This document shows, piece by piece, positions 1 through 64,000 of a stretch of DNA of 64,000 nt. Every line of letters begins with the position of its first letter. Positions within the stretch are counted from its first letter, which is position 1. Source of the stretch: Pacificibacter marinus (GTDB lineage: Bacteria > Pseudomonadota > Alphaproteobacteria > Rhodobacterales > Rhodobacteraceae). Position numbers and translations under genes: made by a program. Location: the NCBI RefSeq assembly GCF_018860505.1, contig NZ_JAHKPU010000019.1, positions 124,001 through 188,000 on the forward strand. The letters are read 5' to 3'. The notes under the pieces were generated by a model, which made no database searches, was not told the DNA's origin, and saw only the letters and a list, made by a program, of their open reading frames with translations.

Positions 1-285
1 CACAACCGGAATGCCAGCCCCAAGGCCCATTCGCGCCAAAGGCTCAACTGACGCCCGCAGGCCGGAATTTTCCATGACCAATGCTGCACGCTGTCCGGAC
101 AAAAATATACCGCCGCAAATCGCAGCGCCTTCGCCCTCATTCGTCACCTGAATCGTGCGGATATCTGGATCAGCATCGAGTGCGGGGTAAAGTTCTTTGA
201 ACAAACTATCGGGGAGATAACACACCAGCGTCACCCCTGCCCGTTTCAGCCCGCGGATCACTGCATCGACGGCACTTTGTTTCAT
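1..285 (-). CDS. Thiamine-pyrophosphate enzyme, N-terminal part (sulfopyruvate/phosphonopyruvate decarboxylase-like)
   Basis: Partial gene running off the left edge; about 95 N-terminal residues are visible. It opens MKQSAVDAVIRGLKRAGVTL, followed by the PDS and NEGEGAAICGG segments typical of the Pyr domain of ThDP enzymes; the glutamate in NEGEG is where the ThDP-activating Glu sits. The short N-terminus resembles alpha subunits of two-gene decarboxylases (ComD/sulfopyruvate or phosphonopyruvate type) rather than full-length acetolactate synthase, but the substrate cannot be read from this fragment. Two adjacent ATGs exist (288 and 285); 285 sits better behind the GGAGGG at 290-295. It lies about 100 bp downstream of the LysR gene on the same strand, so it may be in that transcription unit or its target. 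Confidence 0.75.
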   Translation of the reverse strand, partial: MKQSAVDAVIRGLKRAGVTLVCYLPDSLFKELYPALDADPDIRTIQVTNEGEGAAICGGIFLSGQRAALVMENSGLRASVEPLARMGLGAGIPVV

Positions 286-386
286 CATTCCCTCCGGTTG
301 ATAGCTCGATTTCTATCAACCTGTCAGGAAAAAAATGTTCCCAAAAGACGGTAATTGTAGAACGAGTTGTTTCACTCAGCGCAACA

Positions 387-1322
387 CTAGTCGCGTGCAG
401 TTTCGCGCATCGCTTCAAGAGTAGACGTCAAAACATCCGCCAGCGCCTGAGCCGCTTCAGACACTTCACCTTTCGGGCGCGACACAAGCGTCAGCCGCCT
501 TAAACTTAAACCAGGATCAGACAAAGGAATAAAAGTCAGTTGTCCGCGCGCAATCTCGGCCTGCACTCCCATTTTGGTCTGCAAAATAGTGCCTAAACCA
601 CGGGTCGCGAGATCAATCATCAAGCCGATAGAGTTGGTTTTTGTCCGACGTGAAAATTCAACAAAAGCCCCAGAAAACATTTGCTCGACTGAACTTCCAA
701 GCGTCAAAGACCCGTCAGACAGGATGACCCGTTCGCCTGAAAGATCGTAACTTTTCAACTTGCCACGCAACTTCGTAAGCGGGCTGCCGGGGGAGACCAA
801 GACTCCAAGCGGCAGCGAAATTGATGTCAATCTACGCGCATTACGCGGCACGCGCACATCAAATGCTAGCGCGAGATCCGCCTCACCTTGATGCACCAAA
901 TCAACCGCATTTTGTGACCCCACAACCTGTATATCGACACTGATTTCTGGATGGCGCACCCAAAAACCGGCAAGCACATCTGTCAGAATCCCTCGCGACG
1001 CACTTTCAATGACAGCTAAAGTGACCGTGCCACGGCGCAGCCCTTGCAGGTCACCGATTTCCGTCACAGCGCGGTTCATTTCCCCCGTTGATTGCTTGAT
1101 GTGATGCTCAAGCAATTCCCCTGCAGAGGTCAGCCGCAATCGTTGTTTGGTGCGGTCGAACAGAGGTGTGCCAAGGTCTTCTTCAAGTTGCTTGATCGAA
1201 CGAGAAATTGAAGACGGCGCAACATTCAACGTCAATGCCGTCTGACGGATGGACCCCAAGCGGGCCACCAAAGAAAAGTGGTAGACGCGAGACGAAACAA
1301 GACCGAGGCGATGTAAATCCAA
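387..1322 (-). CDS. LysR-family transcriptional regulator
   Basis: A 311-residue LysR-type regulator. The N-terminal winged helix (residues about 5-65) contains ARLGSIRQTALTLNVAPSSI and QLEEDLGTPLFDR, the classic LTTR helix-turn-helix followed by the linker helix. Residues about 90-300 form a periplasmic-binding-protein-like effector domain. The start is TTG (1320-1322) with AGGAAA about 6 bases upstream; no in-frame ATG fits. It is the fourth gene of a leftward run (acylphosphatase-like, Rieske, GST, LysR) with only 24 bp after the GST gene, so it is probably an autogenous regulator of this operon and perhaps of the divergent purine operon. The effector is unknown; a methylated purine or its degradation product is a guess from context. 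Confidence 0.9.
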   Translation of the reverse strand: MDLHRLGLVSSRVYHFSLVARLGSIRQTALTLNVAPSSISRSIKQLEEDLGTPLFDRTKQRLRLTSAGELLEHHIKQSTGEMNRAVTEIGDLQGLRRGTVTLAVIESASRGILTDVLAGFWVRHPEISVDIQVVGSQNAVDLVHQGEADLALAFDVRVPRNARRLTSISLPLGVLVSPGSPLTKLRGKLKSYDLSGERVILSDGSLTLGSSVEQMFSGAFVEFSRRTKTNSIGLMIDLATRGLGTILQTKMGVQAEIARGQLTFIPLSDPGLSLRRLTLVSRPKGEVSEAAQALADVLTSTLEAMRETARD

Positions 1323-1346
1323 TAGCTTTCCTAAAAGTAGTCTGGC

Positions 1347-1967
1347 CTAATGATAGTCTGGAATGCCCGGCATCGTGATGAAACCTGGCAGCAGGCGTAT
1401 TCTGCGCGCCCAAAGACGTAGTGCAGGAAACTCATCATGATCAAGATTAAAATCTCGACTGAGTGCGAAAGCTGGGAACAGCGCGAGGTCAGCCAAACTG
1501 GGTGCATCCCCCGCAACGAAGTTTGCGCCACGCAAAGACTGCCGAGTCAAATGATCGTCCAGAATACGAAACAGCGTTCGCGCCTGCGCACGTAATTCAA
1601 CGACATCCCCCGTCGCATCCAGCAAGGCGACAGCGCGTGCCTGCACCGCAACAGCAAGATCGTCACAAGCGAATCCCAACCAATCCATCATCTGAGCGCG
1701 GTCCTTTGCCTCATCAGGTATGAATCGTTTATCGATATCGTGTTCCGCTACGTAAATTAGGATTGCTGAAAGATTACGCAAAACGAGTGCATTGTCCTCT
1801 AAAATAGGCAGGCGACCCATCGGGTTTAGTTTTAAATACTCAGGGGATTTTTCTTCTGCGCCGGGAAAGGCGTCCACATTGATCAGCTCCAGCGCCACTT
1901 CAGCACAAGACGCGACCAAACGAACCCGATAGCAATTCTCAAAAAGATCATAATTATGTAAAATCAT
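1347..1967 (-). CDS. Glutathione S-transferase-like protein, candidate NdmE-type partner
   Basis: A 206-residue GST-fold protein. The thioredoxin-like N-terminal half includes the cis-proline segment NPMGRLPIL (around residues 48-56) and a degenerate ESxAI motif, LRNLSAIL; the helical C-terminal half carries the usual N-capping region around LADLALFPAF. The N-terminal catalytic Ser/Tyr position is not clear (FENCYRVRL), so it may not be a true transferase. It overlaps the Rieske gene by four bases (ATGA), implying translational coupling. In the caffeine N7-demethylase a GST homologue (NdmE) is a structural partner of the Rieske-less oxygenase NdmC and of NdmD. Here a GST is coupled to a lone Rieske protein and a Rieske-less oxygenase lies nearby, so I infer the same scaffold role. 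An ordinary detoxifying GST is the alternative. Confidence 0.85.
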   Translation of the reverse strand: MILHNYDLFENCYRVRLVASCAEVALELINVDAFPGAEEKSPEYLKLNPMGRLPILEDNALVLRNLSAILIYVAEHDIDKRFIPDEAKDRAQMMDWLGFACDDLAVAVQARAVALLDATGDVVELRAQARTLFRILDDHLTRQSLRGANFVAGDAPSLADLALFPAFALSRDFNLDHDEFPALRLWARRIRLLPGFITMPGIPDYH

Positions 1968-2632
1968 GTCACGACCTCCAGCTCTTCGATGCTACGTCGT
2001 AGCTCCTCGCTCCAATCAAGAATAGATTCCCTGACATCGCCCGCACAGCCTTTAGGCACAGTAATATGTAGCGCACATTGGGCATTTGAGATGGGCTGAA
2101 TACCAATGGTCATCGTGGCACCATCACGATCCAAAATCATGACATTCGCGACAGCACCATCAGCACAGCCCTGCTTGCGCAAAACGGATAAAACAGTCGC
2201 ATATGAGGCATCAATGTATACGGATTTCACCCCTTCCATAGCAGGTAAACCTGCGAAGCTGCTCTCATCTGACCCAAGCGGCAATTGCGCCCAAATGAGC
2301 CCCCCTGCCTCGGCCACACCATATCGGGCAACACAGATGGATTTTGGAACCTCAACCTCAGGATGGGCAGGGATATATTGGCACGTGCCGCTCTGATCAT
2401 ACTCCCAACCATGATAAAGGCAGGTAATGTGGTCGCCTCGCACGAAGCCAAAGCTCATTTTCATTCCACGATGGGGGCAACGATCTTCCCAAGCATGCGC
2501 AACGCCAGAGGAGTCACGCCAAACGACGATCTCTGCGCCTTTGGCAACCACGCCAGCAGATGTGCCCGTTTCGATCATATTTGATAGGGCGATCGGAACC
2601 CATTGTGACAGAACTTCCACGGTCTGCGTCAT
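1964..2632 (-). CDS. Stand-alone Rieske [2Fe-2S] protein resembling the N-terminal module of NdmD
   Basis: A 222-residue protein. Residues 10-118 form a Rieske domain with both ligand pairs, C52-x-H54 (CPHRG) and C71-x2-H74 (CLYHGW), and the following GTCQYIPAHPE strand. Residues about 130-220 form a small second domain ending SIEELEVVT. There is no mononuclear-iron motif (N-x2-D-x2-H-x4-H), so it is not an oxygenase alone. Size and layout match, from memory of that family, the extra Rieske module at the N-terminus of the N-demethylase reductase NdmD, but without NdmD's flavin and plant-ferredoxin domains. Expected role: relaying electrons to a Rieske-less oxygenase. It overlaps the genes on both sides by ATGA; AAAAAGGA precedes its ATG. 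The reductase that would feed it is not in the window. Confidence 0.88.
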   Translation of the reverse strand: MTQTVEVLSQWVPIALSNMIETGTSAGVVAKGAEIVVWRDSSGVAHAWEDRCPHRGMKMSFGFVRGDHITCLYHGWEYDQSGTCQYIPAHPEVEVPKSICVARYGVAEAGGLIWAQLPLGSDESSFAGLPAMEGVKSVYIDASYATVLSVLRKQGCADGAVANVMILDRDGATMTIGIQPISNAQCALHITVPKGCAGDVRESILDWSEELRRSIEELEVVT

Positions 2633-2892
2633 AAAGACATTCCTTTTTTTACCTGCATTTCGTCACGCCAAACATCGTGAACAACGCAATCTTGTGGCCC
2701 AAGGCTCATAGCCATTTCAAATGCATCCACCAAATCTGGCTGCCCTGTCACGATCATTTTCGCGCAGGTGTCACTTTGGTCCTGCGTGACAAGTTGCAAC
2801 GACAAGCGCCGCGCGCGGTGTTCTGCAAATTCAAGGAAACTCGCAGCAAGCAAGTCGCCCTTAAATGTAAATTTGACCTGTTCGATTTTCAT
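2629..2892 (-). CDS. Small acylphosphatase-fold protein lacking the catalytic residues
   Basis: An 87-residue protein, first gene of the leftward operon. The pattern (MKIEQVKFTFKG, then a helix SFLEFAEHRARRLSL, a strand AKMIVTGQPDLVDAFEMAM, SLGPQDCVV) follows the acylphosphatase fold, including the late GP turn. The signature G-V-Q-G-V-G-F-R loop is not kept: the position of the catalytic arginine reads ASFLEF, and the catalytic asparagine segment (W-V-R-N) is absent. I therefore expect a binding or assembly role rather than phosphatase activity. The start at 2892 is preferred over the longer frame from 2967, whose extra 25 residues are hydrophobic and cysteine-rich and unlike the family. It overlaps the Rieske gene by four bases, so it is probably a functional partner. 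Confidence 0.6.
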   Translation of the reverse strand: MKIEQVKFTFKGDLLAASFLEFAEHRARRLSLQLVTQDQSDTCAKMIVTGQPDLVDAFEMAMSLGPQDCVVHDVWRDEMQVKKGMSL

Positions 2893-3248
2893 ACGTGCGC
2901 ACAGCATCCCACAAGAAAGCCCCAAGAAACACAGAGGCAACGACTGAATATTTAATATCAGAATCACTTAGAGAGGCGAAATCCACGACCGTCAAGTGTT
3001 GTTTTGAAAGCAACATTGAGGTGCAAACTTAGCCTCTATTCAGCATCATTTACTTTTGGAAACGTGGTGTCACACACAAAGATGAGACGGACAAACCGCC
3101 TTGTCGCTGACACGAATTTCGAGGTTTGGCTGCTGGCGCATCACGCTGGCACCCAAACATTCCATCTAAGCGCGTTCAGTCGCACCCTCATCCCTAATGG
3201 TCGCACAAAGGGGATGAGGCAGCATAAACAGATAAGAGGTTTTTCCTT
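2893..3248. promoter_or_regulatory. Divergent promoter region between the Rieske/GST operon and the purine importer operon
   Basis: About 355 bp with no credible gene, separating two divergent operons, so it must hold both promoters and probably the LysR operator. Seen directly: a short inverted repeat TGTTG/CAACA with a nine-base spacer (2999-3017) and a longer stem-loop at 3186-3219. I could not identify a -35/-10 pair with confidence. The short rightward frame at 3004-3252 has no ribosome binding site or family resemblance and is not called. Confidence 0.5.
3186..3219 (+). promoter_or_regulatory. Stem-loop in the leader of the BMP importer operon
   Basis: Perfect nine-base arms, CCTCATCCC (3186-3194) and GGGATGAGG (3211-3219), with a 16-base loop, ending 29 bases before the ATG of the BMP gene and followed by AAGAGG. 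No T-tract follows, so it is not a classical terminator. It could be an operator, an mRNA stabiliser or part of a leader switch; it does not match the purine riboswitch layout (no three-way junction visible). Confidence 0.4.
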
Positions 3249-4373
3249 ATGATTTCGACCAAATCCCTATCCCGCCGCGGCTTTTTGAACATGGGTGCCG
3301 CAGCTGGCGTAGGCCTTGTTTTGCCTAAAACCGGCCTTCTCCAGCCTGCACATGCAGCAGCCCCACTCGCCCCGGTCGCAGAAGAAAATGCACATATCGC
3401 GTTTGGGCACACTGGCCCGACCTCTGACGAGGGATGGACTTGGGCGCATGACCAAGGCATGAAAGCTGTCGAAGCGGCATTCCCAAAACTGCGCACATCT
3501 TATGTGGAAAGCATCCCCTATTCAGCGGATGCAACACGTATTTACCGTCAATTCGTGGCCGATGACGCCAACATGGTCTTCGCCACATCGAATTACGGAG
3601 ACTTCCTATATGACGTCGCAAATCGTGCGCCAAACGTGGCATTCTATGAATGTGACGGCCGTAGCGCACTCGACAATCTTGGCACTTACTATGTATCGCA
3701 TTGGTACCCATCCTACATCGCGGGGATCGCTGCGGGGGCCATGTCACCCTCAGGAAAATTGGGTTATGTTGCATCTTTCCCTGTGCCTTCCGTCTATTCT
3801 GGCACCAATGCTTTCCTTATGGGCGCACGGACGGTCAACCCCGAAGCAACACTGCAAACCATCGTGATCAACAGCTGGTTTGACCCGCAAGCGGCCACAC
3901 AGGCCGGCACAGCTTTGATCGATAATGGCTGTGACGTACTCTTTGGTATCATGGATGAAGCGGGATATTTGCAGGTTGCAGAAGAACGTGGCGCTAAAGC
4001 CGTCATGTGGAACACCGATTTGCGCCGCTATGGCCCTAACGCCTATATTTCATCAATCATCGTGGACTTTAACGCCTTTTATGTCGAACAAGTCCGCCGT
4101 CGTCTTGCTGGCGAATGGACCCCGACCCAAGACCTTTTGCCCTTCGGCAGTGGCGTAGATGTCGACGCATGGGGCGACACAGTTCCTGCGGATGTCGCCG
4201 CAAAAGCCGATGCCGTCAAAGCGTCAATCATGGACGGGTCCTTCAACCCGTTCGTAGGCGAAATCAAGGACAGCAAAGGCAACGTCAAAGTCGCCAAAGG
4301 TGAAACCATGACCGAGCAAGAGCTCTATCATTGGAATTGGTCCATCGAGGGCGTGTCAGGTTTGGACACGTAA
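3249..4373 (+). CDS. BMP-family ABC transporter substrate-binding lipoprotein-like protein (nucleoside/purine uptake)
   Basis: A 374-residue periplasmic binding protein of the BMP (PnrA/Med) family. The N-terminus has a twin-arginine type signal, SRRGFLNMGAAAGVGLVLP, followed by an A-x-A cleavage region (AHAAAP). The mature part shows the family segments HIAFGHTGPTSDEGW, FATSNYGDFLYDVA and GIMDEAGYLQVAEERGAKAV. BMP proteins deliver nucleosides or related bases to a two-permease importer, and the next three genes complete exactly such a system. There is no lipobox cysteine, so it should be soluble and probably Tat-exported. The stop is 2 bp from the next start. Downstream deaminases suggest purine nucleobases or nucleosides as cargo, but the ligand cannot be fixed from sequence. 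Confidence 0.9.
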   Translation: MISTKSLSRRGFLNMGAAAGVGLVLPKTGLLQPAHAAAPLAPVAEENAHIAFGHTGPTSDEGWTWAHDQGMKAVEAAFPKLRTSYVESIPYSADATRIYRQFVADDANMVFATSNYGDFLYDVANRAPNVAFYECDGRSALDNLGTYYVSHWYPSYIAGIAAGAMSPSGKLGYVASFPVPSVYSGTNAFLMGARTVNPEATLQTIVINSWFDPQAATQAGTALIDNGCDVLFGIMDEAGYLQVAEERGAKAVMWNTDLRRYGPNAYISSIIVDFNAFYVEQVRRRLAGEWTPTQDLLPFGSGVDVDAWGDTVPADVAAKADAVKASIMDGSFNPFVGEIKDSKGNVKVAKGETMTEQELYHWNWSIEGVSGLDT

Positions 4374-4375
4374 AG

Positions 4376-5950
4376 ATGGCGCGGCAAACCGCATCGATCC
4401 AACAGCGTCTCGGGTTAGCACCCGGGACGCCACCTATTTTGGCGCTGAAAGGTGTCAGCAAATATTTCCCTGGTGTTATCGCCAATGAAGATGTCGATAT
4501 CGATGTCTATCCCGGTGAAATTCACGCCCTTTTAGGGGAAAACGGCGCGGGCAAATCAACCTTGATGAACATCGTAACCGGCATCTACAAAATGGATGCG
4601 GGCGAAGTGATCATTGAAGGCCATGCGCGTGATTTTTCGTCGCCCACGGATGCGATAGAAGCGGGCATTGGCATGGTACATCAGCATTTCAAGTTGGTGC
4701 GCGCGTTTACCGTGGCTGAAAACATTCACCTCGGATGGCCTCAAACCCCGAAACGTATTTCAAAGCGCCACTTAGAAGCCCGCACTCACGCACTTGCACA
4801 AAATTTAGGCTTGGCGGTGAAACCCGAAGCCATCGTCGCGAACCTATCCACGGGCGAACAACAACGCGTCGAAATTCTCCGCGTTCTTGCGCGTGATGCC
4901 AAACTTCTTATCCTTGACGAACCCACCGCCGTGTTGACCCCCAAAGAAGCGCGCGAGCTTTTTACAGCTCTGCGAGCATTTGTGGCGCGAGGGAATGCGG
5001 TTATTTTTATCTCGCACAAACTCGACGAGGTGATGGAGGTGTCCAACCGCGTGACTGTATTGCGCGGCGGTAAAAAAGTGGCAACGGAATGGACGGACAC
5101 TTGCACAGAAAATAGCCTTGCGCAGTTGATGGTCGGACGGGAAATCGTCTTGACCGAGACACAAAAGAAAACAGCGCCTTCAATCAAAACCGCTCCCATT
5201 CTTAATCTGTCAGATATCAGCCTGACGACAGATCAGGGAACGGTCCTGAACAACATATCGTTTGATCTGGCTGCAGGCGAGATTCTTGGCATCGCAGGGA
5301 TTGCCGGCAATGGGCAACGCGAATTGACTTACGTGATGTCCGGTCTTTCCACGCCCAGCTCTGGCATACTGACCCTTGATGGCGAAGATGTCACAAAAGC
5401 TGGCGCACGGACCATGGCGCAAATGGGCATCGGCCACATCCCTGAAGATCGGCTTCATTCCGGCATGGCCCCGACCTTATCGATCACGGACAACGCTGTT
5501 TTACGTGAATATGCTCAACCGCCATTGACGCGCAAAGGCTGGTTCTCACCGAAAGGTGCAGCCAATTTGGCTCGTGAAATTGCGAAGGTCGCCGATGTGA
5601 TGGTGCCTGATTTCAATATGCCTGCACGCAATCTGTCCGGCGGCAATCAACAACGGCTTGTTGCGCGGCGCGAAATGCGGATTGCAGAAAAAATATTGAT
5701 CGCCGCATACCCTTCTCGTGGGCTCGATGTTGGCGCGATCAATACGATGATGCGCTATTTCATTGAGTTGCGCGACCAAGGCGTCGCCGTGGTTCTTATT
5801 TCCGAGGAACTGGAAGAATTGATGAATTTCTCTGACCGAATTGCCGTCATGTTTCACGGTGAAATCATGGGCATCATCCCCACAAAAGACGCCGATGTAG
5901 AACAAATCGGTTTGATGATGGGCGGCACACGGCAGGAGGATCTGACATGA
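4376..5950 (+). CDS. Nucleoside/purine ABC transporter ATP-binding protein (two ATPase domains)
   Basis: A 524-residue double ATPase of the sugar/nucleoside (RbsA/YufO-like) class. Domain 1 has Walker A GENGAGKS, the LSTGEQQRVEI signature and Walker B LLILDEPTAVL; domain 2 has a degenerate Walker A (GIAGNGQREL) and signature LSGGNQQR, as usual for this class, in which the second site is weakened. The ATG at 4376 directly after the BMP stop is preferred; an upstream in-frame ATG at 4331 lies inside the BMP gene. It energises the two permeases that follow and overlaps the first by ATGA. Confidence 0.93.
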   Translation: MARQTASIQQRLGLAPGTPPILALKGVSKYFPGVIANEDVDIDVYPGEIHALLGENGAGKSTLMNIVTGIYKMDAGEVIIEGHARDFSSPTDAIEAGIGMVHQHFKLVRAFTVAENIHLGWPQTPKRISKRHLEARTHALAQNLGLAVKPEAIVANLSTGEQQRVEILRVLARDAKLLILDEPTAVLTPKEARELFTALRAFVARGNAVIFISHKLDEVMEVSNRVTVLRGGKKVATEWTDTCTENSLAQLMVGREIVLTETQKKTAPSIKTAPILNLSDISLTTDQGTVLNNISFDLAAGEILGIAGIAGNGQRELTYVMSGLSTPSSGILTLDGEDVTKAGARTMAQMGIGHIPEDRLHSGMAPTLSITDNAVLREYAQPPLTRKGWFSPKGAANLAREIAKVADVMVPDFNMPARNLSGGNQQRLVARREMRIAEKILIAAYPSRGLDVGAINTMMRYFIELRDQGVAVVLISEELEELMNFSDRIAVMFHGEIMGIIPTKDADVEQIGLMMGGTRQEDLT

Positions 5951-7002
5951 ACTTGATACGCCTTCAACGCATGCCAATTGCCACGCCGCGCGTGGCCTTT
6001 GCCTTTCGGGTGGCTTCGGTGCTTTTAGCCCTTTTCACCACTGCGATTGCCTTGTCTATAAGTGGGCGCAGTCCGGTTGCTTTGGGAGCAAAGGTCATTT
6101 CCTCAACCTTTGGATCGTCTTTCGGCCTAGAGGATCTGGCCCTTTTGTTTTCGCCTTTGGTCTATTGCGGCCTATCCGTTGCTGTCGCCTTACGCATTGG
6201 TGCGTGGAATATCGGCGCAGAGGGCCAGTTCAATTTCGGAGCATTTTGTGCAACGGGTGTTGCCCTGTTTGTACAGGGGCCGACTTGGGTCATCCTACCT
6301 TTGATGGCCCTTGCGGGAATGATCGGCGGCGCGTTGTGGATTTTGATCCCGACATTGGCGCGTGCTTATGCTGATGTTTCAGAACTTATCACAACGCTTT
6401 TGATGAATTTCGTTGCCATATTATTGGTCTATTGGGTCGCGACCGGCCCATGGCTTGATCCGTCGGGCATGGCTTTGGCGACAACGTCACGGCTGCCTGT
6501 GTCTGTGCCTACCCTTTGGGGGATTGTGCATTGGGGGCCTCTCGTCGCTATCTTTCTGGCAATCGCATTGGCGCTTTTTGTGACCTATACACGTTGGGGA
6601 TACGAAGTGCGGATCGCAGGCGCCAATCCGGGGGCAGCTCGCTATGCAGGTATGCCGGTAAAAACCCAATTGATCGGCATCATGCTGTTGTCCGGCGCGA
6701 TTGCAGGGCTTGGCGGCATGATGGAAGTGGCTGGGACGGTGGGACGCTTGCAAGGCGGCATATCAAACAATTACGGCTATATCGGCATTATGGTTGCCGT
6801 GCTCGCACGGGCTGCTCCCATCGGGGTCTTGGCCACAGCATTTTTCATGGCGGTTCTTTTGAATGGCGGCATTGTTTTGCAGTCACAAGGGTTAACCACT
6901 CATACTGTTCTGGCTGTGACTGGCCTTATCCTTTTGTACGCTGCCATCGGTGACGAAATGGCCCATTACAAAATTCTACACACCAAAGCGAAGGACATCT
7001 GA
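5947..7002 (+). CDS. Nucleoside/purine ABC transporter permease 1 (BPD_transp_2 family)
   Basis: A 351-residue integral membrane protein with about nine to ten hydrophobic segments. Family landmarks are ALRIGAWNIGAEGQFNFGA and YAGMPVKTQLIGIMLLSGAI, typical of the larger permease (YufP-like) that partners with BMP proteins. AGGAGGA lies just before the start, which overlaps the ATPase stop by four bases. It forms the heterodimeric channel with the next gene. Confidence 0.92.
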   Translation: MNLIRLQRMPIATPRVAFAFRVASVLLALFTTAIALSISGRSPVALGAKVISSTFGSSFGLEDLALLFSPLVYCGLSVAVALRIGAWNIGAEGQFNFGAFCATGVALFVQGPTWVILPLMALAGMIGGALWILIPTLARAYADVSELITTLLMNFVAILLVYWVATGPWLDPSGMALATTSRLPVSVPTLWGIVHWGPLVAIFLAIALALFVTYTRWGYEVRIAGANPGAARYAGMPVKTQLIGIMLLSGAIAGLGGMMEVAGTVGRLQGGISNNYGYIGIMVAVLARAAPIGVLATAFFMAVLLNGGIVLQSQGLTTHTVLAVTGLILLYAAIGDEMAHYKILHTKAKDI

Positions 7003-7003
7003 C

Positions 7004-7939
7004 ATGGATATTATTGCAGGTCTGATTCAAACCGCATTCCTTGCGGGAGGCGTCTTAGCCTTAGCGGCTTTGGGGGAAGTTTTGGCCGAACGTGTCGGGG
7101 TTGTTAATCTTGGCGTAGAAGGCTTGATCGCACTGGGCGCCATGTCTGCTGTGGCGACAGTTGTCAGCACTGGGTCTGCATGGCTTGGGCTGTTGGTGGC
7201 GCTTTTTGTGGGATTTTGCTCTGGCATGATTTTTGCAACCGCAACGGTGATTATACGCGCCAATCAAATTCTGTGCGGTCTGGCCCTGACTTATATCGGA
7301 ACAGGCATGGCCGCCACGATCGGCAAACCGTTTTCCGGCTCGCCCGTACCCGTAACATTTGAAGATCTTCACATTCCGTTCCTGTCCGATTTACCATTTT
7401 TCGGCCGTGCATTTTTCAGCCACAACATATTGGTTTATGTGATCTTTCTCGCGCTTCCCTTAGCATTGCATTACATGATGTTTTACACGCGCCATGGCTT
7501 GAATATGCGGGCCGTTGGCGAAAACCCTGCGGCGGCGGATGCTGCGGGTATTTCTGTGATAAAAATGCGGTTTTGGTACACATCCTTGGGGTCTGCATTG
7601 GCTGCAGGGGCTGGGGCCTATCTCACTTTATCCTTCGTTCCAAGCTGGTCGGAAGGCGTGGTCGCGGGGCGCGGCTGGATTGCTGTTGCTCTTGTTATTT
7701 TTGCCGGTTTCAGACCCATCAATGCCGTGCTGGCAGGGTTGCTCTTTGGCTTTGTCACAGCGCTCGGTTTTACCGGTCAGGCCCGCAACTGGCCTATCGC
7801 ATCCTCAATATTATCAATGTTGCCTTACCTCGGGACGATGGCTTTGATGATTTTGCCTGTGATGACATGGCAACGCATGCGCCGCCTTATGGCCGCCCCT
7901 GAAGGCATCACTGCGCCTTATTATAGAGACCAAAGATGA
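7004..7939 (+). CDS. Nucleoside/purine ABC transporter permease 2 (BPD_transp_2 family)
   Basis: A 311-residue membrane protein, the YufQ-like second permease, with about eight to nine membrane segments and the landmarks GVVNLGVEGLIALGAM and MRAVGENPAAADAAGI. The ATG at 7004 lies 1 bp after the stop of permease 1; the longer in-frame start at 6950 would sit inside that gene and is rejected. It overlaps the deaminase gene downstream by ATGA, so transporter and catabolic enzyme are translated as one set. Confidence 0.92.
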   Translation: MDIIAGLIQTAFLAGGVLALAALGEVLAERVGVVNLGVEGLIALGAMSAVATVVSTGSAWLGLLVALFVGFCSGMIFATATVIIRANQILCGLALTYIGTGMAATIGKPFSGSPVPVTFEDLHIPFLSDLPFFGRAFFSHNILVYVIFLALPLALHYMMFYTRHGLNMRAVGENPAAADAAGISVIKMRFWYTSLGSALAAGAGAYLTLSFVPSWSEGVVAGRGWIAVALVIFAGFRPINAVLAGLLFGFVTALGFTGQARNWPIASSILSMLPYLGTMALMILPVMTWQRMRRLMAAPEGITAPYYRDQR

Positions 7940-9354
7940 CATCTATTCTTTTCAAACACATCTCTCATCTAGCCACATTTGACGGGCCTGACCGTGATGC
8001 AGGTACGGAAATTTCTGATGGGTTTATCCTGATCCACGACAATATCATTATCGCTTGCGGCCCCATGGCAGACTGCCCCGAGGGTGCAGAGCGCACCGCA
8101 GATCGTGTGCTTGATCTGTCGGATCACATAGTGATGCCAGGCATGGTCAACACGCATCATCATTTTTACCAGAACCTCACCCGCGTTATGGTTCAAGATG
8201 ACGAATTGTTTGTCTGGCTTAAAACGTTATATCCGATTTGGGCACGGCTGGATGATCGCGCGATGGCCACAGCATCGCGTATGGCGATGGCAGAACTGAT
8301 CATGTCGGGCTGCACAACAAGCTCGGATCACCAATATATCATGCCGAACGATTGCACCCTCGACACGCCCATCCGTGTGGCACAGGAATTGGGCATGCGC
8401 TTTCACGCAGCACGCGGCGCAATGAGCCGTGGCGAAAGCAAAGGTGGATTGCCACCAGACAGCTGCGTAGAAGAGGAAGAAGATATCCTGAAAGACGCCG
8501 AACGCCTGATCGGCACCTATCACGACATGTCAGATCATGCGATGACGCGGATCGTCCTTGCGCCATGTTCGGCTTTTTCTGTCACGCAAGGTTTGATGAA
8601 AGATGCGGCGGCTTTGGCGCGCACCTATGAAGGGGTTCGACTACATTCTCACATCGCCGAAGTCCTGTCCGAAGAAGAATACTGCCTAGAAACCTATGGC
8701 ATGCGATCTGTGGCATATGCGGAAAGTTGCGACTGGTTGGGGCCGGATGTCTGGTTTGCCCATTCCATTTTCCTAAATAACTCAGAAATCAAAACCTTTG
8801 CCGAAACAGGCACCGGTGCAACCTTTTGCCCCTCCGCCCATATGCGCTGCGGGCTTGGCATCATGCGCGCACGCGAAATGTTGGATGCAGGGGTCACAGT
8901 CGGGCTTGGCGTAGATGGGTCAGCTTCAAACGATACCTCCAATATGTTTTCCGAAGTCCGTTTTGCGCAGTTCTTGCAACGTGTCGCGCCGGATCGCTAC
9001 TTATCTGAGACACCGGGGGGACGCGGCGGATTTGGTGGCACACCTGCGGCGATGTCGGCGCGCGAGGCGCTTTGGATGGCGACACGCGGCGGGGCAAAAA
9101 TATTAGGCCGTGATGACATTGGACAGATTGCACCGGGAAAATCCGCCGATTTGATCGCCGTCAAGCGCACACAGCTTGGCATGGCCGGCACGCAGCGTGA
9201 TCCCTTGGCTGCACTTGTTATGTGCGGGCCATTTCATGTGGATTACTCTTTCATCAATGGTGTCCCTGTGATCGAACAAGGGGCCTTTACCCGTCTGGAT
9301 ATTGATGCAGCACTGCGCGACCATGCCCAAACAATGGATCGAATATACGCATGA
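7936..9354 (+). CDS. Amidohydrolase, 8-oxoguanine deaminase / hydroxydechloroatrazine-hydrolase type
   Basis: A 472-residue amidohydrolase of the TrzN/AtzB/8-oxoguanine deaminase branch (cytosine/guanine deaminase superfamily). Metal ligands are visible: MVNTHHHFYQ (H-x-H), LHSHIAE, WFAHSIFL and GLGVDGSASND (the final Asp). Family knowledge: related enzymes hydrolyse the 2-amino group of 8-oxoguanine to give urate, or remove N-alkylamines from triazines. It is coupled by ATGA to the purine importer and followed by the oxygenase 10 bp later, which makes an aminopurine substrate likely. 8-oxoguanine is the default call; a methylated guanine is an alternative. Confidence 0.85.
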   Translation: MTSILFKHISHLATFDGPDRDAGTEISDGFILIHDNIIIACGPMADCPEGAERTADRVLDLSDHIVMPGMVNTHHHFYQNLTRVMVQDDELFVWLKTLYPIWARLDDRAMATASRMAMAELIMSGCTTSSDHQYIMPNDCTLDTPIRVAQELGMRFHAARGAMSRGESKGGLPPDSCVEEEEDILKDAERLIGTYHDMSDHAMTRIVLAPCSAFSVTQGLMKDAAALARTYEGVRLHSHIAEVLSEEEYCLETYGMRSVAYAESCDWLGPDVWFAHSIFLNNSEIKTFAETGTGATFCPSAHMRCGLGIMRAREMLDAGVTVGLGVDGSASNDTSNMFSEVRFAQFLQRVAPDRYLSETPGGRGGFGGTPAAMSAREALWMATRGGAKILGRDDIGQIAPGKSADLIAVKRTQLGMAGTQRDPLAALVMCGPFHVDYSFINGVPVIEQGAFTRLDIDAALRDHAQTMDRIYA

Positions 9355-9364
9355 GGAATGCCCT

Positions 9365-10246
9365 ATGACTCAGACACTGGACAAAGCCACACTTGATCAA
9401 TGGTATTGCATTCAAAACCTCGCGGATATTCCCAAAACCGGTGTGCGCACGCGACTTTTGGGTGTTGATCTCACCATTTCCGGTGATAGCAGCGCCCCTA
9501 TGGTTACAGCATGTGAGGACACAGGCAATCGGCCCCTGCCTGTGCGCCAAAGGTACGGTTATCTTTGGTCGACATTGGGCCTTCCAAACACAGACGTACC
9601 GGATATTCCTGAAGCCGAAGAAGCCGATCGTCGCTATGTGCCTTGCGGGGCTGTCAAAGTCCGATCTTCTGCGCCACGAGTGATTGAAAACTTTTTAGAC
9701 ATGGCGCATTTTCCGTTTGTCCACAAAGATATATTGGGATCCGAAGCCCATTCCGAAGTCGAGAAATACAAATGTGAAATCAGGCGTGACGTTGATGAAG
9801 TCTGGGCAACAGATTGCGTTTTCACCCAACCGCTCGCTGCGAAATCAGCAACAGAGCCCCTGCGCACCGATTACATTTACCGCGTAACCACGCCGTTTAC
9901 GGTACTGTTGTACAAAACCTGCCCCATTTCACAAACACGTTGGGATGTTATCTGCTTGTTTGTGCAACCGATGGAACCGGGTCTGTCTCGTGCTCATCCT
10001 GTGATGTTCTTATTGGATGTCGATAGCAGCGACGCCGACTTAATCGCCTTTCAACAAGTCATCTTTTTACAAGACCGGATCATTCTTGAAAACCAGCGCC
10101 CGCTTCTTTTGCCGTTGGAAGCACGCGTTGAGACACCGACCCGCGCAGATGCCACATCTATCGCCTATCGTCGTTGGCTTAAAGAAAAAGGCTGCGTTTA
10201 CGGCACGACGCTTGGTCCAGCCCTGCCCGAAAATCACGTAGCCTGA
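9365..10246 (+). CDS. Rieske-less non-heme iron oxygenase, NdmC-like
   Basis: A 293-residue Rieske-oxygenase alpha-subunit relative without a Rieske cluster. The mononuclear iron site is intact: N109-x2-D112-x2-H115-x4-H120 in IENFLDMAHFPFVH, with D237 in FLQDRIILENQ as the likely third ligand. Where the CxH/CxxH domain belongs, the chain goes from MVTACEDTGN straight to VRQRYGYLWSTLG, so roughly 60 residues are missing with the fold edges kept. This is the organisation of the 7-methylxanthine N-demethylase NdmC, which takes electrons from the Rieske module of NdmD and needs the GST-like NdmE. The segments DILGSEAHSEVE, LLYKTCP and AYRRWLKEKG also recall NdmC. The start at 9365 follows GAGGAATGCCCT. 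Likely reaction: oxidative N-demethylation (or hydroxylation) of a purine. Confidence 0.85.
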   Translation: MTQTLDKATLDQWYCIQNLADIPKTGVRTRLLGVDLTISGDSSAPMVTACEDTGNRPLPVRQRYGYLWSTLGLPNTDVPDIPEAEEADRRYVPCGAVKVRSSAPRVIENFLDMAHFPFVHKDILGSEAHSEVEKYKCEIRRDVDEVWATDCVFTQPLAAKSATEPLRTDYIYRVTTPFTVLLYKTCPISQTRWDVICLFVQPMEPGLSRAHPVMFLLDVDSSDADLIAFQQVIFLQDRIILENQRPLLLPLEARVETPTRADATSIAYRRWLKEKGCVYGTTLGPALPENHVA

Positions 10247-10254
10247 GACAAGAC

Positions 10255-11604
10255 ATGACACAAATGGACATCAACGACCTACGCGGATGCAAAGTCCTAT
10301 TCTCTGGGTATCACGCACCACAGATCGGCGTGATCGAAGCCTTTCACGACGCGGTTCTAGCACTTGATGAACGCGGCACCATTGTATCTATTGAGGCAAA
10401 TGGGGACCCCAGCGAAGCCGTTAGATTACCCAAAGACTGGATTTTGATCCCTGGTCTCGTTGACTTACACGTCCATGCCCCACAGTACGCTCAACTTGGA
10501 ACAGCGCTGGATGTTCCACTTGAGGACTGGCTGCAAACATACACCTTTCCCTTAGAGGCACGGTTTTCCGATCTGACTTATGCCGAGCATGTGTATTCCA
10601 CCTTGATAGACGATATGTTGGCGATTGGCACAACAACAGCGCTTCATTTCGCAACGGTCCATGTGCCAGCCACACAGCGCTTGGCCGAAATTTGTCTGAC
10701 CAAAGGGCAACGGGCGCTCGTCGGTAAAGTCGCCATGGACGACCCAAATCAATGCCCGCCAGATTACCGTGATGCCTCTGCACAGGCCGCCATCGACGGC
10801 ACCCGCGCTGTGATCGATCACATCAACACCCTGCCTGACAATGACGGCATGGTGTTTCCCGTCATCACGCCGCGTTTCATTCCGTCGTGTACTGATGCCT
10901 GTCTTGAAGGTCTAGGACAGCTCGCGGCAGAAACTGGGGCACATGTTCAAAGCCACATATCAGAAAGCGATTGGCAACATGGCTATGTGCAAGAACGCTG
11001 TGGCTGTTCTGACGCCGAAGCCTTTGAACGTTTTGGCCTTATGCGCGACAATGCTGTCTTTGCTCATGGCACGCATCTGTCAGATACAGACATGGATTTG
11101 ATGGTTGCACATGGCGCAGGCGTGGCCCATTGCCCCCTGTCAAACGCCTATTTCGCGGGGGCTGTTTTTCCGCTGCGGCGTGCTTTGGACAAAGGGCTTC
11201 ATGTTGGTTTTGGCTCTGATATTTCTGGCGGACCATCTGGATCGATCTGGGAAACGGCGCGCATGGGCATCAGCGCGGCACGTATGCGCGAAACAGGTGT
11301 GCAGGCACAGATTGAATCTGAGACCCGCGGCACACATGATCGGCGAATAGATTTTCGCGAGGCGTTTTTCCTTGCCACACGGGGCGGCGGCCAAGCTCTC
11401 GGCTTGCCCGTTGGGTCATTTGAACCGGGCATGAAATTCGATGCCATCGCCATTGATCCGACGCGCCGCGATGGCACTGTACGCATTTGGCCAGACGACA
11501 CGCCGCAAAACCTTGGGGATCTATTGCTGGAAAAGCTTCTTTATACGGTGTCCAAGCCCAACATTGCCTGCGTCTGGACCGATGCGATCAACCGATTAAA
11601 GTGA
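10255..11604 (+). CDS. guaD: Guanine deaminase
   Basis: A 449-residue amidohydrolase. It carries PGLVDLHVHAPQYAQLG (zinc-binding H-x-H and the guanine-deaminase-specific APQYAQ), the LQTYTFPLEARF segment specific to GuaD, HISES (third His), AHGTHLSD (fourth His) and GFGSDISGG (metal Asp). It converts guanine to xanthine with release of ammonia. It is the last gene of the importer-deaminase-oxygenase operon, 8 bp after the oxygenase. An alternative start at 10264 (MDINDL) is possible. The presence of guanine deaminase rather than xanthine oxidase in the operon suggests that the upstream oxygenase yields guanine or xanthine. Confidence 0.93.
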   Translation: MTQMDINDLRGCKVLFSGYHAPQIGVIEAFHDAVLALDERGTIVSIEANGDPSEAVRLPKDWILIPGLVDLHVHAPQYAQLGTALDVPLEDWLQTYTFPLEARFSDLTYAEHVYSTLIDDMLAIGTTTALHFATVHVPATQRLAEICLTKGQRALVGKVAMDDPNQCPPDYRDASAQAAIDGTRAVIDHINTLPDNDGMVFPVITPRFIPSCTDACLEGLGQLAAETGAHVQSHISESDWQHGYVQERCGCSDAEAFERFGLMRDNAVFAHGTHLSDTDMDLMVAHGAGVAHCPLSNAYFAGAVFPLRRALDKGLHVGFGSDISGGPSGSIWETARMGISAARMRETGVQAQIESETRGTHDRRIDFREAFFLATRGGGQALGLPVGSFEPGMKFDAIAIDPTRRDGTVRIWPDDTPQNLGDLLLEKLLYTVSKPNIACVWTDAINRLK

Positions 11605-11608
11605 TTTT

Positions 11609-12631
11609 TTATAAAGATGCGATCGCATGGTCGATATCCGCCGCCCACTCTGTGCGCCATTGCCGTTTTGTTGCATCATCCACCCAAGCATGGTCAATCG
11701 TCGCAAGAACCGAAGCTTTTATATCCTCTGGCGAAAATTTTAAGTCTTCCAGTGCAATCTGATATTCAGCGTTCAAATCGGTCTTAAACATCGGCGGATC
11801 ATCCGAATTGATAGACACCACCAATCCTGCTTCTTTCATGCGCCTGATAGGATGTGATGGAATGGTTAAATCGCGATGTGGCGTGGTGTATTTTGTAGTC
11901 GATGGACAGCAGGTAAACATAACGCCCAAATCCCGCGCTTGCGTCATCAGTTCAGGATCGTCGACAACGTTATACCCATGGTCCAAGCGATCGACCTTAA
12001 GCGTTTCAATCGCTCCACGCACATAAGAGGCAGGGCCAGCTTCACCACAATGCGCGGACAGTTTAAGCCCTTCTTTGCGCGCGCGGGCAAACACCCCTGC
12101 AAAAGGTTCAGGCGGGTACGGTGCCTCATAGTAATCAAGGCCCAATCCAACCAGATCGTCCTCTCGGTTGGCTAGAATTTCGTCCAAATACGCCTCGCCC
12201 CGTTCAGGGCCTAGCTCTCGGTTCATTCCAGGGATAATCAAAGACGTCACACCGAAATCGGTCAATGCGTCTTTCATTCCTGCACGAATACCTTTGAATT
12301 GCCGTGCAAATGGAACCCCATCATGCGCATGAGGGCTGATGAAAAACTCAATATGGCGTGCCCCGCTGTCGGTCGCCCCTTTAAGCATCTCATATGTTAT
12401 ACGCCGAAAGTCATCGACCTCGACGACGGACTTTGAGATGGCGGAATAGACTGTGAGAAACGCATCAAGGGTCTCATAGTCATATAAGTCTTCAGGTGCA
12501 TGACAGGGCGGCAAAGCAACATTGTTTTTGCGCGCCAGTTCAAACGCCGTTTTGGGATGAATAGCCCCTTCGAGATGCAAATGAAGCTCAACCTTGGGAA
12601 GCGCTTTGAGGCGTTGATACATCGTCATCAT
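11609..12631 (-). CDS. add: Adenosine deaminase
   Basis: A 340-residue protein with the adenosine deaminase signatures: LPKVELHLHLEGAI (zinc H-x-H), LSAHCGEAG (zinc His with catalytic Glu), DRLDHGYNV and SINSDDPPMF (zinc Asp pair). It converts adenosine or deoxyadenosine to inosine. The start at 12631 has AAAGGA nine bases upstream; the longer frame from 12712 adds a non-homologous, cysteine-rich stretch. It is convergent with guaD, only 4 bp between the stops, completing the purine-deaminating set of the island although separately transcribed. Adenine deaminase of the ADE type is a less likely alternative. Confidence 0.92.
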   Translation of the reverse strand: MMTMYQRLKALPKVELHLHLEGAIHPKTAFELARKNNVALPPCHAPEDLYDYETLDAFLTVYSAISKSVVEVDDFRRITYEMLKGATDSGARHIEFFISPHAHDGVPFARQFKGIRAGMKDALTDFGVTSLIIPGMNRELGPERGEAYLDEILANREDDLVGLGLDYYEAPYPPEPFAGVFARARKEGLKLSAHCGEAGPASYVRGAIETLKVDRLDHGYNVVDDPELMTQARDLGVMFTCCPSTTKYTTPHRDLTIPSHPIRRMKEAGLVVSINSDDPPMFKTDLNAEYQIALEDLKFSPEDIKASVLATIDHAWVDDATKRQWRTEWAADIDHAIASL

Positions 12632-13037
12632 CTCATCATATCCTTTAGCCATTCGATCCATGTAGAATTTGCACAAAAACAGCACGCGACTGCATCGTAT
12701 GAATTGTCTCATTCACAAATTATATTGGAAAGGAGCGCCGCCTCAAATGTCGTCAAAAATTTATTATTTTTCCCACGCGCCTTGTAATTCATCACCTGTG
12801 AACGGGACGTTATACAAGGTATAGCATTTATGGCGGCGGACGTCGGATTGGGACACGACTTCGCAGGATTGAACGAAGCATTTGACTAAACAGCACTATA
12901 CATACACGATCAGACCGCACCGCTGCGTCCCATAAGTTGGCATTTGTACGCCAGAACCATACTCGGATATTAATGTTCGATTAAGACAGGTTGATCTTGC
13001 ACACATGGGTGCCCGCCCTTTGCCTTCCAAGAATTTT
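12632..13037. other. Intergenic region upstream of add, no gene recognised
   Basis: About 400 bp between the add start and the 3' end of the exporter operon. It should hold the leftward add promoter. A small palindrome TATAC-AAG-GTATA lies at 12811-12823, roughly 180 bp upstream of add. Open frames here are shadows without ribosome binding sites. No terminator with a T-tract is visible after the exporter operon. Confidence 0.4.
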
Positions 13038-14159
13038 CTACCGTCTGTTGTGGGGCAGCCGAGAAAGCGCGACGGCCAAAGCCGAATAGACAACCACAAG
13101 AACAATCTGCGTCTGTATTGCTTTGGCCACGTCCTGCGCAGTGGCCCCCATTTGATCCACTGCAACAAAGGCAGAAATGGCCGTGGATGACGGAACAAGC
13201 AATGATATAGTGCGCAGATGATCAGGGATCATTTCAACAGGCCATGAGATGCCCGATAGAAAGAACAACGGCATCCCGATCACCACAAGAAAAAATACAA
13301 CCCCTTCACGCCAAGGTATGGCCATCGCGATGGCAAATCCCATTGCAATACAGGCACAGATAAACGGAACAGCGATCAAAAATAACGTCACCAGATCGCC
13401 AGTACGCGGAATGCTATAAAGATAAGGGATCAACATCTGCGTGAACGCAACCCAGATCATATACAGACCGAAATAGGCCGCAATCGTAGCCCACAAACGT
13501 CTCCCAGCTGGCGGCTTACGCCCCGCATGCAGCAGCCCGATCCCCATCAATAAGGTTTGCTGCAAGATCAAGACAAACGCCGCAGGAATAACATAGCTGG
13601 CATAGCCGCCCTGTGGATTGAAAACCGAAACATTTGTGACAGTGACGGGCGACAGCATCGTGCGCGCCGTGCTGTCATCGATACCTTGTGCAGTGAGCCG
13701 CGCATAATTCACCTGTGCTCCCATCGTTCCCGCAACCGTCGCCACGGCTCGCATAACATTGGAATAGATCAACAGATAGCTGCCATCACTATAGGCCGCC
13801 ACGGGCGCAGGACGGCTGGCAAGGATATCTGCTTCAAAGCCAGCAGGAATGACGACAATTCCGTACACATCACGTCGATAAAAAGCATCCCGTGCGGTTT
13901 CCATATCTGGCGCGGACATAGTCACATCAACCAAATCGGTCACGTCCATTTCACGCACAAGGGTTCGGCTGGCAGTCGACTTGTCCTGATCAATCACGAC
14001 GACAGGAACATCACGCAACACCTCGCCAACATAAGGTTGCGGGTAAAGGACGCTATAAATCAAAATTCCGACGATCATCGTGGATTTGGCACTGTCATCC
14101 GCCAAAAGCGTCCGAATGACCCCAAATACCTCGGCAAGGAAATGACGCAGCTTTATCAT
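13038..14159 (-). CDS. ABC-2 type export permease (YbhR/YhhJ-like), second copy
   Basis: A 373-residue membrane protein with the ABC2_membrane_3 layout: one N-terminal membrane helix, a large periplasmic domain (residues about 50-190, VVVIDQDKSTASRTLVREMD) and five C-terminal helices ending SAFVAVDQMGA. Together with the preceding permease it would form a heterodimeric export channel for drugs or hydrophobic compounds. It overlaps the upstream permease by ATGA. No ATP-binding motif is present in the protein or anywhere in this operon. Confidence 0.85.
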   Translation of the reverse strand: MIKLRHFLAEVFGVIRTLLADDSAKSTMIVGILIYSVLYPQPYVGEVLRDVPVVVIDQDKSTASRTLVREMDVTDLVDVTMSAPDMETARDAFYRRDVYGIVVIPAGFEADILASRPAPVAAYSDGSYLLIYSNVMRAVATVAGTMGAQVNYARLTAQGIDDSTARTMLSPVTVTNVSVFNPQGGYASYVIPAAFVLILQQTLLMGIGLLHAGRKPPAGRRLWATIAAYFGLYMIWVAFTQMLIPYLYSIPRTGDLVTLFLIAVPFICACIAMGFAIAMAIPWREGVVFFLVVIGMPLFFLSGISWPVEMIPDHLRTISLLVPSSTAISAFVAVDQMGATAQDVAKAIQTQIVLVVVYSALAVALSRLPHNRR

Positions 14160-15373
14160 GTCTTACTCTCTTGAGGTTCGGCGGTGATATTTTCTATCAC
14201 AACAGGTGTCTGCGCCATTGTCTTACGCGTCATCAGCCACAACAGGGATGAGAAAACCACAAGTTGAGCGAACAACCATGCCATCGTCGAAAGGGAATAC
14301 TCTAACGGGGCACCGCGCAAGGTCTGATCTGTCCGCAATTGCAGGTAAGGCGTCAACGGTATGATCACGCCCCAAATTTGGGAAAAAAGTGTCATCCCGA
14401 AGCGTGGAAAACTAACGCCCGCAAACCCGAATGACGGTGCCACGATAAGCCCCATCATCCCAAGCGCCCCTGTCGTGTCCTTGGCAATCAAAGCGATCAA
14501 CGCCCCCATGGCCTGACAGGCCAAGATGAACATGAATCCATTGAGGAAAAACACAAAAATATTGCCACGAAAACTGGCACCAAAAAAGCGAAACAAAACC
14601 ACATCCCCAAGCAGCAAAACAAACGTGCCGACGAATGTATAAGGCAACAGTTTTCCCAAAATTGCGCGGGTTGGCGATCTTGCAATGCGTTGAAGGCGCG
14701 GCATGCCGTTGGGGGAATGGTGTTCGCGCGAAAATGACAAAACCGCAGTGGCACAGATGAATATCTGCATCACTGTTGGCATGATTGCTGACAGCAGGAA
14801 CTGGATGTAATCGAGTGAGGGGTTAAACAGGGGACTCGCCTGAACTGGAATGGGCGTAATCAAATCCAATGCGCGATCAGTCCCGATGCCCTGAGCCTCT
14901 AACAGGCGCAAGGACACACCTGCGGAAAACGTCGAAACGGTCGTGCTTAGGCTGCGCCCAACAATCCCGCCTGCCGTCAAAAATTGGCTGTTGGAAAACA
15001 CAACAACTTCTGGCTTTTGCCCCAACAACAGGTCATGCTCCATCCCTGCGGGGATCATCAAAATCGCATATGCGCGCTGAGCCACAAGCGCTTGCCGTGC
15101 CTCACTGAGCGATGCAAGCTGTTCGACAACTTCAACATCAGCGGCCGCATCGGCCATACGTACAATCTGGCGCGACATCGTTGACCCATCAAGGTCAACA
15201 ACCGCCACAGGCAGATCACGCGGCAAGCCCGGCGCAAAAATCACTGCCAGCATCAAAAACAGGATCAGAGGCAGCGGCACCAGCATGAACGCAAGCGCAG
15301 GTCGTGTCGCAATCTGGCGCAACTCACGACGCCAAACGCGACGAAAACCGGGAGGGAGATGCGAGGCTGTCAC
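14156..15373 (-). CDS. ABC-2 type export permease (YbhS-like), first copy
   Basis: A 405-residue membrane protein of the same family as its downstream neighbour: N-terminal anchor LAFMLVPLPLILFLMLAVIF, periplasmic domain with VAVVDLDGSTMSRQIVRMAD, and five to six C-terminal helices. It starts 4 bp after the HlyD-like gene ends. The GSTMSRQ/KSTASRT segments of the two permeases align, showing that they are paralogues. No ATPase is encoded between HlyD and the permeases, where one is normally found (compare ybhG-ybhF-ybhS-ybhR). Confidence 0.85.
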   Translation of the reverse strand: MTASHLPPGFRRVWRRELRQIATRPALAFMLVPLPLILFLMLAVIFAPGLPRDLPVAVVDLDGSTMSRQIVRMADAAADVEVVEQLASLSEARQALVAQRAYAILMIPAGMEHDLLLGQKPEVVVFSNSQFLTAGGIVGRSLSTTVSTFSAGVSLRLLEAQGIGTDRALDLITPIPVQASPLFNPSLDYIQFLLSAIMPTVMQIFICATAVLSFSREHHSPNGMPRLQRIARSPTRAILGKLLPYTFVGTFVLLLGDVVLFRFFGASFRGNIFVFFLNGFMFILACQAMGALIALIAKDTTGALGMMGLIVAPSFGFAGVSFPRFGMTLFSQIWGVIIPLTPYLQLRTDQTLRGAPLEYSLSTMAWLFAQLVVFSSLLWLMTRKTMAQTPVVIENITAEPQESKT

Positions 15374-15377
15374 TGGC

Positions 15378-16376
15378 TTATCGATCTGTGCCTGCGGCGG
15401 CGGGCCAGTCCACCAAAACGCTCATTCCTGGGCGCAATCCTGTGACCGTCTCAACGGGGTCTGCGCGCACAGAGAAGGTCCGTAAATCAAAGTCACCTGT
15501 CGCTTTCGTGGCCCGCCAGTTGGCGTAGCTGCCTTGGACATTTATGGCAGTGACCGTTGCATCGATCAGATCGGCCTCATCCCCCAAAGCAGGAATGCGG
15601 GCTTTCAAGGGTTGGCCAATTTCCAGCCCCTCCAAAAGATCTTCTCGCAAATTGAATGTAAACCAAGCGTGGTCGACATCCACGATCGAAATCAGCGGCG
15701 CGCCTGCGCTAAACAGTTTGCCCAGCTCTGCGGTGCGTGCAGTCACTTCACCATCGATGGGGGATGTCACCCTCATTTCATCTACGCTGGCAGTGGTCTG
15801 TGCAACCGTTGCTTCAGCTTGCTTAATTTGCGCATCAGACACCGCCTTTTGTTCAGGGCTCGTGCCATTGCGCGCTTGGTCAAGACTGGCTTGCGCTGCG
15901 ACTTGCGCTTGAATTGCGGCAGTCAGACTATTGGCGGCCTGATCATGGGACGCCTGCGACACCACAGAATCGCTGCGCAACTGTTCGAAACGCTCAAAGC
16001 TGCTTTGCGCCAGCGTCACGTTTGAACGTGCAGATTCCAACTGAGCTTGAGCGGCAGCGATTGTTTCTGGACGGGTGGAATAAGTTAAATCGCGGTTGGC
16101 ACGCGCAACCTCAAGTGCAGCTTGAGCGGCAGCAAGTTGCGCATCTAATATCGCACTTTCCATCTGTACGACGACATCTCCGGCGGCAACACGATCCCCG
16201 ACACGAACGGGTGCCTCAGAAACGCGCGCTGAAATCATCGCCGATAAATCTATGCGTGTTGCCTCGACTTCGCCTTGCACAAGATAGGTCGCAGATTGGT
16301 TCACCGTCCACCCTAAATAGGCTGCGGCCCCTGCGACGGCGATCACTGCGATAACAGCGGTTTTGTTTAATTTCAT
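15378..16376 (-). CDS. HlyD-family membrane fusion protein (YbhG-like)
   Basis: A 332-residue periplasmic adaptor. An N-terminal membrane anchor (AVIAVIAVAGAAAYLGW) is followed by a split lipoyl domain (VRVGDRVAAGDVVVQMESAI and MRVTSPIDGEVTARTAELG) flanking a long alanine/glutamine-rich coiled-coil hairpin (residues about 75-200), then a beta-barrel part ending RPGMSVLVDWP. It should link the inner-membrane permeases to an outer-membrane channel. The ATG at 16376 has GAGG seven bases upstream; a GTG precedes it in frame. It is first in the leftward exporter operon, divergent from a TetR gene. Confidence 0.9.
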   Translation of the reverse strand: MKLNKTAVIAVIAVAGAAAYLGWTVNQSATYLVQGEVEATRIDLSAMISARVSEAPVRVGDRVAAGDVVVQMESAILDAQLAAAQAALEVARANRDLTYSTRPETIAAAQAQLESARSNVTLAQSSFERFEQLRSDSVVSQASHDQAANSLTAAIQAQVAAQASLDQARNGTSPEQKAVSDAQIKQAEATVAQTTASVDEMRVTSPIDGEVTARTAELGKLFSAGAPLISIVDVDHAWFTFNLREDLLEGLEIGQPLKARIPALGDEADLIDATVTAINVQGSYANWRATKATGDFDLRTFSVRADPVETVTGLRPGMSVLVDWPAAAGTDR

Positions 16377-16555
16377 CACATATCCTCGACGTCAGGGTTA
16401 TTTGGAAAATCACGGTTTTCTAAATTGTTGAGCCTTCCGATGTCAAGCCAAAAACTGACCCTTCATTCGCGTTTTGAGCACATTTGTCGGACAGGCAGCA
16501 CTCGCCACTTGATTTAAGAAAGTTTCCGTTTTTATAAAGCGATAAAGGAGCCCTC

Positions 16556-17218
16556 ATGACAAAAGACAAAGCGCCCACCACAAAACGGCCACGCGGCCGC
16601 CCTTCCCTGCGCACGCAGCAAGAAACGCATGCGCTTTTGATCAAGGCTGCGGCTGAGGTCTTCTTGAGCGAAGGATACGCAGGCACCAGCATCGAAGCTG
16701 TCGCTCGCAAGGCAGGCATGTCGACGCGCACGATCTACAAAACAGTCCCTAACAAAGCGAGCCTGTTTCGATTGGTCGCAAACGACGCAATAAAGACAAG
16801 CATCGCACATCTCGACACCCCTGCCCGTGAGACAACCGCTGAAAACGCCGCCCTGGCGTTGTCACGCGCCTATTCGCAACTTGTCCTTGGTGAGGGAGGC
16901 GTCTTAAATGCCCGCGCCGTATTTGCAGAACAATCCCAATTCCCTGAGTTTCGCGATAATTACTTATCGTCGATCCAAACGGTCGCAGAAGGATTTGATC
17001 GCCGGTTTGTCGCGATTTTCACTGACCGCTCATCTCAAAAGGATGTTGACCTTTACGAAGCGGCAGCACTGCTGCGCAGCATGATTAATGGCGCACAAAG
17101 GGAAGCCTTGCTAAACCCCAATTATGATGGAACGACCTCTGCTATTTCTGCTTGGTCCGATAAATGCACTCATTTTGCCTTGAAAGCTTTAAAATGCTCG
17201 AACGAGGCGGACTCTTAG
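16556..17218 (+). CDS. TetR/AcrR-family regulator of the adjacent exporter
   Basis: A 220-residue regulator. After a basic tail (KRPRGRPSLRTQ) comes the TetR helix-turn-helix, EVFLSEGYAGTSIEAVARKA with MSTRTIYKTVPNKASLF, then a C-terminal ligand domain with an AefR-like YSQLVLGEGGVLNARAVFAE stretch. AAAGGAG lies before the ATG. It is divergent from the HlyD/ABC-2 operon across about 180 bp, the usual layout for a drug-responsive repressor. A candidate operator half-symmetric repeat, GAAAA-six bases-TTTTC, lies at 16405-16420. Confidence 0.88.
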   Translation: MTKDKAPTTKRPRGRPSLRTQQETHALLIKAAAEVFLSEGYAGTSIEAVARKAGMSTRTIYKTVPNKASLFRLVANDAIKTSIAHLDTPARETTAENAALALSRAYSQLVLGEGGVLNARAVFAEQSQFPEFRDNYLSSIQTVAEGFDRRFVAIFTDRSSQKDVDLYEAAALLRSMINGAQREALLNPNYDGTTSAISAWSDKCTHFALKALKCSNEADS

Positions 17219-17669
17219 GCTTCCTGCGCAAAGTTTCCAGTGACGGTCAGCGTTGCACCATCACCAATCCGTACTTACCCGACTATAGCCTTGGGCCTGA
17301 ACACAGGCAGGCAATTCATGCCCTATTCCCAAACTTTCTGTCACTAAATGTCAGACTCTTCCATCCTTTCTCAACAAAGCGAGCTGGTTTCGCCATCTGA
17401 GAAGGCCTGAATTATCGGGCAGATGTTTGAGATATCGCTGCGCGGTCGCTTTTCGTTGTCGCATATACGCCATGCCTCCATCGCTTCACAAGCATCAGCC
17501 CAACCTACTCCTTTCAGGTAAAGCCGGAACGTAGGCGAGCTAAGACCCAACATTCGCCTTGTGTAGCAAAATGGGTAGCAAATCTAGGGAGGTGAGATAG
17601 AGGCTCCGACCAAGACATATTTAGGCCGTTGATTTTATGCAGAAATAAAAGTTTATATGCAGATTATAA
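17219..17669. other. Gene-free stretch downstream of tRNA-Ser
   Basis: About 450 bp between the TetR stop and the 3' end of tRNA-Ser. No frame here has a convincing start, ribosome binding site or family match. The position immediately 3' of a tRNA gene is a favoured integration site for genomic islands, and a leftward frame near 17370-17470 has a basic, integrase-tail-like look, but it is too short and diverged to call. Confidence 0.4.
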
Positions 17670-17759
17670 TGGCGGACAGACAGGGATTCGAACCCTGGAG
17701 ACGGTCTCCCGCCTACACACTTTCCAGGCGTGCGCCTTCGACCACTCGGCCACCTGTCC
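17670..17759 (-). tRNA. tRNA-Ser (anticodon GGA)
   Basis: Read on the minus strand: acceptor GGACAGG pairs with TCTGTCC (one G-U), D-arm GCCGAG, anticodon loop CTGGAAA giving anticodon GGA in the stem CACGC/GTGTG-type context, a long class II variable arm GGCGGGAGACCGTCTCC, T-arm CAGGG-TTCGAAT-CCCTG, discriminator G and an encoded CCA. It decodes UCC/UCU serine codons. The mature end with CCA is at 17670. Confidence 0.95.
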
Positions 17760-17871
17760 GTTGGCGCGATTTCTAACCGACCACGCTGGGGGGGGCAAGC
17801 CCCTTTCCTGATTAAATGGCTCTTTTTACAAAAATTACGTAACGCACTGTAAATATTATATTTTTTACAAA

Positions 17872-18588
17872 TCAATCGAGATAAATGGCGACCCGTCGGT
17901 TCATGCGGCCTTTTTTCTCGATCTTGCCAATGCGAATGCGTCCGATTTCCGAGGTGCGTGCAACGTGGGTGCCGCCACAGGGCTGCAAATCAACCTGTTT
18001 GATCGCATCCCCAATACGCACCAAGCGCACATGCCCCTGCCCCGTTGGAGGCATCACAGACATGGTTTTCACGATGGAAGGGTCCGCCAAAAGCTCTTCG
18101 TCGGTGATCCACATATCGGTGATCTTCAAGTCTTGCTCGATGAGCGCGTTGAGTGCCGCCTCAAGCGCAGCTTTGTCCTCAGGTGGCGCGTCCATCGCAA
18201 AATCAAGTCGGCCTTTTTCTGCACTGATGGACCCGCCTGTGACAGGCAGCGGGATCACAACCGACAACAGATGCAAGGCCGTATGCACCCGCATGTGCCG
18301 ATGGCGTCGCACCCAATCAAGGCGCTGGGTGACCAACGTGCCAACAGAGGGCAAAGGTGCAGGCTCGGCTGGAACCAAAATTATGTCTTCGCCATCATCT
18401 TTGATGGATGTCGCGATGTTCAGCGCGCCGCCAGACCATTCAAGTCGCCCACTGTCCCCTGGCTGCCCACCGCCCGTGGGATAAAACACTGTGGCGTCTA
18501 GAATAATGCCGCCTTCTGGCGTATGCGCGCAGACAGTGCTTTGCACGTCTTGCAGATAGGCGTCGTCGCGAAATAGAGCTGTGGTCAC
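17872..18588 (-). CDS. Alanyl-tRNA editing protein (AlaX-like)
   Basis: A 238-residue stand-alone editing domain homologous to the second half of AlaRS. It has FYPTGGGQPGDSG at the N-terminus, the zinc-binding HTALH motif (HxxxH) and CGGTHVARTSEIG near the C-terminus (Cys and His zinc ligands), all required for hydrolysing Ser- or Gly-mischarged tRNA-Ala. The start is GTG, overlapping the mechanosensitive channel stop as GTGA. It is the last gene of the cysK-mscS-alaX operon. Confidence 0.92.
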   Translation of the reverse strand: MTTALFRDDAYLQDVQSTVCAHTPEGGIILDATVFYPTGGGQPGDSGRLEWSGGALNIATSIKDDGEDIILVPAEPAPLPSVGTLVTQRLDWVRRHRHMRVHTALHLLSVVIPLPVTGGSISAEKGRLDFAMDAPPEDKAALEAALNALIEQDLKITDMWITDEELLADPSIVKTMSVMPPTGQGHVRLVRIGDAIKQVDLQPCGGTHVARTSEIGRIRIGKIEKKGRMNRRVAIYLD

Positions 18589-21017
18589 GTCGCATCATCC
18601 TTTAGCTGTGAGCCATTGGCGTCAGCGTCCTGATCCTGTGTTGCGGGCTCGATCTTGGTTTCAGTGTGAAGTGTTGCTGCGCTGGTTGGGCTATTGCCAT
18701 GCAAAACTTCAGGATTGCGCAGCCAAATGTCACGCTGCGCAAAGGGGATTTCGATATCTTCTTCGACAAAACGACTGGCGATCTGGTGATTGACCTCGCT
18801 TGTGACTTTCATAATCGTTGTCACATCAGCCAAAATCGCACGCACTTCGAAATCAAGTGAATCAGCGCCGAAACCGATGAAAAGAACCTGAGGAGACAGG
18901 CCCGAGACGATGCCTGGCTGCGCCTCAATAATCTCATGCAAAATGGTTTCAACGCGGCGAGTGTCAGTACCGTAGGCGACGCCAATTTTAAGTGTCACAC
19001 GCCCCAAAGAATTGCCACGCGTGTAGTTCGTGACCGAATTGGAAATCAGATCGGCATTGGGCACAATCACGTCAGTACGGTCAAACGTCTCGATCCGGGT
19101 CGAACGCACAGAGATATCGCGCACAAAGCCCATTTGGCCGCCCACCTCGATCCAATCGCCCTTGGACACGGGGCGTTCGATCAGCAAAATGATGCCAGAA
19201 ACAAAGTTTTGCACGATGTTTTGCAGACCAAAACCGATACCAACCGACAAGGCCCCCGCCACGAGCGCCAAGGCCGACAGATCGATGCCAGCCGCCATGA
19301 TCGCCACAACGGCAGATAGGAACACCCCGACATAACCGGTGCCAGAAACAACCGCCTGCTGCCCACCGCGATCCAATCTGGTTTTGGGCAGGATCGTCGA
19401 AGCCAAGGCCGCTTTGAGCAACCTTGTGAACCCAAACCCGATGGCAAAAACAATCAATACAGTCAACACATCAGGGATCGACAGTTGCGCATCGCCCAAG
19501 GGGATGCCCTGCTGCATCAAGGTCCAAATTTCCCAAAGTTGATCGGGTCTCATGCCCCAAATCAAGGCAAACAAGGGCACAGCGCCGGCAAACAATGCAA
19601 TCGAAATCAGCACAGGCACCAAGCCATCGACCTCATCGCTATCGCGCCGCACAATGGTGCAATAGAGGTCTGCCACAAATCGCGAGGCGACCAACAGCCC
19701 GCTGAGCAGTGCCAAGGACAAGACCGCCGGATAAACGATGCCGATAGCCGCTGGCATATAGCCAGCAGCCCCCAAAAGAACAGCAATCATCGCCGCTGGA
19801 CGCAGAATTCTTGCGACCGACCGCGTCATAAGTGCGACGAAACCATCAGAGGAACTGCCCGCCTCCATAGGCCCCATCATCGCCTCTTGCACGCGATCCA
19901 CCGAAATCAATATCTGCGCCAAGCGAAACAGTGAGAAAGCCGTCAACACCACCAAAGGAAAGCGCAAAACATTCAAGCTGCCCACGCTATACCCATCGAT
20001 TTGCGCCAAATCGGCCAGCAAGGCATTGAGCGCCAACATCAAAGCCATAAGCGTGAAATGGCCTGAGGCTTCGCGCTGCTGTGTGGCGCTTAGATCAAAG
20101 GTATCTTGGGCGGCTTCAGTCGCGTAAAACACGCGCGTGGCCAGCCACCTTGCGGCGAAAAAGGCAAAGCCAATCTCAGGCAGAGCTTGAGAAATCGCCT
20201 GACCGCGCTCGCCCAAAACCCCCGTGATTTTAGCCGCTTGCACCAAGGCCAGCAGTCCAAGCACAGGCACGATCACCTGCCCCAAGGACCCAACAAAATC
20301 GGACACCCCGCGCCCCGCTTGGCCGCTGACAATGCTATGAACTTTTTGAGAGGCCAAATCCGTATATTTACGGCCGCGCAGCAACAAAAACACGGACAAG
20401 ATCGTCAAGAACACGATGCTCGCGCCATTGGCTTTCAACGTGGCTTGTACTGCTGGTTTGAGCATATTTTCAAACCCAGCACGCCATGCATTTAGCGCCG
20501 TGTCAGATATGTCTTTGATCGCTTGCGGCCAAATGACGGGATTGAGCGGCGTTGGACCAAGCTCCATCAACGCTTCGGTTTGACGCGAAATCATGATGCT
20601 GTCGATTTCACCAATCAACCCATCCGCACGGGTAAAAGACTCTTCGGCTTGGCGCACGGGCGCTGTCGCAGCCTCAAGCTGTTTGGCCAATTCCGTGCGC
20701 CGTACAGCGACATCATTGGGTTCAGAACCGCCCTCTTCGGGTGCAGCGCCCAATGATTTGATCTGCGCTTGCAGGGTTTGAATGCGGGCAGAATTGGCGC
20801 TTTGGGCCTCAAGAAATGCGCCTCGCCACGTCACCAATGTGGCGCGTGTGTCCTCAAGAGTTGCATTATCAGGCGCGCCCTCGCGCAACACGGTCTCTAC
20901 GCCGCTGGCAAAGCTACCCCAATCGGTGTAATTTGGCGCACTTACGTCCTGTGCCCGCAACGCAAGCGGCAGGCACAGAGTTAAAACAATTAAAAATCGG
21001 CAAATCTGAGCGCGCAT
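18585..21017 (-). CDS. MscS-family mechanosensitive channel with DUF3772 periplasmic domain
   Basis: An 810-residue channel. A signal peptide (LIVLTLCLPLALRAQD) leads into a periplasmic coiled-coil domain of the DUF3772 type (residues about 25-170), then about ten membrane helices, then the MscS pore and beta domain: LVAGALSVGIGFGLQNIVQN (pore helix) and ERPVSKGDWIEVGGQMGFVR (beta domain), and a C-terminal extension with EEDIEIPFAQRDI. It protects against hypo-osmotic shock. ATG overlaps the cysK TGA by one base (TGATG). Confidence 0.92.
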   Translation of the reverse strand: MRAQICRFLIVLTLCLPLALRAQDVSAPNYTDWGSFASGVETVLREGAPDNATLEDTRATLVTWRGAFLEAQSANSARIQTLQAQIKSLGAAPEEGGSEPNDVAVRRTELAKQLEAATAPVRQAEESFTRADGLIGEIDSIMISRQTEALMELGPTPLNPVIWPQAIKDISDTALNAWRAGFENMLKPAVQATLKANGASIVFLTILSVFLLLRGRKYTDLASQKVHSIVSGQAGRGVSDFVGSLGQVIVPVLGLLALVQAAKITGVLGERGQAISQALPEIGFAFFAARWLATRVFYATEAAQDTFDLSATQQREASGHFTLMALMLALNALLADLAQIDGYSVGSLNVLRFPLVVLTAFSLFRLAQILISVDRVQEAMMGPMEAGSSSDGFVALMTRSVARILRPAAMIAVLLGAAGYMPAAIGIVYPAVLSLALLSGLLVASRFVADLYCTIVRRDSDEVDGLVPVLISIALFAGAVPLFALIWGMRPDQLWEIWTLMQQGIPLGDAQLSIPDVLTVLIVFAIGFGFTRLLKAALASTILPKTRLDRGGQQAVVSGTGYVGVFLSAVVAIMAAGIDLSALALVAGALSVGIGFGLQNIVQNFVSGIILLIERPVSKGDWIEVGGQMGFVRDISVRSTRIETFDRTDVIVPNADLISNSVTNYTRGNSLGRVTLKIGVAYGTDTRRVETILHEIIEAQPGIVSGLSPQVLFIGFGADSLDFEVRAILADVTTIMKVTSEVNHQIASRFVEEDIEIPFAQRDIWLRNPEVLHGNSPTSAATLHTETKIEPATQDQDADANGSQLKDDAT

Positions 21018-22048
21018 CAACCCTCGTAAACGTCAGGCAAAGCGCGCGGACCACGGTCAAGCCATTTGGGCACAGGAAGGCCTTTTTCTTTCAAGAATTC
21101 AGGGTTGAACAATTTCGACTGATAGCGTGTGCCGTAATCGCACAATACAGTTACGATTGTATGACCAGGTCCCATTTCGCGGGCCATTTTCATCGCACCA
21201 GCCACGTTCACACCAGATGATCCACCAAGGCACAAGCCCTCATGTTCGAGCAGATCAAAGACAACTGGCAAGGCTTCGTCATCAGGCACCTGATAGGAAA
21301 AATCGGGCGTGAAGCCTTCTAAGTTGGCGGTGATACGCCCCTGCCCGATGCCTTCTGTGATCGACCCACCTTCCGATTTCAATTCGCCGGTGGTGTAATA
21401 ACTGTGCAAGGCCGCGCCCATGGGATCGGCCAAACCGATTTTCACGCCCTTGGGCTGCAACGCCATGCCAACACCCGCCAAAGTGCCACCAGAGCCAACA
21501 GCACAGATAAAGCCGTCGACCTTGCCGTCTGTTTGATCCCAAATCTCAGGGCCTGTTGTCTCAATATGCGCTTGGCGGTTGGCGGTATTGTCGAATTGAT
21601 TGGCCCAGATCACGCCTTCATTGGTTTCACGCGCCAAATGTTCAGCCAGGCGCCCAGAGTAGCGCACATAGTTGTTTGGATTTTTGTAAGGCGCGGCAGC
21701 GACCTGCACCAGCTCTGCACCAGCAAGGCGCAGCATGTCTTTTTTCTCTTGGCTTTGGGTCTCGGGGATCACGATCACCGTGCGAAAGCCCAACGCAGAG
21801 CCCACAAGCGCCAGACCGATGCCTGTATTGCCGGCGGTCCCTTCGACAATCGTGCCACCTGGTTTCAGCAACCCCTTGGCCACCGCGTCTTGAATGATGT
21901 AAAGCGCCGCGCGATCTTTTACGGATTGACCGGGGTTCATGAACTCGGCCTTGCCCAAAATCTCACATCCTGTGGCCTCGGATGGGCCTTTGAGACGGAT
22001 CAATGGCGTATTGCCGATTGTGTCGATGAGATCTTGGTTCACGCGCAT
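21017..22048 (-). CDS. cysK: Cysteine synthase (O-acetylserine sulfhydrylase)
   Basis: A 343-residue PLP enzyme. DTIGNTPLIRL at the start, NPGQSVKDRAA with the Schiff-base lysine, EGTAGNTGIGLALV (substrate loop), GSGGTLAGVG (phosphate-binding loop) and CLGGSSGVN near the C-terminus identify a fold-type II cysteine synthase. It makes cysteine from O-acetylserine and sulfide. It is slightly longer than CysK of enterics, with a PKWLDRG tail found in alphaproteobacterial versions. The ATG at 22048 (MRVNQDLIDTIG) is preferred to the longer frame from 22108. Confidence 0.9.
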   Translation of the reverse strand: MRVNQDLIDTIGNTPLIRLKGPSEATGCEILGKAEFMNPGQSVKDRAALYIIQDAVAKGLLKPGGTIVEGTAGNTGIGLALVGSALGFRTVIVIPETQSQEKKDMLRLAGAELVQVAAAPYKNPNNYVRYSGRLAEHLARETNEGVIWANQFDNTANRQAHIETTGPEIWDQTDGKVDGFICAVGSGGTLAGVGMALQPKGVKIGLADPMGAALHSYYTTGELKSEGGSITEGIGQGRITANLEGFTPDFSYQVPDDEALPVVFDLLEHEGLCLGGSSGVNVAGAMKMAREMGPGHTIVTVLCDYGTRYQSKLFNPEFLKEKGLPVPKWLDRGPRALPDVYEG

Positions 22049-22187
22049 ATCAGGGCGCTCCTTTATAATAAGTCGTCTTGGAATATGTAGAACGAAGGTT
22101 CGCCACACTCAAGCCTCGCAAGGAGATTCAAGGAAACTGTTTCGCCAATTCTACGCCAGCCAGAACAGAACCGTCTAGCAGCCCTGT

Positions 22188-23558
22188 TTACGCTTTGTCA
22201 CGTTTCTCAAGTTCGAGCCAAATGCCATCGCTTGAACGCACCGTCAAATGCGCCACGGGCACTGGTGTTTTCCCCTCGACAGTTTTGATCTTATAAGCGC
22301 CTACGATCATTGCCAGTAAAAGCGGTCCCTCGACCATCGCAAACCCCGCGCCCGTACAGACGCGCGGTCCTGATGAAAACGGGATAAACGCATCGCGCAA
22401 ACACTGTTTGCCGTTGTCGGTTTTAAATCTGTCAGGATCAAAGGTGTCTGGGTCATCCCAAAACCGCTCGTGCCGCTGCACATGCCAAGGCGACAACACA
22501 ATTTGGCTGCCCACAGGCACATCGCGTTCGCGAAACCGTTCTGGGCAAGTGGTCTCGCGCACCATCATCGGCACAGGCGGATACAGCCGCAGGGTCTCGC
22601 GAAACACGTCTTTGGTATAGCGCAGTTTGGACAGGTCGGAAAACGCCGGATCATTGCCAAAGGCCTGCCCTTCTGCGGCGACCCTATCTTGCACCTCGGG
22701 ATTTGCAGCGATCAACCACAGCGCCCAAGCCAAGGCTGAGGCCGATGTTTCATGCCCCGCCAAAAAGAAAATCGCCACCTGATCGACCATTTCATCAGCC
22801 GTAAAGGTCTGGCCTGTTTCAGGGTCCGCTGTGGTCATGATCTTGGTCGCCAAATCATTGGGCGCTGTGCCCGCTTTGATCTCGGCCATGCGGGTATCTG
22901 TCAGGGTACGGATCAGCGCACGAATGGTTTGGGCTGTGTCTTTGGTGCGTTTGCGGTGAAAGCGCGGCATCCAGCGCGGCAAGGGAATGAACGCTGCAAT
23001 GTTCAAAATCGGCTGTTCGCGTTGGTGATCTTGGAACTGGGCAAAGACATCGCGTGCGATCTCATGTTCTATCGGGATTGAGAACAGAGTGCGAAAGATC
23101 ACATCCGCTGCGGCATGGGATGTTTGCGGCTCGACATCAATCGGGCCTTGTGTGCCTTCAAGCCGCACCACGGCAGACTGAGCCGAGGCCACCATCGCAT
23201 CAAAAGTATCGCGCAACCGCCCCCCTTCGAACGCGGGATCAATGATGCGACGCTGGCGCTTCCACGCCTCACCATTGGTTAAAAACACCGAGCCCTCACC
23301 CAACAGCGGCTTTAAACCTTCCGCAATACGTGCAGATTTGGGAAAATCCATTGGCCGTTCATTGAGCACCCGTTTGATCAAGCTGGGTTGATTGACCAGA
23401 TAAGACCGAAAAAACGGCGTGCGAAATTCAGCCATCCACGCGCGATAAAGTTTGGCAGGCTGTGCCGACAGGATGTCTTTGCGAAACAATTTCACATAGT
23501 TGCGCAGGCTGGTTTTATCAGGCCGCGCAGTGGGCTTTGGCGGAATCATCGGTGACAT
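22188..23558 (-). CDS. Cytochrome P450
   Basis: A 456-residue soluble P450. I-helix AGHETSASALAW (oxygen activation), ETLRLYPP (ExxR), the PERF-region analogue DPDRFK, and the heme loop PFSSGPRVCTGAGFA with the axial cysteine are all present. Substrate unknown; the sequence looks closer to fatty-acid/terpene-type bacterial P450s than to the CYP101 group. Its ATG overlaps the stop of the upstream membrane hydrolase-like gene by one base (TAATG), so the two are co-translated and likely act together. No ferredoxin or reductase gene is adjacent. Confidence 0.92.
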   Translation of the reverse strand: MSPMIPPKPTARPDKTSLRNYVKLFRKDILSAQPAKLYRAWMAEFRTPFFRSYLVNQPSLIKRVLNERPMDFPKSARIAEGLKPLLGEGSVFLTNGEAWKRQRRIIDPAFEGGRLRDTFDAMVASAQSAVVRLEGTQGPIDVEPQTSHAAADVIFRTLFSIPIEHEIARDVFAQFQDHQREQPILNIAAFIPLPRWMPRFHRKRTKDTAQTIRALIRTLTDTRMAEIKAGTAPNDLATKIMTTADPETGQTFTADEMVDQVAIFFLAGHETSASALAWALWLIAANPEVQDRVAAEGQAFGNDPAFSDLSKLRYTKDVFRETLRLYPPVPMMVRETTCPERFRERDVPVGSQIVLSPWHVQRHERFWDDPDTFDPDRFKTDNGKQCLRDAFIPFSSGPRVCTGAGFAMVEGPLLLAMIVGAYKIKTVEGKTPVPVAHLTVRSSDGIWLELEKRDKA

Positions 23559-24832
23559 TATAAAGCCATCTCGGTGTATTTATTCGCTGGAGTATCAATG
23601 CGACTGGGCGTTGGCAGGTGATCGTGAAACCGTTTTTGCAAGGTTTGCGGGCCAGCAGTGATTTTGAAATAATCATAGCTGAGCGGACGATCAAAAGCGC
23701 ATAGATATTGAAAATGCAATCTAAAGAACCTGCGTTTAAGCGTCGACCAGAGTTCAGGCGATAAGGCTTGGGTGAAAGCAGCTGAGATCACCAAAGGCCA
23801 TTTTTGATCATCGGGCGCAACCCCCGTGACCTTGACCGGATCGCACAACGCAAAGGAACACGGGTCACCGGGGGCTGTCACATCAAGCCAGAACAGCTCA
23901 TCACGGGCACATAAATACGCCAGATCGCGCCGCAAGATTTTCGCCTCAGGCAGATAACTGACCATCGGCACCACCTGCCCTAGAGTGAGAAACGATAGCT
24001 TGGGCGTATGCTCCACGCCCTGCTCTGGCACTTGGCCCGCGCGGATCAGGTTGGCCAAAACGCTGACCCCCAGATGCGCGCCGGACGAATGCCCCACAAC
24101 CAGAACCTCATCCCAATCTTGCGTCATCGCCTCGGCAATGTCGTCTTGAAACTCTTTCAGGCGTGCGATCAATTCAGGTGGCTCCGCCCCACACCAGCGC
24201 GCGGAATAGCCATAATCATGCATCAGATAATAAGCGAAAAATTTGCCATCTTTGCGTTTGAACCACCGCAAAATGCCGTAACCCAGCAAAAGCGCGGCCA
24301 CACCTGCCCCCGCTTTGAGCAGAGCAGTTTTTGCCCAAACCCCAAGCAACGCATAAAATCCCCAAGACAGCCCAAGTGCCAGCAGCAACTGCACCAACAA
24401 GATCAAAACAGGGTACAAGGCCGCCAAAACAGGCCCGCGTCGCAGCTTCATCAATGCCCCCAAAGCGCCAGTAGAAATGTATATCCAAGCGGTGCGGATC
24501 AAAATCCAGTAGGTTTTTAAAATTCCGGCATCCATGCTTGATTGTACAATATCGGACCAAACCAGCACATCGATTTCGCTGTGGGTTTGACCTTTGTCGA
24601 TTTGCGTATTCACGGACCAACCAAAGCGCGTGCCAGATTTAGGTGATAACGTTAAATCATAGCCGGAAATATCGGACTGTTTGGCGCCTTCTTTGCGGTA
24701 CAATTCGCGGTAACGCCGTGGCGGGATTGGATCATAACCGGGGATGTAAAACACCCGCCGCCGCTTTACCTCGTCACTGCCTACTTTGCCCATCTGCGCC
24801 ATCCGCTGCCTGAAACCACGTTTTGCCAGCAT
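23558..24832 (-). CDS. Membrane-anchored alpha/beta-hydrolase-like protein of unknown function
   Basis: A 424-residue protein. The N-terminus has RRVFYIPGYDPIPPRRYRELYR, resembling the start of a hydrolase fold (strand then oxyanion-type loop). Two or three membrane helices follow (residues about 130-190), then EVLVVGHSSGAHLGVSVLA, a nucleophile-elbow-like GHSSG where the serine would be catalytic. I cannot name a family for the whole protein. A lipase/esterase-like activity at the inner membrane, paired with the P450, is an inference from the motif and the overlapping stop/start. Confidence 0.75.
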   Translation of the reverse strand: MLAKRGFRQRMAQMGKVGSDEVKRRRVFYIPGYDPIPPRRYRELYRKEGAKQSDISGYDLTLSPKSGTRFGWSVNTQIDKGQTHSEIDVLVWSDIVQSSMDAGILKTYWILIRTAWIYISTGALGALMKLRRGPVLAALYPVLILLVQLLLALGLSWGFYALLGVWAKTALLKAGAGVAALLLGYGILRWFKRKDGKFFAYYLMHDYGYSARWCGAEPPELIARLKEFQDDIAEAMTQDWDEVLVVGHSSGAHLGVSVLANLIRAGQVPEQGVEHTPKLSFLTLGQVVPMVSYLPEAKILRRDLAYLCARDELFWLDVTAPGDPCSFALCDPVKVTGVAPDDQKWPLVISAAFTQALSPELWSTLKRRFFRLHFQYLCAFDRPLSYDYFKITAGPQTLQKRFHDHLPTPSRIDTPANKYTEMAL

Positions 24833-24865
24833 GTTAGCGTAAGTTTTAAGGTTGCGTAAGGCGTA

Positions 24866-25615
24866 TCACCCCAAAGCGCTCAACGCAGGGAATGTCTCAA
24901 GCAACCAATAGCTTACCCGTGAAAAAGCGCCGGTTAAAAGCATCAGACCAACAAAGACCAACAAAGCGCCCATGATTTTTTCGATCAGCCCCATGTGGCG
25001 CTTGAGACGGTTCATAACCGAAATAGCGCGGGTGATGAAAATGGCTGACAACAAAAACGGAACGCCAAGCCCGATGGCATATACGCCCAGCAAAGCCGTG
25101 CCGCGTGTCACCGATCCTTCGGTCGCGGCAATCGATAAGATCGCGCCCAGTTGCGGGCCAATGCAAGGGGTCCAACCGAATGCGAATGCCAAACCGAGCA
25201 CATAAGCGCCAAAGGATGACCCCCCTTGATCGCCCGCATCAAGCCGCGCTTCGCGGTCCAAGATGGAAATGCGGAACACAGACAGAAAATGCAGCCCTAG
25301 AATGACAATCACACCACCTGAAATACGACTTAGAAGTACCTGATTTTGCAAGAAAAAGCTGCCTAAAAAAGACGCAGTAAACCCCAAGAGCAAGAACACC
25401 GTCGAGAGCCCCAAAACGAACATCAACGCCGGCACGATGGCTTTGCGTGGCGCATGTTCATCCGTCAGCTCGCCCATGGAAATGCCGGACATATAGGCCA
25501 GATAGGGCGGCACAATCGGCAAGACGCAAGGACTGACAAAAGAGGCAATACCTGCGGCCAAAGCCACGAAAATGGCAGGCAAAAGGCCCGCGTCAAAGAG
25601 GTCGATTCCAAACAT
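24866..25615 (-). CDS. ccdA: Cytochrome c biogenesis protein CcdA
   Basis: A 249-residue inner-membrane thiol transporter with six membrane helices. SFVSPCVLPIVPPYLAYMSG holds the first conserved cysteine and the double-proline motif; GWTPCIGPQLGAIL holds the second. CcdA passes electrons from cytoplasmic thioredoxin to periplasmic thiol-disulfide proteins for apocytochrome c maturation. It is transcribed alone, about 30 bp upstream of the hydrolase-like gene, and reads away from rne's terminator. Confidence 0.94.
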   Translation of the reverse strand: MFGIDLFDAGLLPAIFVALAAGIASFVSPCVLPIVPPYLAYMSGISMGELTDEHAPRKAIVPALMFVLGLSTVFLLLGFTASFLGSFFLQNQVLLSRISGGVIVILGLHFLSVFRISILDREARLDAGDQGGSSFGAYVLGLAFAFGWTPCIGPQLGAILSIAATEGSVTRGTALLGVYAIGLGVPFLLSAIFITRAISVMNRLKRHMGLIEKIMGALLVFVGLMLLTGAFSRVSYWLLETFPALSALG

Positions 25616-25719
25616 GTTTCACTCATGCCACGGCGCAGTCTCGATGAAAAGCGACGCGTGGTCGCGGCAAGGTCACTTTCATGTGGTCCACCGTAACAAT
25701 AGCTGCCACGGCACATACG

Positions 25720-25753
25720 AAAAAGGCGACCAAATCAATTGGTCGCCTTTTTT
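25720..25753 (-). terminator. Rho-independent terminator of rne
   Basis: Inverted repeat AAAAGGCGACCAA / TTGGTCGCCTTTT with a four-base loop; on the minus strand the stem is followed by a T-run. It lies 20 bp past the rne stop. Confidence 0.85.
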
Positions 25754-25773
25754 GAAATTATATCAGTGTGGTA

Positions 25774-28700
25774 TCAACCGATACTCCACCAACCTTTACG
25801 TTTAGGTTTCGCGGGCTCGGCGGGCGCAGTCTCGACTGCAGCCTCGACCACCTCAGGTGCTGCAACAGGTTCTGGCGCTGGTTGTTCCACAACAGGGGCC
25901 GCTTCAGCCACAACAGGCTCCGGACTGGTTGTAACCGGTGCAGGCTCGACCTCGACAGGTGCAGGGGTCGTGTCGACAGCCGCCTCAACAGTCGGTGCAG
26001 CCGCCGCCTCTGCTGCTGCCGCTTTCGCAGCTTTATCCGCTTCAATTTCAGCCTTGGTGCGACGCTTGCGCTTTGGTTTTGGCTTTGCAGCAGCGTCTTG
26101 CGTTGCGACAGCTTCGGCTGCGACCACAGTTTCTGCCGCAGGTTCTGCTTTCTTACGGCGCGTGCGCTTTGGTTTTGGCGCGGGGGCCTCTTCAGATGTC
26201 TCGGCAGCTGCCTCAACTGGCACAGTTGGCGTCTCAGCAGATGCCGCCTCAGCCACAGCAACCTCAGCGACAGGATCAGCCTTTTTACGGCGGGTCCGTG
26301 TGCGATTGAGCTTTTCTGCTGGGGCCTCGCCTTCAATCGCTGCATCGGCTGTGGCACCAGACGCCTCAGACACCACAGGTTCGGCCGCTTGGGCTTCGCC
26401 TTCTACAGCCTCGGAGACCTCAGTGGTCTCCGTGTTGCCAGAGGATCTGTTGCGACCACCGCGCGAACGGCGGGTCCGCGTGCGTTTGGGCTTGTCTTCG
26501 CTGGTCTCGTCAGAGGCTGCTTCACCTTCAACGGGCGCGGCATCGCTGGTTGCGACATCCTTGGATTCAGCCTCAGTTGAGGTTGCTTCCGCCTCACCGC
26601 CCTCTTCACCTTCGGTTTGACCCTCTACCTGATCGCTCGATTTGCGACGACGGCGACGGCGACGGCGACGTTTTTTCGGTTGATCTTCTTCACCCTCAGC
26701 TGCCGGCGTTGCAACAACGGCTTCTTCTTGGGTCTCTTCGATCTCTTCGGCCTCGACAACATCGTCGTCGATTTCATCCATCAAAGCGGCAGAGGCAGAA
26801 ATCGCCGTATGCGCGACCTCATGCACCACACGTGTGGCCGTTTTGAATTTCTCGATGGTGAAGTCCGGCGAAATCATATGCGGATCAGCCTCAAGACGTA
26901 CGGCCATGCCGTAACGTGCCTCGATCTGTGCAATGTTTTCACGCTTCATGTTCATCAAATAGTTGATAATCGCAACAGGTGCTTTGAGCAGAACTTCTTT
27001 GGACCGACGGCGTGTGCCCTCTTCTTCCAATTGGCGCAAAATGGTCAGCGCCATATTGTCGTCAGAGCGGATCAGACCCGTGCCGTGACAGATGTGACAG
27101 GGCTGCGTTGTCGCCTCAAGCATCCCTGGACGCAGACGCTGACGCGACATTTCCAGCAAACCAAAGCCTGAAATGCGACCCACTTGGATGCGGGCGCGAT
27201 CGGTTTTAAGTTTGTCTTTCAGACGCTTTTCAACAGATGCGTTGTTGCGACGCTCTTCCATGTCGATAAAGTCAATGACGATCAAGCCAGCAAGGTCACG
27301 CAAGCGCGCTTGACGGGCCAGTTCTTCGGCGGCCTCAAGGTTGGTTTTCAGCGCTGTGTCCTCGATTGAGCCCTCTTTGGTCGAGCGTCCAGAGTTCACA
27401 TCGACAGAGACCAAAGCCTCGGTCACTTCGATCACGATGTAACCGCCAGATTTCAACTGAACCGTCGGATTAAACATCGATCCGAGGTAGCTTTCCACTT
27501 GGTAGCGGGCGAACAACGGCAGATTTTCGCGGTAGTTTGTGACGTTTTTCGCATGTGTCGGCATGATCATACGCATAAAGTCTTTGGCCGTGCGGAAGCC
27601 CGCATCGCCTTCGACAATCACTTCGTCGATTTCTTTAGAATACAGATCACGGATCGAACGTTTGATCAGATCGCCTTCTTCATAGATTTGCGCGGGCGCC
27701 ACGGATTTCAGCGTCAGCTCGCGGATCTGTTCCCACATACGTTTGAGGTAATCGTAATCGCGCTTGATCTCGGTCTTGGTGCGCTGCGCACCAGCAGTGC
27801 GTACGATCAGACCTGCGCCCTGTGGCACGTCCATTTCGGTGGCGATTTCTTTGAGTTTCTTGCGGTCAGCAGCATTGGTGATCTTGCGGGAAATGCCGCC
27901 ACCACGCGCCGTGTTTGGCATCAAGACACAGTAGCGCCCCGCCAATGACAGGTATGTGGTCAAGGCCGCGCCTTTGTTGCCGCGTTCCTCTTTGACCACT
28001 TGAATCAACAGGATTTGGCGGACTTTGATAACTTCTTGAATTTTGTAACGACGTGCGCGTGCCTTGCGGCGCGGACGGATGTCTTCATGCGTGTCATCGT
28101 CGGCTACGTTTTCGATGCTTGAATCTTTGTCAGATGCGGTTTCGGCCTCATCATCATCGTCGTCATCATTGGCGCTGTCGTCATCGGCGCCCTCAGCATC
28201 GGTGGCTGCCACTGTTTCAGTGTCATCCTTTGGCATCACGTCATTAGATGTGACGTCATCTGATTGTGCCTCATCAGAAGCCGCATCAACGGGTTCCTCA
28301 ACAGGTGTGTCTTGCACCGTAAAGGCGGGCGATGTGCCCTCTTCAACCACACCATAGCTGCTGTCTGGGCTGGCATCCGCGATCAAAGCATCTTCGGCGC
28401 TCAGGTCAGGTTCGACAACATCCATGCCAGAGGCTGTTGTTGTTTCAACCGCAGCTGTCGCATCCGTTTCGGACTCGGCTGTCGCATCTGCTTCGCCCTC
28501 AGCACTCGCAACCTCGGCGGTTGCAACGGCATCATCAGATACAGTCTCTTCGGCTTTGCTGCGACTGCGTGACCGTGACCGGCGACGGGTGCGCGTGGGC
28601 TTTTCGTCTTCTTCCTCTTGGGCTTTTGCGTGGGCCAGTTCTTCGGCCATAAGCGCTTCGCGGTCGGCCACAGGAATTTGATAATAATCTGGGTGAATCT

Positions 28701-28917
28701 CGGAAAATGCCAAGAACCCGTGGCGATTCCCGCCGTAATCCACAAAAGCCGCCTGTAAGGACGGTTCGACCCGCGTTACTTTTGCAAGATAAATGTTGCC
28801 AGCGATTTGGCGTTTGTTTTCAGATTCAAAGTCGAATTCCTCGACCTTGTTTCCATCGACCACCACAACGCGGGTTTCTTCCGCGTGGGTGGCATCGATA
28901 AGCATCTTTTTAGCCAT
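25774..28917 (-). CDS. rne: Ribonuclease E/G with acidic S1 insertion and C-terminal GWW motif
   Basis: A 1047-residue endoribonuclease, the core of the RNA degradosome. The N-terminal S1 domain (LAKVTRVEPSLQAAFVDYGG) is interrupted by a roughly 190-residue low-complexity, acidic insertion before RRYKIQEVIKVRQILLIQVV. Then come the RNase H-like and DNase I-like domains with VSVDVNSGRSTKEGSIEDTA (catalytic Asp region) and the zinc-link CHICHGTG. The C-terminal 350 residues are disordered, rich in Ala/Glu/Pro with several arginine-rich blocks (KKRRRRRRRRRKS), and end KRKGWWSIG. In Caulobacter a terminal GWW docks PNPase. A long 5' leader suggests autoregulation as in other species. Confidence 0.96.
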   Translation of the reverse strand: MAKKMLIDATHAEETRVVVVDGNKVEEFDFESENKRQIAGNIYLAKVTRVEPSLQAAFVDYGGNRHGFLAFSEIHPDYYQIPVADREALMAEELAHAKAQEEEDEKPTRTRRRSRSRSRSKAEETVSDDAVATAEVASAEGEADATAESETDATAAVETTTASGMDVVEPDLSAEDALIADASPDSSYGVVEEGTSPAFTVQDTPVEEPVDAASDEAQSDDVTSNDVMPKDDTETVAATDAEGADDDSANDDDDDDEAETASDKDSSIENVADDDTHEDIRPRRKARARRYKIQEVIKVRQILLIQVVKEERGNKGAALTTYLSLAGRYCVLMPNTARGGGISRKITNAADRKKLKEIATEMDVPQGAGLIVRTAGAQRTKTEIKRDYDYLKRMWEQIRELTLKSVAPAQIYEEGDLIKRSIRDLYSKEIDEVIVEGDAGFRTAKDFMRMIMPTHAKNVTNYRENLPLFARYQVESYLGSMFNPTVQLKSGGYIVIEVTEALVSVDVNSGRSTKEGSIEDTALKTNLEAAEELARQARLRDLAGLIVIDFIDMEERRNNASVEKRLKDKLKTDRARIQVGRISGFGLLEMSRQRLRPGMLEATTQPCHICHGTGLIRSDDNMALTILRQLEEEGTRRRSKEVLLKAPVAIINYLMNMKRENIAQIEARYGMAVRLEADPHMISPDFTIEKFKTATRVVHEVAHTAISASAALMDEIDDDVVEAEEIEETQEEAVVATPAAEGEEDQPKKRRRRRRRRRKSSDQVEGQTEGEEGGEAEATSTEAESKDVATSDAAPVEGEAASDETSEDKPKRTRTRRSRGGRNRSSGNTETTEVSEAVEGEAQAAEPVVSEASGATADAAIEGEAPAEKLNRTRTRRKKADPVAEVAVAEAASAETPTVPVEAAAETSEEAPAPKPKRTRRKKAEPAAETVVAAEAVATQDAAAKPKPKRKRRTKAEIEADKAAKAAAAEAAAAPTVEAAVDTTPAPVEVEPAPVTTSPEPVVAEAAPVVEQPAPEPVAAPEVVEAAVETAPAEPAKPKRKGWWSIG

Positions 28918-29640
28918 TTTATTCTTTCGGCACCCGCAATCGGCCCGTCCTTTAAAAAGGGGTCTGGACGAAATTGGAGGTGATTGTTGGGGGCGGTGGC
29001 AGGCGCGGGCAAGGGAGCGGGGGCGCTAGCGCCCTCATACAGCTCAATAATTGCCTCTGCGCGTTGCATCGCGTTTCTTCTCCGGCGCACATCAAACAAA
29101 AGGTTGAGACGCCCATTCATGAAACCCATGCGCCCTAATGTCAGGAGCGTTTGGGCGTTGCTGTGCCGCGGGGTTTTGTCATGCCTCGGGGCGCTATCGG
29201 TCTGCGGTGTAAGCGGGCGGCACACTGTCGTTTGGTGCCATCTCCAACGCTTGCTTGCAGCGAATTTGTCAAAGCACTGTGTCTGACGCGAAAGGCGTTT
29301 GGCACATGTGCATCCCTAATCAGTAGTGGTCCCTGTGGACAAATACAACATGCAATTTCACAAAGCCTGCCGTTTGCCCCTGTGAATGCCCAACAAGTAG
29401 TCTTGAGTGGTTTCAAAAAGTTAAGGCCGCTTTGACGTGATCGGATTAAAAAACAGCCCTCAACGCGCCGCATCAACGCGTCATGCAATCGTGTCACTAC
29501 TGTCACGCAACCGTTGCAGCCTCGTCGCGGGATCGTCATGAAAATCAATCAGCTATAGCGCATCCGATCGTGCTTATTGGGAAGCTATCTAAACCCAACG
29601 GGCATTGTCTTGCGTTTTTGACTTCAAACAGGACTATCAT
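28918..29640. other. Long leader/intergenic region between rne and the divergent phosphodiesterase
   Basis: About 720 bp with no firmly supported gene. It must include the rne promoter and 5' leader and the rightward promoter of the phosphodiesterase. On the minus strand a 149-codon frame (29225 to 28776) runs into rne in a different frame; its middle part (MGFMNGRLNLLFDVRRRR...) looks faintly protein-like, but it has no clear ribosome binding site. A GC-rich hairpin with loop-proximal GGGCGCTAGCGCCC sits at 29022-29035. Near 29489-29505 two TGTCAC repeats are 9 bp apart, which is not the 11-bp spacing of a PHO box. Confidence 0.45.
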
Positions 29641-30858
29641 ATGACACGTTTACACTTCGGGATTTCCCTTCTTGCGCTGACTTGCGCTGCGCCAGCCGTT
29701 GCACAAGACATGGATCAAGCCCGCATCGAACTTGGCCCACGCCCTGCTTATTTGATCTCCACGATGGATGAGAGCCCATTGAAAGACGCACTGGAAGCCT
29801 GTGCTGCAATGGAACCTGTTCGCACAGACTTTTCAATCGCACACCGCGGCGCGCCGTTGATGTTCCCTGAGCACACAGAACAAGCCAACCGTGCTGGTTT
29901 CTTGATGGGCGCAGGCATCATGGAATGTGACGTTGCTTTCACCAAAGACAAAGAACTGGTCTGCCGTCACGCGCAAAACGACCTGCACACAACCACGAAC
30001 ATTCTTGCCACAGATTTGGGCGCACAATGTACAACGCCTTTCACCCCTGCAAACGGTGATACATCTGCACAAGTCGAATGCCGCACGTCAGACATCACAT
30101 TGGCTGAATACAAAACACTGAACGGCAAAATGGATGCAGGCAATTCATCTGCGACCACAGTTGAGCAGTACATGGATGCCACAGCGTCTTTCCGCACAGA
30201 CCTTTACGCCACAACCGGCACGTTGTTGTCGCATAAAGATTCCATCGCTTTGTACAAATCTTTGGGCGCGAAATTCACACCTGAGTTGAAATCACCTTCT
30301 GTCGAGATGCCATTCGACGGCTTCACGCAAGAAGACTACGCGCAAAAGCTGATCAACGAATACAAAGACGCAGGCATTCCAGCATCAGACGTCTTCGCCC
30401 AGTCTTTCGATCTGAACGATGTGCTGTACTGGATCAAAGCCGAGCCTGAGTTTGGCGCGAACGCTGTGTTCCTTGTGGAAGCCACTGACGGTTTTGACCC
30501 ACAAGATGCAAACACATGGAAAGAAGACTTCACCGCTTTGAAAGCCGCAGGCGTCAACAACCTCGCCCCTTCTATCAACATGCTGGTGGTGAATGATGGC
30601 GATAAAATCGTTGCCTCAAACTACGCAAAAGCTGCGAAAGAAGCAGGTCTTGATCTGATTTCTTGGTCTCTGGAACGCTCTGGTCCCTTGGCCACAGGTG
30701 GCGGTTGGTATTTCCAATCCGTGACAGAAGCGATGAACAATGACGGCGACTATTTTGAGGTGCTCGACGCTTTGGCAATGGACGCTGGCGTCAAAGGCGT
30801 GTTTTCTGACTGGCCTGCTACAGTCACATACTATGCTTCTTGCATGGGCTTGAAATAA
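29641..30858 (+). CDS. Secreted glycerophosphodiester phosphodiesterase
   Basis: A 405-residue GDPD-family enzyme with a signal peptide ([20 protein letters not shown]). The catalytic set is visible: AHRGAP...PEHT (His-Arg-Gly, Glu), [10 protein letters not shown] (Glu, Asp) and the second His in [10 protein letters not shown]. It hydrolyses glycerophosphodiesters to glycerol-3-phosphate and an alcohol in the periplasm or outside the cell. It is longer than GlpQ because of the segment between the first strands (about residues 105-170). The start at 29641 gives the clean signal peptide; the 12-residue in-frame extension to 29605 does not. Monocistronic, with a terminator at 30889. Confidence 0.88.
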
Positions 30859-30888
30859 GCCCGCCGCATAGGTCGATATTGCAAAGCT

Positions 30889-30920
30889 AAAAAAGCGGGG
30901 CCAGTTTTGGTCCCGCTTTT
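30889..30920. terminator. Bidirectional terminator after the phosphodiesterase gene
   Basis: AAAAGCGGG / CCCGCTTTT arms with a 12-base loop, A-run on one side and T-run on the other, between the convergent phosphodiesterase and HAD genes. Confidence 0.85.
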
Positions 30921-30974
30921 CACATCATATTGTCAGACGATGTATCAAACGATGCAGATGATCACCTACGCCCC

Positions 30975-31679
30975 TTAGGCAACCACAGGCGTGACCTGAA
31001 TGCCGAACAGCTCAACAGCTTGCCGCAGGTCTGTCGCAACACGCTGCCCCAAATCCGGCAAAGGCGTGTTTGGGGGGCGTAGATCAGGAATTTGCACCCC
31101 CATGCACCCTGCCCCCATAGCAGCCGTAATGCCCGTATCACTGTCCTCAAACGCAGCGCAGTCTTTCGGATCAAGCCCCAAAGCCGCAGCCCCTTGCAAA
31201 TAAGGCGCAGGATAGGGCTTGTTGGCCGTCACCTCATCGCCCGCAATGACCGTTTGAAAGAACCCCAACAGACCTGTGTGCTTCAATTCGGCGCGCGCTC
31301 TGGCACCATGGGTCGATGTCACAACAGCCATTTTGGCCCCTTGTGCGGCCAAGCCCGAAATCACCTCATAAACATATGGGCGCATGGGAACGGATTGCGA
31401 CAACGCAAGATCCTTTTGTGCGTCCCATAGGCGTTCATAATCCTCAATCGACATCCGCCCATCCAAGAACCTGTCCACCTTAGCGGCATTGCCACCCTTT
31501 GATCCGCCGATCAATGACAAGAACATCGGCTCCGCCAGTTCTGCGGCAATATCCAGCCCTGCGCAAATGTCCACAAACAGCTTGAGCCCAACCCGTTCCG
31601 TGTCAAGCAGCAGCCCATCCATATCAAACAGAAAGCCCTTCGGCGTCGAAATAGAGGGTGAAGGTTTTAAGTTATCCAA
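30975..31679 (-). CDS. HAD-superfamily phosphatase (beta-phosphoglucomutase/GS1-like)
   Basis: A haloacid-dehalogenase hydrolase. Motif I is FLFDMDGLLLDTE (nucleophile and acid Asp), motif II VVTSTHG (Ser/Thr), the lysine lies in VTANKPYPAPY, and motif III is CAAFEDSDTGITAAMGAG. A helical cap of the C1 type lies between motifs I and II. The substrate is a small phosphorylated compound. The gene overlaps the end of dctD: the only ATG (31721) has no ribosome binding site and gives a 50-bp overlap, so I favour TTG at 31679 behind AAAGG, overlapping by 8 bp. Start uncertain. Confidence 0.85.
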   Translation of the reverse strand: MDNLKPSPSISTPKGFLFDMDGLLLDTERVGLKLFVDICAGLDIAAELAEPMFLSLIGGSKGGNAAKVDRFLDGRMSIEDYERLWDAQKDLALSQSVPMRPYVYEVISGLAAQGAKMAVVTSTHGARARAELKHTGLLGFFQTVIAGDEVTANKPYPAPYLQGAAALGLDPKDCAAFEDSDTGITAAMGAGCMGVQIPDLRPPNTPLPDLGQRVATDLRQAVELFGIQVTPVVA

Positions 31680-33009
31680 GGTAATCAGACCTTTGCAGGC
31701 TATACTTGGCCATTTTCTCATTCAGGGTGCGGCGCGGCAAACACAGTTCGTCCATCACAGAGACAATAGACCCTTTGTGACGGCGCATGGTGTTGTCGAT
31801 CAACATCCGCTCGAAGGCTTCCACATATTCCTTCAGCGGCTTGCCCTCGGTTGTCATGGTTTGCTGCTCGACATCATCGCCCTCAGACAACAACAGCGAG
31901 GCGATCGAGCCCGATCCGCGCCGGTTTTGCAGCACGGCGCGTTCGGCCACATTGATCAACTGGCGAATATTGCCGGGCCAAGGCGCTTGCAACAATTGCG
32001 CCGCTTCTTGCGCAGCCACTTCGCGGGTCTCACAACCATATTCTTCCGAGAATTGCTGCGACAATTGTGTGAACAGCAGCAAAATATCTTCGCCGCGCGC
32101 ACGCAATGGTGGCAGAGTGATTTTCATCGCTGCCAAACGGAAATACAGATCAGCACGCAGCGCAGATTCGCAGGTCTTGCCTTGCTCTTGCAGGTTACAA
32201 ATCGCAATCACGCGGGTTTCAGGCGGCGTGCCTTGATCATCCATCCAAGACAGCAATCGCGCTTGCAAATCGGCAGGCAGGGCTTCGATATCTTCCAAAA
32301 CAAGCGTGCCTCCGCGTGCCTCTTCGATCAGCGGAATGATTTGCCCGTCAGGATCAGGCCCAAACAAGCGCTTGGCCAATTCGTGTTCTTCGCGTCCCGC
32401 GCAAGTAAACGTCACGAATTTCTTATTGGCCCGTGCCCCGACAGCGTGCAAAGCATGCGCCACGAGCGTTTTGCCGGTGCCGGTTTCACCGTCGATCAAC
32501 ACGTGACCGTCGGCTTGGCCCAGATCCAAAATATCTTCGCGCAGACGTTCCATCACCGGCGAGGCGCCGATCAGTTTTTTCATCAGCCCTGTGCCATCTG
32601 ACAGTTCACGGCGCAGCGCACGGTTATCAAGCGTCAAACGCCGCGCATTCGTCGCCTTTTTCGCCAGTTCCGTCATGCGGTCAGGGTTAAACGGTTTTTC
32701 TAGAAAATCGAACGCCCCAACACGCATGGCCTCAACCGCCATCGGCACATCGCCGTGCCCAGTGATCATGATCACCGGCAGCCCTGAATCCACAGACATC
32801 AGCTTTTTCAAAAACTGCATCCCGTCCATGCCCGGCATTTTGATGTCCGAAATGATCGCGCCCGGATAATCAGGACCGAGCGATTTCAGCGCATCCTCTG
32901 CACTGGCAAAGGTTTCCGTGTCAAATCCAGACAAGGCCAACCATTGACTGATCGATTGGCGCATATCTTGTTCGTCATCGACGATAGCGATCTTCATTGC
33001 AGTTGCCAT
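31672..33009 (-). CDS. dctD: DctD-like two-component response regulator (sigma-54 type fold, no GAFTGA)
   Basis: A 445-residue NtrC-class regulator: receiver (MKIAIVDDEQD and phospho-acceptor in IISDIKMPGMDG), AAA+ domain with Walker A GETGTGKT and Walker B-like GTLVLEDIEAL, and a Fis-type helix-turn-helix at the end (GSIVSVMDELCLPRRTLNEK). The loop that normally carries GAFTGA is deleted: after LFGPDPDG the chain goes straight to IIPLIEEARGGTL. GAFTGA contacts sigma-54, so this protein probably does not activate sigma-54 promoters; Rhodobacter NtrC is a known sigma-70-working precedent. It is downstream of dctB by 77 bp. Name inferred from the partner kinase. Confidence 0.85.
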   Translation of the reverse strand: MATAMKIAIVDDEQDMRQSISQWLALSGFDTETFASAEDALKSLGPDYPGAIISDIKMPGMDGMQFLKKLMSVDSGLPVIMITGHGDVPMAVEAMRVGAFDFLEKPFNPDRMTELAKKATNARRLTLDNRALRRELSDGTGLMKKLIGASPVMERLREDILDLGQADGHVLIDGETGTGKTLVAHALHAVGARANKKFVTFTCAGREEHELAKRLFGPDPDGQIIPLIEEARGGTLVLEDIEALPADLQARLLSWMDDQGTPPETRVIAICNLQEQGKTCESALRADLYFRLAAMKITLPPLRARGEDILLLFTQLSQQFSEEYGCETREVAAQEAAQLLQAPWPGNIRQLINVAERAVLQNRRGSGSIASLLLSEGDDVEQQTMTTEGKPLKEYVEAFERMLIDNTMRRHKGSIVSVMDELCLPRRTLNEKMAKYSLQRSDYLG

Positions 33010-33086
33010 GAAACCTGTTCTCCTAGTCTTTCCCCTTTGAGAGCCCCCAAAGGTATTCTTGTTCTTATGCCTATGTACGTGGTCGC

Positions 33087-34856
33087 TTACTGCGCGGCTG
33101 CTAAGCCCTCTTCAGACATAGGAAGGATCATTTCAAATTCAGCCCCCCCATCGCCCCAATTGCGCGCGGTGAGCCGCCCCCCCAACTCGTTGACGATACC
33201 AGAGGAAATGGCAAGCCCCAGCCCGACACCATCGCCGGGGGCTTTGGTGGTGTAAAATGGTTCAAACATCGTGTCCAAATCTTGGATTCCTGTCCCGTTG
33301 TCACGCACCAAGACCGACGCCTGCGCGCCGCCTGCGACCAAGATGCCAATCTGCGGCTCTGCTACGTTTTTTGACGCGTCAAACGCATTGCGTAGCAGGT
33401 TCACCAAAACCTGTTCCAATCGCACCCGATCGCCCTGAACAATCACCGGTTCTGGCGGCAGAGTCCGCGTGATTTCCACCGATCTTTGGCGCATCTGCGG
33501 TTCCATCATCGACAGGGCTGAGGCCACGCAATCCCTTAAATCTATGGGTTCCAAGTGGTCCGAGCCTTTGCGCGCATAGGATTTCAATTGGCGCGTGATC
33601 GCCCCCATGCGGTCAATCAAATCATCGATCCGCCCGAAAGAGGCCAGCGCCTCGTCGGGGCGCTTGCGTTGCAGCAAAAGCTTGGCCCCCGCCAGATAAG
33701 TTTTCATCGCAGCCAATGGCTGGTTCAGCTCGTGGGACACCGCCGCCGACATCTCGCCAAGGACGGCCAATTTCGATGATTGCAGCAAGGTCTGCTCGGC
33801 CACTTCTAGGCTGCGTTCTGCGCGTTTGCGTTCGGCAATTTCCCGCTGTAGCGCGGCGTTGAGCTGGCGAAGCCCCGCTGACTCTTGTTGAAAAAGCCCC
33901 GCACGCGACATGGCGCGCCGCGAGGTTAGATAAAAAACACCTGCCAATAGAATAGCAAAGCCCATAATTTCCAACGCTAAGACGCCGTTCACCGGCTCGC
34001 GCACAGAACTATACGTGGTGAAAGAGGCCATGCGCCAACCGCGAAACGGCAGACGGCTTTCCAACCGCATCACAGCTTCGCCGCCCAAATACGCTTCGCC
34101 GGGAATTGCATTCCAATCAGACGTCAACCGAAACGCGCGTTCGATCGCCGTGGGCGCATCTGTGACAGACAGGGCTTCGGCTTCGGTCTTGGACCGCCAG
34201 CGAGGTTCCGTTGAAAGAATGATTTGATTGTCGGAATTGATCACGATCACCGCGTCAGAAATACCCGACCAACTTTTCTCAAACTTGGCCAAATCGACCT
34301 GCACAACGATCACGCCCACCAGCGCCCCGCCGACGTCGATCTTACGACTGTAGGTGAATTGATACCCGCCGCCCGCGCGCTGTGTGGCGTTGAAAATCGT
34401 TTCATTCGAACGCAAAGCATCAATAAAACTTGGCTCTTGGCGTCCATTGGTACCCAAAAGCCCCCTGTCAGTCGCCGCCACAACACGTCCGCTTTCATCC
34501 AGCAACAAAATCGCAGCAGCGCCGATTTCCTCAATGTAGGAAATCAAATGTTGCGAGGTTTGCGTGTAGTCATCGGTGTTCAGGGCGCTTACCAAAACAG
34601 GGTCGCGTGACAGCAAAATCGGCACAATGGATGTGCGCTGCAACTCAGACAATAGATTGCCCGAATACAGCGCTTGGCGCACCTCAGCGCGGTTGCGTGT
34701 CAAGATCGTGTGGCGTTCGGTCAACAGCAGGTTCGTCACCCACACAACCGAAATCGCCGCCACAACAAAAGCCACAAGCGCCAAACGCCCGCCCCACGTC
34801 AAAGTGCGTGGACGGGGTGAAATTTGAGGTGTGGCGGGCAGCTTACCATTGATCAT
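33087..34856 (-). CDS. dctB: DctB-like sensor histidine kinase
   Basis: A 589-residue membrane kinase. The first helix (LALVAFVVAAISVVWVTNLL) and a second (VNGVLALEIMGFAILLAGVF, residues about 290-310) bracket a periplasmic double-Cache sensor of about 250 residues, as in C4-dicarboxylate sensors. A coiled coil leads to the dimerisation domain with the phospho-accepting His in VSHELNQPLAAMK, then the ATPase with LVNLLRNAFDAS (N box), VRDNGTGI (G1) and GVGLGLAIS (G2). No dctPQM TRAP transporter is in the window, so the link to C4-dicarboxylates rests on similarity. Confidence 0.88.
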   Translation of the reverse strand: MINGKLPATPQISPRPRTLTWGGRLALVAFVVAAISVVWVTNLLLTERHTILTRNRAEVRQALYSGNLLSELQRTSIVPILLSRDPVLVSALNTDDYTQTSQHLISYIEEIGAAAILLLDESGRVVAATDRGLLGTNGRQEPSFIDALRSNETIFNATQRAGGGYQFTYSRKIDVGGALVGVIVVQVDLAKFEKSWSGISDAVIVINSDNQIILSTEPRWRSKTEAEALSVTDAPTAIERAFRLTSDWNAIPGEAYLGGEAVMRLESRLPFRGWRMASFTTYSSVREPVNGVLALEIMGFAILLAGVFYLTSRRAMSRAGLFQQESAGLRQLNAALQREIAERKRAERSLEVAEQTLLQSSKLAVLGEMSAAVSHELNQPLAAMKTYLAGAKLLLQRKRPDEALASFGRIDDLIDRMGAITRQLKSYARKGSDHLEPIDLRDCVASALSMMEPQMRQRSVEITRTLPPEPVIVQGDRVRLEQVLVNLLRNAFDASKNVAEPQIGILVAGGAQASVLVRDNGTGIQDLDTMFEPFYTTKAPGDGVGLGLAISSGIVNELGGRLTARNWGDGGAEFEMILPMSEEGLAAAQ

Positions 34857-34950
34857 ACGCAGAGTTTACGCCCGACACTGCGCACGCTCAAGCACAGATG
34901 CTGCGCCGCCGCGTGCCTACGCGGAAATAAGCCCATGAGACCAAAACAAA

Positions 34951-34978
34951 AAACGCCCTCGAAACGAGAGCGCCTTTT
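34951..34978 (-). terminator. Terminator after purQ
   Basis: CGCTCTCG / CGAGGGCG stem with a three-to-four-base loop, followed by a T-run on the minus strand, about 45 bp beyond the purQ stop. Confidence 0.8.
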
Positions 34979-35019
34979 GTGTTTATCAAGCCGAACTGGC
35001 CAAATCGAAAGGGCAGCGT

Positions 35020-35688
35020 TTAGGCAGGCACCACTGCTGACACCAATGAGTCAAAGAACCCTTTGCCGTCTTCATTGCCATGGGCCGCTTCAAACGCCCG
35101 CTCTGGGTGAGGCATCATGCCAAGCACACGGCGGTTGGCGGACAAAATGCCCGCAATATCACGCGCAGAGCCGTTTGGATTTTCAGCGTAGCGGAACGCC
35201 ACGCGATCCTCGGCCTCAAGCATATCTAGAGTGCTTTGATCAGCGGTAAAGTTGCCGTCGTGATGCGCAATCGGGACGCCGATCACTTGGTCTTTGGCAT
35301 AAGACGATGTGTAGGCGCTGTCAGTTGTCGCAACAGTCAAAGGCGTGGTTTTGCAGATGTATTTCAACCCAGCGTTGCGCAGCAAAGCACCGGGCAAAAG
35401 CCCCGCTTCAGTCAGAACCTGAAAGCCGTTACAGATACCAAAGGCATATCCGCCGCGTTCAACATGCGCTTTGAGCGCTTGCGTGATCGGCGAATTGGCC
35501 GCAATAGCCCCACAGCGCAGATAATCGCCGTAAGAAAATCCACCAGGCACACCAACGACATCCAAGCCATCAGGCAAACTGGTTTCTTTGTGCCAAACCA
35601 TGGTGACATCCGCCCCAGATTTTTGCAAAGCAACAGCCATATCGCGGTCACAGTTGGAACCAGGGAAGACAAGAACAGCAGCTTTCAT
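35020..35688 (-). CDS. purQ: Phosphoribosylformylglycinamidine synthase, glutaminase subunit
   Basis: A 222-residue class I glutamine amidotransferase. VLVFPGSNCDRD at the start, VPGGFSYGDYLRCGAIA, the nucleophile cysteine in FGICNGFQVL and the His/Glu of GMMPHPERAFE are all present. It supplies ammonia to PurL for FGAM synthesis and works with PurS, encoded just upstream (32 bp gap) on the same strand. AAGGAG precedes the ATG. The large PurL subunit is not in the window. Confidence 0.96.
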   Translation of the reverse strand: MKAAVLVFPGSNCDRDMAVALQKSGADVTMVWHKETSLPDGLDVVGVPGGFSYGDYLRCGAIAANSPITQALKAHVERGGYAFGICNGFQVLTEAGLLPGALLRNAGLKYICKTTPLTVATTDSAYTSSYAKDQVIGVPIAHHDGNFTADQSTLDMLEAEDRVAFRYAENPNGSARDIAGILSANRRVLGMMPHPERAFEAAHGNEDGKGFFDSLVSAVVPA

Positions 35689-35720
35689 AGCGCTTTCTCC
35701 TTAGATCGCGTGGATTGGGC

Positions 35721-35951
35721 TTACGCCAGTTCGATCGAATAGCTCTCAATAACCGTATTGGCCAAAAGCTTGTCGCACATGTCTTTGATGGTGTCTTCTG
35801 ACGTGCCATCGGCCAGATCAAGTTCGATCACCTTGCCTTGGCGCACATCGTTGACGCCATCGAACCCCATCGCGCCAAGCGCGTGGCGCACGGCGGCGCC
35901 TTGGGGGTCGAGAACACCGTTTTTCAGCATGACATTCACGCGGGCTTTCAT
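35721..35951 (-). CDS. purS: Phosphoribosylformylglycinamidine synthase subunit PurS
   Basis: A 76-residue protein matching PurS in length and pattern (MKARVNVMLKNGVLDPQGAA, then VNDVRQGKVIELDL). PurS bridges PurL and PurQ in the three-part FGAM synthase. It sits between purC and purQ, with a 67-bp gap after purC. Confidence 0.95.
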   Translation of the reverse strand: MKARVNVMLKNGVLDPQGAAVRHALGAMGFDGVNDVRQGKVIELDLADGTSEDTIKDMCDKLLANTVIESYSIELA

Positions 35952-36018
35952 AGTCAGGGACCCTTTCTTTCGAGGTCTAAGTCTTAAATCAGTCTTACGA
36001 TTTACGGTTTCCCGTAGA

Positions 36019-36777
36019 TCAGTTGATCACAGTCGAATTGGCCGCAGGACCGTTTGTTGGCAGAACGCCCAAACGGCGCGCCACTTCGGTGTAGGCGTCC
36101 GTCAAGTTGCCCAAATCGCGGCGGAACACATCTTTATCAAGCTTTTGGCCAGACTCGATGTCCCACAAACGACAGCTATCAGGTGAAATTTCATCCGCCA
36201 CGATCAAGCGCATAAAGTCGCCTTCCCAAACACGGCCAATCTCGATTTTGAAATCGATCAATTTGATGCCAACACCGTACATAACGCCGGACATGAAATC
36301 ATTGACCCGCAAAGCAAGCGCCACAATGTCGTCCATGTCTTGCTGAGAAGCCCAGCCGAAGGCGATGATGTATTCTTCAGGCACCAAAGGATCACCCAAG
36401 TCATCGTCTTTGTACGAGAATTCGATAATAGGCCGTGGCAGGCGTGTGCCCTCTTCAATGCCAAGACGTTTGGACATGGACCCAGCGGCATAATTGCGCA
36501 CGATCACTTCCAAAGGCACGATCTCGCATTGGCGGATCAACTGCTCACGCATATTCAAGCGTTTGATAAAGTGGTTCGGCACGCCAACGCTGTTGAGACC
36601 TTCCATGAAGAACTCGGACAGACGGTTGTTCAAAACACCTTTGCCATCCACTACAGCCTTTTTCTCGGCGTTGAACGCTGTGGCGTCGTCTTTGAAATAC
36701 TGGATCAAAGTCCCTGGCTCTGGACCCTCATAGAGTGTCTTTGCTTTGCCTTCGTAGATTTTTTTACCACGCGCCAT
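36019..36777 (-). CDS. purC: Phosphoribosylaminoimidazole-succinocarboxamide synthase
   Basis: A 252-residue SAICAR synthetase. [14 protein letters not shown] at the N-terminus binds [15 protein letters not shown] and [10 protein letters not shown] are the two PROSITE-type SAICAR synthetase signatures, and [16 protein letters not shown] follows. It joins CAIR and aspartate in de novo purine synthesis. GGAG lies 5 bases before the ATG. First of the leftward purC-purS-purQ operon. Confidence 0.96.
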
Positions 36778-37060
36778 GGGGTCTCCAATAGATATGGGGG
36801 CCGGGAATCATTCATCCAGCCGCTCTAAGTGGCTCTTTAGGGCAAGCGGCGCGGCCAAGCAAGATCACGGCAGGGATTTGAACCCGCAAATCTGTTACCA
36901 AAGGGTCATAAAGGGCCAAAGGGCTGCGTAAAACCATGTTCACATCGCGCATGCAGCCTATAAACATAAGCACGACTTTCACACGCGCGCCCCCATTCCC
37001 TCTTGAAGCCAAGGCCTAGGGGCGTCATATCTTAATCAAACACCGAACGGAGGACTGACC

Positions 37061-37366
37061 ATGTCAGCATTTGACGACCGCGAATCTGCTTTTGAAAACA
37101 AATTCGCCCATGACGAAGAAATGCAATTCAAAGCCGAAGCGCGCGCCAACAAGCTTTTGGGCCTTTGGGCGGCTGAGATTTTGGGCAAAGACGACGCAAA
37201 CGCCTATGCTTTGGAAGTGATCAAAGCCGACTTTGAAGAAGCCGGCCATGACGATGTGATCCGCAAAGTTGTGGCAGACCTTGGGGACAAATCCTCCGAA
37301 GCGGCGATCCGCGCCAAACGCGCTGAATGCTTGATTGAAGCCAAAGGCCAACTTGCTGAGGGCTAA
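37061..37366 (+). CDS. F1-ATPase inhibitor zeta subunit (DUF1476)
   Basis: A 101-residue all-helical protein of the DUF1476 family. The N-terminal MSAFDDRESAFENKFAHDEE is the inhibitory segment shown in Paracoccus denitrificans to lock the F1-ATPase against ATP hydrolysis; the rest forms a four-helix bundle (RANKLLGLWAAEILG, SEAAIRAKRAECLIEA). GGAGGACTGACC precedes the ATG. It is divergent from purC and monocistronic, ending at a terminator. Confidence 0.92.
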   Translation: MSAFDDRESAFENKFAHDEEMQFKAEARANKLLGLWAAEILGKDDANAYALEVIKADFEEAGHDDVIRKVVADLGDKSSEAAIRAKRAECLIEAKGQLAEG

Positions 37367-37431
37367 GCCCTACGCGCAGGTTAAGCGCCGCTTTTGCTGC
37401 ACACAGCGGCTTTAGATCACGGCAAAACGAC

Positions 37432-37460
37432 AAACGGCTCAGGTCTCTGGGCCGTTTTTT
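37432..37460 (+). terminator. Terminator after the zeta-subunit gene
   Basis: AACGGC / GCCGTT stem with a TTTTTT tract, about 65 bp after the stop. Confidence 0.75.
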
Positions 37461-37740
37461 AACATCATGATCTTGCGTTCATTCGACAGACCGTCACCGC
37501 AGGACCGGATCTCACAGTTCATCCATCACAATTCACCCAATCGCTTACAATCCTTCGCAACGTTTTGCCGTGGCTGAATACAATCTTGGCGTGTCGCTGC
37601 GCAAACCTATGACCTCAGCACTGCCCCGCACGTCTCGTACGCCCCTTGCGATTGTTTCGAAAAACCCCCATCTCAAAAGATACACTTTCACCGCTTCACC
37701 ACGCCATTTCTCATGACTTTCATAAACGTTATGATTTGAA

Positions 37741-37753
37741 TGAATTTGATTCA
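37741..37753 (+). promoter_or_regulatory. MetR-like operator upstream of the homocysteine methyltransferase
   Basis: TGAATTTGATTCA fits the MetR consensus TGAA-five bases-TTCA with the central T. It lies about 117 bp before the ATG of a homocysteine methyltransferase, a typical MetR target class. A second palindrome directly upstream (37721-37735) may be part of the same control site. Confidence 0.45.
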
Positions 37754-37869
37754 TTTGCCCAAGTCTGGCAAACAGCCCTCAAAGCCATTGCGGGAGGCTC
37801 CCCGAGCCGCACGCGTACCCAAACACTGCCCGTCCTATAAAGCGCGGCCCAAACAGACCGGATTTCACA

Positions 37870-38886
37870 ATGACTGACGCCCTCACCCGCCTGCTCAGCG
37901 AACGCGATTGGCTTTTGACCGATGGTGCGACTGGCACAGCATTGTTCAACATGGGGCTGCAATCCGGCGATGCGCCTGAGCTTTGGAATGTCGACAAGCC
38001 TGAAAACATCACCAAACTCTATCAGGGTGCGGTGGATGCTGGCTCTGATATATTCTTGACCAACACTTTTGGCGGCAACGCCTCGCGGCTCAAACTGCAT
38101 GACGCCCAATCGCGTGTGCATGAATTGAACAAAGCCGCCGCAGAAATTGGTCGCGAAGTGGCAGACAAAGCGGGCCGTACCGTGATCGTTGCAGGGTCCG
38201 TTGGCCCCACTGGCGACATCATGGAACCTACGGGCACGTTAAGCTTTTCAGACGCGGTGGAAATGTTCCACGAGCAAGCCGAGGGCCTAAAAGCGGGCGG
38301 CGTTGATGTCTTGTGGATCGAGACAATTTCTGCCCCCGAAGAATACCGCGCCGCCGCAGAAGGCGCGCGTTTGGCTGGCATGGCTTGGGCGGGCACCATG
38401 TCCTTTGACACAGCCGGGCGCACGATGATGGGTGTCACCTCGTCCCAAATGGCGAACTTGGTGGAAAAAATCGACAACCCGCCCGTGGCTTACGGCGCCA
38501 ACTGTGGTGTGGGGTCTTCTGATCTGTTGCGCACGGTTCTTGGGTTTTCCGCCCAAGCCACTGGTCGGCCGATCATCGCCAAAGGCAACGCTGGCATCCC
38601 CAAATACCACGATGGCCATATCCACTACGATGGCACACCCGAATTGATGGCCGATTACGCTTGCATGGCGCGTGATGCGGGGGCCACGATCATTGGTGGT
38701 TGCTGTGGCACGACGCCTGTCCACTTGCGTGCGATGCGCGAAGCGCTTGAAACCCGCCCCCGTGGCGAGCGTCCGACGCTTGAATTTATCGCCGAAAAAC
38801 TTGGCGGGTTTTCGTCACCATCAGACGGCACCGACGACAAAGGCCCAACACGGGACCGGTCGTCTTCACGTCGCCGCCGCACATAA
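37870..38886 (+). CDS. Homocysteine S-methyltransferase (split methionine synthase component / Bmt)
   Basis: A 338-residue zinc-dependent methyltransferase, homologous to the homocysteine-binding module of MetH. LLTDGATGTALFNMGLQ at the start, the zinc cysteine in YGANCGVG and the pair in IIGGCCGTTPVHLRAM complete the three-Cys zinc site. Often named betaine-homocysteine methyltransferase, but in Rhodobacterales (Phaeobacter, Dinoroseobacter) the equivalent protein acts with a separate corrinoid protein as a split cobalamin-dependent methionine synthase. The corrinoid gene lies 1.25 kb downstream, supporting that reading. Confidence 0.88.
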   Translation: MTDALTRLLSERDWLLTDGATGTALFNMGLQSGDAPELWNVDKPENITKLYQGAVDAGSDIFLTNTFGGNASRLKLHDAQSRVHELNKAAAEIGREVADKAGRTVIVAGSVGPTGDIMEPTGTLSFSDAVEMFHEQAEGLKAGGVDVLWIETISAPEEYRAAAEGARLAGMAWAGTMSFDTAGRTMMGVTSSQMANLVEKIDNPPVAYGANCGVGSSDLLRTVLGFSAQATGRPIIAKGNAGIPKYHDGHIHYDGTPELMADYACMARDAGATIIGGCCGTTPVHLRAMREALETRPRGERPTLEFIAEKLGGFSSPSDGTDDKGPTRDRSSSRRRRT

Positions 38887-38922
38887 ACCAAACAGGGTGA
38901 TCCGCAGATGGCCATCCAACGG

Positions 38923-40026
38923 TCAAAACAACGACAGCTGGTCCCCCATTTTGGGCGGCACGCGAAACATGTCGCGCGTCAAGCGAGGCAGTTTCAACCG
39001 CAAACCTGTGCGGTTGAGCGCGATGTCGAAACGCTGCGCCATCAAATCCGCCCATTCGCCCTGCCCCTTCATCCGCTTGGTAAAACTGCTGTCGTAATCC
39101 TTGCCCCCGTGCAATTCGCGCACACGGTTCATCACGCGAGCGGCCCGGTCAGGCACATGCTCGTTCAGCCAATTCTCGAACAAGGGCGCGACCTCACGCG
39201 GCAAGCGCAGCATAATATAGCTGGCAGCCTGCGCACCATTTTTGGCGCAAGCACTCATGATTGCCTCAAGCTCGTGATCGGTGAGCGCAGGGATAACAGG
39301 CGCCACCATAGCGCGCACCGGAATGCCCGCGTCACTGAGCATACGAATGGTTTTCAAACGCCGCGCGGGCGCGGGCGCACGCGGCTCCAACTGACGCGAC
39401 AACGTGGACCCCAAGGTGGTGACAGAAATCCCCACATGCACCAATCCTTTGGCGGCCATGACGCGCAAAATATCGATATCGCGCTCAATCAACGTGCCTT
39501 TGGTGGTGATCATCACCGGATGATTGTGATCGCTGAGCACCGTCAGAATATCGCGCATCACGCGGTCCCGCGCCTCGATGGGCTGGTACGGATCGGTGTT
39601 GGTGCCGATGCCGATCGGGGCCACGTCGTAAGATTTGGCCGACAATTCGCGTGCCAAAACCTCTGCCGCGTCCTTTTTGCGGGTCAAACGCGTCTCGAAA
39701 TCAAGCCCCGCAGACAGGCCCAAATAGGCATGAGAAGGCCGCGCATAGCAGTAGCTGCACCCGTGTTCGCAACCTCTGTACGGGTTGATCGAGCGGTCAA
39801 AGGGCAAATCGGGGCTCTCGTTGCGCGACATAATTTTGCGCGGGCGCTCGTCCACCGTGGTGGTGCGCAGGGTCGTTTCCTCGAAAGGCGCGTCCCATCC
39901 GTCAATATAGGTTTCGCGGGCCAGCTTTTCGAACCGGCCAACAGCGTTGGAGGACGCTCCGCGGGCTTTTGCTTTGAGGCCCAGCGGCAGCGCCGGCCCA
40001 AGGGGGAGTGTGGAATCATATGCCAT
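38923..40026 (-). CDS. PA0069-family radical SAM protein (SPL-like)
   Basis: A 367-residue radical SAM enzyme with the cluster motif in GCEHGCSYCYARP (C-x3-C-x2-C), preceded by SINPYRGCEHG as in the spore-photoproduct-lyase-like/COG1533 family. Function unknown. The ATG at 40026 (MAYDSTLPLG) is preferred; the 20-residue hydrophobic extension to 40086 is unlike the family. It is convergent with the methyltransferase gene and divergent from the corrinoid gene, an arrangement I recall as conserved in Roseobacter genomes. Confidence 0.88.
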   Translation of the reverse strand: MAYDSTLPLGPALPLGLKAKARGASSNAVGRFEKLARETYIDGWDAPFEETTLRTTTVDERPRKIMSRNESPDLPFDRSINPYRGCEHGCSYCYARPSHAYLGLSAGLDFETRLTRKKDAAEVLARELSAKSYDVAPIGIGTNTDPYQPIEARDRVMRDILTVLSDHNHPVMITTKGTLIERDIDILRVMAAKGLVHVGISVTTLGSTLSRQLEPRAPAPARRLKTIRMLSDAGIPVRAMVAPVIPALTDHELEAIMSACAKNGAQAASYIMLRLPREVAPLFENWLNEHVPDRAARVMNRVRELHGGKDYDSSFTKRMKGQGEWADLMAQRFDIALNRTGLRLKLPRLTRDMFRVPPKMGDQLSLF

Positions 40027-40135
40027 ACTCAAGATGTAGAACAAAATGAGAACATTTGCCAAGCCCTTCTGTTTAGGGTAGGCCAAAATATAACAGCACA
40101 GGCTTTCACCGGTGCCGCCACAAAAGGAACTGCAT

Positions 40136-40831
40136 ATGTCTGATCAAGAAGGCGATCTCATCCTAGCCGATCTCAACGATTCCGAGCTTGTCGAACAGAT
40201 GATGGACGATCTTTACGATGGCCTCAAAGATGAAATCGCCGAAGCCGTAACCATTCTTTTGGACCGCGGCTGGGTGCCTTACGACATTTTGACCAAGTCT
40301 TTGGTCTTGGGCATGCAGATTGTTGGCGATGACTTCCGTGATGGTATTTTGTTCGTCCCCGAAGTGCTGCGCTCTGCGCAAGCGATGAAAGGCGGCATGG
40401 CCATTTTGAAGCCGCTGTTGGTGGAAACCGGCGCGCCGAAAATGGGAAAAATGGTCATCGGCACCGTCAAAGGCGACATCCACGACATCGGTAAAAACCT
40501 TGTGGCGATGATGATGGAGGGCGCAGGCTTTGAAATCATCGATCTGGGTATCAATAACCCTGCCGAAGACTACATCAACACCGCCATCAATGAGGGCTGC
40601 GATATCATCGGCATGTCCGCTCTGCTGACCACAACCATGCCTTACATGAAAGTGGTCATCGACCAGTTGACCGAGATGGGCAAACGTGGCGATTATATCG
40701 TTTTGGTCGGCGGTGCGCCGTTGAACGAAGAGTTCGGCAAGGCCATCGGTGCGGATGCCTATTGTGACGACGCGGCGATTGCGGTTGAGACCGCGAAGTC
40801 CATGATCGCGCGCCGCCACAACCAAGTTTAA
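40136..40831 (+). CDS. Cobalamin-binding corrinoid protein (B12 module of split methionine synthase)
   Basis: A 231-residue protein. The helical cap domain (residues about 15-90, LVLGMQIVGDDFRDGILFVP) is followed by the B12-binding Rossmann domain with GTVKGDIHDIGKNL, whose His (D-x-H-x2-G) is the lower axial cobalt ligand, then IGMSALLTTTMPYM and LVGGAPLNEEF. It is the methyl carrier between a methyl donor module and the homocysteine methyltransferase. The ATG at 40136 (MSDQEG) follows AAAAGGA. Nine bases separate it from the DUF1638 gene. Confidence 0.93.
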   Translation: MSDQEGDLILADLNDSELVEQMMDDLYDGLKDEIAEAVTILLDRGWVPYDILTKSLVLGMQIVGDDFRDGILFVPEVLRSAQAMKGGMAILKPLLVETGAPKMGKMVIGTVKGDIHDIGKNLVAMMMEGAGFEIIDLGINNPAEDYINTAINEGCDIIGMSALLTTTMPYMKVVIDQLTEMGKRGDYIVLVGGAPLNEEFGKAIGADAYCDDAAIAVETAKSMIARRHNQV

Positions 40832-40840
40832 TCTGGGCAG

Positions 40841-41485
40841 ATGCCTGATCCTGCCTCCCAAATAACGGACGAAGCCCTGCGAGATGTGGGGCTTTTGCCA
40901 TTTGGGGCGGGCAAGACCTTGGTGATTGCCTGCGGCGCTCTGGCACGCGAGGTTTTGGCCATCATCAATCTCAATGGCTTGGACCACATAACCCTAACTT
41001 GCCTGCCCGCTATTTTACACAACACGCCCAAAGACATCCCACAAGCCGTTGAGAACGCAATCATTGCGCATCAAGATGCTTACGATCACTTTCTGGTCGC
41101 CTACGGCGATTGTGGCACTGGTGGGCTGTTGCAAGCGACATGTGATCGTTTGGGGGCCGTGATGATCGACGCACCGCATTGTTATGCGTTTTTTGATGGC
41201 ACAGATCAATTCATCGCCCGTGGCGAGGTCACCAGCTTTTTCCTGACAGATTTTCTAGCCCGCCAATTCGATGCCTTCGTCTGGACGCCGCTGGGCTTGG
41301 ACCGTTATCCAGACCTGCGCGATATGTATTTTGGCAATTACGAAAATCTGGTCTATTTGGCTCAAACAGACAACGCTGACCTTTTGGCGAAAGCCAAAGT
41401 CTGTGCTGATCGATTGGGGTTGAACTTTGAACACCGCAAAACCGGTTATGGTGATCTTACAGAGTTTTTGAACGCAAAGCCTTAA
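40841..41485 (+). CDS. DUF1638 protein, companion of the corrinoid protein
   Basis: A 214-residue protein of the DUF1638 family: VIACGALAREVLAIINLNG, YGDCGTGGLLQA, DAPHCYAFFDG and GYGDLTEFL are its landmarks, with conserved Cys and His that could bind metal or corrin. The family recurs beside methyltransferase corrinoid proteins. It is in an operon with the B12 protein (9 bp gap), so a role in corrinoid loading, reactivation or methyl transfer is inferred, not shown. It overlaps the convergent sufE by four bases. Confidence 0.82.
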   Translation: MPDPASQITDEALRDVGLLPFGAGKTLVIACGALAREVLAIINLNGLDHITLTCLPAILHNTPKDIPQAVENAIIAHQDAYDHFLVAYGDCGTGGLLQATCDRLGAVMIDAPHCYAFFDGTDQFIARGEVTSFFLTDFLARQFDAFVWTPLGLDRYPDLRDMYFGNYENLVYLAQTDNADLLAKAKVCADRLGLNFEHRKTGYGDLTEFLNAKP

Positions 41486-41910
41486 TCGGCCAAATGCGCC
41501 TCAGCCGTCTCGTGAATACGCGCCACCATCGCGCGCACACCGTTTGAACGTTGCGCAGACAGATGATCGTTCAGGCCTAAACGACCAAGTTCGGCCACGG
41601 CATCGGTTTTGACAACCTCTGCTGCGGTCAAACCAGAATAGAGCGCATGCAACACAGCGATCAGCCCTTGCACGATCATCGCATCTGATCCGCCCAAGAA
41701 ATCAAACCGTGCCTCTGCGCCTTGCCCGTCAAAGCTTGGCACCAGCCACACTTGCGAGGCGCAGCCCTCGACCTTGGTCGCAGGCACTTGAAACGCAGGA
41801 TCAAGCACCGGAAAAGCCTTGCCCATATCGATGACATGGCGGTAGCGGTCTTCCCAATCGTCGAGAAATTCAAAGGTCTCTGCGAGGTCTTCAAAGGTTT
41901 CATTGGCCAT
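41482..41910 (-). CDS. sufE: SufE-family sulfur acceptor
   Basis: A 142-residue protein: FEFLDDWEDRYRHVIDMG, then VEGCASQVWLVP with the persulfide-accepting cysteine, and a final GLNDHLSAQRSNGVRAMVARI. SufE takes sulfur from SufS for Fe-S cluster assembly. The start at 41910 (MANETF, GGAG upstream) is chosen; the longer frame to 42069 is not homologous. It stands alone, convergent with the DUF1638 gene. Confidence 0.92.
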   Translation of the reverse strand: MANETFEDLAETFEFLDDWEDRYRHVIDMGKAFPVLDPAFQVPATKVEGCASQVWLVPSFDGQGAEARFDFLGGSDAMIVQGLIAVLHALYSGLTAAEVVKTDAVAELGRLGLNDHLSAQRSNGVRAMVARIHETAEAHLAD

Positions 41911-42067
41911 GGGGGTGCTCCTGTCTGATCTTGGCTTTGACATAAAGCGTTGCGCGGCCAAGGTCCAGCAGATGCCACAGATTTTGCCCCATGCTCTTGC
42001 GCGTGAACCCTTTTCAAACGTCGCGAAGTGCGATAGCCAATGAACAGACTGTTTGAAGGATAAAGAC

Positions 42068-42568
42068 ATGCGGCGTCAGGTGATCATTTCGGTTTTGGCT
42101 TTGTCCGTTTTGGGCGGCTGTGCGCGCGTTAGCGCCTCAAAATTCAACCCACTCAATTGGTTTGGCCCCTCCGAAGAGGTCGCCCTGACCAAAACAGGCC
42201 AACGGATCATCGTTTTGCCCACACTCGCGCCAAATGTTGGCTACGCAGAGTTCCAAGACACCCGCACTTTGGTAACAAGCCTGTCCGAAGTCACAATCGT
42301 CAAATCCGCCTCAGGTGGCATTGTCACAGCCGTAGGATTGGTTCCCAGCCTTGGCTATTATGACGCTGAACTGGTGCGCATCGAGACAGATAACCCGACT
42401 GAGCTGGTCCTAGATTTCCGCCTGCGCGCGCCTCAAGCCGCCACAGCGATTGGCACGCCTGCACAGCGCCGGATCACCGTGGCGCGGTCTATTTCCGCCC
42501 CTGATCTGGCAAACATTCGCACCATAACTGTGCGCAGCGCATCAGGTGCCCGTGTCGTGCGTCGCTAA
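42068..42568 (+). CDS. Small lipoprotein of unknown function
   Basis: A 166-residue protein with a lipoprotein signal (ISVLALSVLGGCARV; lipobox LGGC). The mature part is mostly beta-strand-like, ending ITVRSASGARVVRR. I do not recognise a named family; similar short lipoproteins occur in Rhodobacterales. AAGGA lies before the ATG at 42068; the in-frame TTG at 42053 is not needed. Confidence 0.8.
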   Translation: MRRQVIISVLALSVLGGCARVSASKFNPLNWFGPSEEVALTKTGQRIIVLPTLAPNVGYAEFQDTRTLVTSLSEVTIVKSASGGIVTAVGLVPSLGYYDAELVRIETDNPTELVLDFRLRAPQAATAIGTPAQRRITVARSISAPDLANIRTITVRSASGARVVRR

Positions 42569-42633
42569 GGCTTTACATCCCAAAACGGCCGCGCCACTGT
42601 GGGCGCTTGACGACGCCATCAAGGATCTAAACC

Positions 42634-43584
42634 ATGACGCACCCCAAGCCCCTGCCACGTAAAATCATTATCGACACAGACCCCGGACAAGACGACGCCG
42701 TTGGCATTCTGCTGGCCTTGGCTTCCAGTGAAATCGAGGTCTTGGGCATCACAGCTGTCGCGGGCAACGTGCCGCTGACTTTGACCATGAAAAACGCGCG
42801 CAAAATTTGCGAAGTTGCAAGCCGCCGCGATATCTTGGTCTTTGCGGGCTGCGACAAACCGATGGTCCAGCCTTTGATCACAGCGGAACATGTGCATGGC
42901 AAATCCGGCCTAGACGGTATTGAGCTGCCCGAACCGACCATGCCAGTGCAAGACAAGCACGGCGTGGATTTCATTATCGAGACCCTGAGGTCCGAACCAA
43001 GCGGCACTGTCACCCTATGCCCGATGGGACCGTTGACAAACATCGCCACCGCCTTTGATCGCGCCCCTGATATCATCGAACGTGTGCAAGAAATCGTTCT
43101 GATGGGCGGCGCTTATTTCGAGGTGGGCAACATCACTCCCGCCGCCGAATTCAACATCTATGTTGATCCAGAAGCCGCTGATATCGTTTTTAAATCTGGC
43201 GTCAAACTGACTGTAATGCCATTGGACGTCACCCATAAAGCCTTGGTGACCCAAGAGCGCCTGATCCCCTTCAAAGACATGGGTCGCGTGGGCGAAGTTG
43301 TGCTTGGTTGGATGGATTTCTTTGAGCGCTTTGATATTGAAAAATACGGCTCTGCGGGCGGGCCTTTGCATGATCCCACCGTGATCGCCTATCTGATCAC
43401 CCCTGATATGTTCAAAGGGCGGTTTATCAATGTCGAGATCGAAACCACGTCTGAATTGACCCGCGGCATGACCGTGGCCGATTGGTGGGGCGTGACGGAT
43501 CGCGCGCCAAATGCGACATTCATGGGCGATCTGGATGCGGATGCATTCTTTGATCTTTTGACCGACCGCATCGCCACGCTTTAA
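42634..43584 (+). CDS. Nucleoside hydrolase (IUNH family)
   Basis: A 316-residue N-ribohydrolase. IIIDTDPGQDDAVGILLAL carries the calcium-binding aspartates, PLTNIATAF and GGAYFEVGNITPAAEFNIYVDPEAA contain further ligands, and GGPLHDPTVIAYL the late Asp. It splits ribonucleosides into base and ribose, feeding the purine/pyrimidine salvage that the importer and deaminases on the left also serve. AAGGA precedes the ATG. The GNITPAAEFN loop looks closer to the pyrimidine-specific RihA/RihB type, but specificity is not certain. Confidence 0.93.
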   Translation: MTHPKPLPRKIIIDTDPGQDDAVGILLALASSEIEVLGITAVAGNVPLTLTMKNARKICEVASRRDILVFAGCDKPMVQPLITAEHVHGKSGLDGIELPEPTMPVQDKHGVDFIIETLRSEPSGTVTLCPMGPLTNIATAFDRAPDIIERVQEIVLMGGAYFEVGNITPAAEFNIYVDPEAADIVFKSGVKLTVMPLDVTHKALVTQERLIPFKDMGRVGEVVLGWMDFFERFDIEKYGSAGGPLHDPTVIAYLITPDMFKGRFINVEIETTSELTRGMTVADWWGVTDRAPNATFMGDLDADAFFDLLTDRIATL

Positions 43585-43639
43585 ACCACACAGACCCTGC
43601 CTGCCCTTACTGTGACAGGTCCAATCGAAGGTGCCCCTG

Positions 43640-45052
43640 ATGACCCAATTCGACAACAGCTACGCCCGCTTGCCGGATCGGTTTTTCTCAACTGTGACGC
43701 CAGAACAGGTGCCTAATCCTGAAATCATCTTGTTTAACAACGCGCTAGCAGATGATCTTGAGGTTGCCGATTGGACCACACGCGCTGACATTTTGGCGGG
43801 CAACACTGTTCCAGAGGGGGCCGCGCCCTTGGCGCAGGTCTATGCCGCGCATCAATTTGGCGGTTGGGTGCCGCGTTTGGGCGATGGACGTGCGATCTTG
43901 CTCGGCGAAGTGGTCACAGATCATGGCCGTTTTGACATTCAGCTAAAAGGCGCAGGCCGCACCCCCTATTCGCGCAATGGCGACGGGCGCAATTGGGTCG
44001 GCCCTGTGCTGCGCGAATATATCGTGTCCGAGTTTATGCATGCCATGAATGTGCCCACGACTCGCGCATTGGCGGCCACAGCCACCGGCGCAAAAGTACA
44101 ACGCGAACGGGCTTATCCAGGGGCTGTGATCACCCGCGTCGCCTCAAGCCATATTCGTGTTGGCACCTTTCAATATTTCACCGCGCAACGCGACACCGAA
44201 GCCGTAAAGCTGCTGATCGAACACGTGCGTGATCGCCATTTCCCGCAGGCCACCGGCACCATTGGCACCTATGAGGCCATCATCGCAGCCCAAGCCAAGC
44301 TGATCGCCAAATGGATTGGCTTGGGGTTTGTGCATGGGGTGATGAACACCGACAATATGGCTGTTTCTGGCGAGACGATTGACTATGGCCCTTGCGCCTT
44401 TATCGATGGCTATGTGGCCAATGCAGTCTTTTCGTCGATTGACAGAAATGGCCGCTATGCCTTTGATCAGCAATCCAATATCGCCGGTTGGAACCTCGCG
44501 CAGCTTGGATCAAGTTTCGTGGCGCTCCTTAGCCAAGAGCTTGGCGGGCAAGAGGCGGCAGTCGAGGTTTTGACTCAAAGCTTGAACGCTTTCCCTGCCC
44601 TGTTCCAAGCCGAATGGGGCAAGACATTTGCAGCCAAATTGGGAATTTCGGATCCTACCGATGCCGATCTGGACCTCGCACAGAATCTGCTTGATATAAT
44701 GGGTGCCAACCGCGCCGATTTCACCAATGTCTTTGCAGGGCTTAGCTCAGGCACCGCCCGCGATGAATTTATCGACCGCGAGACCTTCGACGTATGGCAC
44801 GCCAAATGGCAGGCACGCATAGAAAACCTGCCTGACGCCTTGTCCGTGATGCAAGCTGCCAATCCAAGGGTGATCCCACGCACACATCGGTTGGAACAAG
44901 CCATTCAAGCCGCCGTTGAGGGCAATTTCGCCCCCGCGCAGCGTTTGGCAAAAGTCCTGTCCACGCCGATGGACTTGGCCGAGAACGATATGGACCTGAC
45001 ACGCCCCCCTGAGCCACATGAAGTGGTGCCACATACATTTTGCGGCACATAA
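43640..45052 (+). CDS. selO: Protein adenylyltransferase SelO (YdiU/UPF0061)
   Basis: A 470-residue pseudokinase-fold AMPylase. FDNSYARLPDRFFSTVTPEQ and YAAHQFGGWVPRLGDGRAIL at the start, KGAGRTPYSRNGDGR (nucleotide loop), VHGVMNTDNMAVSGETIDYG (active-site Asn/Asp) and a GP-CAFIDGY segment identify SelO, which transfers AMP to Ser/Thr/Tyr of redox proteins. The C-terminus (VPHTFCGT) ends without the selenocysteine/cysteine CSS-type tail of eukaryotes but keeps one Cys. ATG 43640 has GAAGG 8 bases upstream. Confidence 0.93.
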   Translation: MTQFDNSYARLPDRFFSTVTPEQVPNPEIILFNNALADDLEVADWTTRADILAGNTVPEGAAPLAQVYAAHQFGGWVPRLGDGRAILLGEVVTDHGRFDIQLKGAGRTPYSRNGDGRNWVGPVLREYIVSEFMHAMNVPTTRALAATATGAKVQRERAYPGAVITRVASSHIRVGTFQYFTAQRDTEAVKLLIEHVRDRHFPQATGTIGTYEAIIAAQAKLIAKWIGLGFVHGVMNTDNMAVSGETIDYGPCAFIDGYVANAVFSSIDRNGRYAFDQQSNIAGWNLAQLGSSFVALLSQELGGQEAAVEVLTQSLNAFPALFQAEWGKTFAAKLGISDPTDADLDLAQNLLDIMGANRADFTNVFAGLSSGTARDEFIDRETFDVWHAKWQARIENLPDALSVMQAANPRVIPRTHRLEQAIQAAVEGNFAPAQRLAKVLSTPMDLAENDMDLTRPPEPHEVVPHTFCGT

Positions 45053-45068
45053 GGCATTGATAACGTAC

Positions 45069-45731
45069 CTATTTTGATCTGTATTTGGCAAACAACCGTT
45101 TGTTTTGTGTGATGATATCGCGAAAGAATGTCGCGAAAGGTGCATCGCTATCGCGGATCAGATAGATCACCCCTGCCCCAGAGCCGATCAAGCCGCCAAT
45201 CGCATCGACGATCAAATCCCACATCGTGTCTTGCAACCCGTTTTTTTGCATCGACATGCCAAAAGTCTGGTCCATGGCGTATTCGAACACCTCCCACAGC
45301 GCACCGATGCTCAGCGCAAAACAAAAGCCAAACAGGCCAATCGCCAAGGGCGGCGCCGCAAACCTGTCGCCTTGGAACATCATAAACACGATCAAAAATC
45401 CGATCAGCCCAAAGCCCAAAGCAGACCCGCCATGCAGCACCACATCCCACCACCAATAGCGATTGTAAAAATCCACCACCTCGCCCAAAAACAAGGTGGC
45501 GAAAATAAATAGGATGATCGCCGCCATAAACCGGCGTGGCACATAAACATCAAATTTACGGGCCACAAAAAATGGCACCAATGTCAAAATAAAGGTCCCC
45601 AAAGCCAAAAACGATGCCGCATAACGCGCCGTAAACAGCCCCGCGACAAAGGCGACGATGAGCGACACCCAGATCGCTTTGGTGATCACGGTGGCTGAGG
45701 CCAAAGACAATTTGGGACGATTGGAGGGCAT
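45069..45731 (-). CDS. DUF2238/YjdF-like membrane protein
   Basis: A 220-residue integral membrane protein with six helices. The WWWDVVLHGGSALGFG and GALWEVFEYAMDQTFG segments and DTMWDLIVDAIGGLIGSGAG are the conserved acidic/His helices of the DUF2238 (E. coli YjdF) family, function unknown. It is convergent with selO (16 bp) and divergent from the exonuclease-like gene. Confidence 0.85.
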   Translation of the reverse strand: MPSNRPKLSLASATVITKAIWVSLIVAFVAGLFTARYAASFLALGTFILTLVPFFVARKFDVYVPRRFMAAIILFIFATLFLGEVVDFYNRYWWWDVVLHGGSALGFGLIGFLIVFMMFQGDRFAAPPLAIGLFGFCFALSIGALWEVFEYAMDQTFGMSMQKNGLQDTMWDLIVDAIGGLIGSGAGVIYLIRDSDAPFATFFRDIITQNKRLFAKYRSK

Positions 45732-45836
45732 ATATCAGCCTTTCAAAGACGCAAGATCAGAAGAAACCAGTCAAAAGCAACATAAAAACGATACCTTAGA
45801 CCTGTTGAGGGTGCAAATGCTCAACCTCATCCCCAT

Positions 45837-46577
45837 ATGAATGATATGGCTATCAGTAACAGTCCCCAAGCGGCCCGCACCGAGATGCGATTGGCCTCGT
45901 ACAATCTACGCAAATGTCGTGGCACCGATGGAAGGCGCGCACCGGGGCGGATTTTGGACGTGATCAACGGAATCGACGCTGATGTGGTCGCCTTGCAAGA
46001 GGCCGACATGCGCCTTGGTGCGCGCCCTGCCGCCTTGCCGCACCGGATGATTGACACCCATACGGATTTCACGGCTGTGCCAGTTTCGGCTTCAAGTGTC
46101 TCTGTCGGCTGGCACGGCAACGCCATTTTGGTGCGCAAATCCGCCATAGTGGACGCGGTGCATCGACTTGATTTGCCGGGGCTGGAACCGCGTGGCGCGG
46201 TTGCTGTCGATTTGGAAAACATGCGTGTTGTGGCGGTGCATTTGGGGCTCTTGCGCAGCTATAGACAAAAGCAATTGCACGCCATTCGCGCGGCGCTGGC
46301 AAAGATGGCGTTGAAGCCCACAGTAATTTTGGGCGATTTCAACGAATGGTCGCGCACGGGTGGCTTGGACCCGCTCAAAGACGCCTTTGATATCATCGCC
46401 CCAGGAAAATCCTTTCATGCGGCGCGCCCCGTCGCGGCGCTGGACCGGATCGCCTTGGATGACGCGCTAGAACTGCGTGACGCGGGCGTTGTCGAAACGG
46501 ACCTGTCCCGCCGTGCCTCGGATCACTTGCCGATCTGGGCGGATATTTCCATAAGACCGCAGAAAAAGCCTTTGTAA
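45837..46577 (+). CDS. Endonuclease/exonuclease/phosphatase (EEP) family protein
   Basis: A 246-residue EEP-fold hydrolase: ASYNLRKCRG (Asn), VVALQEADMRLG (catalytic Glu), VILGDFNEWSR (Asp/Asn) and SDHLPIWADI (Asp-His) are in order. Substrate unknown: DNA, a phosphoinositide-like lipid or another phosphodiester. No signal peptide, so cytoplasmic. Confidence 0.88.
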   Translation: MNDMAISNSPQAARTEMRLASYNLRKCRGTDGRRAPGRILDVINGIDADVVALQEADMRLGARPAALPHRMIDTHTDFTAVPVSASSVSVGWHGNAILVRKSAIVDAVHRLDLPGLEPRGAVAVDLENMRVVAVHLGLLRSYRQKQLHAIRAALAKMALKPTVILGDFNEWSRTGGLDPLKDAFDIIAPGKSFHAARPVAALDRIALDDALELRDAGVVETDLSRRASDHLPIWADISIRPQKKPL

Positions 46578-46751
46578 AATATGACATTTTCCCTTTCGCC
46601 GTGATGTGCGATACAAAACGCCACACTGACCAGCAGGTATTGTTTTCACAACGCCTTACACTTTCTTGGCGTCATATATATTGTGTTGCGAAATAACTGT
46701 TTACGCGGCAGCCTTTGCAACGTCGGCGAGACGCGAAGCTGAATTGGATAT

Positions 46752-47630
46752 ATGAATATGACACCAAGGCAGACCCTAGATTATTGCACCTATGATGTGT
46801 TCACAGATCAAGCTTTCGGGGGCAATCCTTTGGCGATTGTGTTTGAGGCTGACAACTTGAATGCGGCCCAGATGCAGGTTATCGCGCGGGAATTTAATTT
46901 CTCGGAAACGGTATTTTTTCAAACGCCAAAAGAGGCGTCGCACACGATGCGGTTGCGTATTTTCACACCGACGCGCGAACTGCCTTTTGCCGGTCATCCC
47001 ACCATTGGGGCTGCTGTGGCGCTCTCCGATTTGGGGCATGGACCTGACTTAATATTAGAGCTTGGCGTTGGTGCATTGCCCGCAAAGGCCGAACAGGGTG
47101 CAGCCTCTTTTCATGCCGCTCAACCGGTCGAAACCTTGGCGCGGCCTGATGCCGAATTGGTGGCGAAAACCTTGGGGCTGCTGCAAACAGATATTGCCAA
47201 GCCCCCTGTTATGGCCAGCATGGGTGTGCCCTTTACCTTTACCGCGCTGACATCACGTGCCGCGCTGTCAAATATTGAGATTGATTTGACCGAGATGCGA
47301 ACAGGCAACGCCCGCTACCCCTCAGGTCGTGATTTTTCTCAAGCGGCCTATTGGCGCGATGACAGTGCAAGCAATGAGGCTGGCCACGATGTGATACATC
47401 TGCGCATGTTTGCACCGCTGGACAGTATTCCTGAAGACCCCGCCACAGGATCGGCGGCTGCGACTTTGGCAGGCCTGCTGTGTGCAGATCGTGGTGCACC
47501 GGTTTCTTTGACAGTTTATCAAGGACAAGACATGGGGCGTCCGTCTGTGATCAAGGCCCAAGCAAGTGATAACGGTGTCACCATTTCAGGGCCAGCCATC
47601 AAAATGATGCAGGGGCAAATTTTGGTCTGA
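46752..47630 (+). CDS. PhzF-family isomerase-like protein
   Basis: A 292-residue PhzF/DapF-fold protein. VFTDQAFGGNPLAIVFEAD at the start, NFSETVFF with the catalytic Glu, FAGHPTIGAAVAL and DPATGSAAATLAGLL are family signatures. Bacterial members isomerise or epimerise small metabolites; the true substrate is rarely known. It is convergent with a TetR gene (5 bp between stops). Confidence 0.9.
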   Translation: MNMTPRQTLDYCTYDVFTDQAFGGNPLAIVFEADNLNAAQMQVIAREFNFSETVFFQTPKEASHTMRLRIFTPTRELPFAGHPTIGAAVALSDLGHGPDLILELGVGALPAKAEQGAASFHAAQPVETLARPDAELVAKTLGLLQTDIAKPPVMASMGVPFTFTALTSRAALSNIEIDLTEMRTGNARYPSGRDFSQAAYWRDDSASNEAGHDVIHLRMFAPLDSIPEDPATGSAAATLAGLLCADRGAPVSLTVYQGQDMGRPSVIKAQASDNGVTISGPAIKMMQGQILV

Positions 47631-47635
47631 TCGGG

Positions 47636-48271
47636 TTAAGACGCGCCGCGCAGGATCATGCGTGCAGTGCGAGCAAAGGCATCATCGAAATCTGACAGGT
47701 CATAGAGTGCTTTCACATCCTCTGGTAAGCTGTCGAAGTCTTCTGGTTTTTCACCTGCCAAATGCGACGCCCCCTGCAAAGCGACGAAAAGTGCTTGCGC
47801 CAATTCAATCGCCGCTTGACGTTCAAGGCCACGGGTTTTCATCAGCCGAGCCGCGAAACGTTCCATCTGCACAGCCATGGCACGTTTGGTTTCGATCAAG
47901 CCTTCGCGGGGGAGCTGCGTTTCGATCACAGTGGAAAACCGCGCCAGAAGCTTCAAAAACAAAGGGGTTTCTTCGGCGGCAATCAGCATTTCAGCGGTCA
48001 GGGCCGTGTCCATGGCTGCATGAGGCAAAACCAAAGAAATGTAGTTTTCCAAGGCCACTAGATAGAGTTCGGCAAAGACTTCTTCCGGCGTTTCCACGAA
48101 CATATAGACTGTGCCCTTGGCCAAATTGGCCTGTTTGGCGAGGGCAGACATGGAAAAAGCGCTAAAGCCATCATTCACGACAAGTTCCTGCGCCGCCTGC
48201 AAGATCTTTGCAATATGTTCTGCATTGACGGCTTCGTCATAGGCTCTTTTGGATCGTTCCATTAGTGACAT
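47636..48271 (-). CDS. TetR/AcrR-family transcriptional regulator
   Basis: A 211-residue TetR protein; the helix-turn-helix is VVNDGFSAFSMSALAKQANL with AKGTVYMFVETPEEVF. The start at 48271 has GGAG with a good spacer (GGAGCGCAGG-ATG). The C-terminal domain is of the type that senses small lipophilic ligands. It is divergent from fur by about 325 bp; no target can be assigned. Confidence 0.88.
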   Translation of the reverse strand: MSLMERSKRAYDEAVNAEHIAKILQAAQELVVNDGFSAFSMSALAKQANLAKGTVYMFVETPEEVFAELYLVALENYISLVLPHAAMDTALTAEMLIAAEETPLFLKLLARFSTVIETQLPREGLIETKRAMAVQMERFAARLMKTRGLERQAAIELAQALFVALQGASHLAGEKPEDFDSLPEDVKALYDLSDFDDAFARTARMILRGAS

Positions 48272-48596
48272 CCTGCGCTCCTTGCCAAGTGAGACGCGCA
48301 CATCCCTGTTTTGCCTGTTTTGGACCATTTTTAATTTCATGCGTATCTCACATTCAATAATTCGACCGACTGTCGCATGGAGGTGTTAACAAACCCTCAT
48401 AACGCGGCAAAAGATGCGATATTTCCTGCATTTTTTTATCTTTTGGTGAACAGGGTCTGAAATAGCGTCAAAACCTGTGCGACGGAAACGCGCACAGATC
48501 ATCGACGCAGAGGGGCTGGACCTTGACGTCACAGGTTTCTACAAGCCATATTTCTACAGCGCCCAAACACCATCTAAAACACCGCGAGGAGGCCCC
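48272..48596. other. Divergent promoter region of the TetR and Fur genes
   Basis: 325 bp holding both promoters. An in-frame extension of fur to 48477 exists but has no ribosome binding site and no Fur homology; the GAGGAGG just before 48597 is the used one. No clear Fur box (19-bp palindrome) could be recognised by eye. Confidence 0.45.
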
Positions 48597-49010
48597 ATGG
48601 CAGACAGCATTATAAAACGCTGCGCAGGAATAGGGCTTCGGATGACCGATCAACGCAAGGTGATCGCCATGGTCTTGGACCAGTCAGACGATCACCCAGA
48701 TGCCGAAGAATTGTTCGCACGCGCCGCCATTCATGATCCGAAAATCTCGCTGGCCACGGTGTATCGCACAGTCAAAACCTTTGAAGAGCGCGGTATTTTG
48801 GAAAAGCTGGAGTTCGGTGATGGTCGGGCACGCTATGAGGCTGCAGACCGCGCCCACCATGATCACTTGATCGATGAAAACAGCGGTGAAGTGATCGAAT
48901 TCTACGATCCAGACATAGAAGCTTTGCAAGAAAAGATCGCCACAAAGCTTGGCTATCGGTTGACGGGGCATCGGATGGAATTGACCGGCGTTAAACTGAC
49001 ATCGGATTGA
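48597..49010 (+). CDS. fur: Fur-family metal-responsive regulator (Fur/Mur)
   Basis: A 137-residue Fur protein. The winged helix contains RMTDQRKVIAMVLDQ and PKISLATVYRTVKTFEERG (recognition helix); the metal site is in DRAHHDHLIDENSGEVIEFYD. There is no CxxC pair for structural zinc, and the protein lacks the heme motif of Irr. In alphaproteobacteria such proteins usually act as manganese regulators (Mur) while RirA/Irr handle iron, so Mur is a real alternative name. It is convergent with the Zur-controlled zinc GTPase. Confidence 0.88.
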   Translation: MADSIIKRCAGIGLRMTDQRKVIAMVLDQSDDHPDAEELFARAAIHDPKISLATVYRTVKTFEERGILEKLEFGDGRARYEAADRAHHDHLIDENSGEVIEFYDPDIEALQEKIATKLGYRLTGHRMELTGVKLTSD

Positions 49011-49149
49011 GAGTGCCTCAGCATACAGACCCACGCACAAGGTACACGCAGGTCTGTTGGGGTCATGAGGTCTTAGGCATTAGGCCTTATCGTGGGGTCT
49101 CATCGTGCCTCAGGACACAGGGCCAGAACACAGAGGTCATAACACGGGC

Positions 49150-50367
49150 TCAAGCCGCCGCAGGAGCGGTTTTCCAAACAGGAAATGGATCAGGCAAATC
49201 TTGCCATTGTTCTGCGATAAAGTCCTCGTCTTCGACCAAGGCCGCGTCCAAAGCTGCAATCAATGCGGCCTTGTCCATATCCGCCCCGATGAACACCAGT
49301 TCTTGCCGACGATCCCCGAAGGGTTCTTGCCAATGTTGTGCAAAATACTGAACGCCCTGTTCATGGGTTGGCCAACGATCTTGCGGCACTGTCGCCCACC
49401 ACTGCCCCAGCGGTTTCACCGTGCACAGCGTGCCTGCCAGTGAATATTCCAGCAACCAATCGGGGCGTGTTGCCACCCAAAAATGCCCCTTGGCACGCAA
49501 CACGCCCGCCAAATCGCTTTGCAGTAAATCATAAATTTTCTGCGGCTGAAACGGACGGCGCGCGCGGTAGACAAAGGACGAGACCCCGTATTCTTCGGTC
49601 TCTGGGATGTGATCCTCGAACCCGTAAAGTTCTTTGGCCCAAAGCGGATGATCATAGGCGGTTTCGAAATCGAACAGCCCCGTGTCAAAAATACGATCGG
49701 CCGGTACATCGCTGTAATCGGTCTCAATGATCTGCGCGTCAGGATTGAGTGCGGTGATAATGGTGCGCGCAACCCTAAGACGTTCCGGCCCTGCGGCGCT
49801 GATTTTGTTCAGCACGACCACGTCGGAAAACTCGATTTGATCCACCAGCAAATCCACCAGCGTGCGCTCGTCTTCCTCGCCCAGCGACTCGCCGCGATCA
49901 CGTAAGAAATCTTGACTGCCGTAGTCTTTAAGCAGGTTCACCGTATCGACCACCGTCACCATGGTATCCAGCCGCGCCACGTCCGCCAAGCTGTTGCCGT
50001 CCTCGTCACGAAAATCAAACGTCGCGGCCACGGGCAGAGGCTCGGAAATGCCCGAAGATTCGATCAGCAGATAATCAAACCGATCCTCTTTGGCCAAGGC
50101 GCGCACTTCCATCAACAAATCGTCGCGCAGAGTGCAACAGATGCAGCCGTTCGACATCTCGACCAGCTTTTCTTCGGTCTGGCTGAGGTTTGCCCCGCCG
50201 TCGCGCACCAGATCCGCGTCGATGTTCACCTCAGACATGTCGTTGACAATCACGGCGACGCGACGCCCTTCGCGATTATTTAGGACCGCATTGAGCAGCG
50301 TCGTTTTGCCTGCCCCCAAGAATCCGGACAACACGGTCACTGGCAGGCGCTTATCTATTGCTGGCAT
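49150..50367 (-). CDS. COG0523 GTPase, zinc metallochaperone (ZigA/CobW-type)
   Basis: A 405-residue G3E GTPase. Walker [16 protein letters not shown], the metal-binding CICC motif in [26 protein letters not shown] (Walker B), and the guanine-binding VVLNKIS are present; the C-terminal CobW_C domain runs from about residue 265. A near-perfect Zur-type palindrome lies 20 bp upstream of its ATG, so it is expressed under zinc starvation and should deliver zinc to target enzymes. GAGGAA precedes the ATG. Confidence 0.9.
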
Positions 50368-50385
50368 TTTTATTCCTCACGTAAG

Positions 50386-50407
50386 TTGATATGTTATAAC
50401 ATATCAA
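50386..50407. promoter_or_regulatory. Zur box controlling the COG0523 zinc chaperone
   Basis: A perfect 22-bp palindrome with core GATATGTTATAACATATC, matching the Zur consensus (GATATGTTATA-dyad). It lies just upstream of the GTPase gene, consistent with repression when zinc is plentiful. Confidence 0.8.
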
Positions 50408-50466
50408 TCAAAGCCAAAGTAACAATCCCTATTCTGATCCTAATATGGAGCTAAAAACACGAAAAC

Positions 50467-50507
50467 CGTTACCGCTAACACCCAAAGTGACCTTATGTTA
50501 GCGCTCA
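50467..50507. promoter_or_regulatory. Pair of TGTTAGCG-type operators upstream of enolase
   Basis: Two sites: CGTTACCGCTAACA (50467-50480; its complement reads TGTTAGCGGTAACG) and TGTTAGCGCTCA (50496-50507), centres 29 bp apart and about 80-115 bp before the eno ATG. The motif TGTTAGCGCTAACA is a LacI-type palindrome like that reported for CceR, the alphaproteobacterial regulator of central carbon metabolism. The same motif occurs before fba. Confidence 0.55.
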
Positions 50508-50558
50508 ATTGTTGACGCCTCGTTCTGGGGTGTTATCAAGCCTGTGATTGGCCTGTAA

Positions 50559-51863
<1,305 letters not shown>

Positions 51864-51946
51864 GGCCGCGAGCCGCGGCAGGCATTATTGGTGCCATGCT
51901 GAAAGCCTGCGTTTTCTACCGTGCTGAAACGGATTGACCAAACACA

Positions 51947-51974
51947 AAAGCCCCGCCAAATTGGTGGGGCTTTT
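51947..51974 (+). terminator. Terminator after enolase
   Basis: AAAAGCCCC(A/G)CCAA / TTGGTGGGGCTTTT hairpin 80 bp after the stop; also suits the convergent MFS gene. Confidence 0.85.
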
Positions 51975-52002
51975 GCTTTGGCTTTCTAGACGTCAGATTG
52001 CG

Positions 52003-53208
52003 TCACAAAGGCTTAGTCACCTTATCTGCCACAAACGACCGGTGCTGCACCGCCAGCCACATGATTGCGCAGATGATCCCGACAGAGAGCAGCAGAATGC
52101 CGTAATTGCGGATCAGATCGTGCGAGCTGGTCGATACAAGCTGCACGCCGACGGCTCCCATCAAAGTCCCACCAAATTGAATAAGCGCTGCCGCCGACCC
52201 CGTGTCCTTATCTTGCTGATCCAACAATAGGTTAGCCCCAGGTATCCGCAAAACAATGACGGAGGTGGTTGTCACGGCGGCCCCTGCTGCGAATATCCAC
52301 AAAGACTGTGCCGCAAAGACCAACATCACCAAACCACTGAGAACTATCACAGCAAAACAGCTCAAAATGATTGATTGAACGCGGATGAAACCAGACAGAC
52401 GCATGTAAATCATCGGCCCAAGACTCGCACAGGCCGCATTGAACGCGAAAATAAAGCTAAAGGCCTGCTCGGACAGACCAAAACCGTCGATATAAACATA
52501 AGCCGCCGTGCCCAAAAAGGCCATCAAACACATCGGCACCAGCGAGAAGAGCAACAACAGGTAAGCGAAGCGCGGGTTCATCAACACAACCGCCAAACGG
52601 TTCCATGACTTCGCAATTGGCGCTGTAGATTTTTCTGTCACAGTTTCACTGTACAAGGACACAAGCACGCCCGCGAGGCAGCCAAACAGCGCCAGCACCA
52701 CAAACACCATACGCCATGACGCGATTTGCAACAAAAACGCGCCAAGTACAGGCGCAACCATTGGTGCAATGATCACCAAAGACATCACCGTTGCCATCAC
52801 CTTTTCGCGCTCGCGCCCGTCGTACAGATCTTTAACAATAGCTGTCCCGACCACAGTCACCCCACCGCCCGACAGCCCTTGTATCACACGAAACCCGATC
52901 AGGCTTTCGATGTTAAACACCACGGCGCAGAGCAGACTGGACACAATGTAAATCGCCAACGTGGTGAACAAAATCGGCTTGCGCCCCGTTCTTTCGCTCA
53001 ATGGTCCCCAAAACAACATGCCGACCGCAAAAGCGACCATAAACGCCCCAAGGGTCATGTTGACCATAGCGTGACGGGTCTCAAAACCTTCCGCCATCTG
53101 CGGCAAGGCGGGCAGATACATATCCATCGTCAGTGGCGGAAAGGCTCCTAAAATAATCAACAAAAACAGCGTCCCACGCCGCCCTAATTTTGGCTGCTCA
53201 ACATTCAT
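52003..53208 (-). CDS. Multidrug MFS exporter (Bcr/CflA family)
   Basis: A 401-residue, 12-helix major facilitator. MDMYLPALPQMAEGF after the first helix is the signature of Bcr/CflA drug:H+ antiporters, and GPLSERTGRKPILF is motif A between helices 2 and 3. It is convergent with eno and sits behind AGGATA. No neighbouring regulator. Confidence 0.9.
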   Translation of the reverse strand: MNVEQPKLGRRGTLFLLIILGAFPPLTMDMYLPALPQMAEGFETRHAMVNMTLGAFMVAFAVGMLFWGPLSERTGRKPILFTTLAIYIVSSLLCAVVFNIESLIGFRVIQGLSGGGVTVVGTAIVKDLYDGREREKVMATVMSLVIIAPMVAPVLGAFLLQIASWRMVFVVLALFGCLAGVLVSLYSETVTEKSTAPIAKSWNRLAVVLMNPRFAYLLLLFSLVPMCLMAFLGTAAYVYIDGFGLSEQAFSFIFAFNAACASLGPMIYMRLSGFIRVQSIILSCFAVIVLSGLVMLVFAAQSLWIFAAGAAVTTTSVIVLRIPGANLLLDQQDKDTGSAAALIQFGGTLMGAVGVQLVSTSSHDLIRNYGILLLSVGIICAIMWLAVQHRSFVADKVTKPL

Positions 53209-53421
53209 TATAAAATATCCTATTTCGCTGATCCTATTTTTCAGATCAACCTGCGCCGAGTTCTAAGCAACACATGCTGCGTCGTCCAGACATCGACACG
53301 CAATGGCAAACGGGCCGTATAGCAAAGCACAAAGGCGGTTTCACAAATAAATCACAAGCGCGCTGCCAGTTCACAACTCCACGGGGAAAAATCTAAACTT
53401 TTCCCCCTAACTGCAACCCGT

Positions 53422-53988
53422 TCAATTCCAAAAGGAAAAGGACGAGGACGCAATCACATCATCTTGAATGGCTTGCGTCATCACCGTCCAATCAACGGAC
53501 AGGCTGTCGGATGCGGGCAAGGTCTCTGGGGGTGTGCTGAGGGCATAGGCGGTGATTTTGTATTCATGGCGCGCGCCCGCAGGTGAACAGGGTGGCGTGT
53601 AGCCGGTAAAGCGCCCGTCTTTATCCGCCCCCTCATCGCCCAAAGACGCAGGATTGCCGCGCGGCAAATCGGTAGTCTCGGGCGGGATGTTCCACAGCAA
53701 CCAATATTGGCTCGGCGCATCGACACCCTCAACCCTACCCCGCGGATAATGCTGCATAATCACGGCTAGGCTTTCGGTCCCCTCAGGCATGCCAGACCAC
53801 GCCAACGGTGGCGACAATCCATCGCCGCCATCGCGCGAACATTTCATGTCGGCAGGCAAATCGCCACCATCCGCAATTGCGGGGCTTGTCAGGATGAAAG
53901 TGTCTTGGGCCAAGACCGGACCTGCTGCTGCGGCGGCGGTGCAAAGCGATATCGCAACAAAGCTGAAATCAATTCGGAGCATAGTCAT
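53422..53988 (-). CDS. YbhB/YbcL-family (Raf-kinase-inhibitor-like) secreted protein
   Basis: A 188-residue PEBP-fold protein with a signal peptide (ATAAAAAGPVLAQD region). Conserved PEBP features are SPPLAWSGMPEGTESLAVIM, DAPSQYWLLWNIP (ligand pocket) and YTPPCSPAGARHEYKITAYAL. Function in bacteria is unclear. The longer frame to 54102 gives no credible N-terminus. A double palindrome GTTTAAAC-T-GTTTAAAC lies about 170 bp upstream. Confidence 0.87.
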   Translation of the reverse strand: MTMLRIDFSFVAISLCTAAAAAGPVLAQDTFILTSPAIADGGDLPADMKCSRDGGDGLSPPLAWSGMPEGTESLAVIMQHYPRGRVEGVDAPSQYWLLWNIPPETTDLPRGNPASLGDEGADKDGRFTGYTPPCSPAGARHEYKITAYALSTPPETLPASDSLSVDWTVMTQAIQDDVIASSSFSFWN

Positions 53989-54161
53989 CTGTTGGGTATC
54001 CTTGGCAAAACGCAGAACTGCGGGAAAGTTGACATAAAGATGATACGCGCACATCGCGGTTTTCCGTCGCAAATACCCGCAGCAGGCTCCACACTGCGAC
54101 AAGGTCGCTGCACCAATGCAGCCAAAGATCTTTAAAACATGTAAACCGAGACCCGCGCCAA

Positions 54162-54180
54162 GGTTTAAACTGTTTAAACC
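54162..54180. promoter_or_regulatory. Tandem GTTTAAAC palindrome between anmK and the YbhB-like gene
   Basis: GGTTTAAACTGTTTAAACC is a perfect 19-bp palindrome made of two self-complementary GTTTAAAC octamers. It is just past the anmK stop and upstream of the YbhB-like gene. Without a T-tract it is a better operator than terminator candidate. Confidence 0.35.
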
Positions 54181-54196
54181 TCACGCCGAATTGTCG

Positions 54197-55306
54197 TTAA
54201 ACCTTTGCCCCGTCTGGCGTGGAGACCTGTCCCCCGCCCACAGCCGCCGCAACCCCGGTGGTGCTTGAGCAGCTCGTCGGCAAACCACGTTTGACCCGCA
54301 CGGCAAGGTAAGCAAAGGCCTGCGCTTCCAACATGTCGCCGTCCAAATCAACGACTTCGATCGGCTCCACAGGGCAATCCAAAGCGGCAGCAATCATCGC
54401 CATCATCACAGCGTTTTTGCGCCCGCCACCAGAGACCAAAATCCGCTTGGGCGCGCTTGGACAATGCTCCATCCCTTGCGCGACAGAGGCTGCGGCCATA
54501 GCAGTCAACGTGGCTGCGGCATCTGCATCACTCAAGGTTTTCACTTGCGACAACACATTATGAAAATCATTTCTATCCAGTGACTTAGGGGGAATTTTTG
54601 CAAAATACGCATGACGCGAGAACGCGTTCAAAAGGTCTATATCCACGGTTCCTTGAGCGGCCAGATCACCGTTTTCGTCAAAAGATTTACCAAAGCGCAC
54701 CTGCATCAAATCGTTGATCGGCGCATTGGCTGGCCCCGTATCAAAGGCCAAAACAGCATCAGTCTCAGCCGGATTGACTATAGCCGGATTGACCCACGTC
54801 AGATTGCCCACGCCGCCTAAGTTCAAAAAAACCAACGGTGTCTGCGCATCAATATAGCGCGCGCAGGCATGGTGGAAAAACGGCGCCAGCGGCGCACCTT
54901 GCCCCCCCATCGCCACATCATTCGAGCGAAAATCCCACACAACGGGCACATCAAAAATCTGCGCCAAAACCGCGCCAGAACCAGCTTGATAGGTGCCTAA
55001 ACCTCGTGGATCATGCGCGAAGGTTTGACCGTGAAATCCAATACAATCAAAGCCTTGCAACTCACTCAAAGCCTGTGCATGGGCTGTTTCGATCAATTCG
55101 ACGGCCTCATCAGAGGCTTTCCAAAGACCTAAATTGGCACGCAAAATTCCCTGTTCAGCCTTTGAATAGGGGCGAAAAAAACTGTCGCCAAATTCGAAAA
55201 TCGTCTCGCCATCGGTCAAGACGAGCGCCACATCAACGCCGTCAAGCGAGGTGCCAGACATGCAGCCGGCGACCCAAATTGGCTCTGCTTTGTTTTTCAC
55301 GGCCAT
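54197..55306 (-). CDS. anmK: Anhydro-N-acetylmuramic acid kinase
   Basis: A 369-residue ASKHA kinase. [16 protein letters not shown] binds ATP phosphate; [36 protein letters not shown] and [13 protein letters not shown] are AnmK landmarks. It phosphorylates and opens anhydroMurNAc from peptidoglycan recycling. The ATG at 55306 follows GGGAAAGAG; the longer frame reaches into tyrS. Divergent from tyrS. Confidence 0.93.
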
Positions 55307-55378
55307 GACACTCTTTCCCTTTGGCGTTTGGCCAGATATATCAGGCATTGCTAACCCTTCAAATGGATAAAAATTGCA

Positions 55379-56632
55379 ATGACATACCACCCCAAATCAG
55401 ACTTTATGGCAGTGATGATCGAGCGCGGCTTTCTCGCCGATTGCACAGACTATCAAGGCCTTGATGAAGCCCTGAGCAAAGGTGTTGTTTCAACCTATAT
55501 CGGCTATGACGCCACTGCGGCCTCGCTACATGTAGGGCATTTGCTAAACATCATGATGCTGCGCTGGCTGCAAAAAACGGGTCACCAGCCGATCACTTTG
55601 ATGGGCGGCGGCACCACGAAAGTGGGCGACCCAAGTTTTCGCGCTGATGAACGCCCGCTTTTGACTGACGCAAAGATCAACGAAAACATCAACGGTATGC
55701 AAAAGGTCTTTGCGAAATACCTGTCGTACAATGATGACACGCCCACAGGCGCGAAGATGTTGAACAACGCGGAATGGCTGGATGGGTTGAACTATCTTGA
55801 ATTTCTGCGCGACATCGGCAAGCATTTTTCGGTCAACCGGATGCTGTCATTTGAAAGTGTAAAATCACGACTTGATCGCGAACAATCGTTGTCGTTCCTC
55901 GAATTTAACTACATGATTTTGCAGGCTTATGACTTTTTGGAACTCAACCGTCGTTACGGTTGTTTGTTGCAAATGGGCGGGTCGGATCAATGGGGCAATA
56001 TCATCAATGGTATTGACCTGACACGCCGCGTTTTGGACCACGAAATCTATGGGCTGACCTCGCCTTTGTTGACCACATCTGATGGCAAAAAGATGGGCAA
56101 ATCTCAAGGTGGCGCCATTTGGCTGAATGATGAAATGCTCAGCTCTTATGAGTTCTGGCAGTTCTGGCGCAATACGACGGACGCGGACACAGGACGGTTC
56201 TTGAAGCTTTACACAGAGATTCCAGTTGACGAATGTGATCGTCTGGGCGCGTTGCAAGGGTCTGACATCAATGAGGCCAAGATCATTTTGGCCAATGAAG
56301 TGACCGCCCTTTTACATGGGCGCGCAGCGGCTGAGGCAGCTGAAAAGACCGCACATGAAGTTTTCGAGAAAGGTGGCACGGGTGATGACCTGCCAACGCT
56401 TGAATTGAGCGCAGATGACATTGGCGATGGCATTTCCATCGTGCAATTGTTTGTACGTGCGGGCCTGTCTGGCACGGGTAAAGAAGCCAAACGCCTGTTT
56501 GCAGACAACGGTGCGAAAGTAAATGATGCAGACCACAAAGACGCTGGCGTCTTGGTGACAGTTGCGGATTTGGCAAGCCCGATGAAGCTATCGGCAGGTA
56601 AAAAACGCCATGCGTTGATCGTTCTAAAATAG
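55379..56632 (+). CDS. tyrS: Tyrosyl-tRNA synthetase
   Basis: A 417-residue class I synthetase: [19 protein letters not shown] (HIGH-type), [15 protein letters not shown] (tyrosine pocket) and KKMGKSQGG (KMSKS-type), then a C-terminal S4 RNA-binding domain. MTYHPKSDF is the usual N-terminus of alphaproteobacterial TyrS. Monocistronic, with a terminator 25 bp after the stop. Confidence 0.96.
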
Positions 56633-56658
56633 AACTTATCGAACATTTAGATCGAATT

Positions 56659-56683
56659 GGGGCTGCATTTGCGGCCCCTTTTT
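56659..56683 (+). terminator. Terminator after tyrS
   Basis: GGGGCTGC-ATTT-GCGGCCCC hairpin followed by TTTTT. Confidence 0.9.
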
Positions 56684-56704
56684 GCATTTACACAACATCA
56701 ACGC

Positions 56705-56730
56705 AAAAGGCCCCGCAGATGCGAGGCCCC
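56705..56730 (-). terminator. Terminator after the cyclophilin pair
   Basis: GGCC-CGC/GCG-GGCC stem with one mismatch and a four-base loop; on the minus strand it is followed by TTTT. It lies about 25 bp past the stop at 56755. Confidence 0.7.
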
Positions 56731-56754
56731 TTACATATCTTTTCGCAAAATCGT

Positions 56755-57315
56755 TTAGTCTGTGACCGTCACAGAGACCATTTTGTCAGGATCGCCAATG
56801 ACAGCGCCGTTGGCGCCACGACCTTTTTTGATCGCATTCACAACATCCATGCCTTCGGTCACGCGACCAACAACGGTGTACTGACCGTTAAGGTGCTGCG
56901 CGGGTTCGAACATGATGAAGAACTGCGAATTGGCGGAATCTGGGTTCTGACTGCGAGCCATACCCACGACGCCTGTGTCGAAGTTTTCGTTTGAAAACTC
57001 AGCTTTCAAATCAGGATAGTCCGATCCGCCCATGCCCGCACGGGACATGTTGAAATCTGCGCCGCCGGTTTTCCCGAATTGCACGTCACCTGTTTGCGCC
57101 ATGAAGCCATCGATCACGCGGTGAAACACCACGCCATCATATGCGCCCTCAGAGGCCAGTTTGGTGATCTGCGCGACATGACCAGGGGCCACATCTTCAA
57201 GCAAATCGATTTTGATCACGCCATTGCTTTCGCCCGCAACAGTGATCTCAAGACCTGTCGCAAAGGCAGGGGCACTTGCGAGCAAAGCCAAAGCTGCAAC
57301 AGTTGATTTAAACAT
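56755..57315 (-). CDS. Periplasmic cyclophilin-type peptidyl-prolyl isomerase
   Basis: A 186-residue cyclophilin with a signal peptide (MFKSTVAALALLASAPAFAT). FHRVIDGFMAQTGDVQF carries the catalytic Arg and Phe; MARSQNPDSANSQFFIMF follows. It catalyses proline isomerisation in the periplasm. It overlaps the cytoplasmic paralogue upstream by 8 bp: gene duplication with a signal peptide gained or lost. Confidence 0.93.
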   Translation of the reverse strand: MFKSTVAALALLASAPAFATGLEITVAGESNGVIKIDLLEDVAPGHVAQITKLASEGAYDGVVFHRVIDGFMAQTGDVQFGKTGGADFNMSRAGMGGSDYPDLKAEFSNENFDTGVVGMARSQNPDSANSQFFIMFEPAQHLNGQYTVVGRVTEGMDVVNAIKKGRGANGAVIGDPDKMVSVTVTD

Positions 57316-57814
57316 CAGCAGCCACTTTCACAGAGATCATGCAATCAGGGTATTGAGCAGGCTCGCCGCGGGTGATTTTGTCGACAGCCTCCATGCCAGA
57401 AATCACACGGCCATAGACAGTGTACTGGTTGTTGAGGAAGTGGTTGTCGGAAAAGTTGATGAAAAACTGCGAGTTCGCAGAATCAGGGTTCTGGCTGCGC
57501 GCCGCACCCAATGTACCACGATCATGTGGCAAGCTGGAAAATTCTGCTGGAACGTCAGGCAAATCAGAGCTGCCTGTGCCCGCACGGCGGATTTGGAAAT
57601 CTTTGTTTTGGTTGCCAAACTGAACATCGCCTGTTTGCGCCATAAAGCCCTCAATCACGCGGTGAAAGACAACACCGTCATATGCACCAGAGCGTGCGAG
57701 TTCTTTCATGCGTGCACAGTGCTGTGGAGCAACATCAGGCAAAAGCTCAATCACGACTTGGCCGTGCTCAAGCTCAACAAGGATTGTGTTTTCTGGGTCT
57801 TTGATATCGGCCAT
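57308..57814 (-). CDS. ppiB: Cytoplasmic cyclophilin-type peptidyl-prolyl isomerase
   Basis: A 168-residue cyclophilin without a signal peptide: ILVELEHGQVVIELLPDVAP, VVFHRVIEGFMAQTGDVQF (catalytic Arg), AARSQNPDSANSQFFINF. AAGGA precedes the ATG at 57814. It is upstream of, and overlaps, the periplasmic copy; divergent from pgk. Confidence 0.93.
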   Translation of the reverse strand: MADIKDPENTILVELEHGQVVIELLPDVAPQHCARMKELARSGAYDGVVFHRVIEGFMAQTGDVQFGNQNKDFQIRRAGTGSSDLPDVPAEFSSLPHDRGTLGAARSQNPDSANSQFFINFSDNHFLNNQYTVYGRVISGMEAVDKITRGEPAQYPDCMISVKVAADV

Positions 57815-57998
57815 GGTGTGGTTCCTTATCTGAAAAATATATCTGTTTGGCGCGCAACCTAAGGTGCAAAACCGCCAAGGGAAAGGGCAAGTTTGCGTGA
57901 ACGGCTTTGGTTGGCCCGATATGCACCCATTGACCTTGAACGCGAGGGCGGGCAAACAAGAAGAAATTCATCAAACGCCCCCGCGCAAGGATACCCTC

Positions 57999-59174
57999 AT
58001 GGCTTGGAAAACGCTCGACGACATGGATTTGAACGGCAAAATTGTGCTCACACGTGTGGACATTAATGTGCCTATGAAAGACGGACGCGTCACTGACGCA
58101 TCGCGTATTGAGCGCATCAAACCAACGATTGACGAAATCGTTGCAAAAGGCGGTGTGCCCGTGATGTTGGCCCACTATGGTCGCCCGAAAGGCGCATATG
58201 TGGCTGAACTGTCTTTGTCGCATGTTTTGCCTGCGGTGAATGAAACGCTGGGCCGCGATGTGACATTTATCGAGAAACCGTCTCGCGAGGCGCTGGAGGC
58301 TTTGCCTGCAGGGTCCGTTGTTTTGGTTGAGAACACCCGATTCACCAATATGGAAACAGACAACGACCCCAAAATGGCGCAGTTTCTGGCCTCACTTGGT
58401 GACATCTTTTGCAATGACGCGTTTTCTGCGGCCCACCGCGCTCATGCCTCGACCACTGGCGTCGCGCATTTGCTGCCCTCTTGTGCTGGTCGCTTGATGC
58501 AGCAAGAACTGTCTGCCTTGGAATCCGCTTTGTCCAAACCTGAGCGCCCCGTTGTGGCCGTTGTTGGCGGCGCGAAAGTGTCGACCAAGCTGGACCTGTT
58601 GAGCAACCTTGTGCGCAAAGTCGATCATTTGGTGATTGGCGGCGGCATGGCCAATACGTTTTTGGCGGCGCAAGGCATCGATGTGGGCAAGTCCTTATGC
58701 GAGCACGATTTGGCAGATACCGCACGCGACATTTTGAAAAAAGCGGATGAGGCAGGCTGCGAGATTATCCTGCCTGTGGATGTGACCATCGCTTGGGAAT
58801 TTGCGGCAAACACCAAACATGAAACGGTGGATGTGGCCGCCTGCCCTGCTGACGCGATGATTTTCGATGCAGGCCCCAAATCTGTTGAACGGATCAATGC
58901 GGTGATCGCCGCCTCCAAGACCTTGATCATGAACGGACCTTTGGGCGTATTCGAGCTAGAGCCCTTTGGCACGGGCACCTTTGCGATGCTGGCTGAAATT
59001 GCCAAGCAAACCGATGCAGGCGCTTTGATTTCTGTGGCAGGCGGTGGTGACACTGTGGCGGCAGTGAATGCGGCAGGTGTGGCAGATAGCTTTACATATA
59101 TTTCGACCGCAGGCGGTGCTTTCCTTGAATGGATGGAAGGCAAAGAACTTCCAGGTGTGGCCGCGCTTGGCTAA
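57999..59174 (+). CDS. pgk: Phosphoglycerate kinase
   Basis: A 391-residue [23 protein letters not shown] at the substrate site, [29 protein letters not shown], and [16 protein letters not shown] plus [11 protein letters not shown] at the nucleotide site. It makes ATP from 1,3-bisphosphoglycerate. AAGGATACCCTC leads to the ATG at 57999; upstream codons in frame are not homologous. It is followed by fba in the same direction but with its own terminator between. Confidence 0.96.
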
Positions 59175-59202
59175 GCCTTTTGCACGATCAAGACTTTCAA
59201 AG

Positions 59203-59235
59203 ACGCCTGCCTCACATCGAGTGCAGGCGTTTTTT
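59203..59235 (+). terminator. Terminator after pgk
   Basis: ACGCCTGC / GCAGGCGT stem, ten-to-twelve-base loop and a TTTTTT tract, 30 bp past the pgk stop. Confidence 0.85.
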
Positions 59236-59295
59236 ATTGGCCTGACCGCAATGATCGAACACATATCTTTTTTAGAAACGATGAAAGGACCGACC

Positions 59296-59351
59296 TGTTA
59301 GCGCCAACACGCACCGCGTTAGCGCAACCATTTCTCATGTTAGCGCGACCA
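59296..59351. promoter_or_regulatory. Three phased TGTTAGCGC operators upstream of fba
   Basis: TGTTAGCGCCAACA (59296-59309), CGTTAGCGCAACCA (59317-59330) and TGTTAGCGCGACCA (59338-59351): three copies starting exactly 21 bp apart, two helical turns, so a regulator would bind the same DNA face three times. They end about 90 bp before the fba ATG. The first is nearly a full palindrome; the others are half-sites. Same motif as before eno; a CceR-like LacI regulator is the likely reader. Confidence 0.6.
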
Positions 59352-59439
59352 CAATTGCACGAAAATCAAAGCCACGCTAATCACAGCATAGACCCATGAC
59401 CAGTCCCGCCGACGGGACTCAGATGAATGAGGAATCTCC

Positions 59440-60333
59440 ATGTCGATCCAAGAAATGACAGCCAAAATCCGCGACGGCCAAGGCTTTATCGCAGCCCTTG
59501 ATCAATCAGGGGGATCTACTCCAAAAGCACTGGCGCAATACGGGATCGAACCTAACGAATACAATGGCGACGAACAAATGTTCGACATGATCCACGCCAT
59601 GCGGTCGCGCATCATGCAGTCCCCTGCCTTTACCTGTGACAAAGTCATCGGCGCGATCTTGTTTGAAATGACAATGGATCGCCAAGTGGCTGGCAAACCC
59701 ACCCCGCAATATCTGTTCGAAGAAAAGGGTGTTGTGCCGTTTTTGAAAATCGACAAAGGCTTGGAAGCCGAAGCTGATGGCGTGCAGTTGATGAAGCCAA
59801 ACCCCGGTCTGGATGAGCTTTTGGCGCGCGCAGAAAGTTTAGGTGTGTTTGGCACGAAAGAACGCTCTGTCGTTAATGCGGCCAATCCAGCGGGCATCAA
59901 AGCTGTCGTCAAACAACAGTTCGAGATCGGCGAACAGGTGATCAAAGCGGGCCTGATGCCAATGCTTGAGCCTGAAGTGACCATCACAATCGCAGACAAA
60001 GCCGAAGCCGAGGCGATCTTGCGCTCTGAAATTTTGGCCGAGCTGGACGCGCTAGATGAAAGCAAACAGGTGATGTTGAAACTGTCACTGCCGACTGAGG
60101 CGAATTTCTACAAACCCCTGATCGACCACCCACGGGTGTTGAAAGTTGTGTCTTTGTCTGGTGGCTATTCACGCGAAGAAGCCAACGCCAAGCTGGCTAA
60201 GAACACCGGCATGATCGCGTCGTTCTCGCGCGCGTTGATCCAAGGGCTGAACGCCAAACAAGCGGACAGTGATTTTGATGCCATTCTCGGCACAGCGACA
60301 ACGGAAATCCACGCGGCCTCTGTCGCGGGCTAA
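59440..60333 (+). CDS. fda: Class I fructose-bisphosphate aldolase
   Basis: A 297-residue aldolase of the bacterial class I type: FIAALDQSGGSTPKAL, GVVPFLKIDKG, PMLEPEVTI (catalytic Glu) and KQVMLKLSLP with the candidate Schiff-base lysine, ending with VVSLSGGYSREEAN phosphate-loop. It splits fructose-1,6-bisphosphate into two trioses. GAGGAATCTCC precedes the ATG. Three operator-like repeats lie upstream and a terminator downstream. Confidence 0.93.
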   Translation: MSIQEMTAKIRDGQGFIAALDQSGGSTPKALAQYGIEPNEYNGDEQMFDMIHAMRSRIMQSPAFTCDKVIGAILFEMTMDRQVAGKPTPQYLFEEKGVVPFLKIDKGLEAEADGVQLMKPNPGLDELLARAESLGVFGTKERSVVNAANPAGIKAVVKQQFEIGEQVIKAGLMPMLEPEVTITIADKAEAEAILRSEILAELDALDESKQVMLKLSLPTEANFYKPLIDHPRVLKVVSLSGGYSREEANAKLAKNTGMIASFSRALIQGLNAKQADSDFDAILGTATTEIHAASVAG

Positions 60334-60355
60334 ACCCACTACATATAGACATTGC

Positions 60356-60389
60356 AAAGGGGCGCGGCGCGATATGCTGCGCCCCTTTT
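60356..60389 (+). terminator. Terminator after the aldolase gene
   Basis: AAAGGGGCGC / GCGCCCCTTTT stem with a T-tract, 23 bp after the stop. Confidence 0.88.
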
Positions 60390-60564
60390 GCGTTTTGCAT
60401 ATCGTATCTCGTAACAGATTGATTCAACGGCATGAATCCAACGTCAAAAAAATGAAAAAGTGATTCGAAAAGGGATTCACAAAGCGATTCGCCTATGACA
60501 TAGTCCCTCTACGGATCACCCATAAGAGGTGGCCGTGGCAGTAACTACAGGTAACACTCCTATC

Positions 60565-60867
60565 ATGGCGTCCATCCGCAAACGTCCTTCTATCGCTGTT
60601 CTGATATATACAGCCATAATCGTCACACTTGGCGGTTACTTCACCTTTGCCTCTGTGCAGGGTGAGTACGGGCTGTTCCGCCGCATTCAAATTGAGGCGG
60701 AGCTTGAAGACCTACAAGCGAAGAGTGCGACACTTGCGGCAAATCTTGAAGTTATGCGCAACAAAACGTTGCGTATGTCTGATGGCTATTTGGATCTGGA
60801 TCTTCTCGACGAGCAAGCGCGAGATGTTCTGGGTTATGTCCGCGCCGATGAGTTGGTCATTCGCTAA
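60565..60867 (+). CDS. FtsB/DivIC-like septum formation initiator
   Basis: A 100-residue bitopic membrane protein: one helix (IAVLIYTAIIVTLGGYFTFA), then a coiled coil (IQIEAELEDLQAKSATLAAN) and the family's end region DLDLLDEQARDVLGYVRADE. It resembles FtsB/DivIC of the divisome. The ATG at 60565 agrees with family length; a GTG at 60535, five bases after AAGAGG, would add ten residues and is the alternative. It precedes pdhA, as in other Rhodobacterales, but a long palindrome and a promoter separate them. Confidence 0.85.
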   Translation: MASIRKRPSIAVLIYTAIIVTLGGYFTFASVQGEYGLFRRIQIEAELEDLQAKSATLAANLEVMRNKTLRMSDGYLDLDLLDEQARDVLGYVRADELVIR

Positions 60868-60869
60868 GG

Positions 60870-60998
60870 GTGCATCTAAAGCGTTGCAAGTTAGACGTGA
60901 GTCACATGTTTAACTTGAAGCGCAAGCAACAAAATGATGTTGCGCACGCTTCGAAATCAAGCCGTGACTCGGCTTCGTTTCGAAACACTTTAGAGCAC
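60870..60998. repeat. Long imperfect palindromic repeat element
   Basis: Two arms of about 48 bp (60875-60922 and 60947-60994) are imperfect inverted copies sharing TCTAAAG at the ends, GAGTCAC in the middle and GAAGCG inside; the pairing continues through GCAACA/TGTTGC to a six-base loop at 60932-60937. GTGC flanks both outer ends. It could fold as one long hairpin in RNA, or be a MITE/REP-like dispersed repeat. Confidence 0.6.
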
Positions 60999-61172
60999 GC
61001 TTAGCGAACCCAATCCCCTCCACTACCCAACCCAAGCAAGCCCGCATCACAGCTAAGGCACATGAACTGCTTGCCATAACGCACATCAGATCATAGCCTT
61101 GCATGGAACGCATAGCAGCTGCACGCAGCGCATAGTAAATTCTTGATGCAATTGCAGGCAGAACTCTATATA

Positions 61173-61196
61173 ATATAGTTTAACACTAAACTATAT
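61173..61196. promoter_or_regulatory. Palindromic operator candidate of the pdh operon
   Basis: Perfect ten-base arms ATATAGTTTA and TAAACTATAT around ACAC, overlapping the -10-like TATAAT and ending 25 bp before the pdhA ATG: the position of a repressor site. The regulator is not identified. Confidence 0.6.
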
Positions 61197-61221
61197 CTGC
61201 GACTTTGGAGGAGGAAGCCGT

Positions 61222-62223
61222 ATGGCGCCCAAAAAGACCACCGCAAATACCGCGAGCAAAGCGAACGTTTCAAAAGACGAATTGCTCACGTATTACAAGG
61301 ACATGCTCCTTATTCGCCGCTTTGAAGAAAAGGCAGGCCAGCTCTATGGCATGGGCCTGATCGGCGGCTTTTGTCACCTCTACATCGGCCAAGAAGCCGT
61401 TGTTGTCGGGCTTGAGGCCGCGACCAAAGAAGGCGACAAACGTATCACATCTTACCGCGATCACGGGCACATGTTGGCTTGCGGCATGGATCCAAACGGC
61501 GTTATGGCCGAATTGACCGGTCGTGAGGGTGGTTACTCCAAAGGCAAAGGCGGCTCCATGCACATGTTCTCGAAAGAGAAACATTTCTATGGTGGCCACG
61601 GCATCGTTGGCGCGCAAGTGCCGCTTGGTGCTGGCTTGGCGTTCTCTGATAAATACAAAGGCAATGACAATGTGACTTTCGCCTACTTCGGCGATGGCGC
61701 GGCCAACCAAGGTCAGGTTTACGAGACCTACAATATGGCGCAGCTTTGGGACTTGCCGGTGATTTTCGTCATCGAGAACAACCAATACGCCATGGGCACA
61801 TCTGTTCAGCGCTCAACCAAATCCCCATCCTTATGGGAACGTGGTGCAGCTTACGGCATCGCAGGCGAAGAAGTCGACGGCATGGATGTGCTGGCGGTGA
61901 AAGAAGCCTCTGAAAAAGCTGTGGCACATTGCCGTGCGGGCAAAGGCCCGTATATTTTGGAAGTGAAAACATACCGTTACCGCGGTCACTCCATGTCTGA
62001 TCCGGCCAAATACCGTTCACGCGAAGAAGTGCAAAAGATGCGCGAAGAACGTGATCCGATTGAAGCGATCCGGTCTTTGTTGCTCACAGGCAACCACGCC
62101 ACTGAGGACGATCTCAAGGCCATCGATAAAGAGATCAAAACCGTGGTCAACGCCTCTGCCGAGTTTGCCAAAGAGAGCCCAGAGCCCGCTTTGGAAGAAC
62201 TCTGGACAGACATTTACGCCTAA
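61222..62223 (+). CDS. pdhA: Pyruvate dehydrogenase E1 component, alpha subunit
   Basis: A 333-residue ThDP enzyme subunit: [32 protein letters not shown], the ThDP motif [20 protein letters not shown] with [10 protein letters not shown], and the phosphorylation-loop-like [15 protein letters not shown]. With PdhB it decarboxylates pyruvate and acetylates the E2 lipoyl arm. First gene of pdhA-pdhB-pdhC; 20 bp before pdhB. Confidence 0.96.
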
Positions 62224-62243
62224 TTCGAGGGAGGAATTCACTC

Positions 62244-63617
62244 ATGGCTATTGAACTACTTATGCCCGCCCTCTCTCCGACAATGGAAGAAGGCACACTT
62301 GCGAAATGGCTCGTCAAAGAAGGCGACACCATTTCATCCGGCGATATCATCGCTGAAATTGAAACCGACAAAGCGACGATGGAATTCGAAGCTGTGGACG
62401 AAGGCATCATGGGGAAAATCCTCGTGGCTGAAGGCACAGAAGGCGTCAAAGTCAATGAGGCCATCGCGATCATGGTCGAAGAAGGCGAAGACGCATCGAA
62501 CTTGAGCGCCTCTGCTCCTGCGGCAACAGCACCTGCTGAAGCAGCCCCAGTTGAGGCAGCCGCCGCACCTGCTGCTGCAGCGGCTCCAGCCTCTGCACCA
62601 ACACCTGTTGAGCCTGATTACCCTGAAGGCACAGAGCTGAAATCCACCACAGTGCGCGAAGCATTGCGCGATGCGATGTCCGAAGAAATGCGCAAAGACG
62701 ACACCGTGTTCTTGATGGGCGAAGAAGTGGCCGAATACCAAGGCGCTTACAAAATCTCCCAAGGCATGCTGGACGAATTCGGCGCAAAACGCGTCATCGA
62801 TACGCCAATCACCGAGCACGGCTTTGCCGGTATCGCAACTGGCGCGTCTTTTGGCGGGTTGCGTCCAATCGTGGAATTCATGACATTCAACTTTGCCATG
62901 CAAGCGATCGATCACCTGATCAACTCTGCCGCTAAGACATTGTACATGTCCGGTGGTCAAATGGGCGCGCCTATGGTGTTCCGTGGCGCAAACGGCGCTG
63001 CCGCTCGCGTTGGTGCTCAGCACTCACAATGTTACGCCGCTTGGTACATGCAAGTGCCTGGTCTGAAAGTGGTCATGCCTTACTCGGCTGCTGACGCCAA
63101 AGGCCTGATGAAAACAGCGATCCGCGACGACAACCCTGTGATCTTCCTTGAGAACGAAATCATGTACGGCAAATCATTCGATGTGCCTGTGATGGATGAC
63201 TTCACCATTCCGTTTGGCAAAGCGAAAATCGAACGCGCAGGCGACGATGTGACCATCGTATCCTTTGGCATCGGTGTTGGATATGCGTTGGAAGCGGCTG
63301 AGAAATTGGCCGAAGAAGGCATCGCGGCTGAGGTCATCAACCTGCGGACTTTGCGTCCAATGGATACCGAAACTGTGCTGGCCTCTGTGCGCAAAACCAA
63401 CCGTTGTGTGACTGTTGAGGAAGGCTGGCCACAAGGATCTGTCGGCGGATATGTCAGCAATGTGATCATGCAAGAAGCGTTCGATTACTTGGACGCGCCA
63501 GTGATCAATTGCACAGGTAAAGACGTGCCGATGCCCTATGCTGCGAACCTAGAAAAACATGCTTTGATCACCATCGACGAAATCGTTGATGCGGTTAAAT
63601 CTGTAACCTACCGTTAA
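62244..63617 (+). CDS. pdhB: Pyruvate dehydrogenase E1 component, beta subunit with N-terminal lipoyl domain
   Basis: A 457-residue fusion. Residues 1-80 are a lipoyl domain ([20 protein letters not shown], with the lipoyl-lysine in [17 protein letters not shown]); an Ala/Pro-rich linker (about 85-125) leads to the E1-beta domain with [34 protein letters not shown] and [20 protein letters not shown] lipoyl domain on E1-beta is known in Sinorhizobium and other alphaproteobacteria. Twelve bp separate it from pdhC, whose lipoyl domain is nearly identical. Confidence 0.95.
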
Positions 63618-63629
63618 GGAGACTGACAC

Positions 63630-64000
63630 ATGGCTATCGAACTTCTCATGCCCGCGCTTTCTCCCACAATGGAAGAAGGTACATTGGCCAAATGGCTGGT
63701 GAAAGAGGGTGATACAGTCAATTCCGGTGACGTGATCGCCGAGATCGAAACCGACAAAGCCACGATGGAATTCGAGGCCGTCGACGAAGGTGTGATCGGC
63801 AAGATCACCGTCGCCGAAGGCACCGAAGGCGTTAAGGTCAACGCGCAGATCGCGATTTTGCTCGAAGAGGGCGAAGATGCCTCTGTTATGGCAGATGTTG
63901 GCGCGGCAGCTCCGGCTCCTGCGCCCGCAAAAACAGCGGCCCCCGCTGAAGCGCCAGCACCAGAAACGGCTGTTGCAACCCCTGCCCCATCGGCACCTGT
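63630..64000 (+). CDS. pdhC: Pyruvate dehydrogenase E2 (dihydrolipoamide acetyltransferase), 5' part
   Basis: The first 123 codons before the window ends. A lipoyl domain ([20 protein letters not shown], lipoyl-lysine in [17 protein letters not shown]) is followed by an Ala/Pro linker. The remaining peripheral-subunit-binding and catalytic domains lie beyond 64000. AAGGAG precedes the ATG. E2 forms the core of the complex and transfers acetyl groups to CoA. Confidence 0.93.

Follow-up and report, generated by a model that had tools for sequence, protein, structure and literature searches.

The closest described relative of the locus reported here is NdmCDE, the N7-demethylase of the caffeine pathway in Pseudomonas putida CBB5. 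By its published description, NdmCDE combines a Rieske-less oxygenase, a Rieske domain outside that oxygenase and a GST homologue in a purine context, all of which our locus shares, and it has been termed very unique among Rieske oxygenases (PMC4408171). The GST homologue, NdmE, figures in three sources as structural and without known catalysis (PMC4408171, PMC8055839, PMC13237722), and the structure of the complex is given as unsolved in the last of these (PMC13237722). That a Rieske oxygenase can be divided between two polypeptide chains is already known from the chlorophyllide a oxygenase of Micromonas, which differs in being a eukaryotic pigment enzyme with no GST-like or acylphosphatase-like partner described in the accessible portion of the report (PMC9615114).

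Plasmid pKNA08 of Komagataeibacter nataicola, from kombucha, encodes its Rieske protein, Rieske-less oxygenase and GST homologue in genes of their own, as our locus does, but its cassettes are adjoined by a homologue of NdmA/NdmB and by a VanB-type reductase that is likewise a separate gene; no acylphosphatase-like protein was found among the nine pKNA08 proteins profile-searched. One of the plasmid's Rieske genes has lost a cluster Cys. The full-length Rieske oxygenases SxtT/GxtA and NdmA/NdmB, the closest solved sequences and folds, carry both metal sites on one chain. HpxD, the Mo-independent xanthine hydroxylase, belongs to this superfamily as well (about 30% identity) and oxidises a purine; it differs from our locus in being full-length, with a VanB-type reductase adjoining. 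Neither for the stand-alone Rieske cassette nor for its acylphosphatase-like partner did we find a description in the open-access literature, among the matches listed.

Gene content of the purine island

We analysed a 64,000-nucleotide stretch of the Pacificibacter marinus contig NZ_JAHKPU010000019.1 (the window), which contains the following island genes:

387..1322, minus strand: LysR-type regulator of the island
1347..1967, minus strand: GST-like protein (NdmE-like), 206 aa
1964..2632, minus strand: Rsk, stand-alone Rieske protein, 222 aa
2629..2892, minus strand: AcP, acylphosphatase-like protein, 87 aa
3249..4373, plus strand: BMP/PnrA-like substrate-binding protein of the importer
4331..5950, plus strand: ABC transporter ATPase of the importer, start codon uncertain (open reading frame in a conserved neighbourhood; sequence-based name)
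5947..7002, plus strand: ABC permease 1 (open reading frame in a conserved neighbourhood; sequence-based name)
6950..7939, plus strand: ABC permease 2, start codon uncertain (open reading frame in a conserved neighbourhood; sequence-based name)
7936..9354, plus strand: 8-oxoguanine deaminase (NCBIfam NF006055, 575.7 bits against a curated cut-off of 532)
9365..10246, plus strand: Ox1, Rieske-less non-heme iron oxygenase (NdmC-like), 293 aa
10255..11604, plus strand: guanine-deaminase-like amidohydrolase (365.7, just below the NCBIfam cut-off of 375.4)
11609..12712, minus strand: adenosine deaminase family protein, right edge of the island (271 against a cut-off of 216.55)

The positions that the initial annotation had given for the Ox1, Rsk and GST-like genes were confirmed, as was their place in two divergent operons that also hold an importer and deaminases; the importer is an ABC system of the BMP type (genes spanning 3249-7939). 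Its parts list was correct for oxygenase, Rieske protein and GST homologue but had missed AcP, a second oxygenase and the absence of a reductase: we found no NdmD-like reductase in the island. The leftward operon continues with LysR, TPP enzyme, GMC, amidohydrolase, Ox2, XDH-like and ALDH genes. Ox2, the second Rieske-less oxygenase (C5:119437-120267, about 4 kb to the left of the window), is 53% identical to Ox1 and differs from it at position 230. The purine setting of the island is strongly supported. An adenosine deaminase family gene is likewise present in loci L047 and L048.

Features of the cassette proteins

Ox1 matched the Pfam families VanA_C and KshA_C, and a Pfam search for a Rieske domain in it gave no match. 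Its iron ligands are H115, H120 and D237, with D112 at the bridging-Asp position; these four residues are invariant across 24 aligned homologues and across all Rieske-less homologues (125/125). Sequence and structure model show that Ox1 has retained the two-His, one-Asp (2-His-1-carboxylate) iron site, whereas the portion of the Rieske domain that binds the cluster is gone, in keeping with the Rieske-less non-heme iron oxygenase seen by the initial annotation. The match between its first 45 residues and SxtDIOX rests on alignment and structure model, the sequence comparison being without significance (i-Evalue 820), and the model is poor at residues 117-130, which contain the ligand H120.

Rsk, by contrast with Ox1, matched the Pfam Rieske family (E 4.6e-23) and has a complete CxH..CxxH cluster motif, in line with the stand-alone Rieske protein predicted for this gene. 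The motif is present in all aligned stand-alone Rsk proteins except that of L125, where the locus edge leaves a piece of only 98 aa. (That piece, the broken NdmD-like frame of L128 and two unrelated Rieske open reading frames were left out of the Rsk alignment and the Rieske-domain tree; L086 was omitted from the alignment only.) The structure model of Rsk aligned with complete Rieske oxygenases over nearly its full length, so that by motif and model Rsk combines [2Fe-2S] ligands with a Rieske-oxygenase fold. A mononuclear iron site was not found in it: the region is deleted in the alignment, and there is no matching invariant His/Asp set. Alignment and model thus indicate a protein that has kept the cluster, lost the iron site and retained the remaining fold with a shrunken oxygenase domain. 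Rsk resembles the N-terminal part of NdmD-type fusions, with which it shares a Rieske domain and a degenerate oxygenase tail, and its gene overlaps each neighbour by 4 bp.

The GST-like protein matched GST_N and GST_C, as expected for the GST homologue annotated at its position. The glutathione-binding motif normally carries Glu-Ser; the window protein has Asn-Leu at the matching place and so lacks the Ser of that motif, which is kept in 14/52 homologues. AcP was assigned through its profile (best E 1.8e-5 against PDB acylphosphatases). Acylphosphatases usually rely on a catalytic Arg and Asn; at the aligned columns, located through the alignment, each is present in 2/48 AcP proteins and neither in the window protein. 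The longer AcP frame, 2629-2967, is probably over-extended. In the Devosia loci L112, L121 and L126, AcP lies on the opposite strand, beyond the GST gene.

Distribution and origin of the split form

In the 295 family genomes searched, Ox was present in 21 (E<=1e-20), Rsk in 22 and both in 20 (Fisher p 9e-28), an association that exceeds chance. Counting stand-alone Rsk alone, 18 of 20 genomes had Ox (p 9e-24). These 20 stand-alone proteins (E<=5.1e-28) are well separated from the remaining matches; the two fused ones (3.6e-23 and 6.1e-23) score barely better than ordinary oxygenases, which start at 2.2e-22, and owe their inclusion to an adjoining Ox. The GST-like gene was present at 19/20 family loci examined. 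Among loci in which the Rsk gene was visible, after Rsk matches below 160 bits had been dropped, it was mostly separate (45 stand-alone and 11 fused loci, in a sample skewed toward the window's kin). A GST-like gene was found at 43/45 stand-alone and 11/11 fused loci, whereas AcP was seen at 38/45 stand-alone loci (absent or unseen in the other seven) and at 0/11 fused loci.

We identified at least 563 relatives, some of which may be full-length. The initial annotation had called this a marine version, which is not supported: 59 of 80 kept relatives belong to Hyphomicrobiales, and the split form is common in Rhizobium, Bradyrhizobium, Devosia, Methylorubrum, Gluconobacter and others. Celeribacter baekdonensis and Amylibacter cionae have the same island as the window. 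In a wider sample, 22/398 genomes of the phylum matched an NdmC-like query (E<=1e-30); among the weaker matches, seven begin to align only near residue 55, and L175, the single one of these looked at, proved full-length.

Trees were built from 60-odd rows, a chosen subset of all Ox found. NdmC-NdmD-NdmE-like clusters on P. putida and Klebsiella pneumoniae plasmids stood in for the CBB5 proteins, with L127 and L131 as NdmC-type reference rows. Rieske-less oxygenases, including these two rows from fused systems, formed one clade (support 100/98) apart from 14 full-length rows, which places Ox1 outside the full-length families. Recent deletion from a full-length oxygenase was rejected, since a branch setting the Rieske-less rows apart recurred in 100% of the 200 bootstrap replicates. 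This clade and the co-occurrence of the genes support the annotation of a split oxygenase of the NdmC, NdmD-Rieske and NdmE type.

That the Rieske module had become its own gene, as first proposed, is favoured by the best-rooted tree, in which a 33-row clade without fused partners (99/99; 27 rows known to be stand-alone and six without Rsk in the stretch covered) is nested inside fused lineages. Earlier trees were weaker or oppositely rooted: a quick oxygenase tree with six full-length rows placed the root among stand-alone rows, and the careful tree (71/99) and the Rieske-domain tree (83/73) placed it among fused rows with weak support. (The shortened Ox of L174 was omitted from the careful and best-rooted trees, and loci were thinned before the latter.) The separate Rieske gene was probably derived from an NdmD-like fusion, a direction graded as probable because of the long outgroup branches. 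A second split is possible, since L208_Ox_a, the second of the oxygenases on the Komagataeibacter plasmid, has a separate Rieske gene yet falls outside the 33-row clade.

Compared with NdmCDE, then, the locus has a Rieske-less oxygenase of the same clade and a GST homologue encoded alongside; its Rieske cluster resides in a separate 222-aa gene instead of being fused to a reductase as in NdmD, the reductase is neither fused nor adjacent, and AcP is extra. The system may work like NdmCDE, as a variant and not as NdmCDE proper.

Proposed mechanism and alternatives

We favour, with a probability of about 0.6, a reading in which a single electron-delivering and scaffold unit, made up of Rsk, AcP and the GST-like protein, works with the interchangeable oxygenases Ox1 and Ox2, with purine N-demethylation as the likeliest reaction. 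Because the island has a single Rsk and two different Rieske-less oxygenases, one electron carrier seems to serve both. Rsk would fill the neighbouring-subunit place of an ordinary Rieske-oxygenase trimer in a mixed ring with Ox, which would put its cluster beside the Ox iron. The GST-like protein would keep the complex assembled, the role proposed for NdmE, and AcP would assume the scaffold or docking role of the fused reductase in NdmD-type systems. Electrons might come from a VanB-type reductase encoded elsewhere, which is a guess. Substrates would be imported purine-like compounds, likely undergoing a putative oxidative N-dealkylation (N-demethylation) of substituted purines; the 7-methylguanine or 7-methylxanthine named initially is one guess among several. 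Breakdown of the released bases could be completed by the deaminases together with the regular xanthine dehydrogenase and uricase of the cell. Plain N-demethylation offers no evident role for the island's GMC, ALDH, TPP-pair and XDH-like enzymes, and no formaldehyde genes were seen in the island. A xanthine riboswitch was found in 4/21 genomes with Ox and 7/274 without (p 0.005; 6/274 without Ox above the family cut-off, p 0.003) among the 295 genomes, where only that of G116 adjoins Ox; none was found in the window's own genome, including window positions 1-16000.

N-dealkylation is not implied by the family, because the superfamily includes C-H hydroxylases (SxtT/GxtA and HpxD). A serious if unlikely contender is the same split enzyme acting by C-H hydroxylation on the ring or side chain of a purine or pterin. 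HpxD, a relative at about 30%, is said to hydroxylate xanthine; SxtT/GxtA, the closest solved relatives, are C-H hydroxylases according to the titles of their papers; the 8-oxoguanine deaminase and XDH-like enzyme would suit oxidised purines; and a xanthine riboswitch adjoins two loci. However, a canonical XDH is already in the cell, HpxD lies outside the Rieske-less clade, and the kombucha plasmid ties the cassette to NdmA/NdmB kin. It is rather improbable that the substrates are pterins or long-side-chain, cytokinin-like purines whose chain the oxygenases cut or hydroxylate and the GMC, ALDH and TPP-pair enzymes digest. Gene content is the sole basis of this proposal: in the stretch covered, the 24 Ox2-type loci have GMC (24/24), the TPP pair (23/24; 78-94% identical) and ALDH (17/24), Ox2 is unlike Ox1 at position 230, and many hosts are plant-associated, judged by their names. 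Yet cassettes without GMC, TPP or ALDH are common, and L029 has Ox2 and GMC with the TPP pair absent. A search of the open-access literature on cytokinin breakdown gave nothing relevant, including for plasmid pPp1290 of P. putida 1290, which we had taken to be a cytokinin lead. As for pterins, the deaminase at 7936-9354 is closer to 8-oxoguanine-deaminase entries than to 2paj, an isoxanthopterin deaminase.

Formaldehyde, the by-product of N-demethylation, is removed in the form of a glutathione adduct, and the GST domains are intact, so the GST-like protein might be a working glutathione enzyme, for example in aldehyde removal, instead of a scaffold. The scarcity of the motif Ser among homologues, its absence from the window protein and the structural role reported for NdmE make this quite improbable. 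The degenerate oxygenase domain of Rsk could also suggest that Ox1 and Rsk are remnants of a broken full-length oxygenase, or unrelated neighbours. Invariant iron ligands, a cluster motif in every aligned stand-alone Rsk save the L125 piece, a single separate clade and the Ox/Rsk co-occurrence argue strongly against this, and we regard it as very improbable.

Beyond this locus, we tentatively propose, at somewhat under even odds, a modular four-part family with a dead-oxygenase Rsk, GST-like and acylphosphatase-like pseudoenzymes and pluggable Rieske-less oxygenases, of which NdmCDE would be the fused branch. If so, one carrier would serve two different purine-type reactions. AcP is an additional, fourth candidate partner, and the extra part of NdmD itself is suggested to be a dead oxygenase subunit. 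With these widespread kin of NdmCDE (the relatives counted above), simple proteins become available on which the division of labour can be tested. Through a route that we did not find described in the open-access literature, the island points to purine or pterin compounds as a possible food of plant- and algae-associated bacteria.

Genes of the island

Open reading frames and family searches of the window bore out the oxygenase, Rieske and GST genes where the initial annotation had placed them.

1347-1967, minus strand: GST, an NdmE-like gene
1964-2632, minus strand: Rsk, a stand-alone Rieske protein
2629-2892, minus strand: AcP, an acylphosphatase-like protein of 87 aa, upstream of Rsk
9365-10246, plus strand: Ox1, an NdmC-like oxygenase

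Ox1 has a vanillate-demethylase-type catalytic domain and no Rieske motif, the motif is complete in Rsk, and both GST domains were found in the GST product. The 4-bp overlaps between AcP and Rsk (2629-2632) and between Rsk and GST (1964-1967) suggest that the three genes are translationally coupled.

Open reading frames and family matches indicated that the island continues past the window edge into the left flank. There, beyond GST and a LysR gene on the minus strand, come a two-gene TPP enzyme resembling sulfopyruvate decarboxylase, a GMC oxidoreductase, an amidohydrolase and Ox2, a second Rieske-less oxygenase with 53% identity to Ox1. Ox2 is followed by the genes of an XDH-like enzyme, with the FAD and Mo parts fused in one subunit and the FeS subunit apart, and then by an aldehyde dehydrogenase and a further amidohydrolase. 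Two of these features were mapped in locus L004.

L004 15180-16288, minus strand: two-gene TPP enzyme, sulfopyruvate decarboxylase-like
L004 8354-11485, minus strand: XDH-like protein (1043 aa), a single chain in which a PucC-like FAD domain precedes a PucD-like Mo domain

The FeS subunit of the L004 enzyme is a separate gene. The TPP pair shows 78-94% identity in 23 of 24 Ox2-type loci and is conserved better than the oxygenases of the same loci.

Distribution of the split oxygenase and AcP

Among 295 genomes of the window's family, such oxygenases (Ox) occurred in 21 (E<=1e-20) and, with Rsk as query, standalone Rsk in 20 (E<=5.1e-28). The next matches were two fused proteins (3.6e-23 and 6.1e-23), with ordinary oxygenases from 2.2e-22; as these classes are not separable by sequence alone, the two fused proteins were counted for their adjoining Ox. 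Rsk was thus present in 22 genomes, Ox in 21 and both in 20 (Fisher p 9e-28; 9e-24 for Ox with standalone Rsk alone). The one genome with Ox and no Rsk, G033, is 74% complete. Two genomes had Rsk without Ox: in G118, a contig begins with AcP and Rsk, and an internal stop interrupts the Rsk copy of G124. Rsk and GST adjoin Ox in 19 of 20 fetched loci (the window's own locus not among the 20), as a standalone Rsk in 17 and as an NdmD-like fusion of 569-586 aa in two (L044 and L045).

A species-genome scan gave at least 563 encoding relatives, and both window operons were found again among the best 80 of these (59 Hyphomicrobiales, 11 Rhodobacterales, 8 Acetobacterales, 1 Rhodospirillales and 1 without order). 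The probable split is an old and wide event, and the description of the system as a marine version is not supported. In R. phaseoli, genes for an acylphosphatase, Rieske protein, oxygenase, GST, amidohydrolase and BMP importer are consecutive. The split oxygenase is well supported as a family.

The AcP profile matched acylphosphatases at E 1.8e-5. Of 48 AcP homologues, however, only 2 have the catalytic Arg of acylphosphatases at the aligned column, and 2 the catalytic Asn. Across the 295 genomes, 17 AcP matches stand apart (E<=2.1e-14; next one 9.3e-10), all at most 400 bases from Rsk. Of the 20 genomes with a standalone Rsk, 17 carry such a match; the 2 genomes with the fusion and the 273 without Rsk have none. 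Among all loci where an Rsk is visible, AcP was found at 38 of the 45 with a standalone Rsk and at none of the 11 with a fusion. AcP thus accompanies the separate Rieske gene. Exceptions exist: G266, G184 and G078 had no such match, and an iterated profile recovered a weaker relative at the G266 locus (L041).

Two Ox genes per genome were seen in the window's own genome, G046 and G116. The latter two each had a single Rsk match at E<=1e-10; the own genome had four, the true Rsk at 2.3e-151 and the other three weaker than 1e-15. A single Rsk would then act as carrier for both oxygenases. S. meliloti and loci L166-L168, which belong to the fused branch, carry a tandem pair of Ox genes with a single NdmD-like gene and a single GST. 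Ox position 230 is Glu in 27/27 Ox2-clade rows and Gln in 80/81 other rows outside fused loci (fused loci: Gln 12, Met 5). It aligns opposite an NdmA residue, presumably the one changed in the NdmA 'QL' mutant, structures of which are among the solved-structure matches listed. This difference suggests that Ox1 and Ox2 differ in substrate or in the position attacked.

Origin and electron supply of the separate Rieske gene

All 48 Rieske-less rows fell on one side of the tree against 14 full-length oxygenases (100/98; 100% of 200 bootstrap trees). Nested within the NdmD-like-fusion lineages was a 33-row clade (99/99), comprising 27 rows with a known standalone Rsk and six with none in the stretch covered. 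The separate Rieske gene was thus probably derived from a fusion, and the proposal that the module "has become its own gene" is probably right in direction. Earlier trees with six full-length rows gave a single change between the fused and standalone states, its direction unsure. Outside the 33-row clade falls one oxygenase from Komagataeibacter whose Rieske gene is separate. Two loci with separate Rieske genes were mapped.

L208 935-7486: NZ_CP118673.1, Komagataeibacter nataicola plasmid pKNA08, from kombucha tea
L174 8622-11572 (genome G612): a standalone Rieske gene, an oxygenase with a short frame, a GST gene and a separate NdmD-like reductase frame, consecutive

On pKNA08 the order is NdmA/NdmB homologue, Ox, Rieske, GST, VanB-type reductase, then Rieske, Ox and GST, every gene being separate; the cluster motif of the Rieske gene at 2814-3347 has Gly in place of its second Cys. 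The L174 arrangement reads as an intermediate architecture. On P. putida 1290 pPp1290 (L128 12850-14605), the NdmD-like gene is annotated as three pieces; the L127 copy is 585 aa.

A search of the island for an NdmD-like reductase found none. Own-genome matches to the reductase part lie on contigs C8, C24 and C28, near other oxygenases; in G612, a reductase frame follows the GST gene. A purified two-chain CAO from Micromonas is described as active with non-native VanB (PMC9615114), which makes it plausible that the Rsk system borrows a reductase coded elsewhere.

Purine setting and predicted chemistry

The 8-oxoguanine deaminase and adenosine deaminase scored above their family cut-offs and the guanine-deaminase-like protein slightly below; the island's BMP importer is part of the same purine setting. 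The XDH-like enzyme matched PucD best, scoring below the PucD cut-off. A xanthine/urate riboswitch, the ligands being those described in PMC7373994, adjoins 2 of 25 loci searched, L029 and L093 (Roseibium marinum).

L029 19742-19800, minus strand: RF03054, the xanthine riboswitch, next to the Ox2 operon and ahead of a 2-oxoglutarate-type dioxygenase gene (18699-19706)
L093 12790-12839, plus strand: RF03054, the xanthine riboswitch, next to the Ox2 operon

The best circumstantial link to N-demethylation is plasmid pKNA08; the GMC, aldehyde dehydrogenase and TPP genes count against simple N-demethylation. We consider N-dealkylation about twice as likely as C-H hydroxylation, with no commitment to 7-methylguanine, one of the substrates first suggested. 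Elsewhere in the genome, a canonical XDH, a PuuD-type uricase and a glutathione-dependent formaldehyde dehydrogenase all scored over their cut-offs, which makes the island look like a feeder to ordinary purine breakdown. The window's system is a variant of the NdmCDE type, its function predicted from sequence.
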